NCBI GenBank assembly: GCA_030602885.1
Contig: JAUVYV010000019.1
Span: forward strand, 1 to 64,000
Reading direction: 5' to 3'
Source: Phycisphaerales bacterium
GTDB lineage: Bacteria > Planctomycetota > Phycisphaerae > Sedimentisphaerales > Anaerobacaceae
DNA: 64,000 nt
Every line of letters starts with the position of its first letter. Position 1 is the first letter of the stretch. Below the pieces are notes generated by a model. The model was not told the origin of the DNA, searched no databases, and saw nothing but the letters and a program-made list of their open reading frames with translations. Of the stretch, positions 1 to 64,000 are shown in pieces. Made by a program: the position numbers and the translations under genes.

Positions 1-8
1 CGAGCCGG

Positions 9-346
9 CGAAGTTGGGGGGGAAGCATACCTCATGCCAGCCCCCCCCGGTGGCACCGGGGGCTAAATCCTTCCCCTGCAGGCAGGCGATGAGGGGGGGA
101 AGCATACCTCATGCCTGCAACCCCCGGTGAAACCGGGGGCTACGGTCGCCTGCGGGCAGGCGAAGTTGGGGGGAAGCATACCTCACCCTCTGCTGCAGGC
201 CAAGTAAGAATCTGTTCCTCTGCTGCAGGACCAAAGTAGCATGGGTCCCGAGGATTCGGCGGGATGTGGAAGCAAGCAGAGGTTGCGGATTTTTATAACC
301 CGCGCAATAAAATTGCGGGGCTAAACATTTCGCCTGCGAGCAGGCG
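9..346. repeat. Tandem hairpin-rich repeat array upstream of mgtE
   Basis: The 14-mer GGAAGCATACCTCA occurs at 21-34, 98-111 and 172-185, giving a period of 77 then 74 bases. Between copies lie C-rich/G-rich palindromes (44-62 and 121-139, CCCCCGGTG paired with CACCGGGGG-type arms, followed by GGGGGCTA) and CGCCTGC/GCAGGCG hairpins (148-162 and 331-346). A diverged hairpin at 299-320 carries the same trailing CTA. A separate direct repeat CCTCTGCTGCAGG occurs at 187-199 and 217-229. Nothing here looks protein-coding. Its role is unknown; it may be a dispersed palindromic repeat family. Confidence 0.75.
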
Positions 347-455
347 AGGAGGGGTGAGAAAAGGTATAGAAAAGCGTTGCCGGGGGGTGGAAATTAGGTT
401 AGTTTGCCTTAGAAGCAGGTCGAAGTCGTTTCAGATCGCAGCAGGGGTAACGAAT

Positions 456-1841
456 ATGTCAGCTGAGAGCAAGCAATTACTGAAGCAAACCGAGCGTCTG
501 CTCGAAGGGGGCGATGCCTTCGTCTTAGGCCGGCTGCTCAACGAGCATCGCAGCAGTGATATCGCGGAAGTAGTCGAGCTGCTCGACAACGAGGAGCGGC
601 GAATCGTCTTCGACGTGCTCGAAAAACCGCTCGCTGCCGAGGTGCTCGAGAAGGTCGATGAGGCGACGCGCGACGAGCTGTTCGATTTGCTTACCGAGGA
701 TGAGCTGCAGGCGGTATTTTCAGAACTGGACTTAGACGATGCGGCTGACCTTCTGGCGGAGCTGCCGGAGGAGCTTCGAGAGAAAGTCCTTCGAAGCATA
801 TCAGCGGCTGATTCGTCAAAAATCAAGAAGCTGATGGCGTATTCGGAGGACTCGGCCGGCGGTATCATGGACCCGGTTCTCATCAGCGTTCGTGAGGACG
901 CGACCGTCGGCGAGGCGGTGCAGAAGATTCGCGCTGCAGAGATTGATGAGGACTTCTATTGCGTCTATGTAGTGGATAAATTAGGACGTTTCGTTGGTGA
1001 TGTTCGTCTGCGACTGCTGCTGACCAAACCGGAGCGAACTAAAATAAGCGAACTGACAGACCCCGACACGATTTACGTAAATGCGAACGCCGACCAGGAA
1101 GAGGTTCGCAATATATTCAGCAAGAACGACCTGATTGTTGCGCCCGTTCTCGACAGGAACCACAAGCTCATCGGTCGAATCACAGCCGACCGCATCATTG
1201 AAGTTGCGGAAGAGGAGGCGGCAGAGGATATCTATACAATGGCCGGCACCGACGCAGATGAGCTTGAGAGCATGTCTGTCCTGCACGCGGCGCGTGTTCG
1301 TATGACGTGGCTTCTGCCCTGCCTGCTGGGTACGGCAATAACGGCCCTGGTATTGATCTCATTTAACAAGGAATTCAGCTTTAAGGAACTGGCTTATATA
1401 TACACTGCGGCGGTGGCATTTGCTCCGATGATAGCGGCGATAAGCGGCAATGCAGGGCTGCAAACCTCGGCGATAGTGGTTTCGGGATTAGCAACGGGGC
1501 ATCTGGCCGCTCTGAAAGTGAGCCAGGTCTTCACAAGAGAAGTTCGAATAGCCTTTGTCGTGGCCATATCCTGCGGAGTAATAGGCGGTACCGTCTGTGC
1601 AATTCTGCTGCATTTCAAGAATCTCAACGTGACGTTTGGGGCTTTTCGCCTCGTTTTTGCCCTGAGCACAGCGATGTTCGCAGCGATAATGGTGGCGACA
1701 ACACTGGGACTGTTTCTGCCGTTTATCTTTCGCCGAATCGGGATAGACCCTGCGATAAGCTCGGGGCCGTTAGTGACAACCGCGAATGACTCGATCAGTG
1801 TAGCCATTTATATGACACTGACCCTGCTCCTGGTGAGTTAG
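456..1841 (+). CDS. mgtE: MgtE family magnesium transporter
   Basis: Inner-membrane Mg2+ channel/transporter of about 461 aa, the usual family length. The order is an acidic helical MgtE_N domain (about 20-125), a CBS pair (about 130-255, starting near SAGGIMDP) that in known members senses Mg2+, then five hydrophobic segments (about 285-460) with the family signature APMIAAISGNAGLQTSA and a late TTANDS motif in the pore helix. An open frame continues upstream to 264, but that part runs through repeat sequence and does not resemble the family. The ATG at 456 has a GGGG stretch about 9 bases upstream and starts the conserved domain. No Mg2+ riboswitch was recognised upstream. Confidence 0.95.
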   Translation: MSAESKQLLKQTERLLEGGDAFVLGRLLNEHRSSDIAEVVELLDNEERRIVFDVLEKPLAAEVLEKVDEATRDELFDLLTEDELQAVFSELDLDDAADLLAELPEELREKVLRSISAADSSKIKKLMAYSEDSAGGIMDPVLISVREDATVGEAVQKIRAAEIDEDFYCVYVVDKLGRFVGDVRLRLLLTKPERTKISELTDPDTIYVNANADQEEVRNIFSKNDLIVAPVLDRNHKLIGRITADRIIEVAEEEAAEDIYTMAGTDADELESMSVLHAARVRMTWLLPCLLGTAITALVLISFNKEFSFKELAYIYTAAVAFAPMIAAISGNAGLQTSAIVVSGLATGHLAALKVSQVFTREVRIAFVVAISCGVIGGTVCAILLHFKNLNVTFGAFRLVFALSTAMFAAIMVATTLGLFLPFIFRRIGIDPAISSGPLVTTANDSISVAIYMTLTLLLVS

Positions 1842-1887
1842 CGGAGTCGAGGTGCCGATCGGGTAAACTTATGAAAGGAGATTTATT

Positions 1888-3063
1888 ATGCAATCCGGTC
1901 TTCTAATAAAACGTCGCTTTTGTGCACTGGTGGCCTGCTCGGTTTTGGCAATCGCCGGTTTGTATGGCAGCGATTGTCTTGCCGCAACAAGGGTGGAAGT
2001 AAAGATACCCGATATACCCGGATATCTGACGCTGAAGTGCGATTTTCACATGCACACGGTATTTTCAGACGGTCGGGTGTGGCCGACAGTGAGGGTGGAA
2101 GAGGCGTGGCGGGAAGGTCTGGATGCGTTCGCCATAACAGACCACATCGAATACCTCCCCCACAAGAGAGATGTCCGGCCGGAGTTCAACAGGCCATACG
2201 AAATAGCCCGTCAGTCAGCAAAGGATAAGGGGCTGATCCTAATCAGGGGCGCTGAGATTACAAGGGACATGCCGCCGGGACACCTTAATGCCATTTTCCT
2301 GAAAGATGTGAATCCGCTGGACGTAAACGACTGGAAGGATGCAGTGAAAGCGGCTGTTGAGCAGGGCGCTTTTGTTTTCTGGAATCATCCCGGCTGGACC
2401 GAACAGCAGCCGGACGGCAAGAGCCAGTGGTATCCTGAGCATACGGAACTGTATGAAAAGGGATGGATGCACGGAATCGAGGTTGTGAACGAGAGCTCAT
2501 ATTATCCGCTTGCACATAAGTGGGCACTGGAGAAGAAGCTGACAATAGTCGGCAATTCGGATGTTCACAATCCTACAAACCTTGATTATGAATTCCATAA
2601 GGGCGTACACAGGCCCATGACACTTGTGTTTGCGAAGGAGAGAAGCACCGAAGCCATCAAAGAAGCTCTTTTTGCGCGCCGGACGGCGGTGTACCACGAG
2701 AATACTCTTATCGGTAAGGAGAAATATCTAAGGCCAATCTATGATAAGTCGATTGAGATACTCAACGGTGAAGTGACAGTCAAGGGCAAAGGCAAAGTCA
2801 ATATTCGAGTGCACAACAGTTCCGAGATAGATTATGAATTGGCGGCAGACGGCATAGTGGAAGAAATCTCGGCACCGAGGAGTATAACGCTTTACGGAGA
2901 CAGGACGGTGCTGTTGGCCATAGGAGGGAAATTAGAGATGCTTTCGGGCACGAGGCAAATCCGGATACCCTACAGGGTTAGAAATCTGCTGGCTGCACCT
3001 GATGAGGGTCTGCGAGTTGAATTGGTAATCGGCGTGAACTTCGTTGCGGTTGAGGGGAAATAG
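1888..3063 (+). CDS. Secreted PHP-domain phosphoesterase-like protein
   Basis: Protein of 391 aa with a hydrophobic signal peptide (about 11-32), so probably exported. The PHP metal-binding signature is present in order: HMH at 54-56, TDH at 84-86, a Glu at 123, NHPG at 166-169 and GNSDVH at 222-227. PHP domains are metal-dependent phosphoesterases, but the substrate cannot be told from sequence. The last 100 residues look like a separate beta-rich domain. The start is supported by AAGGAG at 1875-1880, 7 bases before ATG. It follows mgtE by 46 bases and could be co-transcribed with it. Confidence 0.8.
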   Translation: MQSGLLIKRRFCALVACSVLAIAGLYGSDCLAATRVEVKIPDIPGYLTLKCDFHMHTVFSDGRVWPTVRVEEAWREGLDAFAITDHIEYLPHKRDVRPEFNRPYEIARQSAKDKGLILIRGAEITRDMPPGHLNAIFLKDVNPLDVNDWKDAVKAAVEQGAFVFWNHPGWTEQQPDGKSQWYPEHTELYEKGWMHGIEVVNESSYYPLAHKWALEKKLTIVGNSDVHNPTNLDYEFHKGVHRPMTLVFAKERSTEAIKEALFARRTAVYHENTLIGKEKYLRPIYDKSIEILNGEVTVKGKGKVNIRVHNSSEIDYELAADGIVEEISAPRSITLYGDRTVLLAIGGKLEMLSGTRQIRIPYRVRNLLAAPDEGLRVELVIGVNFVAVEGK

Positions 3064-3246
3064 GCGACGAAGGATTTTAATCAGACCTGTCCGAAATGCA
3101 GAAATACGGAGTGTGACGTCGGCGAATTTTTCGCCACTGGTGGACTTCTAAGCAAGATTTTCGACGTGCAATCGAAACGTTTTACGACGGTGACATGTAC
3201 AAAGTGCCAAGTCGATGAAAGGGGGAGAATTGATACCGGAGGGTGA
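3064..3246 (+). pseudogene. Small zinc-ribbon protein, ACG where the start codon should be
   Basis: Between the TAG of the PHP gene and TGA 3244-3246 the frame encodes a protein with CPKC, then GLLSKIFDVQSKRFTTVTC and CTKC, the pattern of small nucleic-acid-binding zinc-ribbon proteins (COG3478-like, from memory). There is no ATG, GTG or TTG ahead of the first CxxC. The expected initiator position is ACG at 3067-3069, followed by AAG GAT TTT AAT, with a GAGGGG about 10 bases upstream. The C-terminus after CTKC does not match the aromatic tail I expect for the family, so decay or a frameshift is likely. It is either a recent pseudogene or uses a non-standard start. Confidence 0.5.
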
Positions 3247-3255
3247 TTTAAGAAG

Positions 3256-4011
3256 CTACCAGCCCTTTTTGAGGAAGATTATGGGGACGGTCTTCAGGAG
3301 GATGTAAATGTTTAGCATGAACGAGCGTTTCTGAATATACAGATGGTCATATCTCATTTTGTGGTGAGGCTTTAAGTCATAGAAGCTCCTTATCTGAGCA
3401 AGGCCTGTGAGTCCGGGTTTGACGGTCAATCTCACGCCCTGCAGGACTTTATGACACCCAACAAAATGTGGGCGTTCCGGCCTGGGGCCAACCAGGCTCA
3501 TATCTCCTTTCAGGACGTTGAAGAGCTGGGGCAGCTCATCAAGCCGAGTTTTTCTCAGGAAACCACCTATCGGTGTGACGCGAGAATCTTCTTTGGCAGC
3601 CCAGACAGGGCCGGTGTGCTCCTCGGCGTCGTTTATCATTGTCCTGAACTTAGGTAAGGTGAAGATTTTGCCGTTTTGCCCGACCCGCTTTTGCTTGTAC
3701 AGTATCGAGCCGGGCGAGAGGAGCTTTATGAGCACGGCGATCACGAGCATCAGCGGTGCGGCAAGGACCAGCGTGGCAAGCGAGCCGACGATGTCGAGAA
3801 CCCTGATGAGAGATTCACCGCTACTCGATACCTGAGTGACGAGGGGAGCTAAAGAATAAAAGAACGAGCCGTCATAGGCGGTATCGTCAACGACGTCACC
3901 CTCTACAACAAGCGTGGAACACTGACTATCGCCTTGCAGTTTGTCATCAAATGTGACAGTTTCGCCCCCCTTTTTCCGGGCGGTCTCCCCAAGGTACACT
4001 CCTTGCTCCAT
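3256..4011 (-). CDS. Bacterial sugar transferase (initiating phosphoglycosyltransferase)
   Basis: Monotopic phosphoglycosyltransferase of 251 aa, expected to move a sugar-1-phosphate from a nucleotide sugar to undecaprenyl phosphate and so begin repeat-unit assembly. One re-entrant hydrophobic segment lies at about 71-97. It is followed by the family motifs KFRTM (121-125), the catalytic Asp-Glu pair in TRLDELPQL (DE at 158-159), SLVGPRPE (172-179) and KPGLTGLAQ. The first 60 residues are not typical of the family. The start has GGGGGT about 6 bases upstream. It is the last gene of the long minus-strand glycan cluster. Confidence 0.9.
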   Translation of the reverse strand: MEQGVYLGETARKKGGETVTFDDKLQGDSQCSTLVVEGDVVDDTAYDGSFFYSLAPLVTQVSSSGESLIRVLDIVGSLATLVLAAPLMLVIAVLIKLLSPGSILYKQKRVGQNGKIFTLPKFRTMINDAEEHTGPVWAAKEDSRVTPIGGFLRKTRLDELPQLFNVLKGDMSLVGPRPERPHFVGCHKVLQGVRLTVKPGLTGLAQIRSFYDLKPHHKMRYDHLYIQKRSFMLNIYILLKTVPIIFLKKGW

Positions 4012-4212
4012 AACATACCCCCAATTCGCGAGGCGATTGTCGTCAATGGTCTCATGTCAAAGATATCAGCCGGCTCGCCGAACACCTCGGCAGTTGCCTG
4101 TCACACGGCCGGATATTGGTCTCTGGGTGATAATCTTTGTTCCCTGCACCTATATTGTTATCGGTCAAAGTCTGACGGGAACTACAATATTTTTCTTCGA
4201 ACCGACGTCGAA

Positions 4213-4287
4213 TCAAGAAATATGGCCATGCCGGGCCCGCTTTCTGCCTATGAGGCCGGCGCCAACAATAGCAACATTGTGATTCAT
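4213..4287 (-). pseudogene. N-terminal stub of a Gfo/Idh/MocA-type oxidoreductase
   Basis: An ATG at 4287 begins a 24-codon frame reading MNHNVAIVGAGLIGRKRA, a Rossmann GxGxxG start typical of Gfo/Idh/MocA sugar dehydrogenases. It ends at a stop after about 24 residues instead of about 330. No continuation was found in other frames. It lies 7 bases downstream of the SDR remnant, suggesting both came from one deleted operon. The piece is very short, so the family call is tentative. Confidence 0.45.
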
Positions 4288-4293
4288 CGGGTG

Positions 4294-4555
4294 TCAGGTA
4301 TCTTTTTTGCAGAACATTTTGTCATCAATGCGGCGGAGCTGCGCAAAATCTTTGTCACCTTTGAGCCTGGTGAGAAAGTCACTATTCTGCCACGGGTCTC
4401 ACGGTGCACTGATGAATTTGCCGGTGATGCCGATTTTACCCACGGCGTGCGCAGAATAGTTCGGGAATGGGCCGGCAGCTCCGCCGCCGGAATAATTTAC
4501 AATTTTACCCCTGCCGGCTTTTTTGAGCAGCGGGACAAAATAGCGACACATATAG

Positions 4556-4563
<8 letters not shown>
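4294..4563 (-). pseudogene. C-terminal part of a short-chain dehydrogenase, decayed
   Basis: The minus-strand frame from 4563 reads [20 protein letters not shown], then [19 protein letters not shown], which matches the middle of SDR-family sugar reductases around the catalytic Ser/Tyr region. The position where YxxxK is expected carries His instead of Tyr (SAHAVGK). An in-frame TGA follows about 18 residues later, and then a plausible SDR tail runs to the stop at 4294. The N-terminal half is missing: the frame is joined directly to the start of an unrelated epimerase. Confidence 0.6.
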
Positions 4564-6648
<2,085 letters not shown>

Positions 6649-6703
6649 AGTGATACCCTATTATTTCACTCTGTTCAACATAATATCACTATCTGTGTGA
6701 GTT

Positions 6704-6838
6704 TCAAAGGGATTCAAAGCTGCTTTTGTAAGGCAGAAAATTATTCTCAGGAAATAGAATGCCGTACCGGATCAAAAAGGCAAAAAGAAAGCCAAGATTT
6801 ATTATAACGGCATTTGCTAGTATTAAGATGATTCGCAT
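6704..6838 (-). pseudogene. N-terminal membrane stub of a polyprenyl sugar transferase or FlaA1/CapD-like protein
   Basis: The ATG at 6838 opens a 44-codon frame with one strong membrane segment (RIILILANAVIINLGFLFA) followed by FLIRYG and FLPYKSSF. This is the pattern at the start of WbaP-type initiating transferases and membrane-bound CapD/FlaA1 dehydratases. It then stops, so the catalytic part is gone. It starts 8 bases after the GT2 gene. A complete initiating transferase is present at 3256-4011, so this is probably a remnant of a replaced copy. Confidence 0.55.
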
Positions 6839-6845
6839 GAATGAA

Positions 6846-7721
6846 TTACCGCTTAGAGCCAACTTTTGCTGAAAAGAGAAAACTGCGCCATGCTGTAAGA
6901 GCTTTGAAAGCAATTCCAGCATAAATAATGATGTTTATGACGAGGTTGTAATTTTCAGCAAAATGTTTCTTATGAAATAGATACATTGAACGATAGAACT
7001 CGAAGGCAGCCTTTCTGCTGTTACTTTTGCTGCACTCTCCCTTATAATGAATAATCTCCGCATCTGGGTAATACATCACCGTCCATCCGGCCTTCTTTGC
7101 TCTAAGGCACCAGTCCAGTTCTTCGCCATACATAAAAAACCTTTCGTCAAGTTTGCCAATATTATCAACAACTTTTCTTCGAATCATTAAAAAAGCGCCT
7201 GAAACAGCATCTACTTCGTTAGCTTCATTAGGATCCAGATACGTTAGATTATATTTTGCCATTATCTTACTTTTGGGGAATAACCTGCTCAAACCTGTAA
7301 GGCGGAAAAGGGCAACCCCAGAAGTTGGGATACTTCTGCGACAGGCAAGTTGCAAGGTCCCATCTTCATTTAGGACTTTGCAGCCGCAAATCCCGACAGT
7401 TGGATGCCCGTCCATAAAGTCAACTATCTTTTCAAGAGCATTTTGCAGAATCAGCGTATCAGGATTGAGAAGAAGAATGTAATTACCGATGCACCTTGCT
7501 ATTGCTTGATTATTCGCTCTGGCGAAACCAACGTTTTCTTTGTTTTCAATCAGATTTACCTGGGGGAAGTTTTGTTGTATCATTGATACGCTAGCATCGG
7601 TTGAACTGTTATCAACAACCCAGATATCAAAAGGGAGTATTGTTGTTTCTCTATATATCGAGGCAATACAGTCCTTTAATAATCTCCCGGTGTTGTAGTT
7701 CACGATTATTATTGATAACAT
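6846..7721 (-). CDS. Family 2 glycosyltransferase (rhamnosyltransferase-like)
   Basis: Inverting GT-A enzyme of 291 aa that probably adds a sugar to the lipid-linked repeat unit on the cytoplasmic face. The motifs are SIIIVNYN at the start, VDNSSTD (36-42) for nucleotide binding, NVGFARANNQA, LLLNPDT as the DxD-like motif, DAVSGAFLMIRR and GEELDWCLRAKKAGW, all as in WbbL-type rhamnosyltransferases. A C-terminal hydrophobic stretch (about 262-277) may attach it to the membrane. No dTDP-rhamnose genes are in the window, so the donor sugar is unknown. Confidence 0.88.
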   Translation of the reverse strand: MLSIIIVNYNTGRLLKDCIASIYRETTILPFDIWVVDNSSTDASVSMIQQNFPQVNLIENKENVGFARANNQAIARCIGNYILLLNPDTLILQNALEKIVDFMDGHPTVGICGCKVLNEDGTLQLACRRSIPTSGVALFRLTGLSRLFPKSKIMAKYNLTYLDPNEANEVDAVSGAFLMIRRKVVDNIGKLDERFFMYGEELDWCLRAKKAGWTVMYYPDAEIIHYKGECSKSNSRKAAFEFYRSMYLFHKKHFAENYNLVINIIIYAGIAFKALTAWRSFLFSAKVGSKR

Positions 7722-7733
7722 TAGAACCTTTTT

Positions 7734-8111
7734 CTATGCAATTTTTACTTCTATATACCTTTTAAGAACATTATAAGCCAAAGCTGTTCGTATTTGAAAT
7801 TTCTTCATAAGAGAATATGTACTTCCCTCTAATGTTTGTGAAACATTGTTGTTATGACGTCGATATTTCACTAATTTTTCTTCACAAAAATAAGTTTTTC
7901 CGAAAACCTCACCAATCATACCAATCCACATGTCATGCATAGGCAGTTTCATTGGAAAAGGAAGAGCAATCTCCAGTAAATCTCTTGTAAAAGCTGTGTT
8001 ATAAGCTGTGTGGCTACAGCTGATTATATTCCTTGTGGTGCGTTTTGCCATTTCAATTGAGTAAACTTTAAATACACTTTTACGCTCTCGGCCCCGCTCG
8101 CAATTATACAT
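7734..8111 (-). pseudogene. C-terminal fragment of a GT2 glycosyltransferase
   Basis: From about 8050 down the frame reads NIISCSHTAYNTAFTRDLL, ALPFPMKLPMHDMWIG and KLVKYRRHNNNVS. This is the C-terminal third of a GT2 enzyme (the MHDMWIG and YRRHxxNVS region common in such proteins). The nucleotide-binding and DxD parts are missing. The first 20 or so codons overlap the 3' end of the upstream GT2 in another frame and are probably not native. The piece is an internal-deletion product between two GT2 genes. Confidence 0.65.
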
Positions 8112-9079
8112 TTATTCTTCAGTTCGCGATCTGATAATTTTCTCAATGATTGTACTTCTTTTCTTTTTCCAATAACTGAGGACAGTCCGAAAAGAAAGTG
8201 TATATTTCCTTTAAGCAAAGAAAAAAGCCTACCAAAGCGAAGATGAAATATAAAATATAGTGATTTAGCAATATCATAACAGAAGGACAAGAACAGCCCG
8301 CAGACAATTGTTTTGAACTCGGCATTTTTAAACAGGTTTTTCAAACGATTTTTCTGGGCGAGATAAACACTTTTGGCTGATTTGTTAAAACCTCCAAAAA
8401 AGCCGCCGTATTTGTGGTAAACTATTGAAGTCGGCACATACATTACCTTATAGCCATACAACCATAATCTCCAGCATAAATCAACATCTTCAAAATAAAT
8501 AACATAAGAAGGATCAAACATGCCGGCTTCTATAAATTTTGAGCGTCTGACAAGCATTGCCCCACCGCAAGCAAGCCCTGTTGTTTTAATCCTATCGAAT
8601 TCTTCCGTGTCTTTCTGATTAAAACCCTCTTCAAAGCCACCGCCAATAGGGGTTATTTTACCGCCGGCATAATTAAGGTATTGAGGTTTGTCGTAAAAAT
8701 ACATCTTGCTTCCGCATACAGCTACTTTATTATCTTTTAGCATTGGCTTGATAGCTTCTTTTAGAAAACTTTTGTCAACTTTTGTATCATTATTCAGAAA
8801 ATACAAGTATTCTGTTTTTATCTCCTGTGAAGCCAGATTATATCCTTCTGCAACGGCATAGTTTTTCTTAAAAGCCAGGATTTTCACCCAGGTGAATTCT
8901 TTCTTTACATAGTCTACCGATCCGTCTGTTGAACAATTATCCATAAGAAAAACATCGTAGTTCGTATAATTCACTTTTTTCAGAGATTCAAAACATTCTT
9001 TGAGAAAGTGTCTGCCATTGTAATTTATCACAATTACAGATATTTTAGGTAAATACTCTTTTTTCATAATATCCTTCAT
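8024..9079 (-). CDS. Family 2 glycosyltransferase
   Basis: GT-A type transferase of 351 aa (347 if it starts at the second ATG, 9067, which has AAGGA 5 bases upstream and is preferred). Motifs are VIVINYNGRHFL, MDNCSTDGS, FLNNDTKVD as the metal-binding site, CGGAMLVRRSKF and YFEDVDLCWRLWLYGY. A hydrophobic, basic C-terminal region suggests membrane association. The last 20 or so residues run into the neighbouring GT2 remnant in a different frame, so the natural C-terminus was probably replaced when that gene was deleted. Confidence 0.85.
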   Translation of the reverse strand: MKDIMKKEYLPKISVIVINYNGRHFLKECFESLKKVNYTNYDVFLMDNCSTDGSVDYVKKEFTWVKILAFKKNYAVAEGYNLASQEIKTEYLYFLNNDTKVDKSFLKEAIKPMLKDNKVAVCGSKMYFYDKPQYLNYAGGKITPIGGGFEEGFNQKDTEEFDRIKTTGLACGGAMLVRRSKFIEAGMFDPSYVIYFEDVDLCWRLWLYGYKVMYVPTSIVYHKYGGFFGGFNKSAKSVYLAQKNRLKNLFKNAEFKTIVCGLFLSFCYDIAKSLYFIFHLRFGRLFSLLKGNIHFLFGLSSVIGKRKEVQSLRKLSDRELKNKCIIASGAESVKVYLKFTQLKWQNAPQGI

Positions 9080-9094
9080 GAAAATTGATAAAAA

Positions 9095-10102
9095 TCAAAA
9101 GAGTTTTTCTTTCCATGTCCGCGGTGTTTTCCGGTTTATTATCTCGAGATCAAAGTGATATTTAAAAGGTTTTGTTCCTCGTTGTTTTATCCAGTCTATC
9201 ATTTCCTGAAGACCCTGCTTTAATGTGTACTGTGTTTTATAACCAATAAGTTTTCTTGCTTTGTCTGCCGAACATGTAGCAAGTTTTACCTCTTGAGGCC
9301 TGTCCGGAAAAAACCTTGATTTTAATTCAACATTTAAGAGTTCTGCTATTGTTTCCGCAAGCTGATTTATAGTCACAAACTCCTCGTCTGGGCCGATGTT
9401 TATTAGCTCTCCAACGACATCTTCTTGAAATGCCAGTTTTTCCAGACACTGCAAACAGTCCTGTACAAAAGAAAAGCATCTTTTTTGAGTTCCGTCGCCG
9501 TATATTATTGGCTGCTTTCCCTGCAGCATGAGATTTATCATTATTGCGGCAACATTTCTGTAAGGATCGTCATATTTTTGTCTCGGTCCTATGATATTGT
9601 GTGGAACTGAAATAACATATTCCATACCGTGGGTTGTACAAAGGTTTTTAATTATAATTTCAGAAGCATATTTTGCGATCCCATAAGGATCCTGTGGTTT
9701 TGGAGGCATATCCTCTGTAAATGGAACATTATTTTGTCCATACCTCGCCATTGAGCTTGTAAAAACAAAGCGTTTGACCCCATTGGCTATTGCTGCTGAA
9801 AGAACGGATACGGTATTTTGAAAAATATTTTTTGTGACAATATAAGGGCTGAAAACACTTAATCCTTCGTAAGCTGTAGCGGCACAATGATAAACAATGT
9901 CAACACCTCTTGTTATTTTCAGCATAGAATTGTGGTAGTTACAATCATATTGGTAGAATTCCACATCTGCAGGCACGTTGTCAAGATAACCTCCTATAAG
10001 ACTATCGCAGCCGGCAACAGCATGGCCTTGCTGCAGCATTCTATCAGCAAGATGAGAACCTAAAAAACCTGCTATACCTGTTATAAATATTTTCTTTTTC
10101 AT
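9095..10102 (-). CDS. NAD-dependent epimerase/dehydratase of the UDP-glucose 4-epimerase type
   Basis: Extended SDR of 335 aa. FITGIAGFLGSHLADRM gives the GxxGxxG nucleotide site, SSMARYG holds the catalytic Ser, and YGIAKYASE is the YxxxK pair. Family relatives interconvert or oxidise UDP-sugars; the exact substrate is not clear. The start at 10102 has GGAG 8 bases upstream and abuts the end of the polymerase gene. The longer frame to 10129 would overlap that gene without better support. Confidence 0.85.
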   Translation of the reverse strand: MKKKIFITGIAGFLGSHLADRMLQQGHAVAGCDSLIGGYLDNVPADVEFYQYDCNYHNSMLKITRGVDIVYHCAATAYEGLSVFSPYIVTKNIFQNTVSVLSAAIANGVKRFVFTSSMARYGQNNVPFTEDMPPKPQDPYGIAKYASEIIIKNLCTTHGMEYVISVPHNIIGPRQKYDDPYRNVAAIMINLMLQGKQPIIYGDGTQKRCFSFVQDCLQCLEKLAFQEDVVGELINIGPDEEFVTINQLAETIAELLNVELKSRFFPDRPQEVKLATCSADKARKLIGYKTQYTLKQGLQEMIDWIKQRGTKPFKYHFDLEIINRKTPRTWKEKLF

Positions 10103-10103
10103 T

Positions 10104-11546
10104 CTATTTCTCCAAATGACACGTTCCAATATAGCAATGCTCTATAGCTAAGGATTCTTTTTGGAGTGGGCCCTCTTCCTGATGTTCTACCATTGTGTGA
10201 ACTAATCTTGTTCTATATGACCCGTTCAATTTCGCAGCGACACCAATGAATGCCCACAGGCACATAGCAACTTTTGACGAATCAAAGATGTTTATTGTAA
10301 TTCCGTTTAGCGTCAATCCTAGGATTGCTATCGATAGACCAACCAAGAAGTTGGTATTCAACTGTTTTGTTTTACCGGGTGGCATTCCTTTTAAGTATCG
10401 CAAAGTGTTATTGTTCATTTTCAGCACGAAGAAGAATAAGGCAAAAAACAGAAAAAATCCTATCAATCCTGTTTCTCCTAACGTTTGAATATGCTGGCCG
10501 TCGGCCCCGATGAAGTGTTCGGAGAATCCACCTACTCCGATCCCAAGTAAAGGATGAGCAATAAAGCTGTTCCAAGTAATGGACCATTTTACTGCTCTAA
10601 AACCCATGCTCTGATCCGTTTGAAAAAATTGTACTATCCCTTCATAATTAAATGCCTGTAGACTGCCCATCCGTGCTAAAAAATTTGTCAGTATTATCTG
10701 CCAGGTCGCAAAACCGATTAATATCAAGGCACTAAATAAGATAAACGACTTGAACATTTGTTTTTTTAACCCAAAGAAAATCCTTTTGGCAAAAATTACA
10801 AGAACAATACCTGAAATAATTATCGTTGGGGTTCTTGCCCCTGAGAGGAATATGAGAATCATCGAGCACAAGAAAAATAACAATACCATCCTCTTATTCG
10901 CATAGGCATTATCCAATAAGAGAAGTAGAAAAAAAGGCGTCACCAAAATTAAATAGCCTCCAAGGTCATAATTACCCGCAAAGGTAGAACAGATTAAACT
11001 TGATGACGACCCCCAAAAACGTAAATTTGCTGGCTGTAAATATGGAATTAACTTCTGTGTAACACCAAAAGTATCAAGTACTTTGGAATGCTGAAGAAAC
11101 CCAACCAACGCAACTATGCCAAAAGAGATGAAAACCAATTTATAGAACTCAGAAATATTCTTTTTGTTAATAACTATATACGCAAAGAGAAATGACGACA
11201 TATATTCTATTTTTCTGAGGTAAAACAAGAAGGTCGTTACATCTCCACGAAAGATACCCAGTACTATGGAGATTAATCCCCATAGAAGGTACAGGCCCAT
11301 CCAAAAAAATATCATATTTTTGAAAATCTTTATCTTTCCGCTTAATGTATAAATCCCCAATAAAACCCACAGATATGCAATAAGAAAATCCTCTAATCTA
11401 ATAGAAGTAGCGAAGCCAGTAGAAATAATAGGAATTTTCGGAACAACAATAATGAAAAACAGAAGCAAGAAAAATGCATTCTGTGGTATTAAAACAAGTC
11501 CCATTAGAATATTAACTTGTGAGGGAATGGTATCTATTTTTCGCAT
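10104..11546 (-). CDS. O-antigen polymerase/ligase (Wzy_C family membrane protein)
   Basis: Polytopic membrane protein of 480 aa with about ten or more hydrophobic segments. Near the C-terminus HPLLGIGVGGF and GQHIQTLGETGLIGF form the Wzy_C/O-antigen-ligase loop with the conserved His and Glu-Gly. Such proteins either polymerise repeat units or attach glycan to a carrier in the periplasm. The two roles cannot be separated by sequence, and this is the only such gene in the locus, so polymerase is more likely. The ATG at 11546 is preferred because the longer frame overlaps the methyltransferase. Confidence 0.85.
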   Translation of the reverse strand: MRKIDTIPSQVNILMGLVLIPQNAFFLLLFFIIVVPKIPIISTGFATSIRLEDFLIAYLWVLLGIYTLSGKIKIFKNMIFFWMGLYLLWGLISIVLGIFRGDVTTFLFYLRKIEYMSSFLFAYIVINKKNISEFYKLVFISFGIVALVGFLQHSKVLDTFGVTQKLIPYLQPANLRFWGSSSSLICSTFAGNYDLGGYLILVTPFFLLLLLDNAYANKRMVLLFFLCSMILIFLSGARTPTIIISGIVLVIFAKRIFFGLKKQMFKSFILFSALILIGFATWQIILTNFLARMGSLQAFNYEGIVQFFQTDQSMGFRAVKWSITWNSFIAHPLLGIGVGGFSEHFIGADGQHIQTLGETGLIGFFLFFALFFFVLKMNNNTLRYLKGMPPGKTKQLNTNFLVGLSIAILGLTLNGITINIFDSSKVAMCLWAFIGVAAKLNGSYRTRLVHTMVEHQEEGPLQKESLAIEHCYIGTCHLEK

Positions 11547-12166
11547 TTTAAAATCCACTGGGTTGCAAGAAGTGTCGGAAATACAAAAAGCAAAACTTTT
11601 GGGACTCTTGTTGCAGCTGAAAGACACCTAGCAATTTTAAAATTTCTCTCTATCAAATCACGAGCTGATTTCAGCGTATAAAACCGCAAATGGCTTTCAT
11701 CTAATATGCCAGTTGGTTTATAATCAAATCTTCCAAATAACAAAGAAATCCTAATCCGCCAATTTGCTATGTTAGGTAAAGATATAATTATGAAACCATC
11801 TTTTTTTAAGTATTTTTTCGCGATTTTCAATATTTCCTCCGGGTTTTTTAAGTGCTCAAGTACATCGGCAAAAATAATTACATCAAACCCGCCATTAATT
11901 TTGTTCCAGACCGTCTCTTTTTCAATGTCTCCAACAATTACCTCCTTACAAACACTTTTTGCTCTCTCGGCTGTACTCTCATTTATTTCTATACCAATGA
12001 CTTCGCAACCGTTCTTTTTCAGTACGAGAGATGTTTCCCCCATGTTACATCCAACTTCCAAGACGCGCTTATACCGCCCAGTCAGTTTAACAACTTGAGA
12101 TTGGACAGTTGTACTCTTATTTAATGCGTCTTGTGCATTATATTTAATTTTACTTTCCACCAGCAC
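11534..12166 (-). CDS. Class I SAM-dependent methyltransferase
   Basis: Protein of 210 aa with VLEVGCNMGETSLVLK as motif I for S-adenosylmethionine, IGIEINESTAERAK as the acidic loop, and IIFADVLEHLKNPEEIL followed by DGFIIISLPNIANW. This pattern is common in methyltransferases of polysaccharide loci that methylate sugars. The start codon is GTG (12166) without a clear ribosome binding site. The 5' end sits close to the MITE-like element at 12215-12295, so the original promoter or start could have been altered. Confidence 0.82.
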   Translation of the reverse strand: MLVESKIKYNAQDALNKSTTVQSQVVKLTGRYKRVLEVGCNMGETSLVLKKNGCEVIGIEINESTAERAKSVCKEVIVGDIEKETVWNKINGGFDVIIFADVLEHLKNPEEILKIAKKYLKKDGFIIISLPNIANWRIRISLLFGRFDYKPTGILDESHLRFYTLKSARDLIERNFKIARCLSAATRVPKVLLFVFPTLLATQWILKCEK

Positions 12167-12214
12167 TTATTTGTTTTTTACACAGTTTTGACCAGATTCC
12201 AGTCATATCTTGCT

Positions 12215-12295
12215 TAGAACCTATCCCAAAACCCTCGTTTTTGGCATTCTCATTGCTATAAACGGCATTTCTTAGGGGTTTTGGGATGACTTCTA
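12215..12295. mobile_element. Miniature inverted-repeat element or IS end remnant (81 bp)
   Basis: The ends are inverted: left TAGAACCTATCCCAAAACCC (from 12215) and the reverse complement of the right end starting TAGAAGTCATCCCAAAACCC (from 12295). They agree at all but about three of the first 20 positions. The inner part has no coding capacity. The TATCCCAAAACC ends resemble those of some IS5-type elements (from memory, not checked). It sits between two methyltransferase genes. No clear target-site duplication was seen. Confidence 0.6.
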
Positions 12296-12333
12296 GTATA
12301 CTACTGCCTGCTATCTTTTTCGTCAAAGAACAG

Positions 12334-13101
12334 TTACCTTTGAAGTTGAGCAACTTCATCTTGCAGACAATCAGGTCTATTTTCTACCTCTTTATGAATT
12401 GCAAATACAACATGCCGCTCCTCAGGAAAGACTTTTAATGTCCCCCAAAATTCTGCGATCATACTGATATCAACAGAATAGTGTTTATTAAAAAGGATCG
12501 GTGAATTTCCGTCAAAACCGAAATTCCACCAATGTATGCCTGAATAATTTTTCCTTTCGCCTTCCTTCTCGGCATGGCGAAGCAAAACATAATGCTGCGG
12601 TTTGACAACAAAGAGCATTTGCACGATAGCCCTTACAGGATCTTCACAATGATCAATAGCATTGTTGGCCACAACAAAATCAAAGCTATTTTCCTCAAAT
12701 TTCTCCTCTAATTTTTCTACATTAGCGTATATTGTCTTAAATGGCGGATTGACATTGAACAATGAAAGAATCTTTGCATATTGATTGGCGAGGATATCGG
12801 TTGGAACCAGCTCAAGTTCTTTATCTGGATGTCTTTTGCCAATATTCGACATGGGCCCAGCACCAACTTCTAAAATGCGGACACGTTGTTCAGGCAGGTC
12901 GTCGATAAATTGGCGATGAAATTCAGAAATCTGAAGTCCTGGATTAAGCAATCTTTTGAAGTTTTCAGGATTACGTACTTTGTTTAACAAAAGCCACCTC
13001 ATCCAAAAAAACAACTCTCGAAACAAACCTAATATCCTATCTCCACGCCTTGAAGTCCCTTTGAAGCCTGATTCTTTCATAAATAAATTGCTCCTAAACA
13101 T
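12334..13101 (-). CDS. Class I SAM-dependent methyltransferase
   Basis: Protein of 255 aa (248 if it starts at the ATG at 13080). After an N-terminal extension with LFFWMRWLLL, RILEVGAGPMSNIG is motif I, LVPTDILANQYAK the acidic strand, and FVVANNAIDHCEDPVRAI the post-motif region. The late HWWNFGFDGN segment is aromatic-rich and may line the substrate pocket. Together with the upstream gene at 13146 it is part of the glycan cluster. The substrate is unknown. Confidence 0.78.
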   Translation of the reverse strand: MFRSNLFMKESGFKGTSRRGDRILGLFRELFFWMRWLLLNKVRNPENFKRLLNPGLQISEFHRQFIDDLPEQRVRILEVGAGPMSNIGKRHPDKELELVPTDILANQYAKILSLFNVNPPFKTIYANVEKLEEKFEENSFDFVVANNAIDHCEDPVRAIVQMLFVVKPQHYVLLRHAEKEGERKNYSGIHWWNFGFDGNSPILFNKHYSVDISMIAEFWGTLKVFPEERHVVFAIHKEVENRPDCLQDEVAQLQR

Positions 13102-13145
13102 AGATCTGTTATTAACATCACATCTATCCGCTCTGAACTTTTTCC

Positions 13146-14435
13146 TTACATCATTTTCCTCTCTATTTCACTTAATATTTCCGAAAATCGCTTACCCGGG
13201 TTATAAGACAAATTCACATAATCAGTATTAAATTTTATTTTAAATTCATTCAGATTTTGTAAATTAACTATTTTTATTAAATAGTCTTTTAACTCTTTGC
13301 TTGTCGTAAAAGATTTATTACATACCTTTAGCTCTTCAAAATTTGTTGATTTTGAAGGACAAACCATTAATTGCAGCGAAATTTTTGATCTCATCGCCGC
13401 CTCCACTAACGCAGTTGAAGTACTGGAAATAAATATATCTCCTTTCTTAAAAATCTTTGACAATTTTTCATTCTTAGAAGAAATTTTTATTCCTACAAAC
13501 TGTTTTTTTAACATCTTTATATCATCTCCAGGATGAGGCCTATAAATAAATTTCACACCTAACTCTTTGCAAATATTGTTTACTTTAATTACATTTTTAA
13601 ATTTGATATCAAATAATTTCTTATTATATCTCTCATCATTTTGCCCTAAATAATAAACAATATAGTCACTATCTTTTTTATTATTCACTTCATTTTTTTT
13701 TATTAAATATGGATATCCTAAAATATGAATCTTCCCAGGTTTTCTCCCGTTTTTCTCTGTATACAAATCTTTAAAATATTGTCCCCAAACAAAAACATAA
13801 TCAGCAAATTTTCCATCGCTCAGTAGAGATCTTGGAGTAAAAGCCCCATGCTGAACAATTATAGTAGGTATTTTCAACTTTTTACCTACTAATACTATAG
13901 CCCTTTCAATTGGAAGATGGTCATTTGTCAAAATTATATGATCTGGATTTATTTTATTTATTCTTTCTTTTATGATATTTATTAGTCTGTAAAGATGATT
14001 GTCATCCTTTTGGAGAAAGTAATCGAATACATATTGGTTAAGGTCTGTAAAGCTTGTATATTTGACAAAATTTTTATATGCGAATACTCGATCTTCAGCC
14101 CCCTTTACGACCATCTCTATCAAATACTTTTTTCGACTTGCCAATACAATTGAAGGATATTTAGCCCCCACATTGAAAAGTATTTTTTTATTTGAATTTG
14201 CCCGATGGTTAGGTTTTCTAAAACTGTATATGGCGTTATACATATTGTCCGTTGAATCGATGATAGGTTTTAATTTTTTGTACTTTCTGGCAGAAGCCCG
14301 AAAACTGTTGAAAAAAAACTGTTCGGCGTTATGACAATTCATTGCCTCCATATTTTGTATAAAATCCCAAATTAAAAACTGGGATACTTTCTTTTTATCC
14401 CAATTAAGAAAATTATCAAAATCATACTTTTCCAT
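13146..14435 (-). CDS. Putative GT-B fold glycosyltransferase (capsule/surface polysaccharide type)
   Basis: Protein of 429 aa, very Lys/Asn/Ile rich, with no signal peptide. Features compatible with a GT-B or CDP-glycerol-transferase-like fold are TIIVQHGAFTPRS, a YVFVWGQYFKDLY segment, VKFIYRPHPGDD and ISSTSTALVEAAM, which resembles the donor-binding site of KpsS/KpsC- and polysialyltransferase-like enzymes. The exact family is not clear to me. The DNA is much more AT-rich than the surrounding cluster, in common with the neighbouring wzx region, which suggests separate acquisition. Confidence 0.6.
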   Translation of the reverse strand: MEKYDFDNFLNWDKKKVSQFLIWDFIQNMEAMNCHNAEQFFFNSFRASARKYKKLKPIIDSTDNMYNAIYSFRKPNHRANSNKKILFNVGAKYPSIVLASRKKYLIEMVVKGAEDRVFAYKNFVKYTSFTDLNQYVFDYFLQKDDNHLYRLINIIKERINKINPDHIILTNDHLPIERAIVLVGKKLKIPTIIVQHGAFTPRSLLSDGKFADYVFVWGQYFKDLYTEKNGRKPGKIHILGYPYLIKKNEVNNKKDSDYIVYYLGQNDERYNKKLFDIKFKNVIKVNNICKELGVKFIYRPHPGDDIKMLKKQFVGIKISSKNEKLSKIFKKGDIFISSTSTALVEAAMRSKISLQLMVCPSKSTNFEELKVCNKSFTTSKELKDYLIKIVNLQNLNEFKIKFNTDYVNLSYNPGKRFSEILSEIERKMM

Positions 14436-14443
14436 TTATTCTG

Positions 14444-14749
14444 TCAAGCTCCTGTTTTCTCAATACAACAAAGTATAGATGACCTGAATATCCATTTACC
14501 AAAATCAAATAACTTACACACTTTATCAAAGTCAAATTCGAAGAGAGGTCTATAAAAACGGATGCTGTAAAAAATTAAACACAAAGTTATTGCCATCGCC
14601 AAATTTGCCCAAACTAAAGCCCAAACATTTTTTAAAATAAATGCCAACAGAATAGCCATCAAAACATTAGCTATCCAAGAAGAAATATCAAAAATAGATT
14701 GCTTATGAAAATCTAAATTTTTCTTAAAATAAACAACTAATGTCCTCAT
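14444..14749 (-). pseudogene. Central fragment of a Wzx-type flippase
   Basis: The 101-codon frame aligns with residues in the middle of the complete flippase at 14867-16366: FKKNLDFHKQSIFDI with FRRDLDFFRQCIYEV, WALVWANLAMA with WALVAGIISSS, and LFDFGKWIFRSSI with LFRYGRWIFGQSI. It lacks the first and last parts (the complete protein is about 500 aa). It is therefore the leftover of a second, diverged wzx. The frame begins in the middle of the unknown fragment at 14724-14870, indicating a deletion junction. Confidence 0.75.
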
Positions 14750-14870
14750 GGTACATAGTAATCAATAATTCTTTAAGGTTAATACCTTTATATATAATTG
14801 GTTCTGTATTAATTAATTCTTCTATTGTTTTTATTAAACTGAAGTCCGTGCTTTTTATGTATGCAATTAT
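14724..14870 (-). pseudogene. N-terminal fragment of an unrecognised protein
   Basis: Directly after wzx, a frame reads IAYIKSTDFSLIKTIEELI and continues to a stop at 14724. It has no ATG at its beginning; the first codon after the wzx stop overlap is ATA (14870-14868, ATAA with the wzx TAA). It is AT-rich like its neighbours. The 3' end overlaps the start of the flippase remnant in another frame. I do not recognise the family. It may be the beginning of a deleted glycosyltransferase gene, or chance. Confidence 0.3.
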
Positions 14871-16366
14871 CCTTTAATCGCTAGTATGCGCAATTTTATT
14901 AAATTAAATACTTCCATTTTCAAAAGTTTGTCTAAGAAAAATGAAAAAATAACGTAAGAACTAATTCCGGAAAACACCAATAAAAACATAGAAAACAAAT
15001 TAAGCGGAATATTAAGATAAATCTTCTGGAGGAACACGACTAAAATCATAAAAAGCATGCTTAACGAAGAAAACAATATAGGCTTCAGCATTTCATAGAA
15101 CGTCACACTATGAAGAGATAATACTTTGTATAATAAAACCGGAAATGTTAATACACTTCCGAACAAGCATGCTAATGCAACTCCAGAAACACCCCACGCC
15201 ATAGAAAAAGGATAAATAAAAATAACAATAATCCCTAAATATATTATTGATATTTTGGTAGTAATTGCAGGCTGCCCCATCGATTGAAACAATACACTAA
15301 TTGGTGTGGTAATAAGAACTAACAGGGCTTGAACACACATAATTTGCATTAAAGGAACAATGGCTAGCCATTTATCTGTTAAAAAAACAATCGTAAATTC
15401 TCGGCTAATAATAAAAATTCCGCCTGCAAATGGAAAACCTATAAATGTTATTAGGGCTAGAGTTTTCAAATATACATCTTTTAGTTTGTCCTTGTCATTT
15501 TGAATTTTGGAATACAAAGGGAAACCTATTTTCCAAATAAATTGAGTTAATTGCGAAACAATTTTCTTAGAAAAAGTTTCTGCTCTATTAAAATAGCCCA
15601 AAACACTAATTCCAAGCAAGCTGCCAATAAATATCGGTATTCCTTGCTCTGTAATCATAACAATAATTGATTGTCCAAAAATCCATCTCCCATAACGAAA
15701 TAATTCTAAAGCCTTTTTAATATCAAACTGAAATTTGGGTCTATAGGGGTGCAAAACATATGAAATTATAAAGCTAATAAAACTACTACTTATTATCCCC
15801 GCTACCAGTGCCCAAGCATTCCTCAACCAAAAAAAGGCTAATAAAATTGATATCACTATTTGAAATATCACCGGCACAACTTCATAAATACATTGCCTAA
15901 AAAAATCCAAATCTCTTCTAAAAAAAATTATTCCCACATTTCGAAAACCTAAAAAAATCATGTGGAGAGATAAAACTCTTAACATGACAGTCAATTCTGA
16001 ACTTTTAAAAAAATAGCCAACTATCGGAGCAAAAAGCACTAATAAAACAGCCATTATCAATGCTCGTCCAATTTCTAAGATCCAAGTTGTGTTTAAATGC
16101 TCATCACATATCTTTGTGCGCTGTATCAAAGCTGCTTGGAATCCCAAATCTGTAGAACCTTGGCTAAAAACAACAATAGCCATACAAACTGCTATGGCAC
16201 CAAAATCAGATGGCATAAGAAGTCTTGCTAAGATTATCGCACTGGCTACTTGAAGCAATCTTGATAATAGAGTTGTAACACTAACCCACATTATTCCCTT
16301 GCTAACTTTCTTTGATAAAGGGCTATCGGTTCTTGTATTCAAACTATTGTTTAACTTATCTCTCAT
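14867..16366 (-). CDS. wzx: Lipopolysaccharide/capsule repeat-unit flippase (Wzx, MOP superfamily)
   Basis: Polytopic inner-membrane protein of 499 aa that should move undecaprenyl-linked repeat units to the periplasmic face. It has about a dozen or more hydrophobic segments. The N-terminal GIMWVSVTTLLSRLLQVAS and ILARLLMPSDFGAIAV, and the mid-protein IPIFIGSLLGISVLGYFNRA, are typical of the RfbX/Wzx group. The ATG at 16366 has GGGGA 5 bases upstream; the in-frame TTG at 16378 is less likely. The gene is strongly AT-rich. Confidence 0.93.
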   Translation of the reverse strand: MRDKLNNSLNTRTDSPLSKKVSKGIMWVSVTTLLSRLLQVASAIILARLLMPSDFGAIAVCMAIVVFSQGSTDLGFQAALIQRTKICDEHLNTTWILEIGRALIMAVLLVLFAPIVGYFFKSSELTVMLRVLSLHMIFLGFRNVGIIFFRRDLDFFRQCIYEVVPVIFQIVISILLAFFWLRNAWALVAGIISSSFISFIISYVLHPYRPKFQFDIKKALELFRYGRWIFGQSIIVMITEQGIPIFIGSLLGISVLGYFNRAETFSKKIVSQLTQFIWKIGFPLYSKIQNDKDKLKDVYLKTLALITFIGFPFAGGIFIISREFTIVFLTDKWLAIVPLMQIMCVQALLVLITTPISVLFQSMGQPAITTKISIIYLGIIVIFIYPFSMAWGVSGVALACLFGSVLTFPVLLYKVLSLHSVTFYEMLKPILFSSLSMLFMILVVFLQKIYLNIPLNLFSMFLLVFSGISSYVIFSFFLDKLLKMEVFNLIKLRILAIKG

Positions 16367-16393
16367 TAATTTCCCCAAAGAAAAATAGAATTT

Positions 16394-18403
16394 TCATTGA
16401 ACGCTATCAATATTCGCCTCTGCGCTACATATCCGTAGCGAACATTGAAGTGGTTCTACAGTTTTATCCCTTATCCGGGATGTATCATCCATTTCTCTAA
16501 CAGACCAGATTAAACGGCAGATGTAGGAACCGCCGACCTTTTGGTAACGTATCATCCCCGCCAGATTGCTTGCTGATTTATCGACAGTAACATTAATGTG
16601 ACGTCTGTGATCGCCCAGCCTGATGACAGAACCAGTGCAGCCGAGCACTTGTTTTGCTGATACGAGAAACGAGACCACGCCTCCATGACTGACCGGTTCT
16701 GTTATGTTAAAGCATTCAATGTCGTTGCCACCATTATGGGTTGCGTAAAACAAATTCAGTTGAGAAAAAACTTCAGGGTTTATGGTAATATAACCGAGGT
16801 GAAGAGATCCGGGCAGAATTTGTGTCTGGTCCAATTGGTAATCGATATCAATAAAAGGTTGGCCTTTGCCTCTGTAGATACGAAAGGATTTACACAAATC
16901 GCCGCAATCCAGTCGAATTTTCCCCTGAACTCTAATCGATTCTGAATTGTGTTCATAGGCGACTGACATTGACTCAAGCGGCGCCAGATCGGTGATCCGC
17001 CTGTGCCCCGGCGACTCCAGAACCAGATGTCCAGTGTAGTAATCGGCTCCCCAGTTAATGTCATCGTAATAACCGTGATGCAATGTGCCGCACAGCCATT
17101 CTTCAGAAATATCCTTGAACCACAAGGCATCAATCGCCAGCCCGCGTCGGCAGTTCAGACATATTTTAATCGCGTCAGTCTCAACGGTCAGATAAGATTC
17201 ATTTCGCACAACATGCACATCAACCGGCAAGTCAGACACAGAATCATCTTGCCACAATCCGGATACGCTTATTAACCTTGGACGAAACCGCTCAGCTCCC
17301 ACCTTTTTTTCAAATGTCGCCAATCTCTCCCTATATGCCTTCCAGCGTTTCTCTGTAATATGCGTCCGGAAATCACTGGTCCACAGGTAGCATAGTTCCC
17401 GCCAGTCATCATCATTTGACGCAGGATTCGCCTTAAGAGATTCAAAGATACGCCAACAGGCAGTATTGATACCCAGGTCATTTCGGCCAGTAACCGCCCA
17501 GCGCGTGATATTGTATTTTTCCTGCTTCTTGACCGGAATTGGTTGTTCAGACGACTCCAGATGCAACCTGTTCCCAGCTTCAGGCACATTCATCATGTCC
17601 AAAACCTGGCTGGGTTGAACGAATTGAAAACTGTTATCATTCGACAACGCTTCAAAGAGTAACCCAATACGCTGCCATTCATCTCCCTGAAGAACCGCTT
17701 CTGTATGGTAGCGTTCCGGACGAAAGTCAAAGATCTCCACGTCATTACCGTAAAGAGAAAAAGAGCGTACTCGATCGGTTAGATGGCCACAAAGATATTC
17801 TCTATATTCGCCCAAGTCCATTTCTCCATGGGCATAGCGCTGAAATTTCTGAAAGGCAATGGTATTAGTCCAGATAAGAGGTATCTCCTCTCCATACTGT
17901 CCGCATACAAACTGAGGGAAATAGCGCCACTCAGGATTCCACTCTGGGTGATATCGAAAGGGATTATTCCATTCCATGGCAATGGCCTGATAACCGGCAT
18001 CGATATAATGCTGCACCAGACCGGCGGAATAGGCCTGTTCATTCACAAGCGCAATATCGGGTCGAAAACCTAACAATTGCTTATAGATCTGATTCCCAAG
18101 GCAAAGGTTTGCCCTATTGACCTCTGGAGGAACCAACGGCCCAATGATCTGGGCATACCCACTGCCGATAAATTCGCAGGTGCCGTCATTTGTCAACCGT
18201 CGCAGTTCAGATACCCAGCCGGAATCAATAGCCGCAATCGTCTCCAAAGCATAACCCGTGGCCTCAATACCAAAAGGGAGATTGAGCTTACGAACCAAGC
18301 GCAACAACGGCCAATAACAGCGTCGGATAACATCTAAGCGCTGTTCTTCCTCGATTGAGGAATAGGCAATATTAAGATGGAAGATGGAATAAAGCTGAAG
18401 CAT
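16394..18403 (-). CDS. Glycoside hydrolase family 57-like protein
   Basis: Protein of 669 aa without a signal peptide. The N-terminal part has the GH57 layout: FHLNIAYSSIEE (8-19), PFGIEATGYALETI (43-56) and VNEQAYSAG (120-128) with the likely nucleophile Glu122. The NEQ-like motif and the long C-terminal beta-rich region (about 380-660) fit GH57 amylase/branching-type or related proteins found in surface-polysaccharide loci. Its job here could be trimming or rearranging a glycan, or a transferase reaction; the substrate is unknown. It lies between the ATP-grasp block and wzx. Confidence 0.75.
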   Translation of the reverse strand: MLQLYSIFHLNIAYSSIEEEQRLDVIRRCYWPLLRLVRKLNLPFGIEATGYALETIAAIDSGWVSELRRLTNDGTCEFIGSGYAQIIGPLVPPEVNRANLCLGNQIYKQLLGFRPDIALVNEQAYSAGLVQHYIDAGYQAIAMEWNNPFRYHPEWNPEWRYFPQFVCGQYGEEIPLIWTNTIAFQKFQRYAHGEMDLGEYREYLCGHLTDRVRSFSLYGNDVEIFDFRPERYHTEAVLQGDEWQRIGLLFEALSNDNSFQFVQPSQVLDMMNVPEAGNRLHLESSEQPIPVKKQEKYNITRWAVTGRNDLGINTACWRIFESLKANPASNDDDWRELCYLWTSDFRTHITEKRWKAYRERLATFEKKVGAERFRPRLISVSGLWQDDSVSDLPVDVHVVRNESYLTVETDAIKICLNCRRGLAIDALWFKDISEEWLCGTLHHGYYDDINWGADYYTGHLVLESPGHRRITDLAPLESMSVAYEHNSESIRVQGKIRLDCGDLCKSFRIYRGKGQPFIDIDYQLDQTQILPGSLHLGYITINPEVFSQLNLFYATHNGGNDIECFNITEPVSHGGVVSFLVSAKQVLGCTGSVIRLGDHRRHINVTVDKSASNLAGMIRYQKVGGSYICRLIWSVREMDDTSRIRDKTVEPLQCSLRICSAEANIDSVQ

Positions 18404-18497
18404 TGATCGTCTCGGTCATATTAATATGTTCGGCTTCGTAGCCACCATTATGGGTGGCATAGAAAAGGTCACGCGGCGAGAAAGCTTTGGGGTGTAT
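18404..18497 (-). pseudogene. C-terminal remnant of a second GH57-like gene
   Basis: Minus-strand translation from 18497 gives IHPKAFSPRDLFYATHNGG followed by YEAEHINMTETIN. It aligns with the complete GH57 protein (INPEVFSQLNLFYATHNGG, then NDIECFNITEP). The copy begins abruptly and runs in its frame into the 5' end of the intact GH57 gene, so the rest of the paralogue was deleted. The identity in LFYATHNGG leaves little doubt about homology. Confidence 0.7.
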
Positions 18498-18609
18498 TCT
18501 GCAAAGAAAGCAAATATCCTGGAAAGAAATGAGGATAGTGCTATACAATAAAAGTCGTTCTAATATCTTTTCCCTGTCCTCACTCTGAGTCCACTAGAAT
18601 CACATATAT

Positions 18610-19851
18610 CTATTTCATTGGTCCAGACTCTGTTTCTATCCGGATGGTATCATAAACCCACTTAGCTCTGGCCTCTGCTTCGGTACGCGTTTCTCCTTCT
18701 ACTAAAAACCCACCGAATCTTTCTCTATGGCTTTTGGGGAATGGAACATATTCGCCTTCTGAATAATTAACATCAAGAGCATGCACCCAATGTTGGTTTT
18801 GCACTTCTTTTGCACCTTTTATATTCTTTAAAATCCCTTCTCTAGGGAAAAAGTACCGCAACGCGGCGCCACGACTCCATCTGGGCATCAGCTTTGTAAG
18901 ATCGGGTGCATTACCAACTGTAATGTCGATCATGGTTTCTACGATGTTTATACCAGTGCTTACGGGTATTAGACCTGATGACATATATCCACCACTCAAT
19001 CTAGCAGCCATTTCAAACATTACAGGTCCTCTCTTTGAGGTATAAACACCGTCTCCCTTAGCAACTCCTCGTTTAATGCCCAAAGCGCGGGCCGCTCTTT
19101 CCAAGACATCTTCGAACCGCCGCTGCTCTTCTGGTGATAAATTGGTAGGCATTGTGCCGCCGTTCTCTATTATATTGGGTGTAAGAACTGAATTCATATC
19201 ATAATTACGGTCAGAAAAACCAGGTGTGCAAAAGAAATCATCGTAGACTATCGACTCCGTACTTTCCTGAGACCCAGCGATATACTCTTCGACCATAACG
19301 CGACCTGTGTATGAGTCTTTCTTAGAGTTTTCAAACAAATAATTCAAGTCTGCGTTCTCAGTAAGGCGAAATACACCTCTGGCTCCTGAGCGGTCAACAG
19401 GTTTTACAACAAGTGAATAGCCACGTTCGCGTACAATTTTGTGCAGCTCGTCGACGGATGAAATTTCCTTGAACCATGGCACGGGCACACCACATTCCAC
19501 CCAACGTTGCTTCATAGCAAGCTTGTCGGACGCCCATAGAGCAGTTTTTCTTGAAATTGCAGGTGATTGCAATTCCTCTGCAATGATTGCAACACTCATT
19601 GGGATTTCACTTCCCATCGTCATTGCCCCATCTATGGACCGGCATTTTCTATAACTTCGTACGAAGTCCAAAAGGTCATCAACGTTACGTGTACTGAGAA
19701 CAACATGGTCATCTGCATATTCAAATCCAATTGAGTTTGGATTTATGTCAGCGACGATCACAAATAAACCCATTCTCTTTGCGGTTTTGATCGCAAAGAG
19801 TTGATCAGGACTAGCACCTAAGATAAGTATAGTTTTACCTTCGCTTTTTAT
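18610..19851 (-). CDS. ATP-grasp ligase, with an apparent AUA start codon
   Basis: Carboxylate-amine/thiol ligase-like protein of 413 aa if started at ATA 19851-19849. A perfect AAGGAGG (19865-19859) lies 7 bases before that ATA. Translation from it gives KSEGKTILILGASPDQLFAI, which aligns with the start of the two sister ATP-grasp proteins downstream. The first ATG (19773) would remove this strand. The ATP-grasp core follows: SDKLAMKQRWVECGVPVP, SLVVKPVDRSGARGV and VMVEEYIAG, then MFEMAARLSGGYMSSGL as the metal-binding end. It probably joins an acid to an amino or hydroxyl group. Confidence 0.82.
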   Translation of the reverse strand: MKSEGKTILILGASPDQLFAIKTAKRMGLFVIVADINPNSIGFEYADDHVVLSTRNVDDLLDFVRSYRKCRSIDGAMTMGSEIPMSVAIIAEELQSPAISRKTALWASDKLAMKQRWVECGVPVPWFKEISSVDELHKIVRERGYSLVVKPVDRSGARGVFRLTENADLNYLFENSKKDSYTGRVMVEEYIAGSQESTESIVYDDFFCTPGFSDRNYDMNSVLTPNIIENGGTMPTNLSPEEQRRFEDVLERAARALGIKRGVAKGDGVYTSKRGPVMFEMAARLSGGYMSSGLIPVSTGINIVETMIDITVGNAPDLTKLMPRWSRGAALRYFFPREGILKNIKGAKEVQNQHWVHALDVNYSEGEYVPFPKSHRERFGGFLVEGETRTEAEARAKWVYDTIRIETESGPMK

Positions 19852-19913
19852 AACGAATCCTCCTTAATATCGCACTCCATAGATAAACCGATCTCTCCAC
19901 AAACTTTGAATTA

Positions 19914-20666
19914 TCAAAACATATGAAGCCCACCATTGACACATAAGGTCTCACCAGTAATGTAACATGATTCATCTGAAGCTAGAAATAACGCTGCATC
20001 AGCAATATCCTTAGGCTCACCAATTCGACCCAGTGGAACATTTTTGCCAACAGCCTTGATGCCACCTAGCTCATTAATCTCTCGTGATGACATATCAGTA
20101 TTGATAAAACCAGGAGAGATACAATTTACAGTCACGCCAAATTCAGCCATAATACGCGCCAATGACTTGGTTAGAGAAATTAAGCCTGCTTTAGCGGCCG
20201 AATAATGAGGGGCTTTAGGCCCGCCGTATTGCCCTCCCATTGATGAAATATTTATAATTTTCCCTTCTCGTTTCTGTTTAAGATGCGGAAAAGCCTCTTG
20301 TGCACATATAAATGGTCCTTTAAGGCACACCGCTAACATTCTATCCCATTCATAATCAGTAATTTGATCAAAAGGCTTCTGCTGCAAAATACCTGTGTTA
20401 TTAACGAGAATATCAATACATCCGAGAGTCTCTAATGTTGATTTAATAAGGCACTGGACATCTTTACGGCAACTAATATCCGCCTGCACAACAAGTGCAT
20501 TACGCCCCATTGACTTGATGATTTCTTCAACTTCTTTTGCAGCACGTTTATTCTGATAATAGTTGATGACAATATTGCACCCTTCTTCAGCAAATCTTAT
20601 AGCAATAGCGCGTCCGATACCTCGACTTGAACCTGTTATCATCGCCACTTTATCCTTAAGCTTCAT
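19914..20666 (-). CDS. SDR family oxidoreductase (FabG-like)
   Basis: Classical short-chain dehydrogenase of 250 aa. TGSSRGIG (11-18) binds NAD(P), NNTG replaces the usual NNAG (about 89-92), and the catalytic residues are Ser141/142, Tyr155 and Lys159 (YSAAK). The C-terminal LASDESCYITGETLCVNGG is typical of FabG-type enzymes. It overlaps the transketolase C-subunit gene as ATGA, so it is translationally coupled to it. A role in reducing a keto group made by the transketolase pair is a plausible inference. Confidence 0.9.
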   Translation of the reverse strand: MKLKDKVAMITGSSRGIGRAIAIRFAEEGCNIVINYYQNKRAAKEVEEIIKSMGRNALVVQADISCRKDVQCLIKSTLETLGCIDILVNNTGILQQKPFDQITDYEWDRMLAVCLKGPFICAQEAFPHLKQKREGKIINISSMGGQYGGPKAPHYSAAKAGLISLTKSLARIMAEFGVTVNCISPGFINTDMSSREINELGGIKAVGKNVPLGRIGEPKDIADAALFLASDESCYITGETLCVNGGLHMF

Positions 20667-21661
20667 ATCAATTCCTCTTTAAACCCATTATTCTTACGTT
20701 CAATAGCTTTCTTCGCAGATTTTATAATGTCCTGCACATCAATACCATACATCTTGAATAGCTCAAAGTTCTCACCACTACGACCGAAAGCATCATTTAC
20801 TGCTACAATTTCAATCGGAACAGGATATATTTGCGCGGTTAGCTCAGCAACAGCGCCACCCATTCCTCCATATTTATTATGATCTTCGACTGTTACGATG
20901 GCCCCCGCTTCCTTGCAGCATGATTTAATGGTTTCATAATCGATTGGCTTGATACTTCTTAGATTAATAACACGAGCAGAGATTCCGTCATTTTTAAGTT
21001 GACCTGCGGCTTGCAAAGCAGCTTCTACACGAGAACCACATGCAATAATTGCAACATCATTCCCATGCCGTAATATATCCGCTTTTCCTATCTTTATTAA
21101 CCCTGGATTTTCATATATGATGGGTGCAGGACTTCTACCAATGCGCATATAAACCGGACCAGGTTCATTCAATACCGCCTCCAGCATTGGTTGAATTTCA
21201 TTAGCACAGGCCGGAATAACCACTTTTAGTTTTGGGATAGCTCTGCAAGTTGCTATGTCTTCCAACATTTGAGCAGTAGCGCCATCAGGCCCAACATCAA
21301 GCCCCAAATGACTGCAGCATATTTTTACATTGCGATTACCATAACAGACTGCTGTTCGTAATTGCTCATGCGCACGCATAATAGTAAATGAGCTAAAGCC
21401 AACAACAACCGGTATAAGGCCACTATCTTCAAAACCCGCTGCAGCAGCCATCATGTTTTGCTCAGCAATTCCAAATTGCAGGACGCGTTCAGGGAATAAT
21501 TCAGCAAATGGTTTGGATCCGGTGCCTCCACGTACATCAGCATCGAATACGTAGAAGTCGTCCCTGATCTTACCCAATGCGATAAGTGCTCGACCAAAAC
21601 CTTCCCTAAGTGAAATCCGCTGATCTTTGTGAAATAATTGAAATTCTGCTGATATTGTCAT
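20663..21661 (-). CDS. Transketolase, C-terminal subunit
   Basis: Protein of 332 aa carrying the pyrimidine-binding and C-terminal domains of a two-subunit transketolase. The catalytic-site Glu region is present as LQFGIAEQNMMAAAAG (GIAEQ with the Glu that contacts the thiamine pyrophosphate aminopyrimidine), followed by CCSHLGLDVGPDGATAQ. The ATG at 21661 has GAGG about 9 bases upstream and is preferred to the one at 21691. It pairs with the N-subunit gene just upstream, as in the split transketolases common in archaea and in some bacterial glycan and secondary-metabolite loci. Confidence 0.88.
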   Translation of the reverse strand: MTISAEFQLFHKDQRISLREGFGRALIALGKIRDDFYVFDADVRGGTGSKPFAELFPERVLQFGIAEQNMMAAAAGFEDSGLIPVVVGFSSFTIMRAHEQLRTAVCYGNRNVKICCSHLGLDVGPDGATAQMLEDIATCRAIPKLKVVIPACANEIQPMLEAVLNEPGPVYMRIGRSPAPIIYENPGLIKIGKADILRHGNDVAIIACGSRVEAALQAAGQLKNDGISARVINLRSIKPIDYETIKSCCKEAGAIVTVEDHNKYGGMGGAVAELTAQIYPVPIEIVAVNDAFGRSGENFELFKMYGIDVQDIIKSAKKAIERKNNGFKEELI

Positions 21662-21696
21662 CCAACGAATCCTCTGTAACATATTGGCCATGTTTA

Positions 21697-22509
21697 TTAA
21701 ATATCCAACTCTGCTGAAGCCTTGGCAAATTCTTGATCAGATAAGGGAATAGCTCCATGCCATTTGGTTTGGTTTTCCATAAATGAAATGCCTTTGCCCT
21801 TGATTGTATTAGCAACAAGGAAATAGGGGTTGCCTTTATGAAGTTTTGCTTGTCGCAATGCTTCTTGGATTTGCTCACAATCATGACCATCTATCTCCTT
21901 AACAACCCAGTGAAAGGCTTTAAGTTTATCCACAATAGGAGCAAAATTCATTGTATTTTCTACAGTGTCTTCCGCTTGAATTTTATTATAATCTAATATT
22001 ACACATAGATTATCCATCCTATGATATCCAGCAGCCATAATTGCTTCCCATGTAGCACCCTCCTGCATGTCACCATCTCCAAGAATAACATACACTCTAA
22101 AGCTCTTCCTGGTGCACCGTGCTCCTAAAGCCATCCCCAACCCTTGGGATAACCCCAATCCCAATGAACCAGAGGGTGCATCCACGCCTGGTATTGTGAT
22201 TGATGGGTGTCCTTCAAGTATTCCATCAATTCGCCTGAATCTCGAAAACTGAGTTCTTTCAAAAAAGTCTCTTAAACCAAGTGCGGCATACAATGCCGCA
22301 CATGCGTGGCCTTTTGACAAAATAACACGGTCACGATCGGGCCATTTTGGGGTTTTTGGATTAATATTAAGCTCAGAAAAATAAAGCACGGCTAATATAT
22401 CCGCTACAGACATGGTTCCCCCGGGATGGCCTGCGGGACAATTATACATCATTTTAAGAGATTCAAAGCGAATTTTTCTTGCCCATTTCTGTAATTGTTT
22501 TTTCTCCAC
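21697..22509 (-). CDS. Transketolase, N-terminal subunit
   Basis: Protein of 270 aa with the thiamine-pyrophosphate binding motif: GDGDMQEGATWEAI starting at 144 and ending in LDYNK at 172-176. Early motifs AGHPGGTMSVADILAVLYF and VILSKGHACAALYA are typical of transketolase. The start codon is GTG. With the C-subunit it forms a full ketol-transfer enzyme moving a two-carbon unit between sugars. Presence in a glycan locus, separate from any pentose-phosphate genes, suggests a dedicated role in building an unusual sugar (inference). Confidence 0.9.
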   Translation of the reverse strand: MEKKQLQKWARKIRFESLKMMYNCPAGHPGGTMSVADILAVLYFSELNINPKTPKWPDRDRVILSKGHACAALYAALGLRDFFERTQFSRFRRIDGILEGHPSITIPGVDAPSGSLGLGLSQGLGMALGARCTRKSFRVYVILGDGDMQEGATWEAIMAAGYHRMDNLCVILDYNKIQAEDTVENTMNFAPIVDKLKAFHWVVKEIDGHDCEQIQEALRQAKLHKGNPYFLVANTIKGKGISFMENQTKWHGAIPLSDQEFAKASAELDI

Positions 22510-22524
22510 AATAAGACTCTTTTC

Positions 22525-23760
22525 CTATTTTTCCACCACTATTGATATGTTCTTTAAGGCTTCCTGCAAATTTAATTGGAGCTCCGCTAAAGATAATCCA
22601 TAGGCCCAGATAAAGCCAGCCACTGTCGTATTATCATAATGAGGTCTAACTGAATCACCCTCTTTGATATTTATCATAACCTCATACACTCCAGGCATAG
22701 AAAGCAATTCTCCCAATCCATTCACTGTCTTTACGATACCCGGCTTTGGAAAAACAGCATGCCATCCCGCTAATTTTCTGGGTTGTGGAATTGCCATTCC
22801 TCGAGGAGACTCCACACCACTAAGTGAAGCGAAAAATGCCTTTATCGGGTTGCTTTGAAGAGCCTCAGGTGTAACATATGCAGTTGTTACTTCTCCATGA
22901 AACCGAGGAGCCAGCTCAATGATAATTGGACCTTCCTTAGTTAGTATCAGATCGGCTTTTACTGGTCCCGTCTTAATACCAAGGCTGCGTGCAGCCTTTT
23001 CAAGCAATTGATAACAGGCATCCTCTTCTGTTTCTGCAATTATCGCTGGTTGATATAGCCATAAAGGGATATGTAAAGGCGTTGGGGTGAAAAAACGCTC
23101 ATCTATTCCACACCGTAAAAACTCTTTGTCAACGAATAATCCATTGACATCAATATGACGGCCAATCACTAACTGCTCAATTATTACATTTTTCGAAAAG
23201 CATTGAGCTCTTTTAAAAGATATCTCCAAAGCCTCGTTGTTCTTCGCGGTTGACACGCCCCTGCTGCCTGAACTGTCGACTGGCTTCACGATTACCGGAT
23301 ATCCAATGCCCGCTACAGCCTCCCTAGCTTCATTCAATGTTAACACTGTTACACTGCATGGCGTTGAAAGCCCAGTTTCAACCCATCGCTGTTGGGAAGA
23401 AGCTTTATCAAGTGCCAATCTAACTGTTGATAATGAAGGACTTGGCAACCCATAAGCATCAGAAACCGCCGCAACCACGGGCAAGGCAAAATCACTCCCC
23501 CCATAAACGCCAATCAAATCATAATTTGAAGTTACCCTCTTGGCCAGGGCAAGAAATGATTGAACATCTGTGCCATCAATATTTATAAATTGATCAGCGA
23601 GCATCCGTCCCTGGACATCTGGATTCTTGTCAGTGACAATCACATGTAAACCCAATTCTCGAGCCCAACGTATAATAGGTAATTGTAGGAAACTACCCCC
23701 TATAAGAATGATCGCCTTTGCTCTTTTCACAGTAACCACTTGATAAAATATTCTCTTCAA
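22525..23760 (-). CDS. ATP-grasp ligase
   Basis: Second of three related ATP-grasp proteins, up to 411 aa. The preATP-grasp domain has AIILIGGSFLQLPIIRWARE; the ATP site has LALDKASSQQRWVETGLS, VIVKPVDSSGSRGVSTA and VIIEQLVIG; the metal-binding end is IIIELAPRFHGEV. The ORF opens at TTG (23760); GTG codons near 23739 and 23730 are alternatives and the true start is not decided. It sits 15 bases upstream of the transketolase N gene, so the two are probably co-transcribed. The substrate is unknown. Confidence 0.8.
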   Translation of the reverse strand: MKRIFYQVVTVKRAKAIILIGGSFLQLPIIRWARELGLHVIVTDKNPDVQGRMLADQFINIDGTDVQSFLALAKRVTSNYDLIGVYGGSDFALPVVAAVSDAYGLPSPSLSTVRLALDKASSQQRWVETGLSTPCSVTVLTLNEAREAVAGIGYPVIVKPVDSSGSRGVSTAKNNEALEISFKRAQCFSKNVIIEQLVIGRHIDVNGLFVDKEFLRCGIDERFFTPTPLHIPLWLYQPAIIAETEEDACYQLLEKAARSLGIKTGPVKADLILTKEGPIIIELAPRFHGEVTTAYVTPEALQSNPIKAFFASLSGVESPRGMAIPQPRKLAGWHAVFPKPGIVKTVNGLGELLSMPGVYEVMINIKEGDSVRPHYDNTTVAGFIWAYGLSLAELQLNLQEALKNISIVVEK

Positions 23761-23772
23761 ATAATATAGAAT

Positions 23773-24912
23773 TTAACTTGCAGTCGAATTATAATAACCC
23801 ACGTTACTCAGAAAGAGTTTTTTGTCAAATGAATCAAATATTTTCCCATGCAAATCTTTAAGATCCTCGCCAGACAAAGCGATAAAATGTTTATTAATTG
23901 TATTTTCTTTAAGGAATTCACTTTCAAATAAAATTGCGAAAGGATGCAAATTGGGGATAGCGAGTTCATGAATGCTATTTGTTGCAATATTGATACAGTA
24001 TTTGAAGTAATTAAATGAAGAGTCAGACATGGGAAGCAATTCCTCCGCTATCAGGTCTCCGCCAAGGTCAGCATGTAATTCAATAATGTACGGATTTCCA
24101 GACATATCGACCCTGAAAGATAGTATTAAAAGGTGATTTATATCAGCTAATTGGAGGGCAAACGATTCAATAATTGCTCTTATTTTCTTTTCGGTCTGCG
24201 ATCTAATGACAACTGACGGAGCGCTCACCCCCATGGCAAATATTTCACCATTTTTCTTAAATCCAACCAGCTCATCCCAGAAACAAACAATAGAAGCATT
24301 CCTTTTGTCTATATGAAATAAACAAGCAACATCAAAACCATCAATATATTCTTCCACTTCAGCAAAACCATTGCCTGATGATTGAATGGCCGCCTGAACT
24401 GCTGATTCCAAATCGGATGATTTCCAGACCACTCTAATATCTTTTTTCCCAATTAAGGGCAAGTCAGGCTTAAGAATCAAAGGTAGTGGAAAATTCGAAT
24501 CAAGCTCTTTTAGCTGAGAAATCTTTTGTCCTTTAGGCATTAAGATATCATGACTTTCGCAAAATTCTCTTAGTTTCGATTTCTCTGTTGCAAGTGGAAC
24601 AATTTCTCTATTTAATCCAGGAAGGTGAAATTCCTCAGCTATTGCAGCGGCTGTTTTTAGTGCAGGACCGGACGTCCGGGCCACGAGGCCACAAAAATGA
24701 TGTCGCTTTTCTAAAACATGTAATGCATCTAAAACAATCTCCATGTCATAAGTACTTTCTATAATCTTTGTATCTGCCAGTGAAAATCCAGGCGCATCCG
24801 AATCGCGATCAATGGCAACAACACTGTATCCTCTGTGCTTTACCGCCTGAATCAATGGCAACTGAGAAATACCAGCACCTAAACAAATAATGGGATCATT
24901 TTTCTGTATCAT
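23773..24912 (-). CDS. ATP-grasp ligase (more diverged)
   Basis: Third ATP-grasp protein, 379 aa. The start ATG 24912 has GAGG 7 bases upstream and follows the methyltransferase by 37 bases. PIICLGAGISQLPLIQAVKH aligns with the same strand of its two sisters. The central part has PLILKPDLPLIGKKDIRVV, where the usual glycine-rich SGSRGV loop is altered to LIGKKDI, and FAEVEEYIDG. YIIELHADLGGDLI replaces the usual ELAPRFHG. The changes suggest altered activity or substrate. It is 13 bases from the next ATP-grasp gene. Confidence 0.72.
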   Translation of the reverse strand: MIQKNDPIICLGAGISQLPLIQAVKHRGYSVVAIDRDSDAPGFSLADTKIIESTYDMEIVLDALHVLEKRHHFCGLVARTSGPALKTAAAIAEEFHLPGLNREIVPLATEKSKLREFCESHDILMPKGQKISQLKELDSNFPLPLILKPDLPLIGKKDIRVVWKSSDLESAVQAAIQSSGNGFAEVEEYIDGFDVACLFHIDKRNASIVCFWDELVGFKKNGEIFAMGVSAPSVVIRSQTEKKIRAIIESFALQLADINHLLILSFRVDMSGNPYIIELHADLGGDLIAEELLPMSDSSFNYFKYCINIATNSIHELAIPNLHPFAILFESEFLKENTINKHFIALSGEDLKDLHGKIFDSFDKKLFLSNVGYYNSTAS

Positions 24913-24949
24913 TAATATCCTCAATGTTTGTAAGTGACAAATTATCCAT

Positions 24950-25885
24950 TTATAATGAAGAAGCCATTGTTTGTTTTTTTCCGATAACTGTGATTTCACG
25001 GCCAAGACCTATTTCAGAAAGCTTGTTATAAATTTTCCGTTTCAAGTTTGTATTGCCAGATTTTTCCATAGCGCAATCAAATTTTTTTCGTTTGTTGTGG
25101 ATTTCTCGACCAATCTTGTTGTTTCCAATGTAATCTTCACCCAACAGAATAAATAATTCCAAAGGAAAACTGGATGTGTGATAGATAGGTCTAAACCCTG
25201 TCTTTATTAACAAATTATCGAGCGAATCGCGATCAAAATAATTCACATGTTCCCTTATATCAACCCACCACATGTCCTTCTTATAATAGTCAATCACAGC
25301 TTTTTGCAGCGGGTTAAAATCGTTTGGAACAGAAACACTGATTAATCCATCCGGTTCAAGGATATCGTGAATACACAACAAAGTGTTTTGAGGATGAAGA
25401 AGATGTTCAAGAACATTATTTATATGTACAACCTGAAATGTTCCAAACTGTGTATGCGTTTCCTCATTAAAGAACACATTATGGACATTAAGGGCAAGTT
25501 TTGATGTTGAATACTTCCAGGCTGCTCGCCCAGGCTCAACGCCAACGGTTGTCCATCCTCTGTCACATCCAGCCTTGAGAAACAAACCCGGCCCGGAGCC
25601 AATATCCAACAACGTTTGCTGAACTGGACTTGGCAAGAACTTTTTGAATAAATCATACTTCTCATTATACTCGATCTTATACCATTCACTTTCCTCAAGA
25701 TGATTCCTGATGTAGTTGCCCCAATAATTCTCATAAAAGGAATGTTCATAGAAATCAGCCTGTTCTTTCTCATCGGGAAGAGGAATGGCATGCTTGAAAC
25801 CACATGGTTCACAATCAATGATATAGTGTTGATCCTTTTCCGCGACTACCTTTCCGTAATGATTATTCCAAACTTTTATCATCAT
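24950..25885 (-). CDS. Class I SAM-dependent methyltransferase
   Basis: Protein of 311 aa. An N-terminal region with CEPCGFKHAIPLP and an aromatic stretch (YEHSFYENYWGNYI) resembles the entry segment of sugar C- or O-methyltransferases. The SAM domain has LLDIGSGPGLFLKAGCDRG, VGVEPG and VVHINNVLEHLLHPQNTLL. The tail is basic. It lies between another methyltransferase and the third ATP-grasp gene in a tight run, so it probably acts on the same glycan. Confidence 0.82.
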   Translation of the reverse strand: MMIKVWNNHYGKVVAEKDQHYIIDCEPCGFKHAIPLPDEKEQADFYEHSFYENYWGNYIRNHLEESEWYKIEYNEKYDLFKKFLPSPVQQTLLDIGSGPGLFLKAGCDRGWTTVGVEPGRAAWKYSTSKLALNVHNVFFNEETHTQFGTFQVVHINNVLEHLLHPQNTLLCIHDILEPDGLISVSVPNDFNPLQKAVIDYYKKDMWWVDIREHVNYFDRDSLDNLLIKTGFRPIYHTSSFPLELFILLGEDYIGNNKIGREIHNKRKKFDCAMEKSGNTNLKRKIYNKLSEIGLGREITVIGKKQTMASSL

Positions 25886-25919
25886 AAACTGTCTGCATCA
25901 AGTAGCGATAGCAAAACTT

Positions 25920-26915
25920 TCAGCGTTTTTGAGCCACCGCCAACATACTAGAAGAAAGCAAATTATCTGCCAAAAATCGCTGGAATGTATTCCCCAATCG
26001 TTCCCACTCATCAATGAGAATCAGTTTCAGGAAAGGATGCTCATTGATATCAAACTTACCTTCAAGTGCCTGGTTTCGAACAATATCGGCATCCAATTCC
26101 CCTGGAGTAGTTACATCTAAAACTGTGAATCCGCTTTCCTCCAATAAAATCGCAAGCGATTGCGTATTGAACATATTAATATGTTCTAAACCAAAATTCG
26201 GTGCTTTTTGTTTTCCCAAAATCATAAAGTCAAACCCTTTTACATTAGGACATTTGAGAACCAATAGCCCATTTTTTTTCAAATAAGACATGCTTTTTTG
26301 TATTAAATCCCGGGGAGAAAAAACATGTTCAATGACTTCAAATGAAACGATGCAGTTGATACTCTCCCCAGGTAAATCCAATTCTTCAAACGGCGCTTCT
26401 ATTACTTCCAGGTCCTTCTCTCGGCATTTTTGCGCTAAATCAGGTGTAGGCTCCACCGCAATGACTCGCTTAAAAATCCCCTTTCTTTGTATTTCATCAC
26501 AAAAAATGCCAAAGCCAGCACCGATTTCCATCAAAACATCGGTTTCAACATTATTTTGACAGAGATATGTAACAATCTTGTCCGCTAAAGGGCGGAAAAT
26601 ATTTTCCCTGCGTGCGGATTTGGTTTTGGGGAAAATATGCTTCGCCCAAAAAGTATAACTTTCCGCTTTGGCATAATAATCCCGGAGTTGTTCCTTAGTG
26701 GGCCTTGGATTATGAAACGCTGTTTCGCAATCCGTGCACGTTTCGAAGGTCATTCCCCTGACAACAACTGGCTCTTTGGTCTCCATACTGTCGCATGCCG
26801 GACAGGGAACTCGTATAAAATGCTCCTGACCAGCAAGCCATCGTTTTCTATCTTTCTGTAGGAACACTTCCAGTTTCTCTATTAGTTCTTTCGGACGAAT
26901 GTCAGACTCTTTCAT
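25920..26915 (-). CDS. Zinc-ribbon SAM-dependent methyltransferase
   Basis: Protein of 331 aa. An N-terminal CPACDS and CTDCETAFHNPRPT pair forms a CxxC...CxxC zinc ribbon, followed by YAKAESYTFWAKHIFPKTK and the SAM domain: LMEIGAGFGIFCDEI, VIAVEPTPD, NCIVSFEVIEHVFSPRDLI. This layout is common in sugar methyltransferases of O-antigen loci. The start ATG 26915 has GGGGGGAGAG directly upstream; the longer frame to 27080 only covers the amidotransferase gene. It overlaps that gene by 14 bases, suggesting coupling. Confidence 0.85.
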   Translation of the reverse strand: MKESDIRPKELIEKLEVFLQKDRKRWLAGQEHFIRVPCPACDSMETKEPVVVRGMTFETCTDCETAFHNPRPTKEQLRDYYAKAESYTFWAKHIFPKTKSARRENIFRPLADKIVTYLCQNNVETDVLMEIGAGFGIFCDEIQRKGIFKRVIAVEPTPDLAQKCREKDLEVIEAPFEELDLPGESINCIVSFEVIEHVFSPRDLIQKSMSYLKKNGLLVLKCPNVKGFDFMILGKQKAPNFGLEHINMFNTQSLAILLEESGFTVLDVTTPGELDADIVRNQALEGKFDINEHPFLKLILIDEWERLGNTFQRFLADNLLSSSMLAVAQKR

Positions 26916-28080
26916 CTCTCCCCCCTGTATACGCCGCAACCGCATCTTCATCAGAATCAACCCCAGGGGTAAAAAGCGGCAACCATTTCCCCTTTTTATC
27001 TTTTTCGAAAAGCTCTTTATTGATCCATTTTTCTTCCATCTCCCGCCAGAATTCTTCAACAGTGATCTCCATATAATCACAACATTTCTTTATATGCTCT
27101 TCATCACAATATCCATCCCATTTCTTTACCAGTTGTATCGCTTCTTCCCTGGTCATTTCTCCACTTCGAATCTTCTTACTACAATATTCCGTCCATCTCG
27201 ATTCTCCAAATTTATAGTATTTAATCATTGGATTGAAAAGCTGAAAATCGCTATCAACCGAACCATAACGGCCATACTTTCCGAGGCGTTGCCACATGTG
27301 ATCTTCACGGCCACGTAAACCATGCCTGATTGAAAATTCAGCGTTATGATCGGGCGACCATTCTTTCACATAAAATTGAAGGTATATGGCGCGAATCCCA
27401 GCTTTTTCCATGTCTTCCTTATCAGGAAACTGATATAATAATAGATTTTTCAACTCTATGCCATCACCCACCCAGTCGGAAGCATTTCCTCCCCGCAAGG
27501 TGTTGCCCATAGCAATATTGAAAGCATTGTCATCTTTTCCGTATCCTTTTGTAGTTCCAAGGGTTAGGCCAGGGTTTTCCCCCTGGATAATCAAAGGGAT
27601 TCGATAGGCAAGAGCAGTTTGATATGTGATGGCAAACAGCGGATATTCCGATGGTTTTACGGGATTCCCATATTCGTAAAAGGAACGCCTGGTAAGAGCA
27701 CGCCAGATTTTAGGATTGGGGCGCCACGAAACCATATCAAATCCATGACTCGCCAGATTTTGTAAATTGCGCTTCCCGACCTCTGTAATCCCATCCGGGT
27801 AGCAGTTTGCCAGGAGGCAATTCAATCCTAACTCATCCCTGGCATAAAGTGCCTGAAATGTACTATCCTTCCCCCCGCTAACTCCGATAGCACAATCATA
27901 TCCACCATGATTATTCTCCCGTGCCCATTGAGCAATTGCATGAAGATCTTTCTTTCTTGCCTCCCAGTCAATTTCAGTTCGACTCTGCTTTGCAAAAACA
28001 CAGGCCGTACATATGCCGCTTTCATTAAATTCCATATTCGGTCGTGTATCGGGCATAAGACAAGTTTTACAATATTTCAT
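26902..28080 (-). CDS. N-acetyl sugar amidotransferase (WbpG/PseA-like)
   Basis: Adenine-nucleotide alpha-hydrolase of 392 aa. CxxC pairs at 4/7 and 24/27 look zinc-binding; VSGGKDS (67-73) is the PP-loop. Family members put an amidino group on nonulosonic or glucuronic-type acetamido sugars, using ammonia delivered by HisH/HisF homologues. Neither HisH nor HisF is in the window, which is unusual. The gene lies 5 bases after pseG and overlaps the zinc-ribbon methyltransferase. The exact sugar is unknown. Confidence 0.88.
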   Translation of the reverse strand: MKYCKTCLMPDTRPNMEFNESGICTACVFAKQSRTEIDWEARKKDLHAIAQWARENNHGGYDCAIGVSGGKDSTFQALYARDELGLNCLLANCYPDGITEVGKRNLQNLASHGFDMVSWRPNPKIWRALTRRSFYEYGNPVKPSEYPLFAITYQTALAYRIPLIIQGENPGLTLGTTKGYGKDDNAFNIAMGNTLRGGNASDWVGDGIELKNLLLYQFPDKEDMEKAGIRAIYLQFYVKEWSPDHNAEFSIRHGLRGREDHMWQRLGKYGRYGSVDSDFQLFNPMIKYYKFGESRWTEYCSKKIRSGEMTREEAIQLVKKWDGYCDEEHIKKCCDYMEITVEEFWREMEEKWINKELFEKDKKGKWLPLFTPGVDSDEDAVAAYTGGRDERV

Positions 28081-28085
28081 GACAC

Positions 28086-29162
28086 CTAACTTCCCTTTCT
28101 AATTTGGGTCATTGCGAGATTGAGTGAAATCATCCGGGCAACACGCTCCACACCCTGTCCGTCCACCTGCTGCCTGGCCCGATCGGCCATCTGCGAACGC
28201 TTGGGAGCGTCGTTCAGCAATTGCCTTAGCGCCTCAGCCAGCATTGTTTTGGTTACATGAGGGAACACATCCAGGCAAACTGCCATGCCCTCCTCCACAA
28301 AAGCCGATGCAGACTCAGCATGATCTTCCGTCAAGCACAGATAAATGGCGGGGACCCCCATAGCTGCGAGTTCGTAAGCTGTAACGCCAAAAGAAGCCAC
28401 AGCAAGATCGCTTTGTGCCATTATTTCCGCCATATTTTGGACGTTTTCTCGTACATCAAAACGGCGTTTGCAATTAGAAAGCAAGTTTCCAAATTCTTTT
28501 TTATGCTGAAATCCAGCGCCTAAAACTACAACAACTTCAAAATCTTCATCAAGCCTCTCCATGGCCTTCACTACTTTAAGTGTCATGCCATGTGGATCAC
28601 TACCACCCATGGTAACTAAAACCTTAGGAGTATGGAGCACGTAGCCTGAAGCTTGGGACTTGGGGCAAGAAGCGTGGGAAAATTCTTTGCGCAGGATTAC
28701 CCATTCCCAGCCGACGTAGGGTTCTCCGCTAAAGCCTGTCCAGTCTACGCGTTTTACCTGAGGAACCGGGAGACAAAAGACAAGATCAGCAGATAGACGT
28801 TTGTTTTCGGGATCATCAATTGTAACTATCAAAATACCCTCTTTTCTCAATTCATCGAGAGTCGTTCGTTGTAATCCGTCACGTACGTCGAGTATGAGCA
28901 CTTTCGCTTCCACATTTCTGGCACATTCATTGAGCCATTCTCTATAATCAAATGATAAATCACCTTTGGGTGGAGTAAGTACTTCATAGTCTTTTTCCTT
29001 TACCATCTTAATTCCAAGCGGGCCTGTACGCATAGCAAAAGTAATATGGCAATCGTGAACATCATGCAGTTCATCTGCAAGAGTAAGGCAACGGACCACG
29101 TGGCCGAGGCCGTTTTCGGGGGAACCATCACACCTAATCAGCACATTCACAAATCTCTCCAT
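28086..29162 (-). CDS. pseG: UDP-2,4-diacetamido-trideoxy-hexose hydrolase (PseG-like)
   Basis: GT-B-fold hydrolase of 358 aa that in the pseudaminic acid pathway removes UDP from the diacetamido sugar. The signature is RCDGSPENGLGHVVRCLTLA with the catalytic His21 in GLGH, followed by VLVTMGGSDPHG and later VASFGVTAYELAAMGVP. There is no GNAT domain fused at either end, so the acetylation step must come from elsewhere. It overlaps the cytidylyltransferase gene by 16 bases. Confidence 0.88.
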   Translation of the reverse strand: MERFVNVLIRCDGSPENGLGHVVRCLTLADELHDVHDCHITFAMRTGPLGIKMVKEKDYEVLTPPKGDLSFDYREWLNECARNVEAKVLILDVRDGLQRTTLDELRKEGILIVTIDDPENKRLSADLVFCLPVPQVKRVDWTGFSGEPYVGWEWVILRKEFSHASCPKSQASGYVLHTPKVLVTMGGSDPHGMTLKVVKAMERLDEDFEVVVVLGAGFQHKKEFGNLLSNCKRRFDVRENVQNMAEIMAQSDLAVASFGVTAYELAAMGVPAIYLCLTEDHAESASAFVEEGMAVCLDVFPHVTKTMLAEALRQLLNDAPKRSQMADRARQQVDGQGVERVARMISLNLAMTQIRKGS

Positions 29163-29953
29163 TTATAAACACCCACTTTAGATATTCTCGCCCATAGACT
29201 TCTTTTTTCTTCCAATTCAATATTCAATCTCTTGTGAGATACATCTTTATTAACATTGGCAATATTCGGATGGCTATCCAGCCATATCAATGCATCTAAT
29301 AAATCAATTGGTTCTGAACTATATAAATTATCATAAAGAGTTTTAATTAATCTATAATCATTTTCTTCATCAACTGTTAACCTGTATTTGTTAAGACATA
29401 AGTCTTCGGGTATATCTATTTCCACTATTCTAAACTCATTTGGGTTTTCTGTAAGATATTTAGACCCTACATGCTCAAAATCTTCGGCATCTATTGATTT
29501 TTCATTAATATAGGATAAAGACCGGAATGAATGTACTCCTTGCCCCTCAAGGATAGAACACGAACGTTTCGACCATATCACATCACCATCAAACTTATAT
29601 AGTGCCATGATCTGCTGATCAATAAAAGCTGGACAAATCAATGGACAATCTCCGGTAACCCGCACAAAATAAGGATATGAACCTTTTTCTAATATTTCCC
29701 AAAACCGACTTAAAACATTGTTTAGACTGCCCCTGTAGTAATTCATGTTGTTATTTATGCAAAACTCGACCAAAGGATCATCAGAACTATCGGTGGAGGT
29801 CGCAACAACTATCTTATCAACAAACCTGCAATGTTCAGCACGATTATAAATATGCCATATTACTGGTTTGCCGGCTAAAGGTTTTAGAACCTTTCCATAT
29901 AATCTTGTTGAAGACATTCTTGCTTGTATGATTGCTATTGCAGGCTTTTTCAA
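29147..29953 (-). CDS. Cytidylyltransferase of the SpsF/PseF type
   Basis: Nucleotidyltransferase of 268 aa expected to activate the nonulosonic acid with CMP. The N-terminal AIIQARMSSTRLYGKVLKPL is the CTP-binding signature, and VRVTGDCPLI the metal-binding DCP segment. The C-terminal region keeps LTVDEENDYRLIK as in SpsF-like proteins. The start is TTG, overlapping the stop of the upstream synthase gene as TTGA, so translation is coupled. Confidence 0.85.
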   Translation of the reverse strand: MKKPAIAIIQARMSSTRLYGKVLKPLAGKPVIWHIYNRAEHCRFVDKIVVATSTDSSDDPLVEFCINNNMNYYRGSLNNVLSRFWEILEKGSYPYFVRVTGDCPLICPAFIDQQIMALYKFDGDVIWSKRSCSILEGQGVHSFRSLSYINEKSIDAEDFEHVGSKYLTENPNEFRIVEIDIPEDLCLNKYRLTVDEENDYRLIKTLYDNLYSSEPIDLLDALIWLDSHPNIANVNKDVSHKRLNIELEEKRSLWARISKVGVYKWRDL

Positions 29954-30822
29954 AGTTTACTTCTTGCAATCTTAAAGGGTCTTAAGCCGTTTTCCGGATC
30001 AGCGCGCCAATCCCTTTCAGCCAGTTCAGACTTTGTTGGTTCCTTAATACCATTTCCGTTGGCAGAAAAACCCATGTCTACATTTTTTATCACCCGTTCA
30101 ATCTCATTAGGCAACCAGCAATGTCCCATTTTGAATTCTTCTCCTCTTCCATCCAGATCCAGATGAAATTCAATTACCCCTGCACCCCATCTGTGCACTG
30201 CACGCGAGATTATAGCGTCTGAAACAGAATGGTCCGACCACCCAAAGTGGATTTGAACTTCAGGATTAGCAATACTGATTTTAGAACGCATGGTTCCGAT
30301 TGCAGATAAGTTACACTCGTCAGGATGTGCAGGGTAGGCAGAGACACAATGTAGAACTGTAATGTCCTTACATCCATTAGTTGCTAATACGCCGACGCTA
30401 CGTTGAACTTCCTCTAAATTTGCCATCCCGGTAGATAATACTGCCGGCTTTCCAGTTTTGGCACAAGCCTTTACCAAATCGTGCCATAGTAATTCATAAG
30501 AGGCAATTTTATAGAAATCAACATAAGGCTTCAATTCGTCCACTGCTTCGAGATAAAATGGCGTACAGGAAAACTGTAAACCTGTTTCATGACATCTTTT
30601 GCAAAGTTTCGGAAGAAACTCAAGAGGAAGTTCCCATTTCTCCCTTCTTCTAAGCTCTTTATTCTTATTTAATGCTTCAGGAGCAAATAACTCGTTAATA
30701 TTAAACAACTGAAACTTTACTGCATCACAGCCTATAGTTTTGGCTGTTTCTATAAACTTTAGACACCGGTCAATATCCCTGTTGTGATTGCTGGAAACTT
30801 CGGCTACGAATTTTACATTCAT
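29950..30822 (-). CDS. N-acetylneuraminate/pseudaminate synthase family protein lacking the SAF domain
   Basis: Protein of 290 aa with the TIM-barrel part of NeuB/PseI: AEVSSNHN (7-14), KFQLF (36-40), KIASYELLWHDLVKACAKTG, LSTGMANLEE, LHCVSAYP and GWSDHS. It should condense phosphoenolpyruvate with a hexose derivative to make a nine-carbon sugar acid. Typical family members have about 340 or more residues with a C-terminal antifreeze-like (SAF) domain; this one ends after DWRADPENGLRPFK without it. Such short forms are known in SpsE-like groups, so it may be functional. Confidence 0.85.
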   Translation of the reverse strand: MNVKFVAEVSSNHNRDIDRCLKFIETAKTIGCDAVKFQLFNINELFAPEALNKNKELRRREKWELPLEFLPKLCKRCHETGLQFSCTPFYLEAVDELKPYVDFYKIASYELLWHDLVKACAKTGKPAVLSTGMANLEEVQRSVGVLATNGCKDITVLHCVSAYPAHPDECNLSAIGTMRSKISIANPEVQIHFGWSDHSVSDAIISRAVHRWGAGVIEFHLDLDGRGEEFKMGHCWLPNEIERVIKNVDMGFSANGNGIKEPTKSELAERDWRADPENGLRPFKIARSKL

Positions 30823-31097
30823 CTATTATCCTTTTTTTCTTCTTATAGAAATTCTCTGATAAGCGTAAAGGCCTCGGCCCAGAAAAAACCCGCCTCTGAA
30901 CCGCACACCTTAGCTAATGCCCTCAAAACCTTCTGTCGGGCAGAGAAGCCGAATCTTCTCCCCACCCACAGTCTCAGCGCTCGGACTTCATCCCGATTAC
31001 ATCGGAATTCCATTGCCTGCGCTCCGAGCCTGCTCCCCTTTTTTGGGCAAAGCAGGAAGAAAACAAAATTCTTTCTTTCTCGCTCTCTTTTTCTTTT

Positions 31098-31129
31098 GGG
31101 CAAATTTTGCTCCCACCCAAAATTTGCCC
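31098..31129. repeat. Perfect 12-bp inverted repeat
   Basis: GGGCAAATTTTG (31098-31109) is followed after 8 bases by CAAAATTTGCCC (31118-31129). No run of T follows on either strand within the usual distance, so a rho-independent terminator is not clear. It could be an RNA structure or protein-binding site. Confidence 0.6.
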
Positions 31130-31268
31130 ATTAATTTGAACTTGATACCAACTGTCCCTGTTTAAAATTTTATTGCAAATCATTTTTGATTTAGTAACTC
31201 AAACTAACCGTTTTTAGGATAAGCACAGATATAAGTATTGTATTGATAAGAACATAGTGTAATTTGTC

Positions 31269-31310
31269 ATTCCCGCGAAGCTTGTCCCCGCGCACGCGGG
31301 GAGCAGGAAT
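31269..31310. repeat. Palindromic GC-rich repeat of the ATTCCC...GGAAT type
   Basis: The outer arms ATTCC (31269) and GGAAT (31306-31310) enclose CCCCGCG CA CGCGGGG (31286-31301). A related hairpin ATCCCCGC/GCGGGGAT occurs at 35757-35781 in this window. Such GTCATTCCCGCG elements are dispersed intergenic repeats in many bacteria. Confidence 0.6.
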
Positions 31311-31434
31311 CCAGAATCTGAACGAACAGTGTTAATCTGCGCTAATCAGTCCCCATGGGATGGCATGGCCATGTCTAAAAAATGAAGCCTGTGCCCGCGA
31401 AAGCGGGTATCGGTCAGTTTGAGTTAGTAAATAA

Positions 31435-31522
31435 CTACGGTTTTACACCCGTAGCATTGCCGCTTCGGGCTTCGCCCGTCCGACTTTGTCGGATAACTTC
31501 ATCTATGGGTTATCACCCATAG
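31435..31522. repeat. Pair of related short hairpins overlapping the pseC-like 3' end
   Basis: CTACGG/CCGTAG at 31435-31454 and CTATGGGT/ACCCATAG at 31503-31522 are two forms of the same GCAAT-hairpin unit, read on the minus strand as GCAAT followed by CTATGGGT or CTACGGGT. Between them are two smaller palindromes (CGGGC/GCCCG and TCCGAC/GTCGGA). The second unit provides the stop and the last codons of the aminotransferase gene. Confidence 0.6.
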
Positions 31523-32690
31523 TATTGCGGCGGAATAGTAATTTTAAAAATTGTGTGTTTTTCACCAATGCTTTCTTGACGGTTTGAATGACGGTATCTA
31601 CATCTTCATCTATCATTGCAGGAAACATCGGCAGGGATAAAATCTGCTTGTACGCAGCCTCAGCAACAGGACACAATCCTTCTTTAGTACCGAAACACCT
31701 GCGATAAAATGGGTGCAGATGTACAGGGATATAATGTACATTTACACCAATGCCTGCATTTCTCAGGAAACTAAAGACTTCATTTCTGTCGGCGTCCAGA
31801 ATCTTGACGACGTATAAATGATAAGCATGAGAACTACAGGGCATAACGTCCAGAGGTTTAATTGCAGAAAGACTCCTAAAAGACGCACCATAGTGCAAAG
31901 CAATTTCCTGCCGTCGCTTTATCCATGCAGGCAGCTTCTTTAACTGGCTTTTTCCCAAAGCACATTGAATGTCTGTAATCCTATAATTATAGCCGATGTC
32001 TTCTATTTCATAAAACCACTGTCCTTTTTCAGCACGTTGCCGCTGGTCCAGAGTGACGCCATGATTACGAAACATTCTCATTCGTTCATAATACTCCGGA
32101 TTATCGGTTACGATCATTCCGCCTTCTCCTGTCGTAATGTGCTTTACAGGATGAAAGCTGAAAGCAGTAACATCCGCTAATGTGCCGACTTTTTGCCCCT
32201 TGTACATACCGCCTATTGAATGACATGCATCTGCTACCAACACAAGGTTATTCTTGTCGGCAATTTCTCGTAAAACATCGTATTGACAGGCCTGGCCGGT
32301 ATAATCTACAGCAACTATAGCCTTGGTTTTTGGGGTGATTTTGGACTCAATCAAATTCGGGTCAATGAGCAATTTGTCGGCATCAACATCACAAAATACC
32401 GGCAAGCCACCCCGGAACACAATGGCGGTAGCGGTGGAGGCGAATGTCATAGCTGGAACGATAACCTCGTCACCTGGAGCAATGCTGACTGCATACATAG
32501 CGGCATGCAGGGCCGCCGTTCCACTTGATACAGCCACTCCATATTCTGCACCTACAAATTCAGTCACCGCTTCTTCGAACTCATCTACAGCGGGACCGGT
32601 AGTAATCCAATCAGATCTTAGCACTTCAACAACGGCCTTTATGTCGTCTTCATCTATACATTGGCGGCCATAAGGTATGAATTTAGTCAA
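31503..32690 (-). CDS. DegT/DnrJ aminotransferase (PseC-like)
   Basis: PLP-dependent aminotransferase of 395 aa that aminates the 4-keto product of the PseB-type dehydratase. Motifs are DWITTGPAVDEFE, SSGTAALHAA, the AFSFHPVKHITTGEGG loop with PLP-binding Lys183, and DIGYNYRITDIQCALG. The start is TTG (32690), overlapping the stop of the pseB remnant. The last residues RRNTMGDNP are encoded by a hairpin repeat unit, not by native sequence, which suggests the original 3' end was replaced. Without it the protein still has a normal length. Confidence 0.9.
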   Translation of the reverse strand: MTKFIPYGRQCIDEDDIKAVVEVLRSDWITTGPAVDEFEEAVTEFVGAEYGVAVSSGTAALHAAMYAVSIAPGDEVIVPAMTFASTATAIVFRGGLPVFCDVDADKLLIDPNLIESKITPKTKAIVAVDYTGQACQYDVLREIADKNNLVLVADACHSIGGMYKGQKVGTLADVTAFSFHPVKHITTGEGGMIVTDNPEYYERMRMFRNHGVTLDQRQRAEKGQWFYEIEDIGYNYRITDIQCALGKSQLKKLPAWIKRRQEIALHYGASFRSLSAIKPLDVMPCSSHAYHLYVVKILDADRNEVFSFLRNAGIGVNVHYIPVHLHPFYRRCFGTKEGLCPVAEAAYKQILSLPMFPAMIDEDVDTVIQTVKKALVKNTQFLKLLFRRNTMGDNP

Positions 32691-32984
32691 TTTGTAGACC
32701 CTTTACAATCTTTGTAAGCTCCTCCCGACTCAACCATGCATCATTGACATCGCTTCAAAAAACGAAGTCCTTTTATAAAGAGGGGTAATTCTCATATTTT
32801 ACAAGCTCCAGCATAGCCAAGAGATCGAGGAAGTATTACATATATTCCATCAAACACTTTAACCTTTTGGGCTCCGTCGTAAAAAATAAAAGTTTCATTC
32901 ACTTTCTCACCTAGCCTTATTCCTAATATATTTGAACGTACAGCCCAACCCAATATCTACGAGTACAGGATTGATCCCCAAGAG
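32683..32984 (-). pseudogene. C-terminal part of a second pseB-like gene
   Basis: Minus-strand translation gives, across frame breaks, NILGIRLGEKVNETFIF, then VKVFDGIYVILPR, then DVNDAWLSREELTKIVKG. This aligns with the end of the intact PseB (RTIGIRPGEKVHETLIS, KRFDGIYVILPQF, DTNDDWVTAEDLKRMI). There are stops and small shifts, for example near KYENYPSL and KDFVF, so it is decayed. It is joined to the N-terminal stub of a pseC copy. It ends at TAA 32685-32683, inside the start of the intact aminotransferase gene. Confidence 0.75.
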
Positions 32985-33176
32985 TCAAGCCACATGCAGC
33001 GATGCAGTTCCTGAGGCAAAGACAACCGCAAATTTGATGCCACAATACTCTGCAAGCAAATCCTCAAATTCTTTTACCTTTGGACCCTGAGTGATCCAGT
33101 CAGATTCTAAGGATTCGGTTACCTGCCTGATATCATCTGAGTTTATGGACTGATGGCTGTAAGGAATGTTTTTCAT
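32985..33176 (-). pseudogene. N-terminal part of a second pseC-like aminotransferase gene
   Basis: An ATG at 33176 starts MKNIPYSHQSINSDDIRQV, continuing DWITQGPKVKEFE and VVFASGTASLHVA, then stops after 63 residues. It matches the beginning of DegT-type aminotransferases (compare SSGTAALHAA of the intact gene). It directly follows the intact pseB in the usual pseB-pseC order and overlaps its 3' end by 44 bases. The rest of the enzyme is absent. Confidence 0.8.
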
Positions 33177-34200
33177 ATTTAATCGGCTTGCCAATGTTTT
33201 TGATGTTAACCGGCCCAGTTTCTTTCTGGCTAATCATTCGCTTCAAATCTTCTGCAGTGACCCAGTCATCATTGGTGTCACTTCTGTAGACAAAATCCTT
33301 GGCTACGTACGGATATTTTTCGTATCTTTTGTGCGACTTCTCATCAAAGAATTGAGGCAAAATCACGTAAATTCCATCGAATCTTTTGGTTGCTCTCGCT
33401 TCGTCCTCGGAGATTAAAGTCTCATGAACTTTCTCGCCAGGCCTGATCCCGATTGTTCTAAATCTGAAATTCGGGTCTATTGCATTTGCCAAGTCGGTTA
33501 TTTTCATCGAAGGAATTTTTGGAACAAAAACCTCTGCCCCTTCAGCCACTTTCAACGCTTTCATAACCAATTCTACTCCTTGCTCCAAAGTAATCCAAAA
33601 TCGTGTCATTCTAACATCGGTGATGGGTATCTCTTTTACACCTTGTTCCTTAAGACTTAAAAATAAAGGTATAACGCTGCCTCGAGAGCCCACAACGTTG
33701 CCATACCTTACGACCGCGAACTTAACCCTTCCACCTGCATAAGCGTTAGCGGCAACAAATATTTTCTCAGCGACCAATTTTGTCGCTCCATAGAGGTTTA
33801 TGGGATTTACCGCCTTATCGGTAGATAGGGCAATAACTTTTTTGACTCCTGCATCAATTGCGGCGTCTACTATGTTATCTGCGCCGATTACGTTCGTCTT
33901 GACCGCCTCAGTAGGGTTATACTCTAAGGCAGGGACTTGCTTTAGAGCCGCCGCGTGAACTACATAATCGACACCTTCAAATGCTCTAAAGAGTCTATTT
34001 TTGTCTCTGATATCCCCCAGAAAGTATCGAATAGGGTATTTAGTACTAGGGAAAGTTTTAGCCATCTGGTACTGCTTGAATTCATCTCGGCTTAATATTA
34101 TCAATTTCTTAATTTCATAATTCTTAAGTGCTATTTCTGTAAATTTCTTACCAAAGGAGCCTGTCCCACCTGTGATCAAAACTACTCTGTTATTAAGCAT
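33133..34200 (-). CDS. pseB: UDP-N-acetylglucosamine 4,6-dehydratase (inverting), PseB
   Basis: Extended SDR of up to 355 aa, the first enzyme of pseudaminic acid biosynthesis. TGGTGSFGKKF (10-20) binds NADP, the catalytic TDK is at 127-129 in LSTDKAVNPINLYGATK, and Tyr137/Lys141 complete YxxxK. VPKIPSMKITDLA and the late FDGIYVILP are typical of PseB. The start has AAAGGGGTG upstream. The last 15 or so residues overlap the truncated pseC and may not be native. It is the first gene of the 31-kb minus-strand run. Confidence 0.93.
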   Translation of the reverse strand: MLNNRVVLITGGTGSFGKKFTEIALKNYEIKKLIILSRDEFKQYQMAKTFPSTKYPIRYFLGDIRDKNRLFRAFEGVDYVVHAAALKQVPALEYNPTEAVKTNVIGADNIVDAAIDAGVKKVIALSTDKAVNPINLYGATKLVAEKIFVAANAYAGGRVKFAVVRYGNVVGSRGSVIPLFLSLKEQGVKEIPITDVRMTRFWITLEQGVELVMKALKVAEGAEVFVPKIPSMKITDLANAIDPNFRFRTIGIRPGEKVHETLISEDEARATKRFDGIYVILPQFFDEKSHKRYEKYPYVAKDFVYRSDTNDDWVTAEDLKRMISQKETGPVNIKNIGKPIKYEKHSLQPSVHKLR

Positions 34201-34256
34201 AAATCACCCCTTTCAGTTTTCAATAGCATGACTCTGCTTTTCTGCACCAACTGTAC

Positions 34257-34277
34257 AAAAAAAACGCCGAAGGCGTA
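34257..34277 (-). terminator. Probable rho-independent terminator
   Basis: On the minus strand ACGCC TTC GGCGT (34276-34264) is followed by an uninterrupted run of T (34264-34257). It lies just downstream of the dead FN3 gene and upstream of pseB, so it would insulate the glycan operon. The stem is short but the T tract is perfect. Confidence 0.55.
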
Positions 34278-34314
34278 AAGTTCTTCCTCTGCGTCTTTCG
34301 ACGTTCGCTTAGCT

Positions 34315-34927
34315 TTACAGCACTACCATTGCAGTGTTGGACGGCTCACCGTCGCCGGCCTTATTTACGGTGATGATGCGGTATTCCAGTTCTTTGCCGC
34401 GGGGCTGCTCGACTAATGTGGCTTCGCTGATAACCGCGGTGGCGACTTCTTCCCACGGTCCTGCAGGACGCTCGCGCCGCATAACCTTGTAAGCTGCGGC
34501 AGCGCCGCCTTTGATTGGAGACTTCCAGTCCAAAAATACCCAGCCCTCTCACCCCTGCTTAGGGGCCTCTAAGAGCCGTGCTTGGCCGGGAGGGGCCAGT
34601 GGCGTGCGTTCTTTGCGTCCGGCCCAGCCGATGAGCTTCAATTTATCATCGTCGAAATCGACCGTGTTCTCGGCGTAGCGGATGTCGCTCTTCATTGCAT
34701 TCGCCAAATCATCCAGGGCCTCGTCCTTACTGGTAGTAGCCTCTTCCGCTGCTGCCTAGGCTGCGATAGCGGCATTTTTGGGCGGCGGTATAAGCACTGA
34801 TAAGGGCTGTCAAATCTGCCGGTGCTACCGGCGGGGCTGGATAAACCGCCGCATTGTCCGCAAGTCCTGATTCCATTGCCTGTGCCAATACTACAATATC
34901 TGCTTCTGCGATTGGAAATCGTGCCAT
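34315..34927 (-). pseudogene. Fibronectin type III domain protein, inactivated
   Basis: The frame opens MARFPIAEADIVVLAQAMES, continues through an Ala-rich helical part and ends with an FN3-like domain (AAAYKVMRRERPAGPWEEV, EYRIITVNKAGDGEPSNT). The whole looks like a conserved protein of about 200 aa. It is broken: a one-base shift at about 34770, an in-frame TAG just after it, and a TGA near 34550 before the DWKSPIKGG segment. The remaining frame is intact from there to the stop at 34315. All three lesions are needed to restore the reading. Confidence 0.75.
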
Positions 34928-35000
34928 ACTTTCTTAACCACAAATTACACAAAGATGGTATAGTGCAAGACTATTTCATTTTGCTGGAGGCTTTTAGTGA

Positions 35001-35396
35001 TTATTCAAGTTTATTTCGTTCTGCACTGATGGACTCAAAGAGCTTCCACATCGCTGGCAAGAAGCCGGCAAGAGAATCATAAATAGTCAGTGCATCCGAA
35101 GCGCTATAGGTATGCGACATGCGATTCCTTGCAGAAAGCATCTCAAGCCATACCAATTCATTATCAATCCAACCGTTAGCAAAAGCCTGCTTCAAACAAC
35201 CTTTCGGAGAATTGCAATTTTCCAATCCAAGCTCGCTGCCAAAAACTTTAATACTTTTCCATGCCAATTCAAAACAGAACTCGAAATATTGTATGCAGCC
35301 TGCCCGCACAAGGTCACTGTCTGCGGGGGTTGACAAGGCAGCTTCAAAATTCTTTAACGCTTTCTCAAAGTCATCGAAAATGATTTTGCTATTCAT
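35001..35396 (-). CDS. HEPN-domain protein of the HepT/HI0074 type
   Basis: Helical protein of 131 aa with LVRAGCIQYFEFCFELAWKS and the RX4H motif in ARNRMSHTY, the likely RNase active site of HEPN toxins in this family. It overlaps the upstream MNT nucleotidyltransferase gene by 8 bases. The pair forms a HEPN/MNT two-component toxin-antitoxin or abortive-infection module (established family knowledge; not shown here). Confidence 0.85.
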   Translation of the reverse strand: MNSKIIFDDFEKALKNFEAALSTPADSDLVRAGCIQYFEFCFELAWKSIKVFGSELGLENCNSPKGCLKQAFANGWIDNELVWLEMLSARNRMSHTYSASDALTIYDSLAGFLPAMWKLFESISAERNKLE

Positions 35397-35694
35397 AAAT
35401 AATCTCCGCCGTTTTCATCGCCTCTTTTCTAAACGACAGGCTTACACGGTTTAGATCGACTAACTCTATAGAGTAAAGAGTTTCAATAGTCCCAAGCAAA
35501 TCTTCAATGGTGTAAAATGTTTTCAAAGGAATTGGGCGTTTCCCATAAACACCAACATCAAAATCTGAACGGCCTTTAGCCGTCCCCGTAGCCCTCGAGC
35601 CGAAAAGAAAGACTTTATAGCCCTTCAGCCCGAAAGCAGCTTTACGAAGCTGTTCTTTAATTAGTTGCTTTATAGATTCTTCTCTGGATGTCAT
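35389..35694 (-). CDS. MNT-type minimal nucleotidyltransferase
   Basis: Protein of 101 aa with the nucleotidyltransferase signature VFLFGSRATG, then GRSDFDVGV, matching the GSx10DxD pattern. In the HEPN/MNT modules the MNT protein is the antitoxin that modifies or neutralises the HEPN partner. It is transcribed first and overlaps the HEPN gene. The C-terminal DLNRVSLSFRKEAMKTAEIIYE is typical of the family. Confidence 0.86.
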   Translation of the reverse strand: MTSREESIKQLIKEQLRKAAFGLKGYKVFLFGSRATGTAKGRSDFDVGVYGKRPIPLKTFYTIEDLLGTIETLYSIELVDLNRVSLSFRKEAMKTAEIIYE

Positions 35695-35756
35695 TATTAC
35701 TCAAACCACAGATTACGCGGATGTTAGTTCATAGTGGAATAATCAATAATATTGTC

Positions 35757-35781
35757 ATCCCCGCAAGCCATTAGCGGGGAT
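35757..35781. repeat. Hairpin of the ATCCCCGC...GCGGGGAT type
   Basis: ATCCCCGC (35757-35764) and GCGGGGAT (35774-35781) form an 8-bp stem with a 9-base loop, preceded by TTGTC as in the element at 31269-31310. It lies between the MNT gene and the Wzz gene. Confidence 0.5.
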
Positions 35782-35813
35782 AATTATCACTAATCAATCA
35801 TCAATCCATTTAG

Positions 35814-35837
35814 ACTCCGTCCTCGTCGGTTGCGCTG
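35814..35837. repeat. Dispersed 24-bp direct repeat, copy 1
   Basis: ACTCCGTCC/CGTCGGTTGCGC is shared with 40187-40210 at 22 of 24 positions. The two copies bracket the Wzz and SLBB export genes, one on each side, in the same orientation. Confidence 0.6.
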
Positions 35838-35896
35838 TAACGCTGCCGTAAAGACAAGCCAGTAGGAACCTAAAACCCCCACGTCCTTGTTTTTTC

Positions 35897-36838
35897 TTAT
35901 ACGCTTTTACTATCTACAGTCCCTTCGTTGAAAGACGCATTTACTTTCGTAAAATACTCACGACCAAACGCCGCAAATATAGAAACAAACAAAGCTACTA
36001 TTGCGGAAAGCATAACCATTAGTGTTCTTTTTGGCTTAGACTTTATTTCCGGCACAACAGCCCTGTCGAGAACCTGGACTGTCGGCATGCTCTTGGCTTC
36101 TTCGATCTTCGTAATCTCGTATTCACGTGTGAGCAGTTCAAAGAGCATTTCCTGAATCTTTGCTTCCCTGCTGAGAATGTCTTCGATCTTAGCCAGCTTT
36201 TCCTCTATTTCCTTCAGTCGGTTTGCCAGAAAGATTCTCTTGCTCGTTGCCTGGCCCGCATAGAGCCGCTTGTTTTGTCGGTCCAGCTCATCAGCATAGG
36301 CGTTTGCGATGGCGGCTGCTCTGTTGGGGTCTCTATCTTCCACTGTTATGTTGACAATCCCTTCATCGGAAACATCGATGGTGGTGTTCTTTTTCAGCTT
36401 TTTCCTAACGTTCGATTTATATTTCTTTTCCTTGTATGCTTTCATCAAATCGAACCTGTCGATAATAGCATCTGCAACAACTCGGCTTTCGAGAACACCG
36501 GCGTACATATCAGAAATACTCGTAACGCCAATAACTTTGCTGAGCAAAGAGCCTGCCCCCCCTCCTAATGCTCCTGCCCCCCCTCCTAATGTTCCTGCCA
36601 ATTTGGACTCCCTTTGGAGCATCTCAATTGGCGGAACAACCGAGGCAGTGGCCGAGTAAATTTTGGGCAGCACCAGACTGACTATTGCTGTTGTTATCAC
36701 GGCAATTCCGCAAATCAACAGTATCATTCTGCGGTATTTGAAAATTACCCTGAAATAATCGATAAGATTTATTTCATCCTCATCGAGCTCTTCCTGAACC
36801 ATCGGTTCTTTTTGAGATTCTTTTTCCACCTTATCCAT
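35897..36838 (-). CDS. Wzz-type chain length determinant protein
   Basis: Inner-membrane polysaccharide co-polymerase of about 313 aa. The N-terminal transmembrane segment is LLICGIAVITTAIVSLVL, and the second is near the C-terminus (LMVMLSAIVALFVSIFAAF). Between them is a periplasmic region with coiled-coil character and a GGGAGALGGGAGSLL low-complexity stretch. No Walker ATPase/kinase domain follows, so it is Wzz-like and not a Wzc tyrosine kinase. ATG 36838 is preferred over TTG 36844. It precedes no other gene of the run and follows the export gene. Confidence 0.87.
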   Translation of the reverse strand: MDKVEKESQKEPMVQEELDEDEINLIDYFRVIFKYRRMILLICGIAVITTAIVSLVLPKIYSATASVVPPIEMLQRESKLAGTLGGGAGALGGGAGSLLSKVIGVTSISDMYAGVLESRVVADAIIDRFDLMKAYKEKKYKSNVRKKLKKNTTIDVSDEGIVNITVEDRDPNRAAAIANAYADELDRQNKRLYAGQATSKRIFLANRLKEIEEKLAKIEDILSREAKIQEMLFELLTREYEITKIEEAKSMPTVQVLDRAVVPEIKSKPKRTLMVMLSAIVALFVSIFAAFGREYFTKVNASFNEGTVDSKSV

Positions 36839-36864
36839 ACTCAATTATTCTCTATGAGACTGCA

Positions 36865-39800
36865 TTACAGTGCAAGCACAACACCGGCAGTCAGCGCCGC
36901 CTGGAACAAGACTTCTGTTATGTCCTTCGTAGTTTTGAGCCAGAAGAATTTGTCCGTCTTTCGCGGAACAACTATCGTGTCGCCGGGGCTGAGTCTGATA
37001 TTCATAAATCCACCAAAAAGCCATTGGTGTGATTCCGAATCCCAGGAGACCCTGCCGGGGTTCTTCTGTGCAATACTGATAACAGACCCGTCGGCCTTGA
37101 TGATGCTTATCTGTTTCTTATCAGCTTCCTTTGTAATTCCTCCGACTTTCTGAAGACAATAGTTTACAGTCCTGTCCTTTTCATAAAGAAGTGCCGTCGG
37201 ATTGAAGACCTCGCCGACAACATTTACAATACCCGGAGTCTCAGGAATGACGAGACTATCGCCCTTTTCCAGCTCCAGGTCATATTTCGAACCCTTGAAG
37301 CTGTCGAGCGAAGTCAATTTGATGACGACCCTTCCATCAATCCTTGCGGCTCTGAGCTTACCGAGAAGTTCCTTTTGGGCCTTTAGAGTCAGCTCCTGCA
37401 CCATGACCGTCTCTTCATCCAGCGCACCGCTTATAGCCCTGTCTGTGCCCGTCAGGACCGACTCTTTAATCTGCTCTATCAGCTCATCCATTCTCTGGCG
37501 TTGGACTACCTTTGCACTTTCTCTTGTAAAGACCGCACCCTTGAGATAGGCGCGCTTGGTAAACCCGCCGGCTCTTTGTATAACTGAGCTTAAGGTTTCT
37601 CCTCTTCTTACGGGATATATGCCGGGAAATCTGACCTCCCCGAAGATGGCAGCGTTGCGGTCGAATTCGAGCTCAGGTATCGATCTGACAATCAGATGGT
37701 CGTAATCCTGAAGAAGGATGTTTCGTTCGGGGTCACCGGCCAGCACCTTCTCAAGGTCGATATTAATTTTCTCGGTCTCCATGCCGGTCTGTGTAATATG
37801 CCTTCGCGTCAGCTCGGCGGTCTGAAGGTACGCATTTTTCCCCGGCCCGCCTGCGGCATCAAGCAGCTCGCTCAGTTTCATACCCGGGATGAAACGATAT
37901 TCCCCGGGACGATAGACCATACCCGAGACCGAGACGCTGCGCTTGCCTTTTTCGTCCCACCTGAACAGGCGAATTGCGTCAAGGCGGGCCAATTCGATGT
38001 CTTCGGAACGATGTCCTTCAAGTACTTTGCCGACATTGAACGGGATAACTATTGGATGGTAGTCGGGCTCAACAAGCCGCTCTATCTCTGCGTATTCGAG
38101 ATTTGCCTGGGGCAACAGGGCCTCATAGGATGTGAGGATGTCGCTTAGTTTCATTCCCGGCTTCAGCTCATATTTACCCGGCCTGACTACATGCCCCTCG
38201 ATATAAACAACATTTTGCTCGAAAGGAGAAACAGGAAACACTTTCACAAGGTCGCCATCCTGCACGGCAGCGTCCATGGCGCGATCTTGACTGTCAATGT
38301 CCGGCGATTGAGAGATGTCAAAATCGACAACGATGCGTCTCTGATGGTTTTCGACCCTCTCGACCTGGACTCTCTGGAGCCACCCTGCGTAAGTTACGCC
38401 ACCTGCCAGGTCAAGCACCCCGGCGAGAGTCATCGGCTTGGCCATTTCATAGATTGCGGGGCGTTTGACGTTTCCCGCCACTGCGACAACCGGGCCTATC
38501 AGCGGGATAAAAATCGTATCGCCGTTTTGCAGACGTACGTCCTCACTTTTCTCACCACCTAAAAGAAAGTCATAAAGGTCAATCGCTGCTGGCTCCGACT
38601 CGTTTCTCAACAGTCGAATTTTTCTCAGCGTACCGTTTTTTGATGGCCCCCCGGCTATCATAAGACCGTTAATAATAGTAGAAAGTGAACTAATCGTATA
38701 GCTACCAGGAGCCTGAACTTCGCCTACGACAAAGACCCTGATAGTTCGCAGTTTACCCATAGTCAAGTTTATTTTGAAGTCGGTAAACTTTCGGGAAAAC
38801 TCGTCTCTTAGATAATCCTGCAACTGGGCAAATGTCATACCCGAAACGTTCAGCACGCCAACCTCCGGCAAAGCGATCTCACCGTTCCGGTCCACTGTAA
38901 CAGTAGATTTAGCGTTAATCCTGCCCCACAGTGTTACTATAAAGTTATCTCCAGGCCCAATGGTATAGTTCGGGCCTACCGGGACATCCGTAACCGGTGC
39001 GAATGCCGACAGGGATTTTTCAAAGATATCATATCCGAATTGTTTTAGTTTAGTGGATACAAGAAAGGGCGTTCGCCCCGACAGTAATTTTTCAATCTCT
39101 GACCGCTCTTTTGGTTCAAACGGCTTTCGGGGAGTGGGGACGGGAACTCCGGGCCTGATTTTCTCCGCCGGTGTTACTCCTTTCAATATCTGGAGCTCGT
39201 CAGACAAAGAAGTTACGATGCTATAGGCCTCCTCGGGAGTCACCGAAATCGCCTGTCGCTTAGCAGCTTCTACAGTTGATTTGAGTATATCAATCAAAAA
39301 GAATGCATCCACTTTCGAATTCGGTTGCCAACCAGCCTCGGGCTTTATGCCTACTGTGCTCAGAGTAATGATTGCATCTTCTACTGAAATATCGATTGTT
39401 GGTTCCTTAAACAACCCAAGCTTCTGAAACAACCTAATGGCATAACCTCCTTGGGTGGCGGCTTTATCCGGCTGAAGTGTAACCATACCCTTCTGAGCGG
39501 CTTCTAAAGTCAGCTCAAATAATTCAGTTAGAAAGTCGGTTGTTATCTTACTGCTGGGCTGCCAGCCACCTTGAGGTTCAATCCCGACCTCGGCCAGAGC
39601 TGCGACAGCCTCCTGTTCGAATAGATTTTCACCCAACCCTAACTTCTCAGCCCATCCAACCGCGTATTCGCCTTGCGAAGAAGCCTCAATTGCGAAACCT
39701 GTTTCTGAGGGTGTCGAACCAAAACGTTGTTGCGCCAGTGATGGATAACTCGCTAATACCAATATTGCCAGAGCCATTAAGACCGATCTCACCGAACAAC

Positions 39801-39921
39801 TACCAGCGACAATATGCCGCGCCGCATTGAAACCAGGCCACGTTTTTTGGTATGGTATGAATGATTGAGTACATTCCGAACTTTGCAGCCCCCATTTTTT
39901 TGCGGACATTCTACCTCTCAT
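36865..39921 (-). CDS. Polysaccharide export protein with multiple SLBB domains
   Basis: Outer-membrane/periplasmic export protein of 1018 aa, much longer than Wza (about 380). After a signal peptide (near 44-65, LVLASYPSLAQQ) come two tandem N-terminal repeats of about 75 residues (GIEPQGGWQPSSKI and GIKPEAGWQPNSKV), then a Poly_export domain (YTIGPGDNFIVTLWG) and several SLBB-type repeats (VGEVQAPGSYTI, EGHVVRPGKYEL, SGMVYRPGEYRF, FGEVRFPGIYPV). The start ATG 39921 has AAGGAG 6 bases upstream. It lies next to the Wzz gene as in capsule/exopolysaccharide operons. Confidence 0.92.
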   Translation of the reverse strand: MRGRMSAKKWGLQSSECTQSFIPYQKTWPGFNAARHIVAGSCSVRSVLMALAILVLASYPSLAQQRFGSTPSETGFAIEASSQGEYAVGWAEKLGLGENLFEQEAVAALAEVGIEPQGGWQPSSKITTDFLTELFELTLEAAQKGMVTLQPDKAATQGGYAIRLFQKLGLFKEPTIDISVEDAIITLSTVGIKPEAGWQPNSKVDAFFLIDILKSTVEAAKRQAISVTPEEAYSIVTSLSDELQILKGVTPAEKIRPGVPVPTPRKPFEPKERSEIEKLLSGRTPFLVSTKLKQFGYDIFEKSLSAFAPVTDVPVGPNYTIGPGDNFIVTLWGRINAKSTVTVDRNGEIALPEVGVLNVSGMTFAQLQDYLRDEFSRKFTDFKINLTMGKLRTIRVFVVGEVQAPGSYTISSLSTIINGLMIAGGPSKNGTLRKIRLLRNESEPAAIDLYDFLLGGEKSEDVRLQNGDTIFIPLIGPVVAVAGNVKRPAIYEMAKPMTLAGVLDLAGGVTYAGWLQRVQVERVENHQRRIVVDFDISQSPDIDSQDRAMDAAVQDGDLVKVFPVSPFEQNVVYIEGHVVRPGKYELKPGMKLSDILTSYEALLPQANLEYAEIERLVEPDYHPIVIPFNVGKVLEGHRSEDIELARLDAIRLFRWDEKGKRSVSVSGMVYRPGEYRFIPGMKLSELLDAAGGPGKNAYLQTAELTRRHITQTGMETEKINIDLEKVLAGDPERNILLQDYDHLIVRSIPELEFDRNAAIFGEVRFPGIYPVRRGETLSSVIQRAGGFTKRAYLKGAVFTRESAKVVQRQRMDELIEQIKESVLTGTDRAISGALDEETVMVQELTLKAQKELLGKLRAARIDGRVVIKLTSLDSFKGSKYDLELEKGDSLVIPETPGIVNVVGEVFNPTALLYEKDRTVNYCLQKVGGITKEADKKQISIIKADGSVISIAQKNPGRVSWDSESHQWLFGGFMNIRLSPGDTIVVPRKTDKFFWLKTTKDITEVLFQAALTAGVVLAL

Positions 39922-40694
39922 CTTACACTCCTTTGCAACCTTAGTGACATAACTGAGCAAGCCACCCAACCCTGCCGCCACGGAAACTCCCGCGCCGGGC
40001 CCACAATCGCCACCCGGTTAAAAACCCATCCTTGCTGCCCGCGTGTCTATTCACCAAAGCCCAATATACTGCGCGAAAAGCTACTGTCAACATATTTTTC
40101 AATTTCAGGGCAAAGTAAATATATTGGTTTCTGTATTTCAGATTCAGCGGCTTGTAATTTCATGGGAGCTTGTGAAATCCAAGCATACTCCGTCCCCGTC
40201 GGTTGCGCCGCAGGCCTGATACCATTGCAAGGTCAGCGGCATATCCGAAGGAATGGACAACGACCTCTTCCGCAAAGCCGGCACTACCCCCTGGCGGTAT
40301 TAAGAACGCCCCTGTTTGACCCCACAATGCAGAAGGATAATCCCCTTTAGAACACCCCTGCCTCGCACTTGGGAAAGTGCAAAAGCTTCGCTCAAAACAC
40401 TACCCTCAATGTTAGCCCATTCCACTCCCGAACTGCCCACCAAACCTACGATGCCCTGTTTAACCGCAGGCAGCAACTTCACAGCACCAAAAAACACCTG
40501 TGCACTCTATATCTTATTCGACAAGGGAATTTGAAATACTTTATCTTTTTTATGGGACCAGCCGATAAGAAACAAAAAGACAGTGTAAATAGGGGGCACG
40601 CCTCCTTGCCGTATAATTGACCCTACGCTCGAGGGAGGTTACAATCGCCGCTAATTGCAGGAAATTATGCAGACCTCCACCTGGATAAAACGCT
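39922..40694. other. Divergent intergenic region between export and Wzi-like genes
   Basis: About 770 bases without a supported gene. It should hold promoters for the two divergent genes. A weak 65-codon minus-strand frame (40300-40497, MFFGAVKLLPAVKQG...) has no motif and is not called. The 24-bp repeat copy at 40187-40210 lies here. A CCGCAAAGCC at 40270-40279 resembles part of a c-di-GMP riboswitch but the rest does not match. Confidence 0.6.
40187..40210. repeat. Dispersed 24-bp direct repeat, copy 2
   Basis: Second copy of the ACTCCGTCC-CGTCGGTTGCGC sequence described at 35814-35837; 22 of 24 positions match. It may mark ends of a former mobile or duplicated segment or a small repeat family. 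Confidence 0.6.
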
Positions 40695-42188
40695 ATGCCA
40701 CAGAAACTGACCACTTTACTGCTGATACTTCTTGCCTTTCTGTCTATCTCGTTTGTGTCAACGAACGTACCGCTGGACCACTGGAGCTACGAGGCGGTTG
40801 ACAAGCTGATAGGCCAGGGGCTGGTTGACAGCGGGATGATGACCACCAGGCCGCTATCGCGGCTTGAAATGGCCCGGCTGATCGCAGAAGCTTCTGAGAG
40901 GATTGCCGACAGCGGTGAAGACAACGAGATAATTCCGGCAATTCTTGACCGCCTCACGTTCGAGTTTGCCGAAGAGCTCAGAGCTTTGGGTACACTGGAT
41001 GGCGTAGCCGCCGAAAACTTTTTAAAGCCCCTCGAAGATCCTTATGTTAAATTTCTCTATTCGGACAAGAAACCTGACATCGAGAACATCCGCGGAGACG
41101 AGTTTGATAAACACTCCAATTTGCGGGCGGGTTTCGCTTCACGAGCAAAGTTCGCGGACACTATTGCTTTCTACCTTCACCCTGAGTACCCATATTCAAC
41201 CGACAATTCAGGCCGGGACGTTAAGCTAATCGAGGGGTATGCAAAAGTTGCGCTTGGAAAGCTCGAAGTCGAGATCGGCAAAGACTCGCTTTGGTGGGGG
41301 CCGGGTTACCATGGTTCACTGCTTATGAGCAATAATGCAGAGCCATTCAAAATGGTCAAGTTATCGAACCCAAGGCCGATTAAATTACCGTGGATATTCC
41401 GCTCGTTAGGCCCTTTCAAAGCGGTCTGGTTTCTCACAGAACTCGAGGAAGACAGAACCATACCCGAAGCCAGACTCACCGGGATGCGGGTGAACTTCAA
41501 GCCACATCCGGCATTCGAACTGGGTCTTTCGCGAGCGATAATGTTCGCCGGTCAGGGCAGAGAGGGTCTTGGTCTAAGAGACTATCTGGACATCTTCTTA
41601 GCCACTAAGGAAAACCGTCCGGGCAAGCTGGATAACAACCAGTTGGCCGGCTTCGACGCCTCCGTTATCCTTCCGCTCGAATGGCTTATTCCGGTCAAGT
41701 CTGTGAAACTGTACACCGATTGGATTGGCGAAGATGAGGCGGGGGGACTGCCGAGCAACTGGGGCAAGTTGTTTGGTGCGCAGTTTTACGATATCGGCCG
41801 CACGGGCAGGACGGATTTGCAGATTGAATATGCCGACAACCACATCACCGGCAAGCCCAACGTCTTCTACAACCACCATATTTACGGCTCCGGCTATACG
41901 TACCGCGGCAGAATAATCGGCCATAACATGGGAACGGATTCGCGTGACCTATATGTCCGGCTCAGGCACTACCTGAGCAAGGACCTCATCCTTGGCCTGG
42001 CGTATGACCGACAGACGGGCAACCTTTCCTCCTCCCCAAAATCAAGAGTCGAGTACGTCGAGGCCGACCTCACCATCTTCGGACGCAACAACTGCCGGAT
42101 CAAGAGCGGCTATCGCTACACAAACACCACCAGGGCATCAACGCGGAACAACCAGTTCTTCTTTCTGCAATTGACCTACGACTTCTGA
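40695..42188 (+). CDS. Capsule assembly Wzi-family outer-membrane protein
   Basis: Predicted outer-membrane beta-barrel of 497 aa with a signal peptide (4-22). The mature N-terminus has an SLH-like/helical part with DHWSYEAVDKLIGQGLVDSG. The rest has alternating barrel strands and the family segments VEIGKDSLWWGPGYHGSLL and YTYRGRIIGHNMGTDSRDLY, ending in FFFLQLTYDF with a terminal aromatic. In the family it helps anchor or assemble capsule on the cell surface. It is transcribed away from the export gene, with which it presumably works. Confidence 0.86.
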   Translation: MPQKLTTLLLILLAFLSISFVSTNVPLDHWSYEAVDKLIGQGLVDSGMMTTRPLSRLEMARLIAEASERIADSGEDNEIIPAILDRLTFEFAEELRALGTLDGVAAENFLKPLEDPYVKFLYSDKKPDIENIRGDEFDKHSNLRAGFASRAKFADTIAFYLHPEYPYSTDNSGRDVKLIEGYAKVALGKLEVEIGKDSLWWGPGYHGSLLMSNNAEPFKMVKLSNPRPIKLPWIFRSLGPFKAVWFLTELEEDRTIPEARLTGMRVNFKPHPAFELGLSRAIMFAGQGREGLGLRDYLDIFLATKENRPGKLDNNQLAGFDASVILPLEWLIPVKSVKLYTDWIGEDEAGGLPSNWGKLFGAQFYDIGRTGRTDLQIEYADNHITGKPNVFYNHHIYGSGYTYRGRIIGHNMGTDSRDLYVRLRHYLSKDLILGLAYDRQTGNLSSSPKSRVEYVEADLTIFGRNNCRIKSGYRYTNTTRASTRNNQFFFLQLTYDF

Positions 42189-42552
42189 GCTCGCCGCCCG
42201 GAATAACCCTGCATCTCGAATAAGGGCATGGTCAACGTGCCGAAGCCGAGGCTCGCGGCGATTCACCCGGGGCAGACACTTTCAATCCGAAGAGTAAAAA
42301 TTGCACGTACCGTCCGATAAAAAACATTTCTAATGAAACCACTTGGCTTTTGTGTCGATAATCCTCTCAGGAGCCCGCCGGCAATCAGTATGTTCGGCCT
42401 CTATCTAACAGGAAAGTTGCCGGTACGGTGATTCAGAGAGGATGGTTCCAGGGACATCATGGACGATAACTGAAAGGCTATCGAATAACAGGCCGAAGCC
42501 GTGCAGACCACGGTCATAAGCCCTTGCGCTGCTTCTGAAGGAACAGGCGGAT
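42189..42552. other. Intergenic region upstream of the histidine kinase
   Basis: 364 bases without a supported gene or clear regulatory motif. It presumably carries the promoter of the kinase gene. I see no tRNA-like or riboswitch-like structure. Confidence 0.5.
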
Positions 42553-44448
42553 ATGAGCGAAGAGATAAAAGTGCTGCAGGTGGACGACGACGAGATTGAC
42601 GTCAAGTTAGCCAAACGCGTCTTGACCAAATGTTCGCGTCCCATCACATTTAACGTCCAGTCCGCCGGTACATTGTCACAAGCCATTGACCGCCTCAGTA
42701 ACAACGAGTACGACATTGTCTTGCTGGACCTCGGTTTGCCGGACAGCAACGGTATCGAGACTGTGCAGAAGGTCACTGAGGTCAATCCCAACATACCCAT
42801 CGTAGTGCTGACAGGGCTTGAGGATGAGGAAGCAGGGCTTGCAGCGATAAAAAGCGGGGCCGCTGATTACCTCGTCAAAGGGCTTTCGCTCGAAAACTCT
42901 CTTGTTAGAACCGTTCTTTACGCCATCGAACGCAAGAAAGTCGCCGAGAAGCTGCGCGAATCACAGCAGATGCTCCAGTTGGTGATGAACAGCATACCAC
43001 AGGCAGTCTTCTGGAAAGACCGAAACTTCGTCTATCTTGGGTGCAATCCAAATTTCGCCCGTGATGCAGGGGTTGACACACCGGAAGATATTATCGGCAA
43101 GACGGACTATGACCTGCCTTGGCGCCAAGAGGAAATGGAGTCCTTTCGCAAAATTGATCATCACGTGATGGAGACGGACACGCCCGAATATCATATCATT
43201 GAGCCGCAGCTTCAGGCGGACGGCAAGCAGGCCTGGGTGGAAACCAACAAAGTCCCTCTGCATGACTCCAAAGGTAATGTGGTCGGGATACTCGGCACAT
43301 ACGAAGACATCACCGAGCGTAGAAAAGCCGAACGCGACCTAGAGATAGCCGAGGAGAGATACCGCACCATTTTTGAGAATTCGGCGGTAGCCATAACGAT
43401 GGCCGATGAACAGGAGCGCCTGATTTCCTGGAACAAGTTTACTGAGGACCTCCTGGGTATGGACAAAGAAGACTTGTATCTAAAGCAGGTAAGTTCGCTC
43501 TACCCCGAAGGCGAGTGGGAAAGAATAAGAACCCATGATGTCAGGCAAAAAGGGATGCAGCATCACTTGGAGACGAAGATGGTTAAGAGTGACGGCGAGG
43601 TAATCGATGTTGATGTTTCCCTGAGCATCCTGAAAGATTCAGACGGGCGAATAACCGGCTCAATCGGCGTGGTCAGAGATATAACCGATCGCAAGGAGGC
43701 GGACAGAAAGATAAAAGAGGCGATGGAGCTGAAATCACAGTTCATATCCACGGTTTCTCACGAGCTGCGGACTCCGTTGACCATAATCAAGGAAGATATT
43801 GCGATCATCCTGGACGGCGCTGCTGGAAAAGTCAACAAAAAACAGAAACCGATACTCGACATCGCACAGAGGAACATAGATCGACTCGCCCGACTAATCA
43901 ACGATGTCCTGGATTTCCAGAAACTCGAATCGGGCAAGGCGAAGTTCAACATACGGGACAACAACATAAATGAGATTGCAGAAAGCATCTACAAGACAAT
44001 GGCGCCTTCGGTGAAGATAAAAGGCGCGGAGCTGCGACTTGAGCTAGACAACAATCTTCCCAACATTAGATGTGACAGCGACAAAATCGTTCAGGTCCTC
44101 ACTAATCTGGTCAGCAATGCCATGAAATTCACGGAGCGGGGAAGCATTACGATTTCGACACGCAAAATAGAAAATGCCGTTAAGGTATCCGTCAGCGACA
44201 CGGGCTGCGGCATCAAACAAGAGAACCTGTCACGACTATTTCACGAATTTGAGCAGCTTGTGACAGGCGGCAGTAGAAAGACAGGCGGGACAGGTCTCGG
44301 CCTTGCGATTTCAAAGGAGATTGTCGAGAAGCACGGCGGTCGAATCTGGGGTGAATCTGAGCTTGGCAAGGGGACAACCTTCCATTTCCTGCTGCCCATC
44401 ACATCTGACGTTCGCGACCGGAACGTACCTGTCAACCTGAGTAGCTGA
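42553..44448 (+). CDS. REC-PAS-PAS sensor histidine kinase
   Basis: Soluble hybrid kinase of 631 aa. The receiver domain (about 5-125) has the phospho-acceptor Asp59 in [10 protein letters not shown]. Two PAS/PAC regions follow (about 135-257 and 262-385, each ending in [12 protein letters not shown] or [12 protein letters not shown]). The HisKA domain has [11 protein letters not shown] with His403, and the HATPase domain has [15 protein letters not shown] and GGTGLGLAI. The REC at the N-terminus instead of the C-terminus suggests a kinase that is itself regulated by phosphotransfer. It faces the CheY-like gene at 44526 convergently. Confidence 0.93.
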
Positions 44449-44525
44449 AAAAGCGTCTGATGGTCGTGCCGGCCTCTCGGGCAAAACGAACGGAGGCCGC
44501 CTGGGTGGCAGGATGCGATGGGTTG

Positions 44526-44948
44526 TCAGGTACTGCTGAACGCTTGCTTTTTTTCGATGGTGCTCGAGATTTTTTCCTTCAGCTCAGTGAAGTCAAAAGG
44601 CTTGGCAATGTAATCCACGATGCCGTATGAAGATGCCGTTGCAATGTCATCCATCTCGCACGCCGCGGTGACCATTATCACAGGAATGCTTCTCAATTCA
44701 GGATCTTTGCTGAGGTGCTCAAGGGTCTCATGACCGTCCATAACAGGCATACTCGTATCCAGCAGAATCAGATCGGGCCTTTCACTCGCTGCTTTCTCGA
44801 GCCCTTCCTTTCCGTCTGCGGCGGTAATTATTTCGTAATTGCTCCACTCGAGATGGTGCTTAATGGTACTAACGTAATCGGGTTCATCATCGACAATAAG
44901 TATCCTGGCTTTTGTCGCTTTGCTTTTTGATTTGAAAAGTCCAAACAT
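44526..44948 (-). CDS. CheY-like response regulator
   Basis: Single-domain regulator of 140 aa. RILIVDDEPDY holds the acidic pair, LILLDTSMPVMDG the phospho-acceptor Asp64, VTAACEMDD the conserved Thr, and AKPFDFTELKEKI the Lys. There is no output domain. A short basic N-terminal tail (GLFKSKSKATKA) precedes it. It converges with the histidine kinase gene. Between them is only a weak GGCCTC/GAGGCC stem without a T tract. Confidence 0.92.
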   Translation of the reverse strand: MFGLFKSKSKATKARILIVDDEPDYVSTIKHHLEWSNYEIITAADGKEGLEKAASERPDLILLDTSMPVMDGHETLEHLSKDPELRSIPVIMVTAACEMDDIATASSYGIVDYIAKPFDFTELKEKISSTIEKKQAFSST

Positions 44949-45061
44949 TCTAACCTCTCCCTAAGATACCTTCTGTGAACTTTTCAGGTCTTTGTTGCTC
45001 ACAGAATCAATTTACAGGTTTCTATCGGCCCAAATACATTTGCACATTAGCAAAAAGAAGC

Positions 45062-46312
45062 CTACGGACCGGCTTTGGGCTGCTGGTCCTGTGGAATTGC
45101 CGGCAGCGGTCTTTGAGTGATTTCATCGTATTTGGCCATAGCATCATCGGATGGCCGCTCGCCCTTGTGGATGTGAGGTGATATCAGGACCAGCAGCTCC
45201 GAGTTCTCGACAATCTTCCTGTCATTGCCGAAGATGAAGCCTATCAGGGGCAGGTCACCGAGGATTGGCACCTGATATCTTGTCATCTTCGTTTCCTTTC
45301 TCCTCAGTCCACCCATCACAACCACCTGTCCGTCCTCCATAAGCAGTGTTGTCTCGGCTTCTCTCGTATCGACAACGGGGACATCGGATATTGATACCCC
45401 GGTATTGACACTCTGTGTGGGTCTGATTTCCATCAGGATATTATTGTCTTCTACGAGAGTCGCTTTTACCTGCAGGGTAACGCCGATTTCTTTGAATTCG
45501 GTTGAAGTCAGAAGCCCTCCGCCGGAGGTGTCCGTCCTTTCCTGGTAAGGTATTTCCTCGACGGTCTTGATTTGAGCCTGTTGTCCGCTCAGCACGAGCA
45601 CCCTTGGACTGGCGAGAATTTCGACGGTCCTTTTCTGCTGGAGCAGATTGACGACACTTCGGATGGTACCGCTTACCAGCGAGAATTCGCCGCCAAGACC
45701 GACGGTCATAAATGCGGTGGCATCACCAATGCTGTCGGCGTCGGCCTTTGTGGAACTGAGACGGTCAGGCCAGACCATGCCCTGTCGGTAGCCTGTGTTG
45801 TATGTCTTATCGGAAAGGATATCCCAATCAACTCCAATCTCAGTATCATCCTTCAGAAGAACGTCTACGATTACAACTTCTATCATAATCTGCTGTGGTG
45901 TTTGGTTGGCTTTTTTGACTTCAGTAAGTATCCTTTCGAGATTTCCCTTGGTGTCACAGATGAGCAGCGAGTTTGTGTTGTCGTCGATTGCGATGCTCCC
46001 GTAGCTCGACGACATACTGTCCAGGGCACTCTTGAGACTCTTCGCTTTCAGGAACTTCAAGGTCACCGTTTCAACGTACAACTCAGGTATGTTCATCCCC
46101 AGCGGGTCATCTGAGGTAGAAGACAGAATATCTGTGCGAGGAATGAATCTGCTCTGTGCAATTTCGGCAAATGGATTATCACGGCCAATCTCCAATCCGC
46201 CGCCGCCTTCGGACGCCGCCGATGCAGACAGTGAGAATATCGAAACGCAGCACACACAGGCAGCCCAAACAGACCGGAGAAACAATATTCTCGCATCTTT
46301 TCGTTTATTCAT
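45062..46312 (-). CDS. Secretin-family protein (GspD/PilQ-like)
   Basis: Outer-membrane channel-type protein of 416 aa with an N-terminal signal (SVWAACVCCVSIFSLSAS). After a short N-domain (VTLKFLKAKSLKSALDSM, similar to secretin/STN short domains) comes the secretin core: ILASPRVLVLSGQQAQI, IGVTLQVKATLVEDNNI, VDTREAETTLLMEDGQVVV, PILGDLPLIGFIFG and ELLVLISPHI. It is shorter than classical GspD/PilQ. It starts inside the end of the PilO-like gene and is the last gene of the secretion operon. Confidence 0.9.
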   Translation of the reverse strand: MNKRKDARILFLRSVWAACVCCVSIFSLSASAASEGGGGLEIGRDNPFAEIAQSRFIPRTDILSSTSDDPLGMNIPELYVETVTLKFLKAKSLKSALDSMSSSYGSIAIDDNTNSLLICDTKGNLERILTEVKKANQTPQQIMIEVVIVDVLLKDDTEIGVDWDILSDKTYNTGYRQGMVWPDRLSSTKADADSIGDATAFMTVGLGGEFSLVSGTIRSVVNLLQQKRTVEILASPRVLVLSGQQAQIKTVEEIPYQERTDTSGGGLLTSTEFKEIGVTLQVKATLVEDNNILMEIRPTQSVNTGVSISDVPVVDTREAETTLLMEDGQVVVMGGLRRKETKMTRYQVPILGDLPLIGFIFGNDRKIVENSELLVLISPHIHKGERPSDDAMAKYDEITQRPLPAIPQDQQPKAGP

Positions 46313-46940
46313 TTCGATTGGTTTCCTTGTCCGGCACTACATATATTGTGATAATGATTTCACCCTTTAGCTGACTGGAATCATTGTCAACGTCTTCTAT
46401 GGAAAGCGAATCTATCCAGACCTTCCGGCTGCGTGCCTGCAGTCTGGTAACTAATGCAATAATATTGTCATAAGCACCCACAATGTTTAGCTCCGCACTT
46501 CTGACTTCTATGCCTGCTTCATCTCCACGTGAGCGGCCTTTTCCCCTGCCGCTGTGCTGGGTCACATTGAGTGAATTAACCACACAGCCACACTCCGTAG
46601 CTATCACCTGCAGGTCGCTGAGGAATTCTTTCGCCTCTCTGCCGGTAAGCAATATGCTCTGCATCTCGGTAAGGCGATCTTTAAGTTCCTCCAGTTCCTG
46701 CTTCTTCGTTTCGATCGATTCGCCGACTGTCTCTCGCTTCTCGGCGATGCTGCTCAACACAAATTCCTGCTGCTGTACCGCAAATAGATACGCAGCACGG
46801 GGGCCGAGTATCTGATTATACATCGCCATTGTCGCAATCAGAATCAATGCCCCAAGGAACGCATTTCTTGACGTACTATTTACTTTTGCCAGGCGGTCGG
46901 TCAGCACTGTTTTGTTCCCTTTCTTTTGCTCTAAGGACAC
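46305..46940 (-). CDS. PilO/GspM-like inner-membrane assembly protein
   Basis: Bitopic protein of about 211 aa: a cytoplasmic start, one membrane segment (NAFLGALILIATMAMYNQ), a coiled-coil stretch rich in Glu/Lys (about 60-100), and a small ferredoxin-like domain (AELNIVGAYDNIIALVTRL). This is the PilO layout. The annotated GTG start at 46940 overlaps PilM-PilN by 65 bases; a GTG near 46907 has AAGGG upstream and is a reasonable alternative. It would pair with the PilN part of the neighbouring fusion. Confidence 0.8.
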   Translation of the reverse strand: MSLEQKKGNKTVLTDRLAKVNSTSRNAFLGALILIATMAMYNQILGPRAAYLFAVQQQEFVLSSIAEKRETVGESIETKKQELEELKDRLTEMQSILLTGREAKEFLSDLQVIATECGCVVNSLNVTQHSGRGKGRSRGDEAGIEVRSAELNIVGAYDNIIALVTRLQARSRKVWIDSLSIEDVDNDSSQLKGEIIITIYVVPDKETNRNE

Positions 46941-48432
46941 AGTCTATTTCATATCTGACGAGCTGGTCATCATCTTCATCCTTTTCCGTTTCAGTCACTG
47001 AGGCGGAATCTATGTCTTTAGACTTATCCAGGTTATTCACAAATAAATGAACGGCTTCATAGGAAACTGCCTCTCCACGCAGCGAGATTCTGCCCTTGGC
47101 CCGGCTGGAAAGGTTGGTTATCCGTGCCGTTTTGGGTATCCCGAGTTTGATATCTTTGAGCACACGCCCCCAATGCACATCAACATGCGAATCGCAAATC
47201 TTCTTCATACGATCAGGCCTGACCGCCAATTGTGCGATTTGCTTGTCAATCCGCACCTGCTCTCTTAGCAGAGTTCTCATATTGCGGGCCAGTTGCGTCG
47301 ATTGTACTTGCGATATCCTGTTTCTTGCCCTGTTAGTCATCAAAGACAGCTCGCCACCGGCCAGGAACATAATCAGCCAGACAGCCGCTATAATATTGGC
47401 CGCTATCAAAACATGAGTTTTTAAGGACCTGATTTCTGCGGCTTCCGGCGGCAGCAGGTTAACTGTCGAACTGCCGTCGTTCTTGCGCAAAAGCCCGATG
47501 GCCAGCCCGATTGCCACCGGCGATGGCGCCTCGTCACCCTCACATAAAAACTCCCCAACCGGCGTGTCAAGATATGCATCGTCGGCGCTTCTGACCTGCA
47601 GACTCGCACACGTAACCAGGTTCCTCAGAGACTCTTCCGCATCTTCGCCCAAATGCATACTATCTGCGACTACTGTGATTTCCCATTCGCCTCGACGGTC
47701 GGGGACATCGATATCATAAAACCTGATGATTTCATTTATCTCTTCTCCGAGCCAGCGCGGGTAATCTCCTGCTTCTCCGCGGTCTTTGTTGATATCCTTG
47801 GTCCGCACAAAATCCAGTGTTCCGTTCAACAATACGCAGAGAGTCAGAGTCGGCGGCCGCAAAATGGCCATGAGCACACTGCTGTTCGCTTTTCCTGCTG
47901 TCTTTTTAGCATGGAATGCCCTGATGTATGAGAGCAAAGCCGGCTCGATCAATTCAACGTGAAGACCGGCGCCTCCACATACTCCGACCAGCTCTGCTAA
48001 TTTCTCATTGTCGGCTGCAACCGCAAGGACTTTCCTGTTGCTCGGCCCCCTGGCTAAGCCAAGCCCGCAAAAATCAAAGGCAATATTCGTAGTCGGCAGT
48101 GCAACGCAGTGCTTCACTTCTCTTCGAACGAACTCCCTGATATTCGTGGGGGCCTGCTTTGGCACGGGTATAACCTGCATTATCGCCGGTCTGACAAACA
48201 ATGACACAGCGGCCCGGCTTGCCCGCGCTCTCATGTGCCTTTTGAGCTCTTTCATCGATTTTGAAAGCGCATAAGCATCTTCAATGTTCCCGTTTTTTAC
48301 AGCCCCGTCCGGAACAGGTACACCGGCGGACTTGACAAGACTTAAGCCGTCCTTGCCGTGCTTCAACAGCACCATACTGATTCTGTCATCCGTAATATCT
48401 ATTCCAAGTGCTGTTTTGCTGCCAAAATTCAT
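46876..48432 (-). CDS. PilM-PilN fusion protein
   Basis: Protein of 518 aa. The first 310 or so residues are an actin-like PilM domain (TALGIDITDDRISMVLLKHG, VRREVKHCVALPTTNIAFDF, YIRAF, PSPVAIGLAIGLL). They are joined through STVNLLPPE to a membrane segment (about 335-360, VLIAANIIAAVWLIMFLAGG) and a PilN-like periplasmic part with a coiled coil and a ferredoxin-like fold (ITNLSSRAKGRISLRG). In most systems these are two proteins, with PilM binding the PilN N-terminal INLLP motif. Here the motif is internal. It overlaps the PilX-like gene by 4 bases. Confidence 0.83.
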   Translation of the reverse strand: MNFGSKTALGIDITDDRISMVLLKHGKDGLSLVKSAGVPVPDGAVKNGNIEDAYALSKSMKELKRHMRARASRAAVSLFVRPAIMQVIPVPKQAPTNIREFVRREVKHCVALPTTNIAFDFCGLGLARGPSNRKVLAVAADNEKLAELVGVCGGAGLHVELIEPALLSYIRAFHAKKTAGKANSSVLMAILRPPTLTLCVLLNGTLDFVRTKDINKDRGEAGDYPRWLGEEINEIIRFYDIDVPDRRGEWEITVVADSMHLGEDAEESLRNLVTCASLQVRSADDAYLDTPVGEFLCEGDEAPSPVAIGLAIGLLRKNDGSSTVNLLPPEAAEIRSLKTHVLIAANIIAAVWLIMFLAGGELSLMTNRARNRISQVQSTQLARNMRTLLREQVRIDKQIAQLAVRPDRMKKICDSHVDVHWGRVLKDIKLGIPKTARITNLSSRAKGRISLRGEAVSYEAVHLFVNNLDKSKDIDSASVTETEKDEDDDQLVRYEIDCVLRAKEREQNSADRPPGKSK

Positions 48433-48833
48433 TCGTTAATCCTCAGGTTATCAATCTTTATCACATAGGGACTGGCCGCCCCAACCGTTATGTCGGCCTG
48501 CATCCTGGCAACAAAGCCCTGCGACGAAGTACCTTCCGACATAATCGTGAGATTCGGCAGGGTGCCTGTAACGTTGACGTCGTATGTGCCGCCATTAAAA
48601 GGTTCGCTGGTAAAGCCCGTACTCCAGTTTGGGTCGGTTCGAAGCTCGCTGAAGGCATCATTCAGGCCGGCTTCCGCGGCAGCAAGGGCCCGCGCAGCAT
48701 ATACGTGGTTCCGCATAAGCTGAATCTCCTCCGTAGCCATTTGCAGTATGCCCATCGTGATTGTGGCAAACAGTGCCACTGCGAACACCACTATGAGAAA
48801 CACCGAACCATTATTTTCTTGTTTTGTTTTCAT
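48429..48833 (-). CDS. PilX/GspK-like minor pilin protein
   Basis: Protein of 134 aa with one N-terminal membrane segment (GSVFLIVVFAVALFATITMG) followed by MATEEIQLMRNHVYAARALAAAEAGLNDA, the helical pattern of PilX/GspK-type minor pilins, where AAEAG marks the alpha helix end. The rest is a small beta-rich domain. There is no strict GFTLIE motif, as is common for PilX-type proteins. It overlaps PilM-PilN by 4 bases and follows the GspJ-like gene by 12 bases. Confidence 0.7.
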   Translation of the reverse strand: MKTKQENNGSVFLIVVFAVALFATITMGILQMATEEIQLMRNHVYAARALAAAEAGLNDAFSELRTDPNWSTGFTSEPFNGGTYDVNVTGTLPNLTIMSEGTSSQGFVARMQADITVGAASPYVIKIDNLRINE

Positions 48834-48845
48834 AGATTAATCTCT

Positions 48846-50111
48846 CTACGGCAATATTTGGCCACTGCCGCCTCCACCCCCACCCTCGGGATCTGGGGCT
48901 ATCGCAATTGTAACGGCCCTGCACTGCTCTTTTGCCGTAAGTGAAAAACTGGAAGTGCCGCTGTCGCCGATGGACGGTTGTTGTATGTAGCCGGCACCGC
49001 CCGAGCACTCGCTGGGCTGGGGACCGCTCACATCCATCGTAATAGGCGTATGGCCGGAAAGGCCGGGATCATCAACTGTAATGTCGTCGTCGTCGAAGCC
49101 CCCAATCCGCACGACCATAGTATTGGCAACGGTCGTGGTTACCGAGGGGCAATCCGGTGAACTGGAGTTTTGGCCCTGGCCCGCCGAGGCATTGATAGGA
49201 CTGCTCGTGTTGTGTCCGGTAAATCTCATTATCCAGCCGTAAGCCTTCTGGTTTAGTGACCACGTAAATTGATGACTGGATGACTCTGAGGCGTCCGCCA
49301 GTTTCCACCAGACACCCAATGTCACTGCACTGTAGAGGTCATTGAGGTTAATTTCCGTCCAACCCTCACTGCCCGGAGGTGCCAGTGAGCTGGAGGTATC
49401 CCCGTCCGTGGCGACCGCTGCGACCAGCAGGTCGCCCGCACTCACTCCGCCCGGTGTCGGGATGGTAAGTGACACCCCTGGGGAGGCCTTGGCTTCGGTG
49501 AACTCCTCATATGTGACCTGACTTCCACCGCCGGAGGTATTCCAATTTGTGCGAAGGTAGGTCTGGGCAGTGAAGGTTTTGTCCTGGCCGAGTGTCGCTG
49601 GATTGGTCAGGGTCGTTTGAACTTTCACGAAGCGGATAGAATTTACATCTGTTATCGGTGTATCGAAATCACAGACGTCGTAGCAAGTGAATTGTAGTGT
49701 GCTGACCGGGCCGGCCAAATCTGAAAGGTCGCCGACAATCCCGAATTCAACATAGTTGCTGGCGGCAATATCATATCGTAAGGTATTCGCATCGTTGTCT
49801 TCAAATTCGATATAGCCATTGGTTACGGAAGAGTCACTTACAGCGGTTATTTTGACGGCCGCCGACAAGTTGCGGCTTAAATGGTCGCTCAGAACCCTGC
49901 CGTTCTGTATGGTCTCGGCGGAACCCTGCTTCGAGTCCCAACTGTTCTGTATCGTCCTGAACAGGGGTAATACGGCTGCGAAGACGATGGTCACAACAGC
50001 CACGGCTATGACCATCTCGAGTAAGGTCACAGCCGAGCGCAGACAACTCTTGTTTTTCTGATGCTTTACCACTGTCAACTCAAATCGCGTACAGTGTTTT
50101 CGACGTCGCAT
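48846..50111 (-). CDS. GspJ/PilW-like minor pseudopilin with extra beta domain
   Basis: Protein of 421 aa. AVTLLEMVIAVAVVTIVFAA is the class III signal and membrane helix (Glu at +5). A pilin-like domain follows (about 55-175). Beyond about residue 195 a Ser/Thr/Gly-rich beta domain runs to the C-terminus (SLTIPTPGGVSAGDLLVAAV, WWKLADASESSSHQFTW, YGWIMRFTGHN), ending with GGGGGGSG. This extra domain is unusual for GspJ and could be a ligand-binding or adhesin-like part. The leader is about 30 residues, long for the family. Confidence 0.75.
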   Translation of the reverse strand: MRRRKHCTRFELTVVKHQKNKSCLRSAVTLLEMVIAVAVVTIVFAAVLPLFRTIQNSWDSKQGSAETIQNGRVLSDHLSRNLSAAVKITAVSDSSVTNGYIEFEDNDANTLRYDIAASNYVEFGIVGDLSDLAGPVSTLQFTCYDVCDFDTPITDVNSIRFVKVQTTLTNPATLGQDKTFTAQTYLRTNWNTSGGGSQVTYEEFTEAKASPGVSLTIPTPGGVSAGDLLVAAVATDGDTSSSLAPPGSEGWTEINLNDLYSAVTLGVWWKLADASESSSHQFTWSLNQKAYGWIMRFTGHNTSSPINASAGQGQNSSSPDCPSVTTTVANTMVVRIGGFDDDDITVDDPGLSGHTPITMDVSGPQPSECSGGAGYIQQPSIGDSGTSSFSLTAKEQCRAVTIAIAPDPEGGGGGGSGQILP

Positions 50112-50335
50112 CCCTGAACTCTCCCTGACTGGCGCATACTATCTGCGGTCACTGCTGTTATTTTCGGCATCAGACCATTAAGACTGTTCTACGAGTTTGG
50201 GGCCTGTGGGATGGTGCGAGCAATAATATATGGCGGGACGAAATCGGGCTATTTGAACACGTGCGCCTGTTTTTATAGGCATAGGACGCTCTCAAGTGGG
50301 GAAATTTTTCACGCCCTGCCCGAACGTCCTATAAA

Positions 50336-50797
50336 CTACCATCTTCTCGCAATGAGGGTAGTCAAAGTCACCTTGATTTCTCCGGCTGCAAGAACAGCGT
50401 TGCCGTCGAGGTCATGCCCGACAGAAACCGCTATTTCCCTCAGATTGGAACCCACAGAAGAATCCTGCACATTGCAAAGGTACGGGTCGCCAAGAGAAAC
50501 ATCATCCTCCGCGAACGTCGCGTCGTAATCATAGACGGACCGTGCTCTTATTTCATCGAGCTTGGCCTGAGCGAGGATAAGACTCCGAGTGGTTCGTTCA
50601 ATCAGTGCGCTGCTGGCATGTGCGCTGGTAAGAGCTTTGAGGATCGGGACCATCGCAATAATTAACAGACTCGATGCAACAACGACTTCGATAACGCTAA
50701 AACCACCTCGTCGATTTTTGCGCTTCAGGTGTTGCTTCCCGGCTGAATCTCGAAAATCGACCGCTTGATGTATGTCACTGCTTAGCTCTATTCGCAT
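50336..50797 (-). CDS. GspI/PilV-like minor pseudopilin
   Basis: Protein of 153 aa with a basic leader (LKRKNRR), then GGFSVIEVVVASSLLIIAMV, a class III prepilin motif with Glu at +5. The following helix AHASSALIERTTRSLILAQAK is typical of GspI. The C-terminal domain is small. It overlaps the GspH-like gene by 10 bases. The leader is longer than usual, so the real start may be further in. Confidence 0.78.
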   Translation of the reverse strand: MRIELSSDIHQAVDFRDSAGKQHLKRKNRRGGFSVIEVVVASSLLIIAMVPILKALTSAHASSALIERTTRSLILAQAKLDEIRARSVYDYDATFAEDDVSLGDPYLCNVQDSSVGSNLREIAVSVGHDLDGNAVLAAGEIKVTLTTLIARRW

Positions 50798-51306
50798 TTT
50801 ACCGCACCTGTGGCCTGAACAATCGTGATAGTATACGTTCTGCCCTGAGCCGAAACCGTAAGCTGAGTATCACTGCCCGAAAGCAGGTTGCCTAACGGGC
50901 CGAAATCAAACTGATTGCCGCCCGAACAGGTAACCGCCGAATCGATACTGTGACTGTCAACAACCGCGCTCGTATCCAGGTTCACTATTTCAAAACTGCC
51001 GTACGGCGACGACCCAATCATTCTTAACCTAAAGCCCGCAGTGTTATTTGCAGCATCACTGATTGCCAGCGCGCGGGTCCGGCGCAGGTCAGTAACAATC
51101 TTCTTTGCGACCGTATGGGCCTGCTTGCGACGGAGAGTATCGAACTGGAGTCTGGGAACCGCTATGAAGGTCAAAAGCCCAACGATGAGGACCACGATTA
51201 TCGCCTCGACCAGACTGTACCCTGTTCTGCCTGTGCCCATAGAGCAAACCCGAGTCATATAATCAAAGAGGACGGCCACCGACTGCCTCTGCGGAGCCAT
51301 CCTCAC
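50788..51306 (-). CDS. GspH/FimT-like minor pseudopilin
   Basis: Protein of up to 172 aa. The likely start is the ATG at 51240, giving MGTGRTGYSLVEAIIVVLIV, a short leader and class III motif with Glu at +5. The pilin domain has RRTRALAISDAANNTAGFRL, resembling GspH, and a beta-rich end finishing with TYTITIVQATGAVKCE. It lies between GspG and GspI in the usual pseudopilin order. Confidence 0.8.
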   Translation of the reverse strand: MRMAPQRQSVAVLFDYMTRVCSMGTGRTGYSLVEAIIVVLIVGLLTFIAVPRLQFDTLRRKQAHTVAKKIVTDLRRTRALAISDAANNTAGFRLRMIGSSPYGSFEIVNLDTSAVVDSHSIDSAVTCSGGNQFDFGPLGNLLSGSDTQLTVSAQGRTYTITIVQATGAVKCE

Positions 51307-51360
51307 CTAGTTCTTGCATATAAAGCTGCGCTGCGGCCCGGTCCCCAAACCGGTTTACAA

Positions 51361-51675
51361 CTAATGACCGTGGTCGGAGACCCTGTATGTCGTGGTGCTA
51401 TAGCTGTAGGCGTCGCCGAACGGACACACCGGAGCGCCATCGGGGAAGTAGTTGACATCGCTTGTGACATCAGTCAGCGCGCTCGGATAGGAATCATTGT
51501 CCACGTTGTACATTTCGATGACCGTATTGAGCGTGTCAACGTTGGTCTTGCAGACATTTATCTTGGCGGTCGTCGCGCTTGTTGTTATTCTCGGAATCGC
51601 AATTGCCGCAAGCGCCCCTAAGATGATGACCACAATCAACAGCTCGATGAGCGTAAGACCTTTTCTGCTAAGCAT
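51361..51675 (-). CDS. gspG: Major pseudopilin GspG
   Basis: Protein of 104 aa with short leader MLSRKG and the class III motif LTLIELLIVVIILGALAAIA. The domain TTAKINVCKTNVDTLNTVIE and DSYPSALTDVT fits the type II secretion major pseudopilin; the usual length is about 140, so it is short, with a C-terminal YRVSDHGH. The start has AAGGAG upstream. It would polymerise into the pseudopilus driven by the GspE ATPase. No prepilin peptidase gene is in the window. Confidence 0.87.
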   Translation of the reverse strand: MLSRKGLTLIELLIVVIILGALAAIAIPRITTSATTAKINVCKTNVDTLNTVIEMYNVDNDSYPSALTDVTSDVNYFPDGAPVCPFGDAYSYSTTTYRVSDHGH

Positions 51676-51851
51676 CTTCTTCTCCTTGTATTACGTTAAA
51701 TCCCCACATTTCATTCGTTACGCTACCAATCGACACTAAATGTCTCGCACTTTATACGAAACCACACACAGTTTTCCGGCCTCACACACCGTTGACCAAA
51801 TGCCGAAACGGACTCTGTGATAAGGGCCGGTTTTATCGGAAGTAATATGCA

Positions 51852-53048
51852 CTATTTCAAATGCCCCATGTAGTCGAACATTGGCAGATACGCACCCATG
51901 AGTATGAACGCGACAACCGCACCCATAATAAGCGTAAGAGCCGGCTCGAGCCTGGTAAGCAGGGCGCTTACTGTTCGGTCGATATCTTTGTCCAGAATAT
52001 CCGCCCCCTTGTTGAGCATCTCCGGCAGCACCCCCACTTCCTCGCCTGAAGCAGCCAGCTGGGTAACGATGGGCGGAAAAATTTCATGCTCTTTCATCGA
52101 ATCGGCCACAGAAGTGCCGGATTCAATCGCCCTTTGTATATCTCTGGTTACCCCGGTCATCGTATGGTTGTCGGCAACCACTCCTGCCATGTCCAACGCC
52201 TTTATTACCGAGACACCTACCGAACAGAGCATCGCCAGAGTCCTTGTAAAATGCGAGACGACGACCATGCGATTCAGCTTTCCGAAAACCGGCATACTCA
52301 GCTTGAAATCGTCCCACCGCGCTCTGATTTTGGCGTTTGCCACCAGACGTTTGGCGAGCAGCGCCGCCGCAACAATGATGATAATCACTGCCCACCACCA
52401 GTCTTTGAGAAACGAGCTGAGGGTTATGAGAAATAGCGTAGGGCCCGGCAGCTCTGCATTAACCTGTCTATAGAGCTTGGAAAACACAGGTATTACAAAA
52501 ATCAGCAGGAACGCAATGACAACAAAACACATGGCCGTGACAATAATCGGATATGCAAAAGCAGACTTGACCTTTTCCTTTAGGGCGGCTCGCTTTTCAA
52601 GATACACCGCGCTCATCTCCAGAGTTTCACCTAATTTGCCGCCCACCTCGCCTGCTTCTATCATTCCCAGGAAAAAATCCGAGAACAAGTCTCTGTATTT
52701 ACTAAATGCGTTTGTCAGACTCGAGCCGGTTCCGACTTTGGTCCTGATATCGGTTACGACCTGCCGCAACGCCTGGTTGTCCGTCTGCTGTTCCAGCGTC
52801 TCGAGACATCTCAGGATAGGCAGGCCCGCAGAATACATACCCGCGAACTTATAAGCAAAAGTGGCGATCTCCGACTCTCCTATTCTGCCCCGTTTCTTCT
52901 TCGCTTTTCTTGCACGGCGGGCCTTGACAAGGACATAACCCATCTTGGCCAGCTCGTCTCGCAGAACCCCAACACTGTCGATATCAGTGTATGTGCCGGA
53001 GAGACTGACGCCTTGTGTGTCCCTTGCCACGTAATTGTAAACAGCCAT
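51852..53048 (-). CDS. gspF: Type II secretion/type IV pilus inner-membrane protein GspF/PilC
   Basis: Polytopic platform protein of about 398 aa with two repeated GspF domains (about 65-190 and 265-390). Each has a helical bundle and hydrophobic segments (KSAFAYPIIVTAMCFVVIAF, FKLSMPVFGKLNRMVVVSHF and LTLIMGAVVAFILMGAYLPM). The early YVARDTQGVSLSGTY is the usual start. It is coupled to GspE through an overlapping TGATG. It would connect the ATPase to the pseudopilins. Confidence 0.92.
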   Translation of the reverse strand: MAVYNYVARDTQGVSLSGTYTDIDSVGVLRDELAKMGYVLVKARRARKAKKKRGRIGESEIATFAYKFAGMYSAGLPILRCLETLEQQTDNQALRQVVTDIRTKVGTGSSLTNAFSKYRDLFSDFFLGMIEAGEVGGKLGETLEMSAVYLEKRAALKEKVKSAFAYPIIVTAMCFVVIAFLLIFVIPVFSKLYRQVNAELPGPTLFLITLSSFLKDWWWAVIIIIVAAALLAKRLVANAKIRARWDDFKLSMPVFGKLNRMVVVSHFTRTLAMLCSVGVSVIKALDMAGVVADNHTMTGVTRDIQRAIESGTSVADSMKEHEIFPPIVTQLAASGEEVGVLPEMLNKGADILDKDIDRTVSALLTRLEPALTLIMGAVVAFILMGAYLPMFDYMGHLK

Positions 53049-54775
53049 CACTCGGTCCTCACATCGACAACACGCATGAGCTCTTCCAGCGTAGTAGTAC
53101 CCCCAAGAACCTCATCAATCGCAGTTTTGCTCAGGGTCTTCATCCCTTCTTTTACCCCCTGCTCCTTGATTTCTCCGTCGCTGCTCCCGTCAACAATCAT
53201 TCTCCTGATTTGTGAAGAGATATTGAGTATCTCATAAACTGCCTTCCGTCCGTGATAGCCCGTGTCACGGCAATTGTTACAGCCGGTGCCACGGCAGAAT
53301 CTTGTTTTCCCCTCAGGAACAGAGTCGCCAAAGGCCAGTTTTAGCTCCTTCTCAGACGGCTGATAAGCTCGCTTACACATTGAACATGATGTCCTCATAA
53401 GTCGTTGTGCGACCGCTCCCAGGAGCGCCGATGCAACGAGAAACGGGGCAACACCGAGGTTAATTAAACGCGATATCGCACCGGCTGCGTCATTTGTGTG
53501 TAAAGTGCATAACACAAGATGCCCTGTAAGAGCCGCACTAACGGCTATTTCCGCCGTCTCCTGGTCTCGTATTTCACCTACCAGTATTATGTCGGGATCC
53601 TGACGGACGATGCTTCGCAATGCCGACGCAAAAGTCACCCCAGCAGCCGGCTTTACCTGCATCTGAGTAATCCCCTCAAGGCGATACTCGACCGGGTCCT
53701 CCACCGTCACGATGTTCCTTTCAGGGGTGTTCAGCAGCTGCAGAACCGCATACAGAGTAGTCGTCTTGCCGCTGCCCGTCGGACCGGTCAGAAGTATCAT
53801 GCCATAAGGATTGCCGATGAGCTCTCTGAGCTTCTTATTGTCGTCGGGGCATGGAACAATGTTGTCCAGCGACCATTTTAGGGCGTACTTGTCCAGAACC
53901 CTTATGACTATCTTCTCGCCGCCGACTGCAGGCAGTGTCGAGATTCTCAGGTCATATTCCCGGCTGTCGTGCCTCAGCGTCAAATGACCGTCCTGAGGGA
54001 TCCTGTGCTCCGAGATGTCCATATCAGCCATGATCTTGATATGCGAGACCACCTCGGGTTGAGCAGAGGCCGGCACGCTGATAGCGTCGTGCAGGATACC
54101 GTCAACACGATAGCGAACCCGCATATCAGAGCCCTGGGGCTCGATGTGAATGTCGCTGGCCCGAGCGTCAACGGCGCCGTTCAGAATAGACGAGACCAGC
54201 CTCGTAATGGGCGTCTCGGCAGCTTTTATGGACCCACGCTCGGCCTTGATGAGCCTGCTTTCCAGCAGTTTGTCGTCATCCTGCGGGCCCTGGGAAGAAT
54301 CCTGCTTGAAACGCATCGAGACTATCGTCTGTCGGGTCACGTCCTTGACATTGAAGTGATAATGTATCGCCTGTCGTATCGCTGTCACAGTCGCGGCTAC
54401 GGGAACAACCTTGTACCCCGTCTTCATCTCTATCTGATCGCGCACTGATAAATTCAAGGGAGAGTCCATTGCGACCAGAAGACGATTGCCCTCTTTCTTA
54501 ATGGGGATAACGTTATAACGATCTACCATCTCATAGGACATCAGGTGGGCCGTCATGCTGTCAATCATATCCGGCGACAGATTGATGAATTCTATGCCGT
54601 TGGTGACGGCAATGACCCTCGTCATCTGGTCGCTGTCCAGCAGGTTCTCGGTCTTGAGAATGCTCAGCAGGCTCTGACCGGTTTGCTTTTCCTTCGCAAG
54701 AACTTCACCGAGCGTCTCCTCATCGACAAGCTCCTGCTCCAAAAGGTAAGAAATTGTCGGATCCTGTTTTTCCAC
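53048..54775 (-). CDS. gspE: Type II secretion/type IV pilus assembly ATPase GspE/PilB
   Basis: Cytoplasmic hexameric ATPase of about 575 aa. The N-terminal part has the T2SSE_N domain (LVDEETLGEVLAKEKQTGQS). Walker A is GPTGSGKTTT (331-340), with VEDPVEYRLEGITQMQVKPA as the Asp box and LVGEIRDQETAE as Walker B. The C-terminal CSMC and CNNC pairs form the zinc site typical of PilB/GspE. GTG 54775 has AAGGAG 5 bases upstream and is preferred to the longer frame to 54964. Confidence 0.95.
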   Translation of the reverse strand: MEKQDPTISYLLEQELVDEETLGEVLAKEKQTGQSLLSILKTENLLDSDQMTRVIAVTNGIEFINLSPDMIDSMTAHLMSYEMVDRYNVIPIKKEGNRLLVAMDSPLNLSVRDQIEMKTGYKVVPVAATVTAIRQAIHYHFNVKDVTRQTIVSMRFKQDSSQGPQDDDKLLESRLIKAERGSIKAAETPITRLVSSILNGAVDARASDIHIEPQGSDMRVRYRVDGILHDAISVPASAQPEVVSHIKIMADMDISEHRIPQDGHLTLRHDSREYDLRISTLPAVGGEKIVIRVLDKYALKWSLDNIVPCPDDNKKLRELIGNPYGMILLTGPTGSGKTTTLYAVLQLLNTPERNIVTVEDPVEYRLEGITQMQVKPAAGVTFASALRSIVRQDPDIILVGEIRDQETAEIAVSAALTGHLVLCTLHTNDAAGAISRLINLGVAPFLVASALLGAVAQRLMRTSCSMCKRAYQPSEKELKLAFGDSVPEGKTRFCRGTGCNNCRDTGYHGRKAVYEILNISSQIRRMIVDGSSDGEIKEQGVKEGMKTLSKTAIDEVLGGTTTLEELMRVVDVRTE

Positions 54776-54972
54776 TGATACTCCTTCTGCCTGCCTTCGG
54801 ACAGACCGACCCGCAATCACTATCGACATGGCCCCTGTCTGACTTAAAAACAAACACTCTTGGGCGTATCCGGGACGCTTCACACCCCCACAACGACCGA
54901 TAAAAACCACGCCACAGGGGCAGACCACGAGAGCGGCACATCTCCTCTGCGATGGACAAGACATCAGGACTA

Positions 54973-55639
<667 letters not shown>

Positions 55640-55662
<23 letters not shown>

Positions 55663-56344
55663 CTGCCTCACCTGTCTCAAACTTGTACCCTACCTCAAGT
55701 ACGCTGCGAATAAACCTCGGTCTGTTCGGCTCCGGCTCTATTTTGCCTCGCAGAGCATCCACGAACTCATCTACGTTCTTTGAAGAAATGAAATGTGAAT
55801 ATCCAAACGCATTGCTGAGAATCTCGTCACGTGTAAGCACACGCCCCTGCTTTTTAAGAAACAGCCGAAGCAGCCCCAGCTCCTTCGGACTAAGCGCTAT
55901 TTCCCTTCCGTCCCGTGTGAGCTTTTCCGAATCAACATCGAATCGGCAGTTGCCGAACTCATACACATCCGGCTCCGCCTCACCCGTGCGCCGAAGAAGT
56001 GCTTCTGCGCGGGCAAGCAGCTCCTTTATGCTGAACGGCTTGGTGACATAGTCGTCGGCGCCGAGGTTCAGCCCCATTATTATGTCGTCCTCCCGGTCTT
56101 TAGCGGTGAGCATGACGATGGGTACATCCAGGTTCTTTTCACGTACCTTGCTGCATATCTCGAACCCGTTTATCTTCGGCAGCATTATGTCTAAGACTAT
56201 CAGGTCGGCCTTGCCCGCCAGTGCCGCTTTTAATCCCTGCTCGCCGTCACGAGCGACTTGCACCTTATAACCCTTGAAGGTAAAGTTGTCCTCCAGGGCC
56301 TTCACCATAGTCGGATTGTCTTCGACAATCAAAATGCTCTTCAT
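55640..56344 (-). CDS. OmpR-family response regulator
   Basis: DNA-binding regulator of 234 aa. SILIVEDNPTMVKALEDNF, LIVLDIMLPKINGFE (phospho-acceptor Asp) and MLTAKDREDD form the receiver; LSPKELGLLRLFLKKQGRV and NVDEFVDALRGKIEPEP the winged helix. It starts within the end of the kinase gene as ATGA, so it is co-translated with it and is the natural partner. The tandem second regulator suggests a split output. Confidence 0.94.
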
Positions 56345-58602
56345 TTCATTTTCCCTTTCAGCCCGCTTTCCGCGCGCCGAGAAGCAAGTTTTACCGTGAA
56401 AGTGCTTCCTTCCCCGGGCCTGCTTTCTACCGTTATTTTCCCTTTGTGGGCATCGACGATGAATTTGACTATGCTAAGGCCGAGTCCGCAACCTTCGGCA
56501 CAGCGCGACAGGCTGCGGTCAACCTGGTAAAACCTGTCGAATATCTTCCTCACCTGCCGACGCGTCAGCCCCACGCCGTTATCGGAAACCCCAAAACAAA
56601 CGCCGTCGTCCTCGGCATAGACCCTCAGCAAAATCTGCTTGTCGCCATGCGTATACTTGCAGGCGTTGTCCAGCAGGTTCACAAGAACCGTCACTATGGC
56701 ATCGTGGTCGGCGGCAACATCGGGCAGATCGCCTTCGATTTCCACCTCGAAGTCGCAGCCCGCTGAGCTGAATTTCGTCTTTATCGCCTCAACTGCATCC
56801 TCTGCTATCAATACCGGGGACGTCTCGACAATATCAAAGGTCTTCTTGTCGCGCTCCATCCGGCTAAACGTCAGGAAGTTGTCTATCATCCGGCTCAGCC
56901 GTTCGTTCTCCTTTGCCGTCAGTCGAAGATATTCATCCGCCTGCTCCTCATCTCTGACGTTACCCTCCAGCAAAGTATCCACTAAGACGCGCATCGAAGA
57001 CAGCGGCGTCTTCAGCTCATGCGAGACGGTCGCAATAAAATCGTTCTTCATCCGGTTCAGCCGTATCTGCCTTGTAACCGTCCGGGCGGTGAAACCGCCT
57101 GCGCCGAGTATTAGCACGATGACAAGCACGCCCGTCCAGGTATATACCGCTATCCGCCTGCTTGCTTCCTTCTCAAATATGTTTGCTTCGCCCGAAAACA
57201 GCTCGATGCACCAGCCCGCAAAGAACCTGCCCAGAGCTATTGAAAACAGGGGCTTTCCTCGTTGCTCTTCCAGGCCTGCAACGTATCTGCCGACTTCGTC
57301 AACTACCCTGTAAGAAAGTCCAAGGCCGCTCAGCTCTTCGGCCAAAACTGCAAAATCCGACCGCGTATTCTCAACCCTCTGCAGCAAAAGGTACACATAC
57401 TCTCCGGCCCTGTGGTACATCCCGTAAGTGTCATCTATGACCGTTATTCTCAGTACTTTGTCTTCCGTGCCGGAATCGAATGCCGGCGTCCCGGGCCGGC
57501 TCTCAATGCTGTCACCGGCGCTTTGTGCCGCCGCGACTAGATCCTTGGCTATCGTAGTATCCACCTTGAGTCTCTCTGCCCAGTTACTGTCCTCTACAGC
57601 ATCGAGAATCCTTCCGAGTGACGAGAGCAGGGCCTGTGTACTTTCGCTGCTCAACGGTTCAAACATCGCCGAACTCGGCATCTGCTCCGCTACAGACGAC
57701 GCAACCTGCTCTGCCGCAAGCAAATCCTTTGCCCTTGAGATTTCCAGCTCGAACTGCTCGGCCTGCTCACTTGCCTGAACAATCTCCAGCGCTTTTTCGA
57801 GAACAAATAGCCGGCTGCCCGACGGCATACGTATAAAGTCCGTCCCCTCACTCGGCGTGTAGTTAATGGCTGAGTTGAGCAGTCGCTGCATATCCGCCTG
57901 GGTAAGTCCGTTCGGGCTTTGCTTTTTGAGCTCAGCTAACAGAACTCGCGCCCGGCCCATCAGCGAAATCGACGAGCCGCCCAATTCGCTGTAAGTGTCC
58001 CCATAGGCAATGTTGCTGCAAATATCAATCGCCAGGTCAACCCGACCCGCTTTTCTCAGACAGCGCACTTGCGCCATCGATGCTAACAGGGCTGTGTGGC
58101 TGCCCGGATTGGCTTCGGCGATTCTGCGATAGTATGCTTCCGCTCTTGGGTAGTCGCCCTGGGTATATTCGATTTCCCAGGCTTCATTAAATACATCGCC
58201 CGGCTTCTCCGGATAATCGTCCTCGCTGCGAACTATCGGATACAGCAGGTTGCCCTTCGTATCGTATATCACTACCCCGCAGCAGCCCGTCTGTCCGCCA
58301 CTGCTCTCCGATTTCTGCGTGATTATACCAAAGGTCTCGACAGGGTCACGGTTCATCGCAGCAAGCTTCTCCAGCAACTCTAATCGGCCTGCCCAGCACT
58401 CGTCTATCTGTTCATTTAGCCGGCCCAACTGTCCTTCGTAAACGTCTATCAGCTTCTGCCGGACCACCAGACGCTCATTCTTGACGACCTGCGCCATGAA
58501 CCAAAGCAAACACACAGTGGGCAGCACTACCGCTACCGCAAGCAGCAGCACCACCCACTGCAATTGACCGCGACCGGAGATACTATTTCCAGCGACTTTC
58601 AA
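56341..58602 (-). CDS. Sensor histidine kinase with TPR-like periplasmic region
   Basis: Membrane kinase of 753 aa. The first membrane segment is VVLLLAVAVVLPTVCLLWFM and the second lies near 490-515 (VYTWTGVLVIVLILGAGGF). Between them lies a large extracytoplasmic region with TPR-like helices (QGDYPRAEAYYRRIAEAN). The kinase core has ATVSHELKTPLSSM with the phosphorylated His, VNLLDNACKYT, VSDNGVGL and GCGLGLSIV. No HAMP is clear. TTG 58602 has GAGG about 9 bases upstream. It is 13 bases after the LamG gene and coupled to two regulators. Confidence 0.9.
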   Translation of the reverse strand: MKVAGNSISGRGQLQWVVLLLAVAVVLPTVCLLWFMAQVVKNERLVVRQKLIDVYEGQLGRLNEQIDECWAGRLELLEKLAAMNRDPVETFGIITQKSESSGGQTGCCGVVIYDTKGNLLYPIVRSEDDYPEKPGDVFNEAWEIEYTQGDYPRAEAYYRRIAEANPGSHTALLASMAQVRCLRKAGRVDLAIDICSNIAYGDTYSELGGSSISLMGRARVLLAELKKQSPNGLTQADMQRLLNSAINYTPSEGTDFIRMPSGSRLFVLEKALEIVQASEQAEQFELEISRAKDLLAAEQVASSVAEQMPSSAMFEPLSSESTQALLSSLGRILDAVEDSNWAERLKVDTTIAKDLVAAAQSAGDSIESRPGTPAFDSGTEDKVLRITVIDDTYGMYHRAGEYVYLLLQRVENTRSDFAVLAEELSGLGLSYRVVDEVGRYVAGLEEQRGKPLFSIALGRFFAGWCIELFSGEANIFEKEASRRIAVYTWTGVLVIVLILGAGGFTARTVTRQIRLNRMKNDFIATVSHELKTPLSSMRVLVDTLLEGNVRDEEQADEYLRLTAKENERLSRMIDNFLTFSRMERDKKTFDIVETSPVLIAEDAVEAIKTKFSSAGCDFEVEIEGDLPDVAADHDAIVTVLVNLLDNACKYTHGDKQILLRVYAEDDGVCFGVSDNGVGLTRRQVRKIFDRFYQVDRSLSRCAEGCGLGLSIVKFIVDAHKGKITVESRPGEGSTFTVKLASRRAESGLKGKMK

Positions 58603-58614
58603 TTTTCTCTGCCT

Positions 58615-61600
58615 CTAACCACCTTTGGCCAGTTCCGAAACCTCACCCGCCGAAAGGGCATAATCATAGACCCGAACCTCGTCTATCATACCATTGAAAT
58701 ACCGACCCCGCTGTTGTGAATTCTCACCTATCATTACCGGCTCGTTGTTCGTTCCAATCGTACCGGCCATATCAATCTCGTCATCCAGTTGTCCGTCCAC
58801 ATAAATATAACCCTTACCGCCGCCGTAAACTGCCGCCACATGATGCCACTGCCCGTCGGTAACCTGCGAATCACCGGCAGGCCCACCATGCTGCTGCATA
58901 TTCGGCGTCGTCAGTCCCGTTGCATGAAACGCAACTCGCCCCGACTGCTCGTAATGATGGAATCGCCACGCGCTGTCACCCTTCGTCACTATCGCCTGCC
59001 ACCAGTTATTAACCGAGTTAACCTTCACCCACGCTGCAACCGTCATCTGGTTCGTGAAATCAAAATTCGACTCATTCGCAATATTTATGAAGTCTCCTTT
59101 GCCGTCAAACAAAAGTGCACCGCCAATCTTGCCGCCTGACGGCTGCCATTTCGGCGACCCCTCGAGTATCTTTCCGAAATTGTTGTTGCCCGATGAATCA
59201 ACCACGTCCCTGCCCTCGGTCTCATCGAGCTTCCACCACCCGACAAGCTTACCCGAAGTCGTAAAGCTCCAGACATTCCCGCTTGTTACCGACCCGTCCG
59301 CCATAACCTCATCAACTCGCCAATAGTACGTATTGTTCTGCTCGAGCTTTGGCAGTACGGCGTCCCCGGAATTCTTCACCTCGGCGAGAAGCGTAAGACC
59401 GTCCGCACTTGACCCAAAATACACCTTGTGCGAAGCAGCACCAGACGCGGGCTTCCATGAAGGTCTCAGTCCTGCAGACGGGCCCGTTACGCCTCCGTCA
59501 GCGGGCTGCGGCTCCGTCGCCGCTACTTCATAAAGCGACTTGACCTCATCTTCCGACAGGGCGTAGTTGTATATACGAACATCGTCTATCAGCCCGTCAA
59601 AGAAACGCCCTGATTCCTGTGAGCTGTTGCCAATGTAAATGCTGTAGTCATTGGTCACAATAGACCCCCACGCGTTCTTCGAGCCGTCAAGCTTGCCGTC
59701 AACATAAAGCTTCAGCTTGCCCCCGTCATACACGCCTGCAAGGTGATGCCATTGCCCGTTATCGATGCTCGTCTTACCCACAACATACGGCTGTGGCTTT
59801 ACCCCTTTGCACACAAATTCCACCGTCCCCGTGCTGTGGCTTCGCGAGAGTATCCAACCTTCGCCGGTACCCTTGCTGATGATGCTCTGGAACGGCTTGT
59901 CAAACTCATTCACCTTCACCCACACAGAAACCGTAAGCTGACCGGCAACGTCAAAATTAGACTCGTTGCTAATCTCGATGAAATCACCGTCACCGTCAAG
60001 CTCAATTGCACCCGCAATCTTGCCCCCGGACCTCTGCCATATCCCGTTGCCCCGCACTGTCCCGACATTGCCCCTGCCCGAGCTGTCCGCAGCCCTCGTC
60101 CCGCTTGTCTCGTCCATCTTCCACCAGCCAAGCAGCTTGCCGCTCATCTCAAAACTCCACACATCGCCCTTTATCTCAGAGCCGTCCTGCCTCACTTCGT
60201 CAACACGCCAGTAATATGTTACATCCTCTTTCAATGCCGGTAGCTCTAACTCATCCGGACTGTCAACCTCGCTAAGAAGCGAAAGCTCGTCGGCCTCGGT
60301 GCCGAAGTAAACCTTATGCGATGCTGCCCCCGCCCCGCTCCTCCATTCGAGCTTAACTTCCGCATCCACCCGCAGCGTCGCTCCGTCGGGTGGGCTCGGC
60401 CGAGTCGCCTTCGCCTTCGCACTCAAATCATACTGGCTAAGCTGCATCACAATACCAAACACCCCGCTAAGCGCCGGAATATCGTTCAAACTCGAATGGG
60501 TCCTGAAAGTAGTGTCCGTCTCAGAAGTGTACCACTTGATGGTTGTCTTGTCGCACGCCTCTGCCAATTGCACCATCAGCTTATGGCCCGGGTTATGCGG
60601 ATTCTTATTTACCGCCTTGATAACCTCATCGGCAATACGAATCGCCCCACCGACGTTCACTAAGACTAACTTGTTCGTAGTCGGCTCCAGCCGATTCAAT
60701 GAATCTCGCAAAACTCCCGCCGTAAGAGCCGACTCGCCTTTCTTAAGCCCCGATATTGACGCCGCCACAACAGACCTGTCAAAGGCAATCACCGTTGTCT
60801 TGCCCGTCTGACCCAAATGGCAGTGTATCTTCCGGCCCTCAAGCTCACCCAAAAAGTATTTGCTTTGTTCGGCAGCCGGTTGTTCCGATTCCTCAGCTCC
60901 CGTTGCCGCCTTCGCCGCAAGATCCACTATACCAAGAAGACGCCCGAAAAGCTGCCAAGTCTGAGCCGGATTTTTGCTCGTTACCGAAACCCCCACACAC
61001 GCTAAAGCATCTGCAATACCATAGTCATCACCTGCCTTACTCCTCGGCGCCACCGCAAACAGATTAATCTGCTCGATGTTCGCAAAAATCTCCCGTCCTA
61101 TATCCAGACCGGTCAACTGCTTTACCTTCTTCTGCATAATCTCCGCCTGCTGACCGTTTGACTCTCCAAGTGCAATGCTGAAAACAGCAACCGCATCCGC
61201 CGGAATCGACGCAAACCCTTCTCTCTGAAGCGCCGGCGTCCGAATCAGCCCGTACGCTAACGAATCCTGACCTTCTTCGAAGTTGATGATGGTCTCCGAG
61301 CTGATGCCGTTCTCCTCGAGGACAAGGCTGACCACTATATCTTCAACGCTGTCCAAATCGGCTATCTCGTTAACTAACTGCAACTGAGGAACATCGCCCA
61401 CCTGTTGCAATATAGCCTCGTATGTCCCCACGCTGTCAACCCATAATGTAAGGGCATTTCTCTGCCGTATCTTTCTACTCAGCTTGGAGAACATTTTGTT
61501 CGCCTCGCCAAGAGATGGCCTTGTGCTCAAACCCTTGTATTTCTTCACGACCTCTTCGAGAAGTCCCACAGGTTGAGCCACGAGAACAACACTGTTATCG

Positions 61601-62349
61601 TACGCCGCACCAACCATACCGTACATCGTCACCACCTGCATATCCTCAATCGGCTCACCTGCCTCTCCTGCCATCCCGAGCGCCGCCTGAAGTATCCCGC
61701 GAAGCGCATCGCTCTTGCCCGGATACAAAACCGCTATCATCGTCGGATTGTCCGGCTGGATATCTGTTATACCTATCGCACACCCCTTGATCTTCTTGAA
61801 TTCTGCCATCATGCTCGGATTCAACAACGCTCCGATCATGTCCCCGGGACCCTTCTGTTCTCCGCCACCCCCACCAATCATCGCCAGAGGATTCGCAAGA
61901 GGTGTCCCCTGAAGCATCTTCAAAAGCGTCTCAATCTGCCTGCCCGGATCGCCTATCTCTAAGTACACCTTCGTATCCACCGGCATCAATGCCGCCGGGT
62001 CCGGACTCGTCATCTCATCAAGCAGCGGCTGGACCTTATCCATCACTTCCTGTTGGTCCGCATACTGCGTCACAATTTTCTCAAACAGCGACTTGGCCCT
62101 CACCTCATTTTGCTTTTTCAGGTGACACATCCCGAGTCGATACATCGCCTCGGCCACATGCGGCCTTTGAGCAGAGCTGTCCGCTATGATCTGCTCATAG
62201 ATCTTTATTGCCGCATCGAGGCCGCCTTCGGTCTCTTCCGCATAGCGGCCGTCCTGCAGCAATACGCTGGCCTGTTTCCCCTGTACCACCGTGGCAATCA
62301 GAGCTGTCGCCAGCAAAAGGATGATTGTAACACTCTTGAACCGTTTCAT
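58615..62349 (-). CDS. Large exported protein with LamG and FN3-like domains
   Basis: Protein of 1244 aa with a signal peptide (6-24). An early TPR/tol-pal-like stretch (AIKIYEQIIADSSAQRPHV) is followed by a long region (about 110-680) of unclear family, possibly DUF3352-like, with VYLEIGDPGRQIETLLKML. Then come two units of FN3-like plus LamG: AASHKVYFGTEADEL with YYWRVDEV, GWWKMDETSG, LTVSVWVKVNE and WHHLAGVYDGGKLKLYVDG, then the second set ending ALSAGEVSELAKGG. LamG domains bind carbohydrates or proteins. AAAGGAG precedes the ATG. It is probably co-transcribed with the kinase. Confidence 0.82.
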   Translation of the reverse strand: MKRFKSVTIILLLATALIATVVQGKQASVLLQDGRYAEETEGGLDAAIKIYEQIIADSSAQRPHVAEAMYRLGMCHLKKQNEVRAKSLFEKIVTQYADQQEVMDKVQPLLDEMTSPDPAALMPVDTKVYLEIGDPGRQIETLLKMLQGTPLANPLAMIGGGGGEQKGPGDMIGALLNPSMMAEFKKIKGCAIGITDIQPDNPTMIAVLYPGKSDALRGILQAALGMAGEAGEPIEDMQVVTMYGMVGAAYDNSVVLVAQPVGLLEEVVKKYKGLSTRPSLGEANKMFSKLSRKIRQRNALTLWVDSVGTYEAILQQVGDVPQLQLVNEIADLDSVEDIVVSLVLEENGISSETIINFEEGQDSLAYGLIRTPALQREGFASIPADAVAVFSIALGESNGQQAEIMQKKVKQLTGLDIGREIFANIEQINLFAVAPRSKAGDDYGIADALACVGVSVTSKNPAQTWQLFGRLLGIVDLAAKAATGAEESEQPAAEQSKYFLGELEGRKIHCHLGQTGKTTVIAFDRSVVAASISGLKKGESALTAGVLRDSLNRLEPTTNKLVLVNVGGAIRIADEVIKAVNKNPHNPGHKLMVQLAEACDKTTIKWYTSETDTTFRTHSSLNDIPALSGVFGIVMQLSQYDLSAKAKATRPSPPDGATLRVDAEVKLEWRSGAGAASHKVYFGTEADELSLLSEVDSPDELELPALKEDVTYYWRVDEVRQDGSEIKGDVWSFEMSGKLLGWWKMDETSGTRAADSSGRGNVGTVRGNGIWQRSGGKIAGAIELDGDGDFIEISNESNFDVAGQLTVSVWVKVNEFDKPFQSIISKGTGEGWILSRSHSTGTVEFVCKGVKPQPYVVGKTSIDNGQWHHLAGVYDGGKLKLYVDGKLDGSKNAWGSIVTNDYSIYIGNSSQESGRFFDGLIDDVRIYNYALSEDEVKSLYEVAATEPQPADGGVTGPSAGLRPSWKPASGAASHKVYFGSSADGLTLLAEVKNSGDAVLPKLEQNNTYYWRVDEVMADGSVTSGNVWSFTTSGKLVGWWKLDETEGRDVVDSSGNNNFGKILEGSPKWQPSGGKIGGALLFDGKGDFINIANESNFDFTNQMTVAAWVKVNSVNNWWQAIVTKGDSAWRFHHYEQSGRVAFHATGLTTPNMQQHGGPAGDSQVTDGQWHHVAAVYGGGKGYIYVDGQLDDEIDMAGTIGTNNEPVMIGENSQQRGRYFNGMIDEVRVYDYALSAGEVSELAKGG

Positions 62350-62484
62350 AATTCACTCCTTTCGAAAATAAATTAACACAAAAATCTTCTTTTCTACAGG
62401 AGTATTTTACGGCGCAAATGTTACCGTTTTGCTACCGTTTTGTCCTTTCTTGGATACTTCTCCCCCGCACTGCGGCTTCTCGAA

Positions 62485-63423
62485 TCAGCTTTCAGAACAC
62501 CACACAAGCACCTTCAAGGCGTCCGTATCCGCTCTCGCCGCCAGCTCGAATGCCTCCGCGATTCCTTCGAGCGGATAACGATGCGTCACCACCAACATAG
62601 CATCAATCTTCCCCTCCGCTATCAACCCGACCGATGCCTCGAACAACCTAAAATCGTAAGGCGTCGAACCCTGAAACTTCACATTGTTCAAAAATAAATC
62701 GTAACTGGAGACGTCCAGCCGTTCCGGCGTCAGACCCAGTACACAAACCGTCCGACCCACACGTGTTACCCTCGCACAAGCCAGAATGCTCGCTCCCGTC
62801 CCCGCACAGTCCAACGAAAAATCCACCTTGTCCCCCACCGCGCGAACAACCCCCTCCTCAACCGACTCACGCGACGGGTCAATAACCACATCCGCTCCAA
62901 ATTCAACCGCCTTCTCACGACGATGCCTCTTCGGCTCGCAAGCCACTATCTTTCTCGCACCGAACGCACGCACCAACTGAATTCCGATAAGCCCGATACT
63001 CCCGCACCCCGATACAAAACAACTGTCCCCTGCCCTGAACCCGCAATGCCTCAACCCCGTAAGAACCACCGTCACCGGCTCCACCAGCGCACCCGCCTCG
63101 AATGAAACTGAATCCGGCAATCGCACCACGTGCTCACCATTCACCACCGCATATTCCGAAAATCCTCTCGCCCCGTAAGCGTAAACCGCCACCCGCTCCC
63201 CCACTCGCACCCCTCTAACGTTTCCACCCGCCTCAACCACCGCCCCCGAAAACTCATGCCCAAGACAGTCCGAAAAACCCGTCGGATAAAGATATTCGAG
63301 AACATCCGAACCGCAGACGCCGCAGCAGTGGACCCGCACCTTCACTTCATCGGGCCCCGGCGCCGGCTCCGCCGCATCCACCACCTCTATCTTCCTCTCA
63401 CCCGTTATAACCGCACGTCTCAC
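62485..63423 (-). CDS. Zinc-dependent medium-chain dehydrogenase/reductase
   Basis: MDR-family enzyme of 312 aa. VHCCGVCGSD holds the catalytic zinc Cys and GHEFSGAVVEAG the His-Glu pair; VSGCGSIGLIGIQLVRAFG is the NAD(P)-binding Rossmann motif, followed by KIVACEPKRHR. The structural-zinc four-cysteine lobe is not evident, which fits the compact length. Relatives oxidise sugar alcohols (sorbitol or threonine dehydrogenase type). The start is GTG, overlapping the stop of the next gene upstream as GTGA, so they form one unit. Confidence 0.87.
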   Translation of the reverse strand: MRRAVITGERKIEVVDAAEPAPGPDEVKVRVHCCGVCGSDVLEYLYPTGFSDCLGHEFSGAVVEAGGNVRGVRVGERVAVYAYGARGFSEYAVVNGEHVVRLPDSVSFEAGALVEPVTVVLTGLRHCGFRAGDSCFVSGCGSIGLIGIQLVRAFGARKIVACEPKRHRREKAVEFGADVVIDPSRESVEEGVVRAVGDKVDFSLDCAGTGASILACARVTRVGRTVCVLGLTPERLDVSSYDLFLNNVKFQGSTPYDFRLFEASVGLIAEGKIDAMLVVTHRYPLEGIAEAFELAARADTDALKVLVWCSES

Positions 63424-64000
63424 AACTCTGCTCCTTTCTGTCGCTTCCCTTCCGGCTCAATAGCATTCCGCAGCTTTCCGTGCTCGAGAAACAGCTTCGC
63501 CGTCTCAGCCGCCTTATAACGCATCTCATACCAGCCCTGCTGCGAATACCACGCCACGTGCGGATTGATTATCAATCGTCCCCGCAGCCAATCCTCATCG
63601 CCCCGCCACGCATCAAGCAGCGAATGTCCCTTCGGCGGCTCGCTCGGCAGCACATCCAGTCCCGCACACGCTAACCGCCCGCTGCGCAGCGCACGCTCCA
63701 GACAATTCAGACCCTCTAATATCCCCCCGCGCGCCGTGTTCACCAGCGACGCCCCCTCCTTCATCTTCCCAAAAAACTCATCACCAATCATCCCCTGCGT
63801 CTCATCACTCAGCGGACAGTGCACCGTCACAATATCCGCCTGCTCCAAAAGCTCCTCCTGCCACTGTACCCGCTCATACCCGACCGCCTTCTCATGTCCC
63901 GATGGCTGATACGGGTCATACCCGATAACCCGAAAACCAAACGCCCTCAGCCGATTCACCACCGCCGTACCTATCCGCCCAACGCCGATTATTCCGACCG
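63420..64000 (-). CDS. D-2-hydroxyacid dehydrogenase (cut by window end)
   Basis: C-terminal part of a D-isomer specific 2-hydroxyacid dehydrogenase, with its 5' end beyond 64000. The nucleotide-binding VGIIGVGRIGTAVVNRLRAFG motif is at the window edge and carries GxGxxG, followed by VIGYDPYQP. The catalytic region has VTVHCPLSDETQGMI, LVNTARGGI (the Arg), and INPHVAWYS (the His). This resembles phosphoglycerate/hydroxyacid dehydrogenases of the CtBP type. It overlaps the zinc-dehydrogenase gene by 4 bases, suggesting related substrates. Confidence 0.88.
   Translation of the reverse strand, partial: VGIIGVGRIGTAVVNRLRAFGFRVIGYDPYQPSGHEKAVGYERVQWQEELLEQADIVTVHCPLSDETQGMIGDEFFGKMKEGASLVNTARGGILEGLNCLERALRSGRLACAGLDVLPSEPPKGHSLLDAWRGDEDWLRGRLIINPHVAWYSQQGWYEMRYKAAETAKLFLEHGKLRNAIEPEGKRQKGAEL

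Follow-up and report, generated by a model that had tools for sequence, protein, structure and literature searches.

Gene Content of the Locus

The window, a 64,000-nucleotide stretch of DNA from a Phycisphaerales bacterium, carries on its minus strand a block of six genes (18610..24912). These run in the order ATP-grasp-like protein A (23773..24912), a divergent protein matching PDB entries 4dim and 3vot with E values of 1e-8 to 1e-7; ATP-grasp ligase B (22525..23730; LAL_C2 and ATP-grasp_4 over cut-off); the N-terminal ThDP subunit of a split transketolase (TK-N, 21697..22509, PF00456), which has a GTG start; the C-terminal subunit, comprising the pyrimidine and C domains (TK-C, 20663..21691, PF02779/PF02780); a FabG-like reductase of the SDR family (19914..20666, PF13561, 234 bits); and ATP-grasp ligase C (18610 to about 19851; LAL_C2, PF18603, 52.5 bits, over cut-off), which is of the L-amino-acid-ligase type and is the core ligase of the module. 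Both this order and the short or overlapping junctions (+42, +15, +5, -4, and +62 nt) had been described in the first-pass annotation and were confirmed. Pfam cut-offs are passed by TK-N, TK-C, the SDR, B, and C (five of the six genes), and Pfam, NCBIfam, and PDB sequence searches are concordant for all but A.

The genes of the block were thus correctly named at the outset, but its extent was drawn too narrowly. The six genes belong to a longer operon-like run, in which they are joined by two methyltransferases, a GH57-like enzyme, and the genes of a nonulosonic-acid pathway of the pseudaminic type, and the unit therefore takes in the GH57 side as well as the methyltransferase and Pse side up to position 34200. 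All of these additional genes lie on the minus strand. Adjoining A are the SAM methyltransferases MT2 (24950..25885, PF13489), a recurrent member of the module, and MT1 (25920..26915, PF13489), which has a Cys-rich N-terminus and a start placed at 26915 by inference. They are followed by an N-acetyl-sugar amidotransferase of the WbuX/PseA type (26902..28080; TIGR03573, 337 bits, cut-off 203), a PseG-like UDP-sugar hydrolase (28086..29162; TIGR03590, 152.5 bits, cut-off 153.55), a PseF-like cytidylyltransferase (29147..29953; PF02348, 96 bits), and a NeuB-family nonulosonic-acid synthase of 290 aa (29950..30822, PF03102). A non-coding stretch of ~680 nt separates NeuB from the aminotransferase PseC (31503..32690; TIGR03588, 458 bits, cut-off 423.5), beyond which lies a PseB-like dehydratase (33133..34200; PF02719, 338 bits; 55% to PseB of locus L020).

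On the other side of the block lies the GH57-like enzyme (16394..18403; PF03065, 49.3 bits), a conserved module member. Its predicted structure (pLDDT 93) resembles 4-alpha-glucanotransferase and GH38 mannosidases; besides the PF03065 domain it has a Glu/Asp pair, E122 and D221, which is invariant in 35 sequences and is putatively catalytic by likeness to 1k1w. Between this gene and ligase C, a remnant of ~31 codons from a second GH57-like gene (18404..18500; tblastn E 1e-10, 55-58% to GH57-like proteins) reads as a recombination scar. Downstream of the GH57-like gene are a flippase and other polysaccharide genes.

The pathway encoded by the Pse genes departs from the canonical one. PseC passes its model (TIGR03588), whereas PseH and PseI are not recognized at model level. 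No PseH over cut-off was found in the genome, and the window has none of any kind; a GNAT encoded on a different contig scores 67 bits against a cut-off of 93. The NeuB, which is the single NeuB found by a search of the genome, has PF03102 as its sole Pfam match, with no match to a SAF domain, and scores 164.6 on the PseI model (cut-off 340). In NeuB enzymes the SAF domain touches the substrate at its N-acyl group, so that loss of the domain may make room for a bulky group.

The Split Transketolase and the Ligases

The nearest solved relative of both transketolase subunits is the split transketolase of Carboxydothermus hydrogenoformans, with 6yaj as the best PDB match of TK-C (E 4e-76) and 6yak as that of TK-N (E 1e-82). 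In the alignments, TK-C retains the catalytic Glu and the equivalents of His469 and Arg528, and TK-N, with its ThDP domain, retains the equivalents of the substrate residues His30/69/103/263 (positions named after yeast transketolase). The enzyme differs from its Carboxydothermus relative at two positions of the substrate pocket, where a phosphate-site Ser is replaced by Gly in 58 of 60 transketolase sequences and a His/Gln by Ala in 52 of 60. Since the genome also carries a one-piece transketolase-like gene elsewhere (G000:C48), the split enzyme looks dedicated.

The three ligases are not equally secure. B combines the LAL_C2 domain with an ATP-grasp_4 match and C combines it with a modeled ATP-grasp fold; B shares 31% identity with the second of the ligases in an Anaerolineae locus (L032). 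A has zero Pfam matches and only weak family and PDB matches; it lacks LAL_C2, and its glycine-rich loop is gone in the alignment, which makes it the least certain ATP-grasp of the three. A structure prediction of the third ATP-grasp had been proposed in the first-pass annotation, and the fold comparison was made for this protein, C. The AlphaFold model, built like the others from alignments of window and genome-contig proteins, has a pLDDT of 95.5 and a TM score of 0.84 to the L-amino acid ligase 3vot. Homology of C continues for 26 codons ahead of the first ATG, and no ATG, GTG, or TTG precedes the conserved N-terminus before the stop. Either C begins at ATA/ATT, probably near 19851, or the sequence has a flaw at this point.

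Recurrence of the Core in Other Genomes

Co-occurrence of the gene families beyond this genome had been named as a check, and it is strongly borne out, with the core order present in ~60 genomes from several phyla. An alignment of ATP-grasp C, run against genome contigs, yielded 80 loci. A match of at least 200 bits was taken as a strong ligase, and neighbors were counted within 9 kb. The transketolase played no part in finding loci; nearly all of the 79 strong-ligase loci were found through the ligase alone, and L121 and L122 through GH57. Of these 79, 60 have a transketolase subunit, six an IlvB-like enzyme, two a fused DXS-like enzyme, and 11 no ThDP enzyme, some of the last sitting on short contigs. 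Among 12 weak-ligase loci, a transketolase occurs only in two from Pelagibacter.

Sixty loci, a plasmid locus included, carry four or all five of the core genes, mostly in the order TKN-TKC-SDR-AGC-GH57, usually with Pse genes and often adjoining flagellin; the longer order MT2-TKN-TKC-SDR-AGC-GH57-PseB-PseC is repeated among them. In the 60 transketolase-type loci the SDR was counted 59 times, GH57 53, PseF 43, PseG 39, NeuB 38, flagellin 37, PseB and MT2 34 each, and PseC 33, all lower bounds for the gene counts because contig ends cut many loci. The transketolase itself tracks the ligase. The best TK-C match has 47-54% identity (100% in the window's own genome) compared with at most 37% for the next best in 40 of 40 genomes, and its coordinates coincide with the ligase locus in all nine genomes compared. 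The short NeuB is likewise a property of the module, 42 of 46 NeuBs from the loci having 283-300 aa, compared with 325-348 aa in four NeuBs outside the standard pattern. A and B accompany the core in one further locus among those seen, L032; nearly all other core-bearing loci are without them, which places both outside the core step.

On a quickly built tree of the ligase, the type of ThDP enzyme switches four or more times. Loci with the IlvB-like enzyme combine it with NeuB, an SDR, a methyltransferase, and an ATP-grasp, and five of the six have GH57 too. The search of plasmids gave one informative record, a plasmid of Solidesulfovibrio carbinolicus on which NeuB, PseF, a PseG-like gene, a methyltransferase, SDR, TK-N, TK-C, a second methyltransferase, an ATP-grasp, a GH57-like gene, PseB, and PseC lie together; matches in Parabacteroides and Enterococcus proved to be in capsule loci without the module. 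No match was obtained in the viral contigs searched.

Inspection of the loci by eye recognized no acetyltransferase-like ORF between PseG and PseC, and PseH over cut-off was found in one of 45 module genomes. The same holds for one of 53 PseC-bearing Alphaproteobacteria used as a control (46 of the 53 without the GH57 marker). Because these are equally devoid of model-level PseH, its absence was dropped as decisive proof of replacement.

Comparison with Known Systems

Among described systems, the closest is the operon sfmABCDE (SO_3261-SO_3265) of Shewanella oneidensis, which encodes a NeuB of 290 aa, an IlvB-type ThDP enzyme, a FabG-like SDR, a methyltransferase, and an ATP-grasp and acts in flagellin modification; loss of sfmA-D abolished the modification, whereas loss of sfmE, the ATP-grasp gene, had a smaller effect (PMC3765264). 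Shewanella flagellin carries mono-N-acetyl-Pse (274 Da) together with nitrogen-free, O-methyl-bearing units of C9H16O7, C10H18O7, or C11H20O7, and no clear orthologue of PseH was found there. The locus described here shares the NeuB of ~290 aa, the ThDP enzyme, SDR, methyltransferase, and ATP-grasp, the pseudaminic-type pathway, and the lack of a clear PseH. It differs in having a split transketolase in place of the IlvB-type enzyme, three ligases rather than one, and a GH57 enzyme, which none of the five sfm genes encodes; the target in Shewanella is flagellin, whereas the genome of the window has no flagellin match, though flagellin often neighbors the related loci. The IlvB-form loci appear to be the counterparts of sfmABCDE by gene content, size, and annotation, with sequences not the basis of the match. 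Placement of the block itself within the sfm type is the best reading, and likewise draws on lengths, gene content, and annotation rather than on sequence.

With the PseB-C-H-G-I-F pathway of Campylobacter and Helicobacter, the cluster shares PseB- and PseC-like enzymes, a PseG-like hydrolase, a NeuB-family synthase, and CMP activation. Unlike that pathway, it is without PseH, its NeuB is SAF-less and far under the PseI cut-off, and the block contains the additional arm of transketolase, SDR, methyltransferase, ATP-grasp, and GH57.

A possible parallel for the product comes from Treponema denticola. Its flagellin glycan was reportedly described in 2017 by Kurniyati as a Pse-type sugar whose N7 bears a 2-methoxy-4,5,6-trihydroxyhexanoyl group. 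A mass of 450.2 Da is cited for this glycan in PMC9481697. Subtraction of 274.12 leaves 176.1, which equals a methoxy-trihydroxyhexanoyl group, so the mass fits, and such a structure would be the same kind of product as is predicted for the block. We know of no genes assigned to making this acyl group in T. denticola, nor of any glycan from an organism with the transketolase-type module.

Proposed Role and Alternatives

We propose, with a probability of roughly 0.6, that the block makes an acid and attaches it to the sugar of a pseudaminic-type nonulosonic-acid pathway, as the form of the Shewanella sfm type that uses a transketolase. Judged by their families, PseB and PseC would in this model produce a UDP-sugar that bears a single N-acetyl group and a free amine. 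The amine would not be acetylated by PseH but would be served by the acid arm. In that arm, the split transketolase may form a C-C bond on an aldehyde acid, acceptor and donor being guesses, and the SDR would reduce the keto product to a candidate polyhydroxy acid, which one or both methyltransferases could O-methylate. ATP-grasp C would then activate the carboxylate with ATP and couple the acid to the amine of the sugar. Conversion to the CMP-activated sugar would fall to the PseG-like hydrolase, the SAF-less NeuB, and the PseF-like enzyme.

Several observations speak for this sfm-type reading, namely the Pse genes in the same run, the retained catalytic residues, the exchange of ThDP enzymes, and the wide co-conservation. 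The smaller effect of sfmE loss relative to sfmA-D loss fits ligation as a late step. Against it, the GH57-like enzyme has no place in the scheme, and if sfmB-D only made the acid, their loss should resemble that of sfmE.

The latter point is also an argument for a different assignment, in which the substrate of the transketolase and SDR is the sugar: a two-carbon unit would be added to it and reduced, the product would be a branched or extended nonulosonic acid, and the small acid attached by ATP-grasp C would come from central metabolism. Upon loss of sfmB-D no modification is left in Shewanella (PMC3765264), as would be expected of enzymes working on the sugar core, and transketolases normally act on sugars, the sugar-binding His residues being kept here. 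Yet the Shewanella core is the unextended 274 Da mono-N-acetyl-Pse, its extra atoms forming a separate, nitrogen-free, methylated unit, and the TK and SDR genes stand directly before the ligase in most loci. Extension of the sugar is on balance unlikely, and provision of an N-acyl group for a nonulosonic acid is the best-supported role of the block. The enzyme logic of the first-pass annotation (acid-amine ligation, two-carbon transfer, keto reduction) is retained in this role, but its "branched or chain-extended sugar" was too broad for a block tied to a pseudaminic-type pathway. A literature search for transketolase with nonulosonic acid or flagellin glycosylation returned nothing relevant, so that its statement that no described pathway has this exact set stands for the transketolase form in the literature searched, with sfmABCDE as a close described relative that uses another ThDP enzyme.

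The ligases might instead couple the amine of the sugar to amino acids or a short peptide, with the transketolase and SDR supplying an unusual amino-acid precursor. The modeled fold of C is nearest to L-amino acid ligases and the extra ligases A and B are present, as they are in L032, but the Shewanella adduct contains no nitrogen and the rarity of A and B puts them outside the core step; we judge this rather improbable. Least credible of all is that unrelated tailoring genes came together by chance in a polysaccharide locus of mosaic make-up. Recombination scars, gene fragments, and a G+C content below that of the flanks would suit such an origin, which is nevertheless refuted for the core TKN-TKC-SDR-C-GH57 by the same order across phyla; A, B, and the amidotransferase may still have been brought in by chance.

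The acid-arm reading may extend beyond this locus. There is about an even chance that the loci represent a widespread, undescribed class of nonulosonic-acid pathway that has a dedicated acid-building arm in place of the acetyl step. The ThDP enzymes of this arm would be interchangeable, and both the SAF-less NeuB and the GH57-like enzyme would be adaptations to the bulky group. If so, exchange of one C-C-forming enzyme (split transketolase, IlvB-like, or DXS-like), a step that has been exchanged several times in the module, would change the acyl group on flagellar and surface sugars. No assigned route was found for the large nitrogen-free or methoxylated acyl-like groups on the flagellins of Shewanella and T. 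denticola, for which the module names candidate enzymes. The gene set is widespread and largely unrecognized, and it suggests how chemically odd flagellar sugars arise. Its presence in the cultured Solidesulfovibrio carbinolicus, Acanthopleuribacter pedis, and Sulfidibacter corallicola opens the glycan route to mass spectrometry.

Origin and Destination in the Host Genome

The G+C content is ~0.50-0.55 in the flanks compared to 0.30-0.45 in the cluster. The 60 nearest genomes contain weak ATP-grasp matches only, and seven of 392 genomes of the phylum pass 1e-25. Vertical inheritance was set aside, the set being missing from close relatives; this absence and the lower G+C of the cluster fit a horizontal gain. 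Recombination scars and gene fragments are seen in the window.

Flagellin (PF00669) has no match in the genome, which is 97.6% complete. Together with the single NeuB, this suggests that the product probably enters the Wzx/Wzy polysaccharide encoded around the block, for which the flippase was assigned by domain match and the polymerase and export genes by reading of the gene neighborhood. The surroundings of the related loci suggest glycosylation of proteins or of the cell surface. Among the transketolase-type loci that have flagellin, one example also has a TPR protein, and elsewhere Maf-like genes are present. Because the module adjoins flagellin or Maf genes in most relatives, flagellin is there the probable destination of the sugar.

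Probable Remodeling of the GH57-Like Gene and Likely Start of the Core Ligase

The end of a short leftover of a second GH57-like gene (window positions 18404–18500) abuts exactly the start of the present GH57-like gene (16394–18403, minus strand). Sequence comparison with L030, a related locus in another genome, gave approximately 74% identity for the GH57-like protein versus only about 44–46% for ligase C, the core ATP-grasp ligase of the module. Together, the remnant at the junction and this disparity suggest that the GH57-like gene of the window was probably replaced by recombination.

No ATG, GTG, or TTG codon was found ahead of the conserved N terminus of ligase C (19773–19851). Translation of this ligase likely starts at ATA or ATT, downstream of an AGGAGG-like site.

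Variation among Related Loci and Probable Remnants in the Window

Among 60 transketolase-type loci, the module is accompanied by a second methyltransferase in 33, by a sulfotransferase-like gene in 30 (both exemplified by L041:5311–7343 and many alphaproteobacterial loci), and by an iron-containing alcohol dehydrogenase in 10. In some Alphaproteobacteria (L042, L063, and L069:11215–12833), ligase C and the GH57-like gene are separated by genes for a PIG-L de-N-acetylase and a formyltransferase, an arrangement that suggests additional N-acyl exchange.

The ThDP enzyme itself also varies. In L028/L023 and L029, from Planctomycetota and Nitrospirota, the split transketolase is replaced by a fused, DXS-like protein of approximately 586 residues, and Maf-like genes are present too. 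The Solidesulfovibrio plasmid carries a second split-transketolase pair (L020:21104–22805) near methyltransferase and radical-SAM genes, and L073 contains tandem transketolase/ligase sets in the order TKN, TKC, methyltransferase, ligase C, TKN, TKC, SDR, ligase C, GH57.

Elsewhere in the window, intact PseB and PseC are separated by short ORFs (32792–33194) that resemble, by eye, the N terminus of PseC and the C terminus of PseB and are probably leftovers of an older PseB/PseC pair. A small ORF within the polysaccharide region (35001–35396) resembles a nucleotidyltransferase-partner (HEPN-type) protein.
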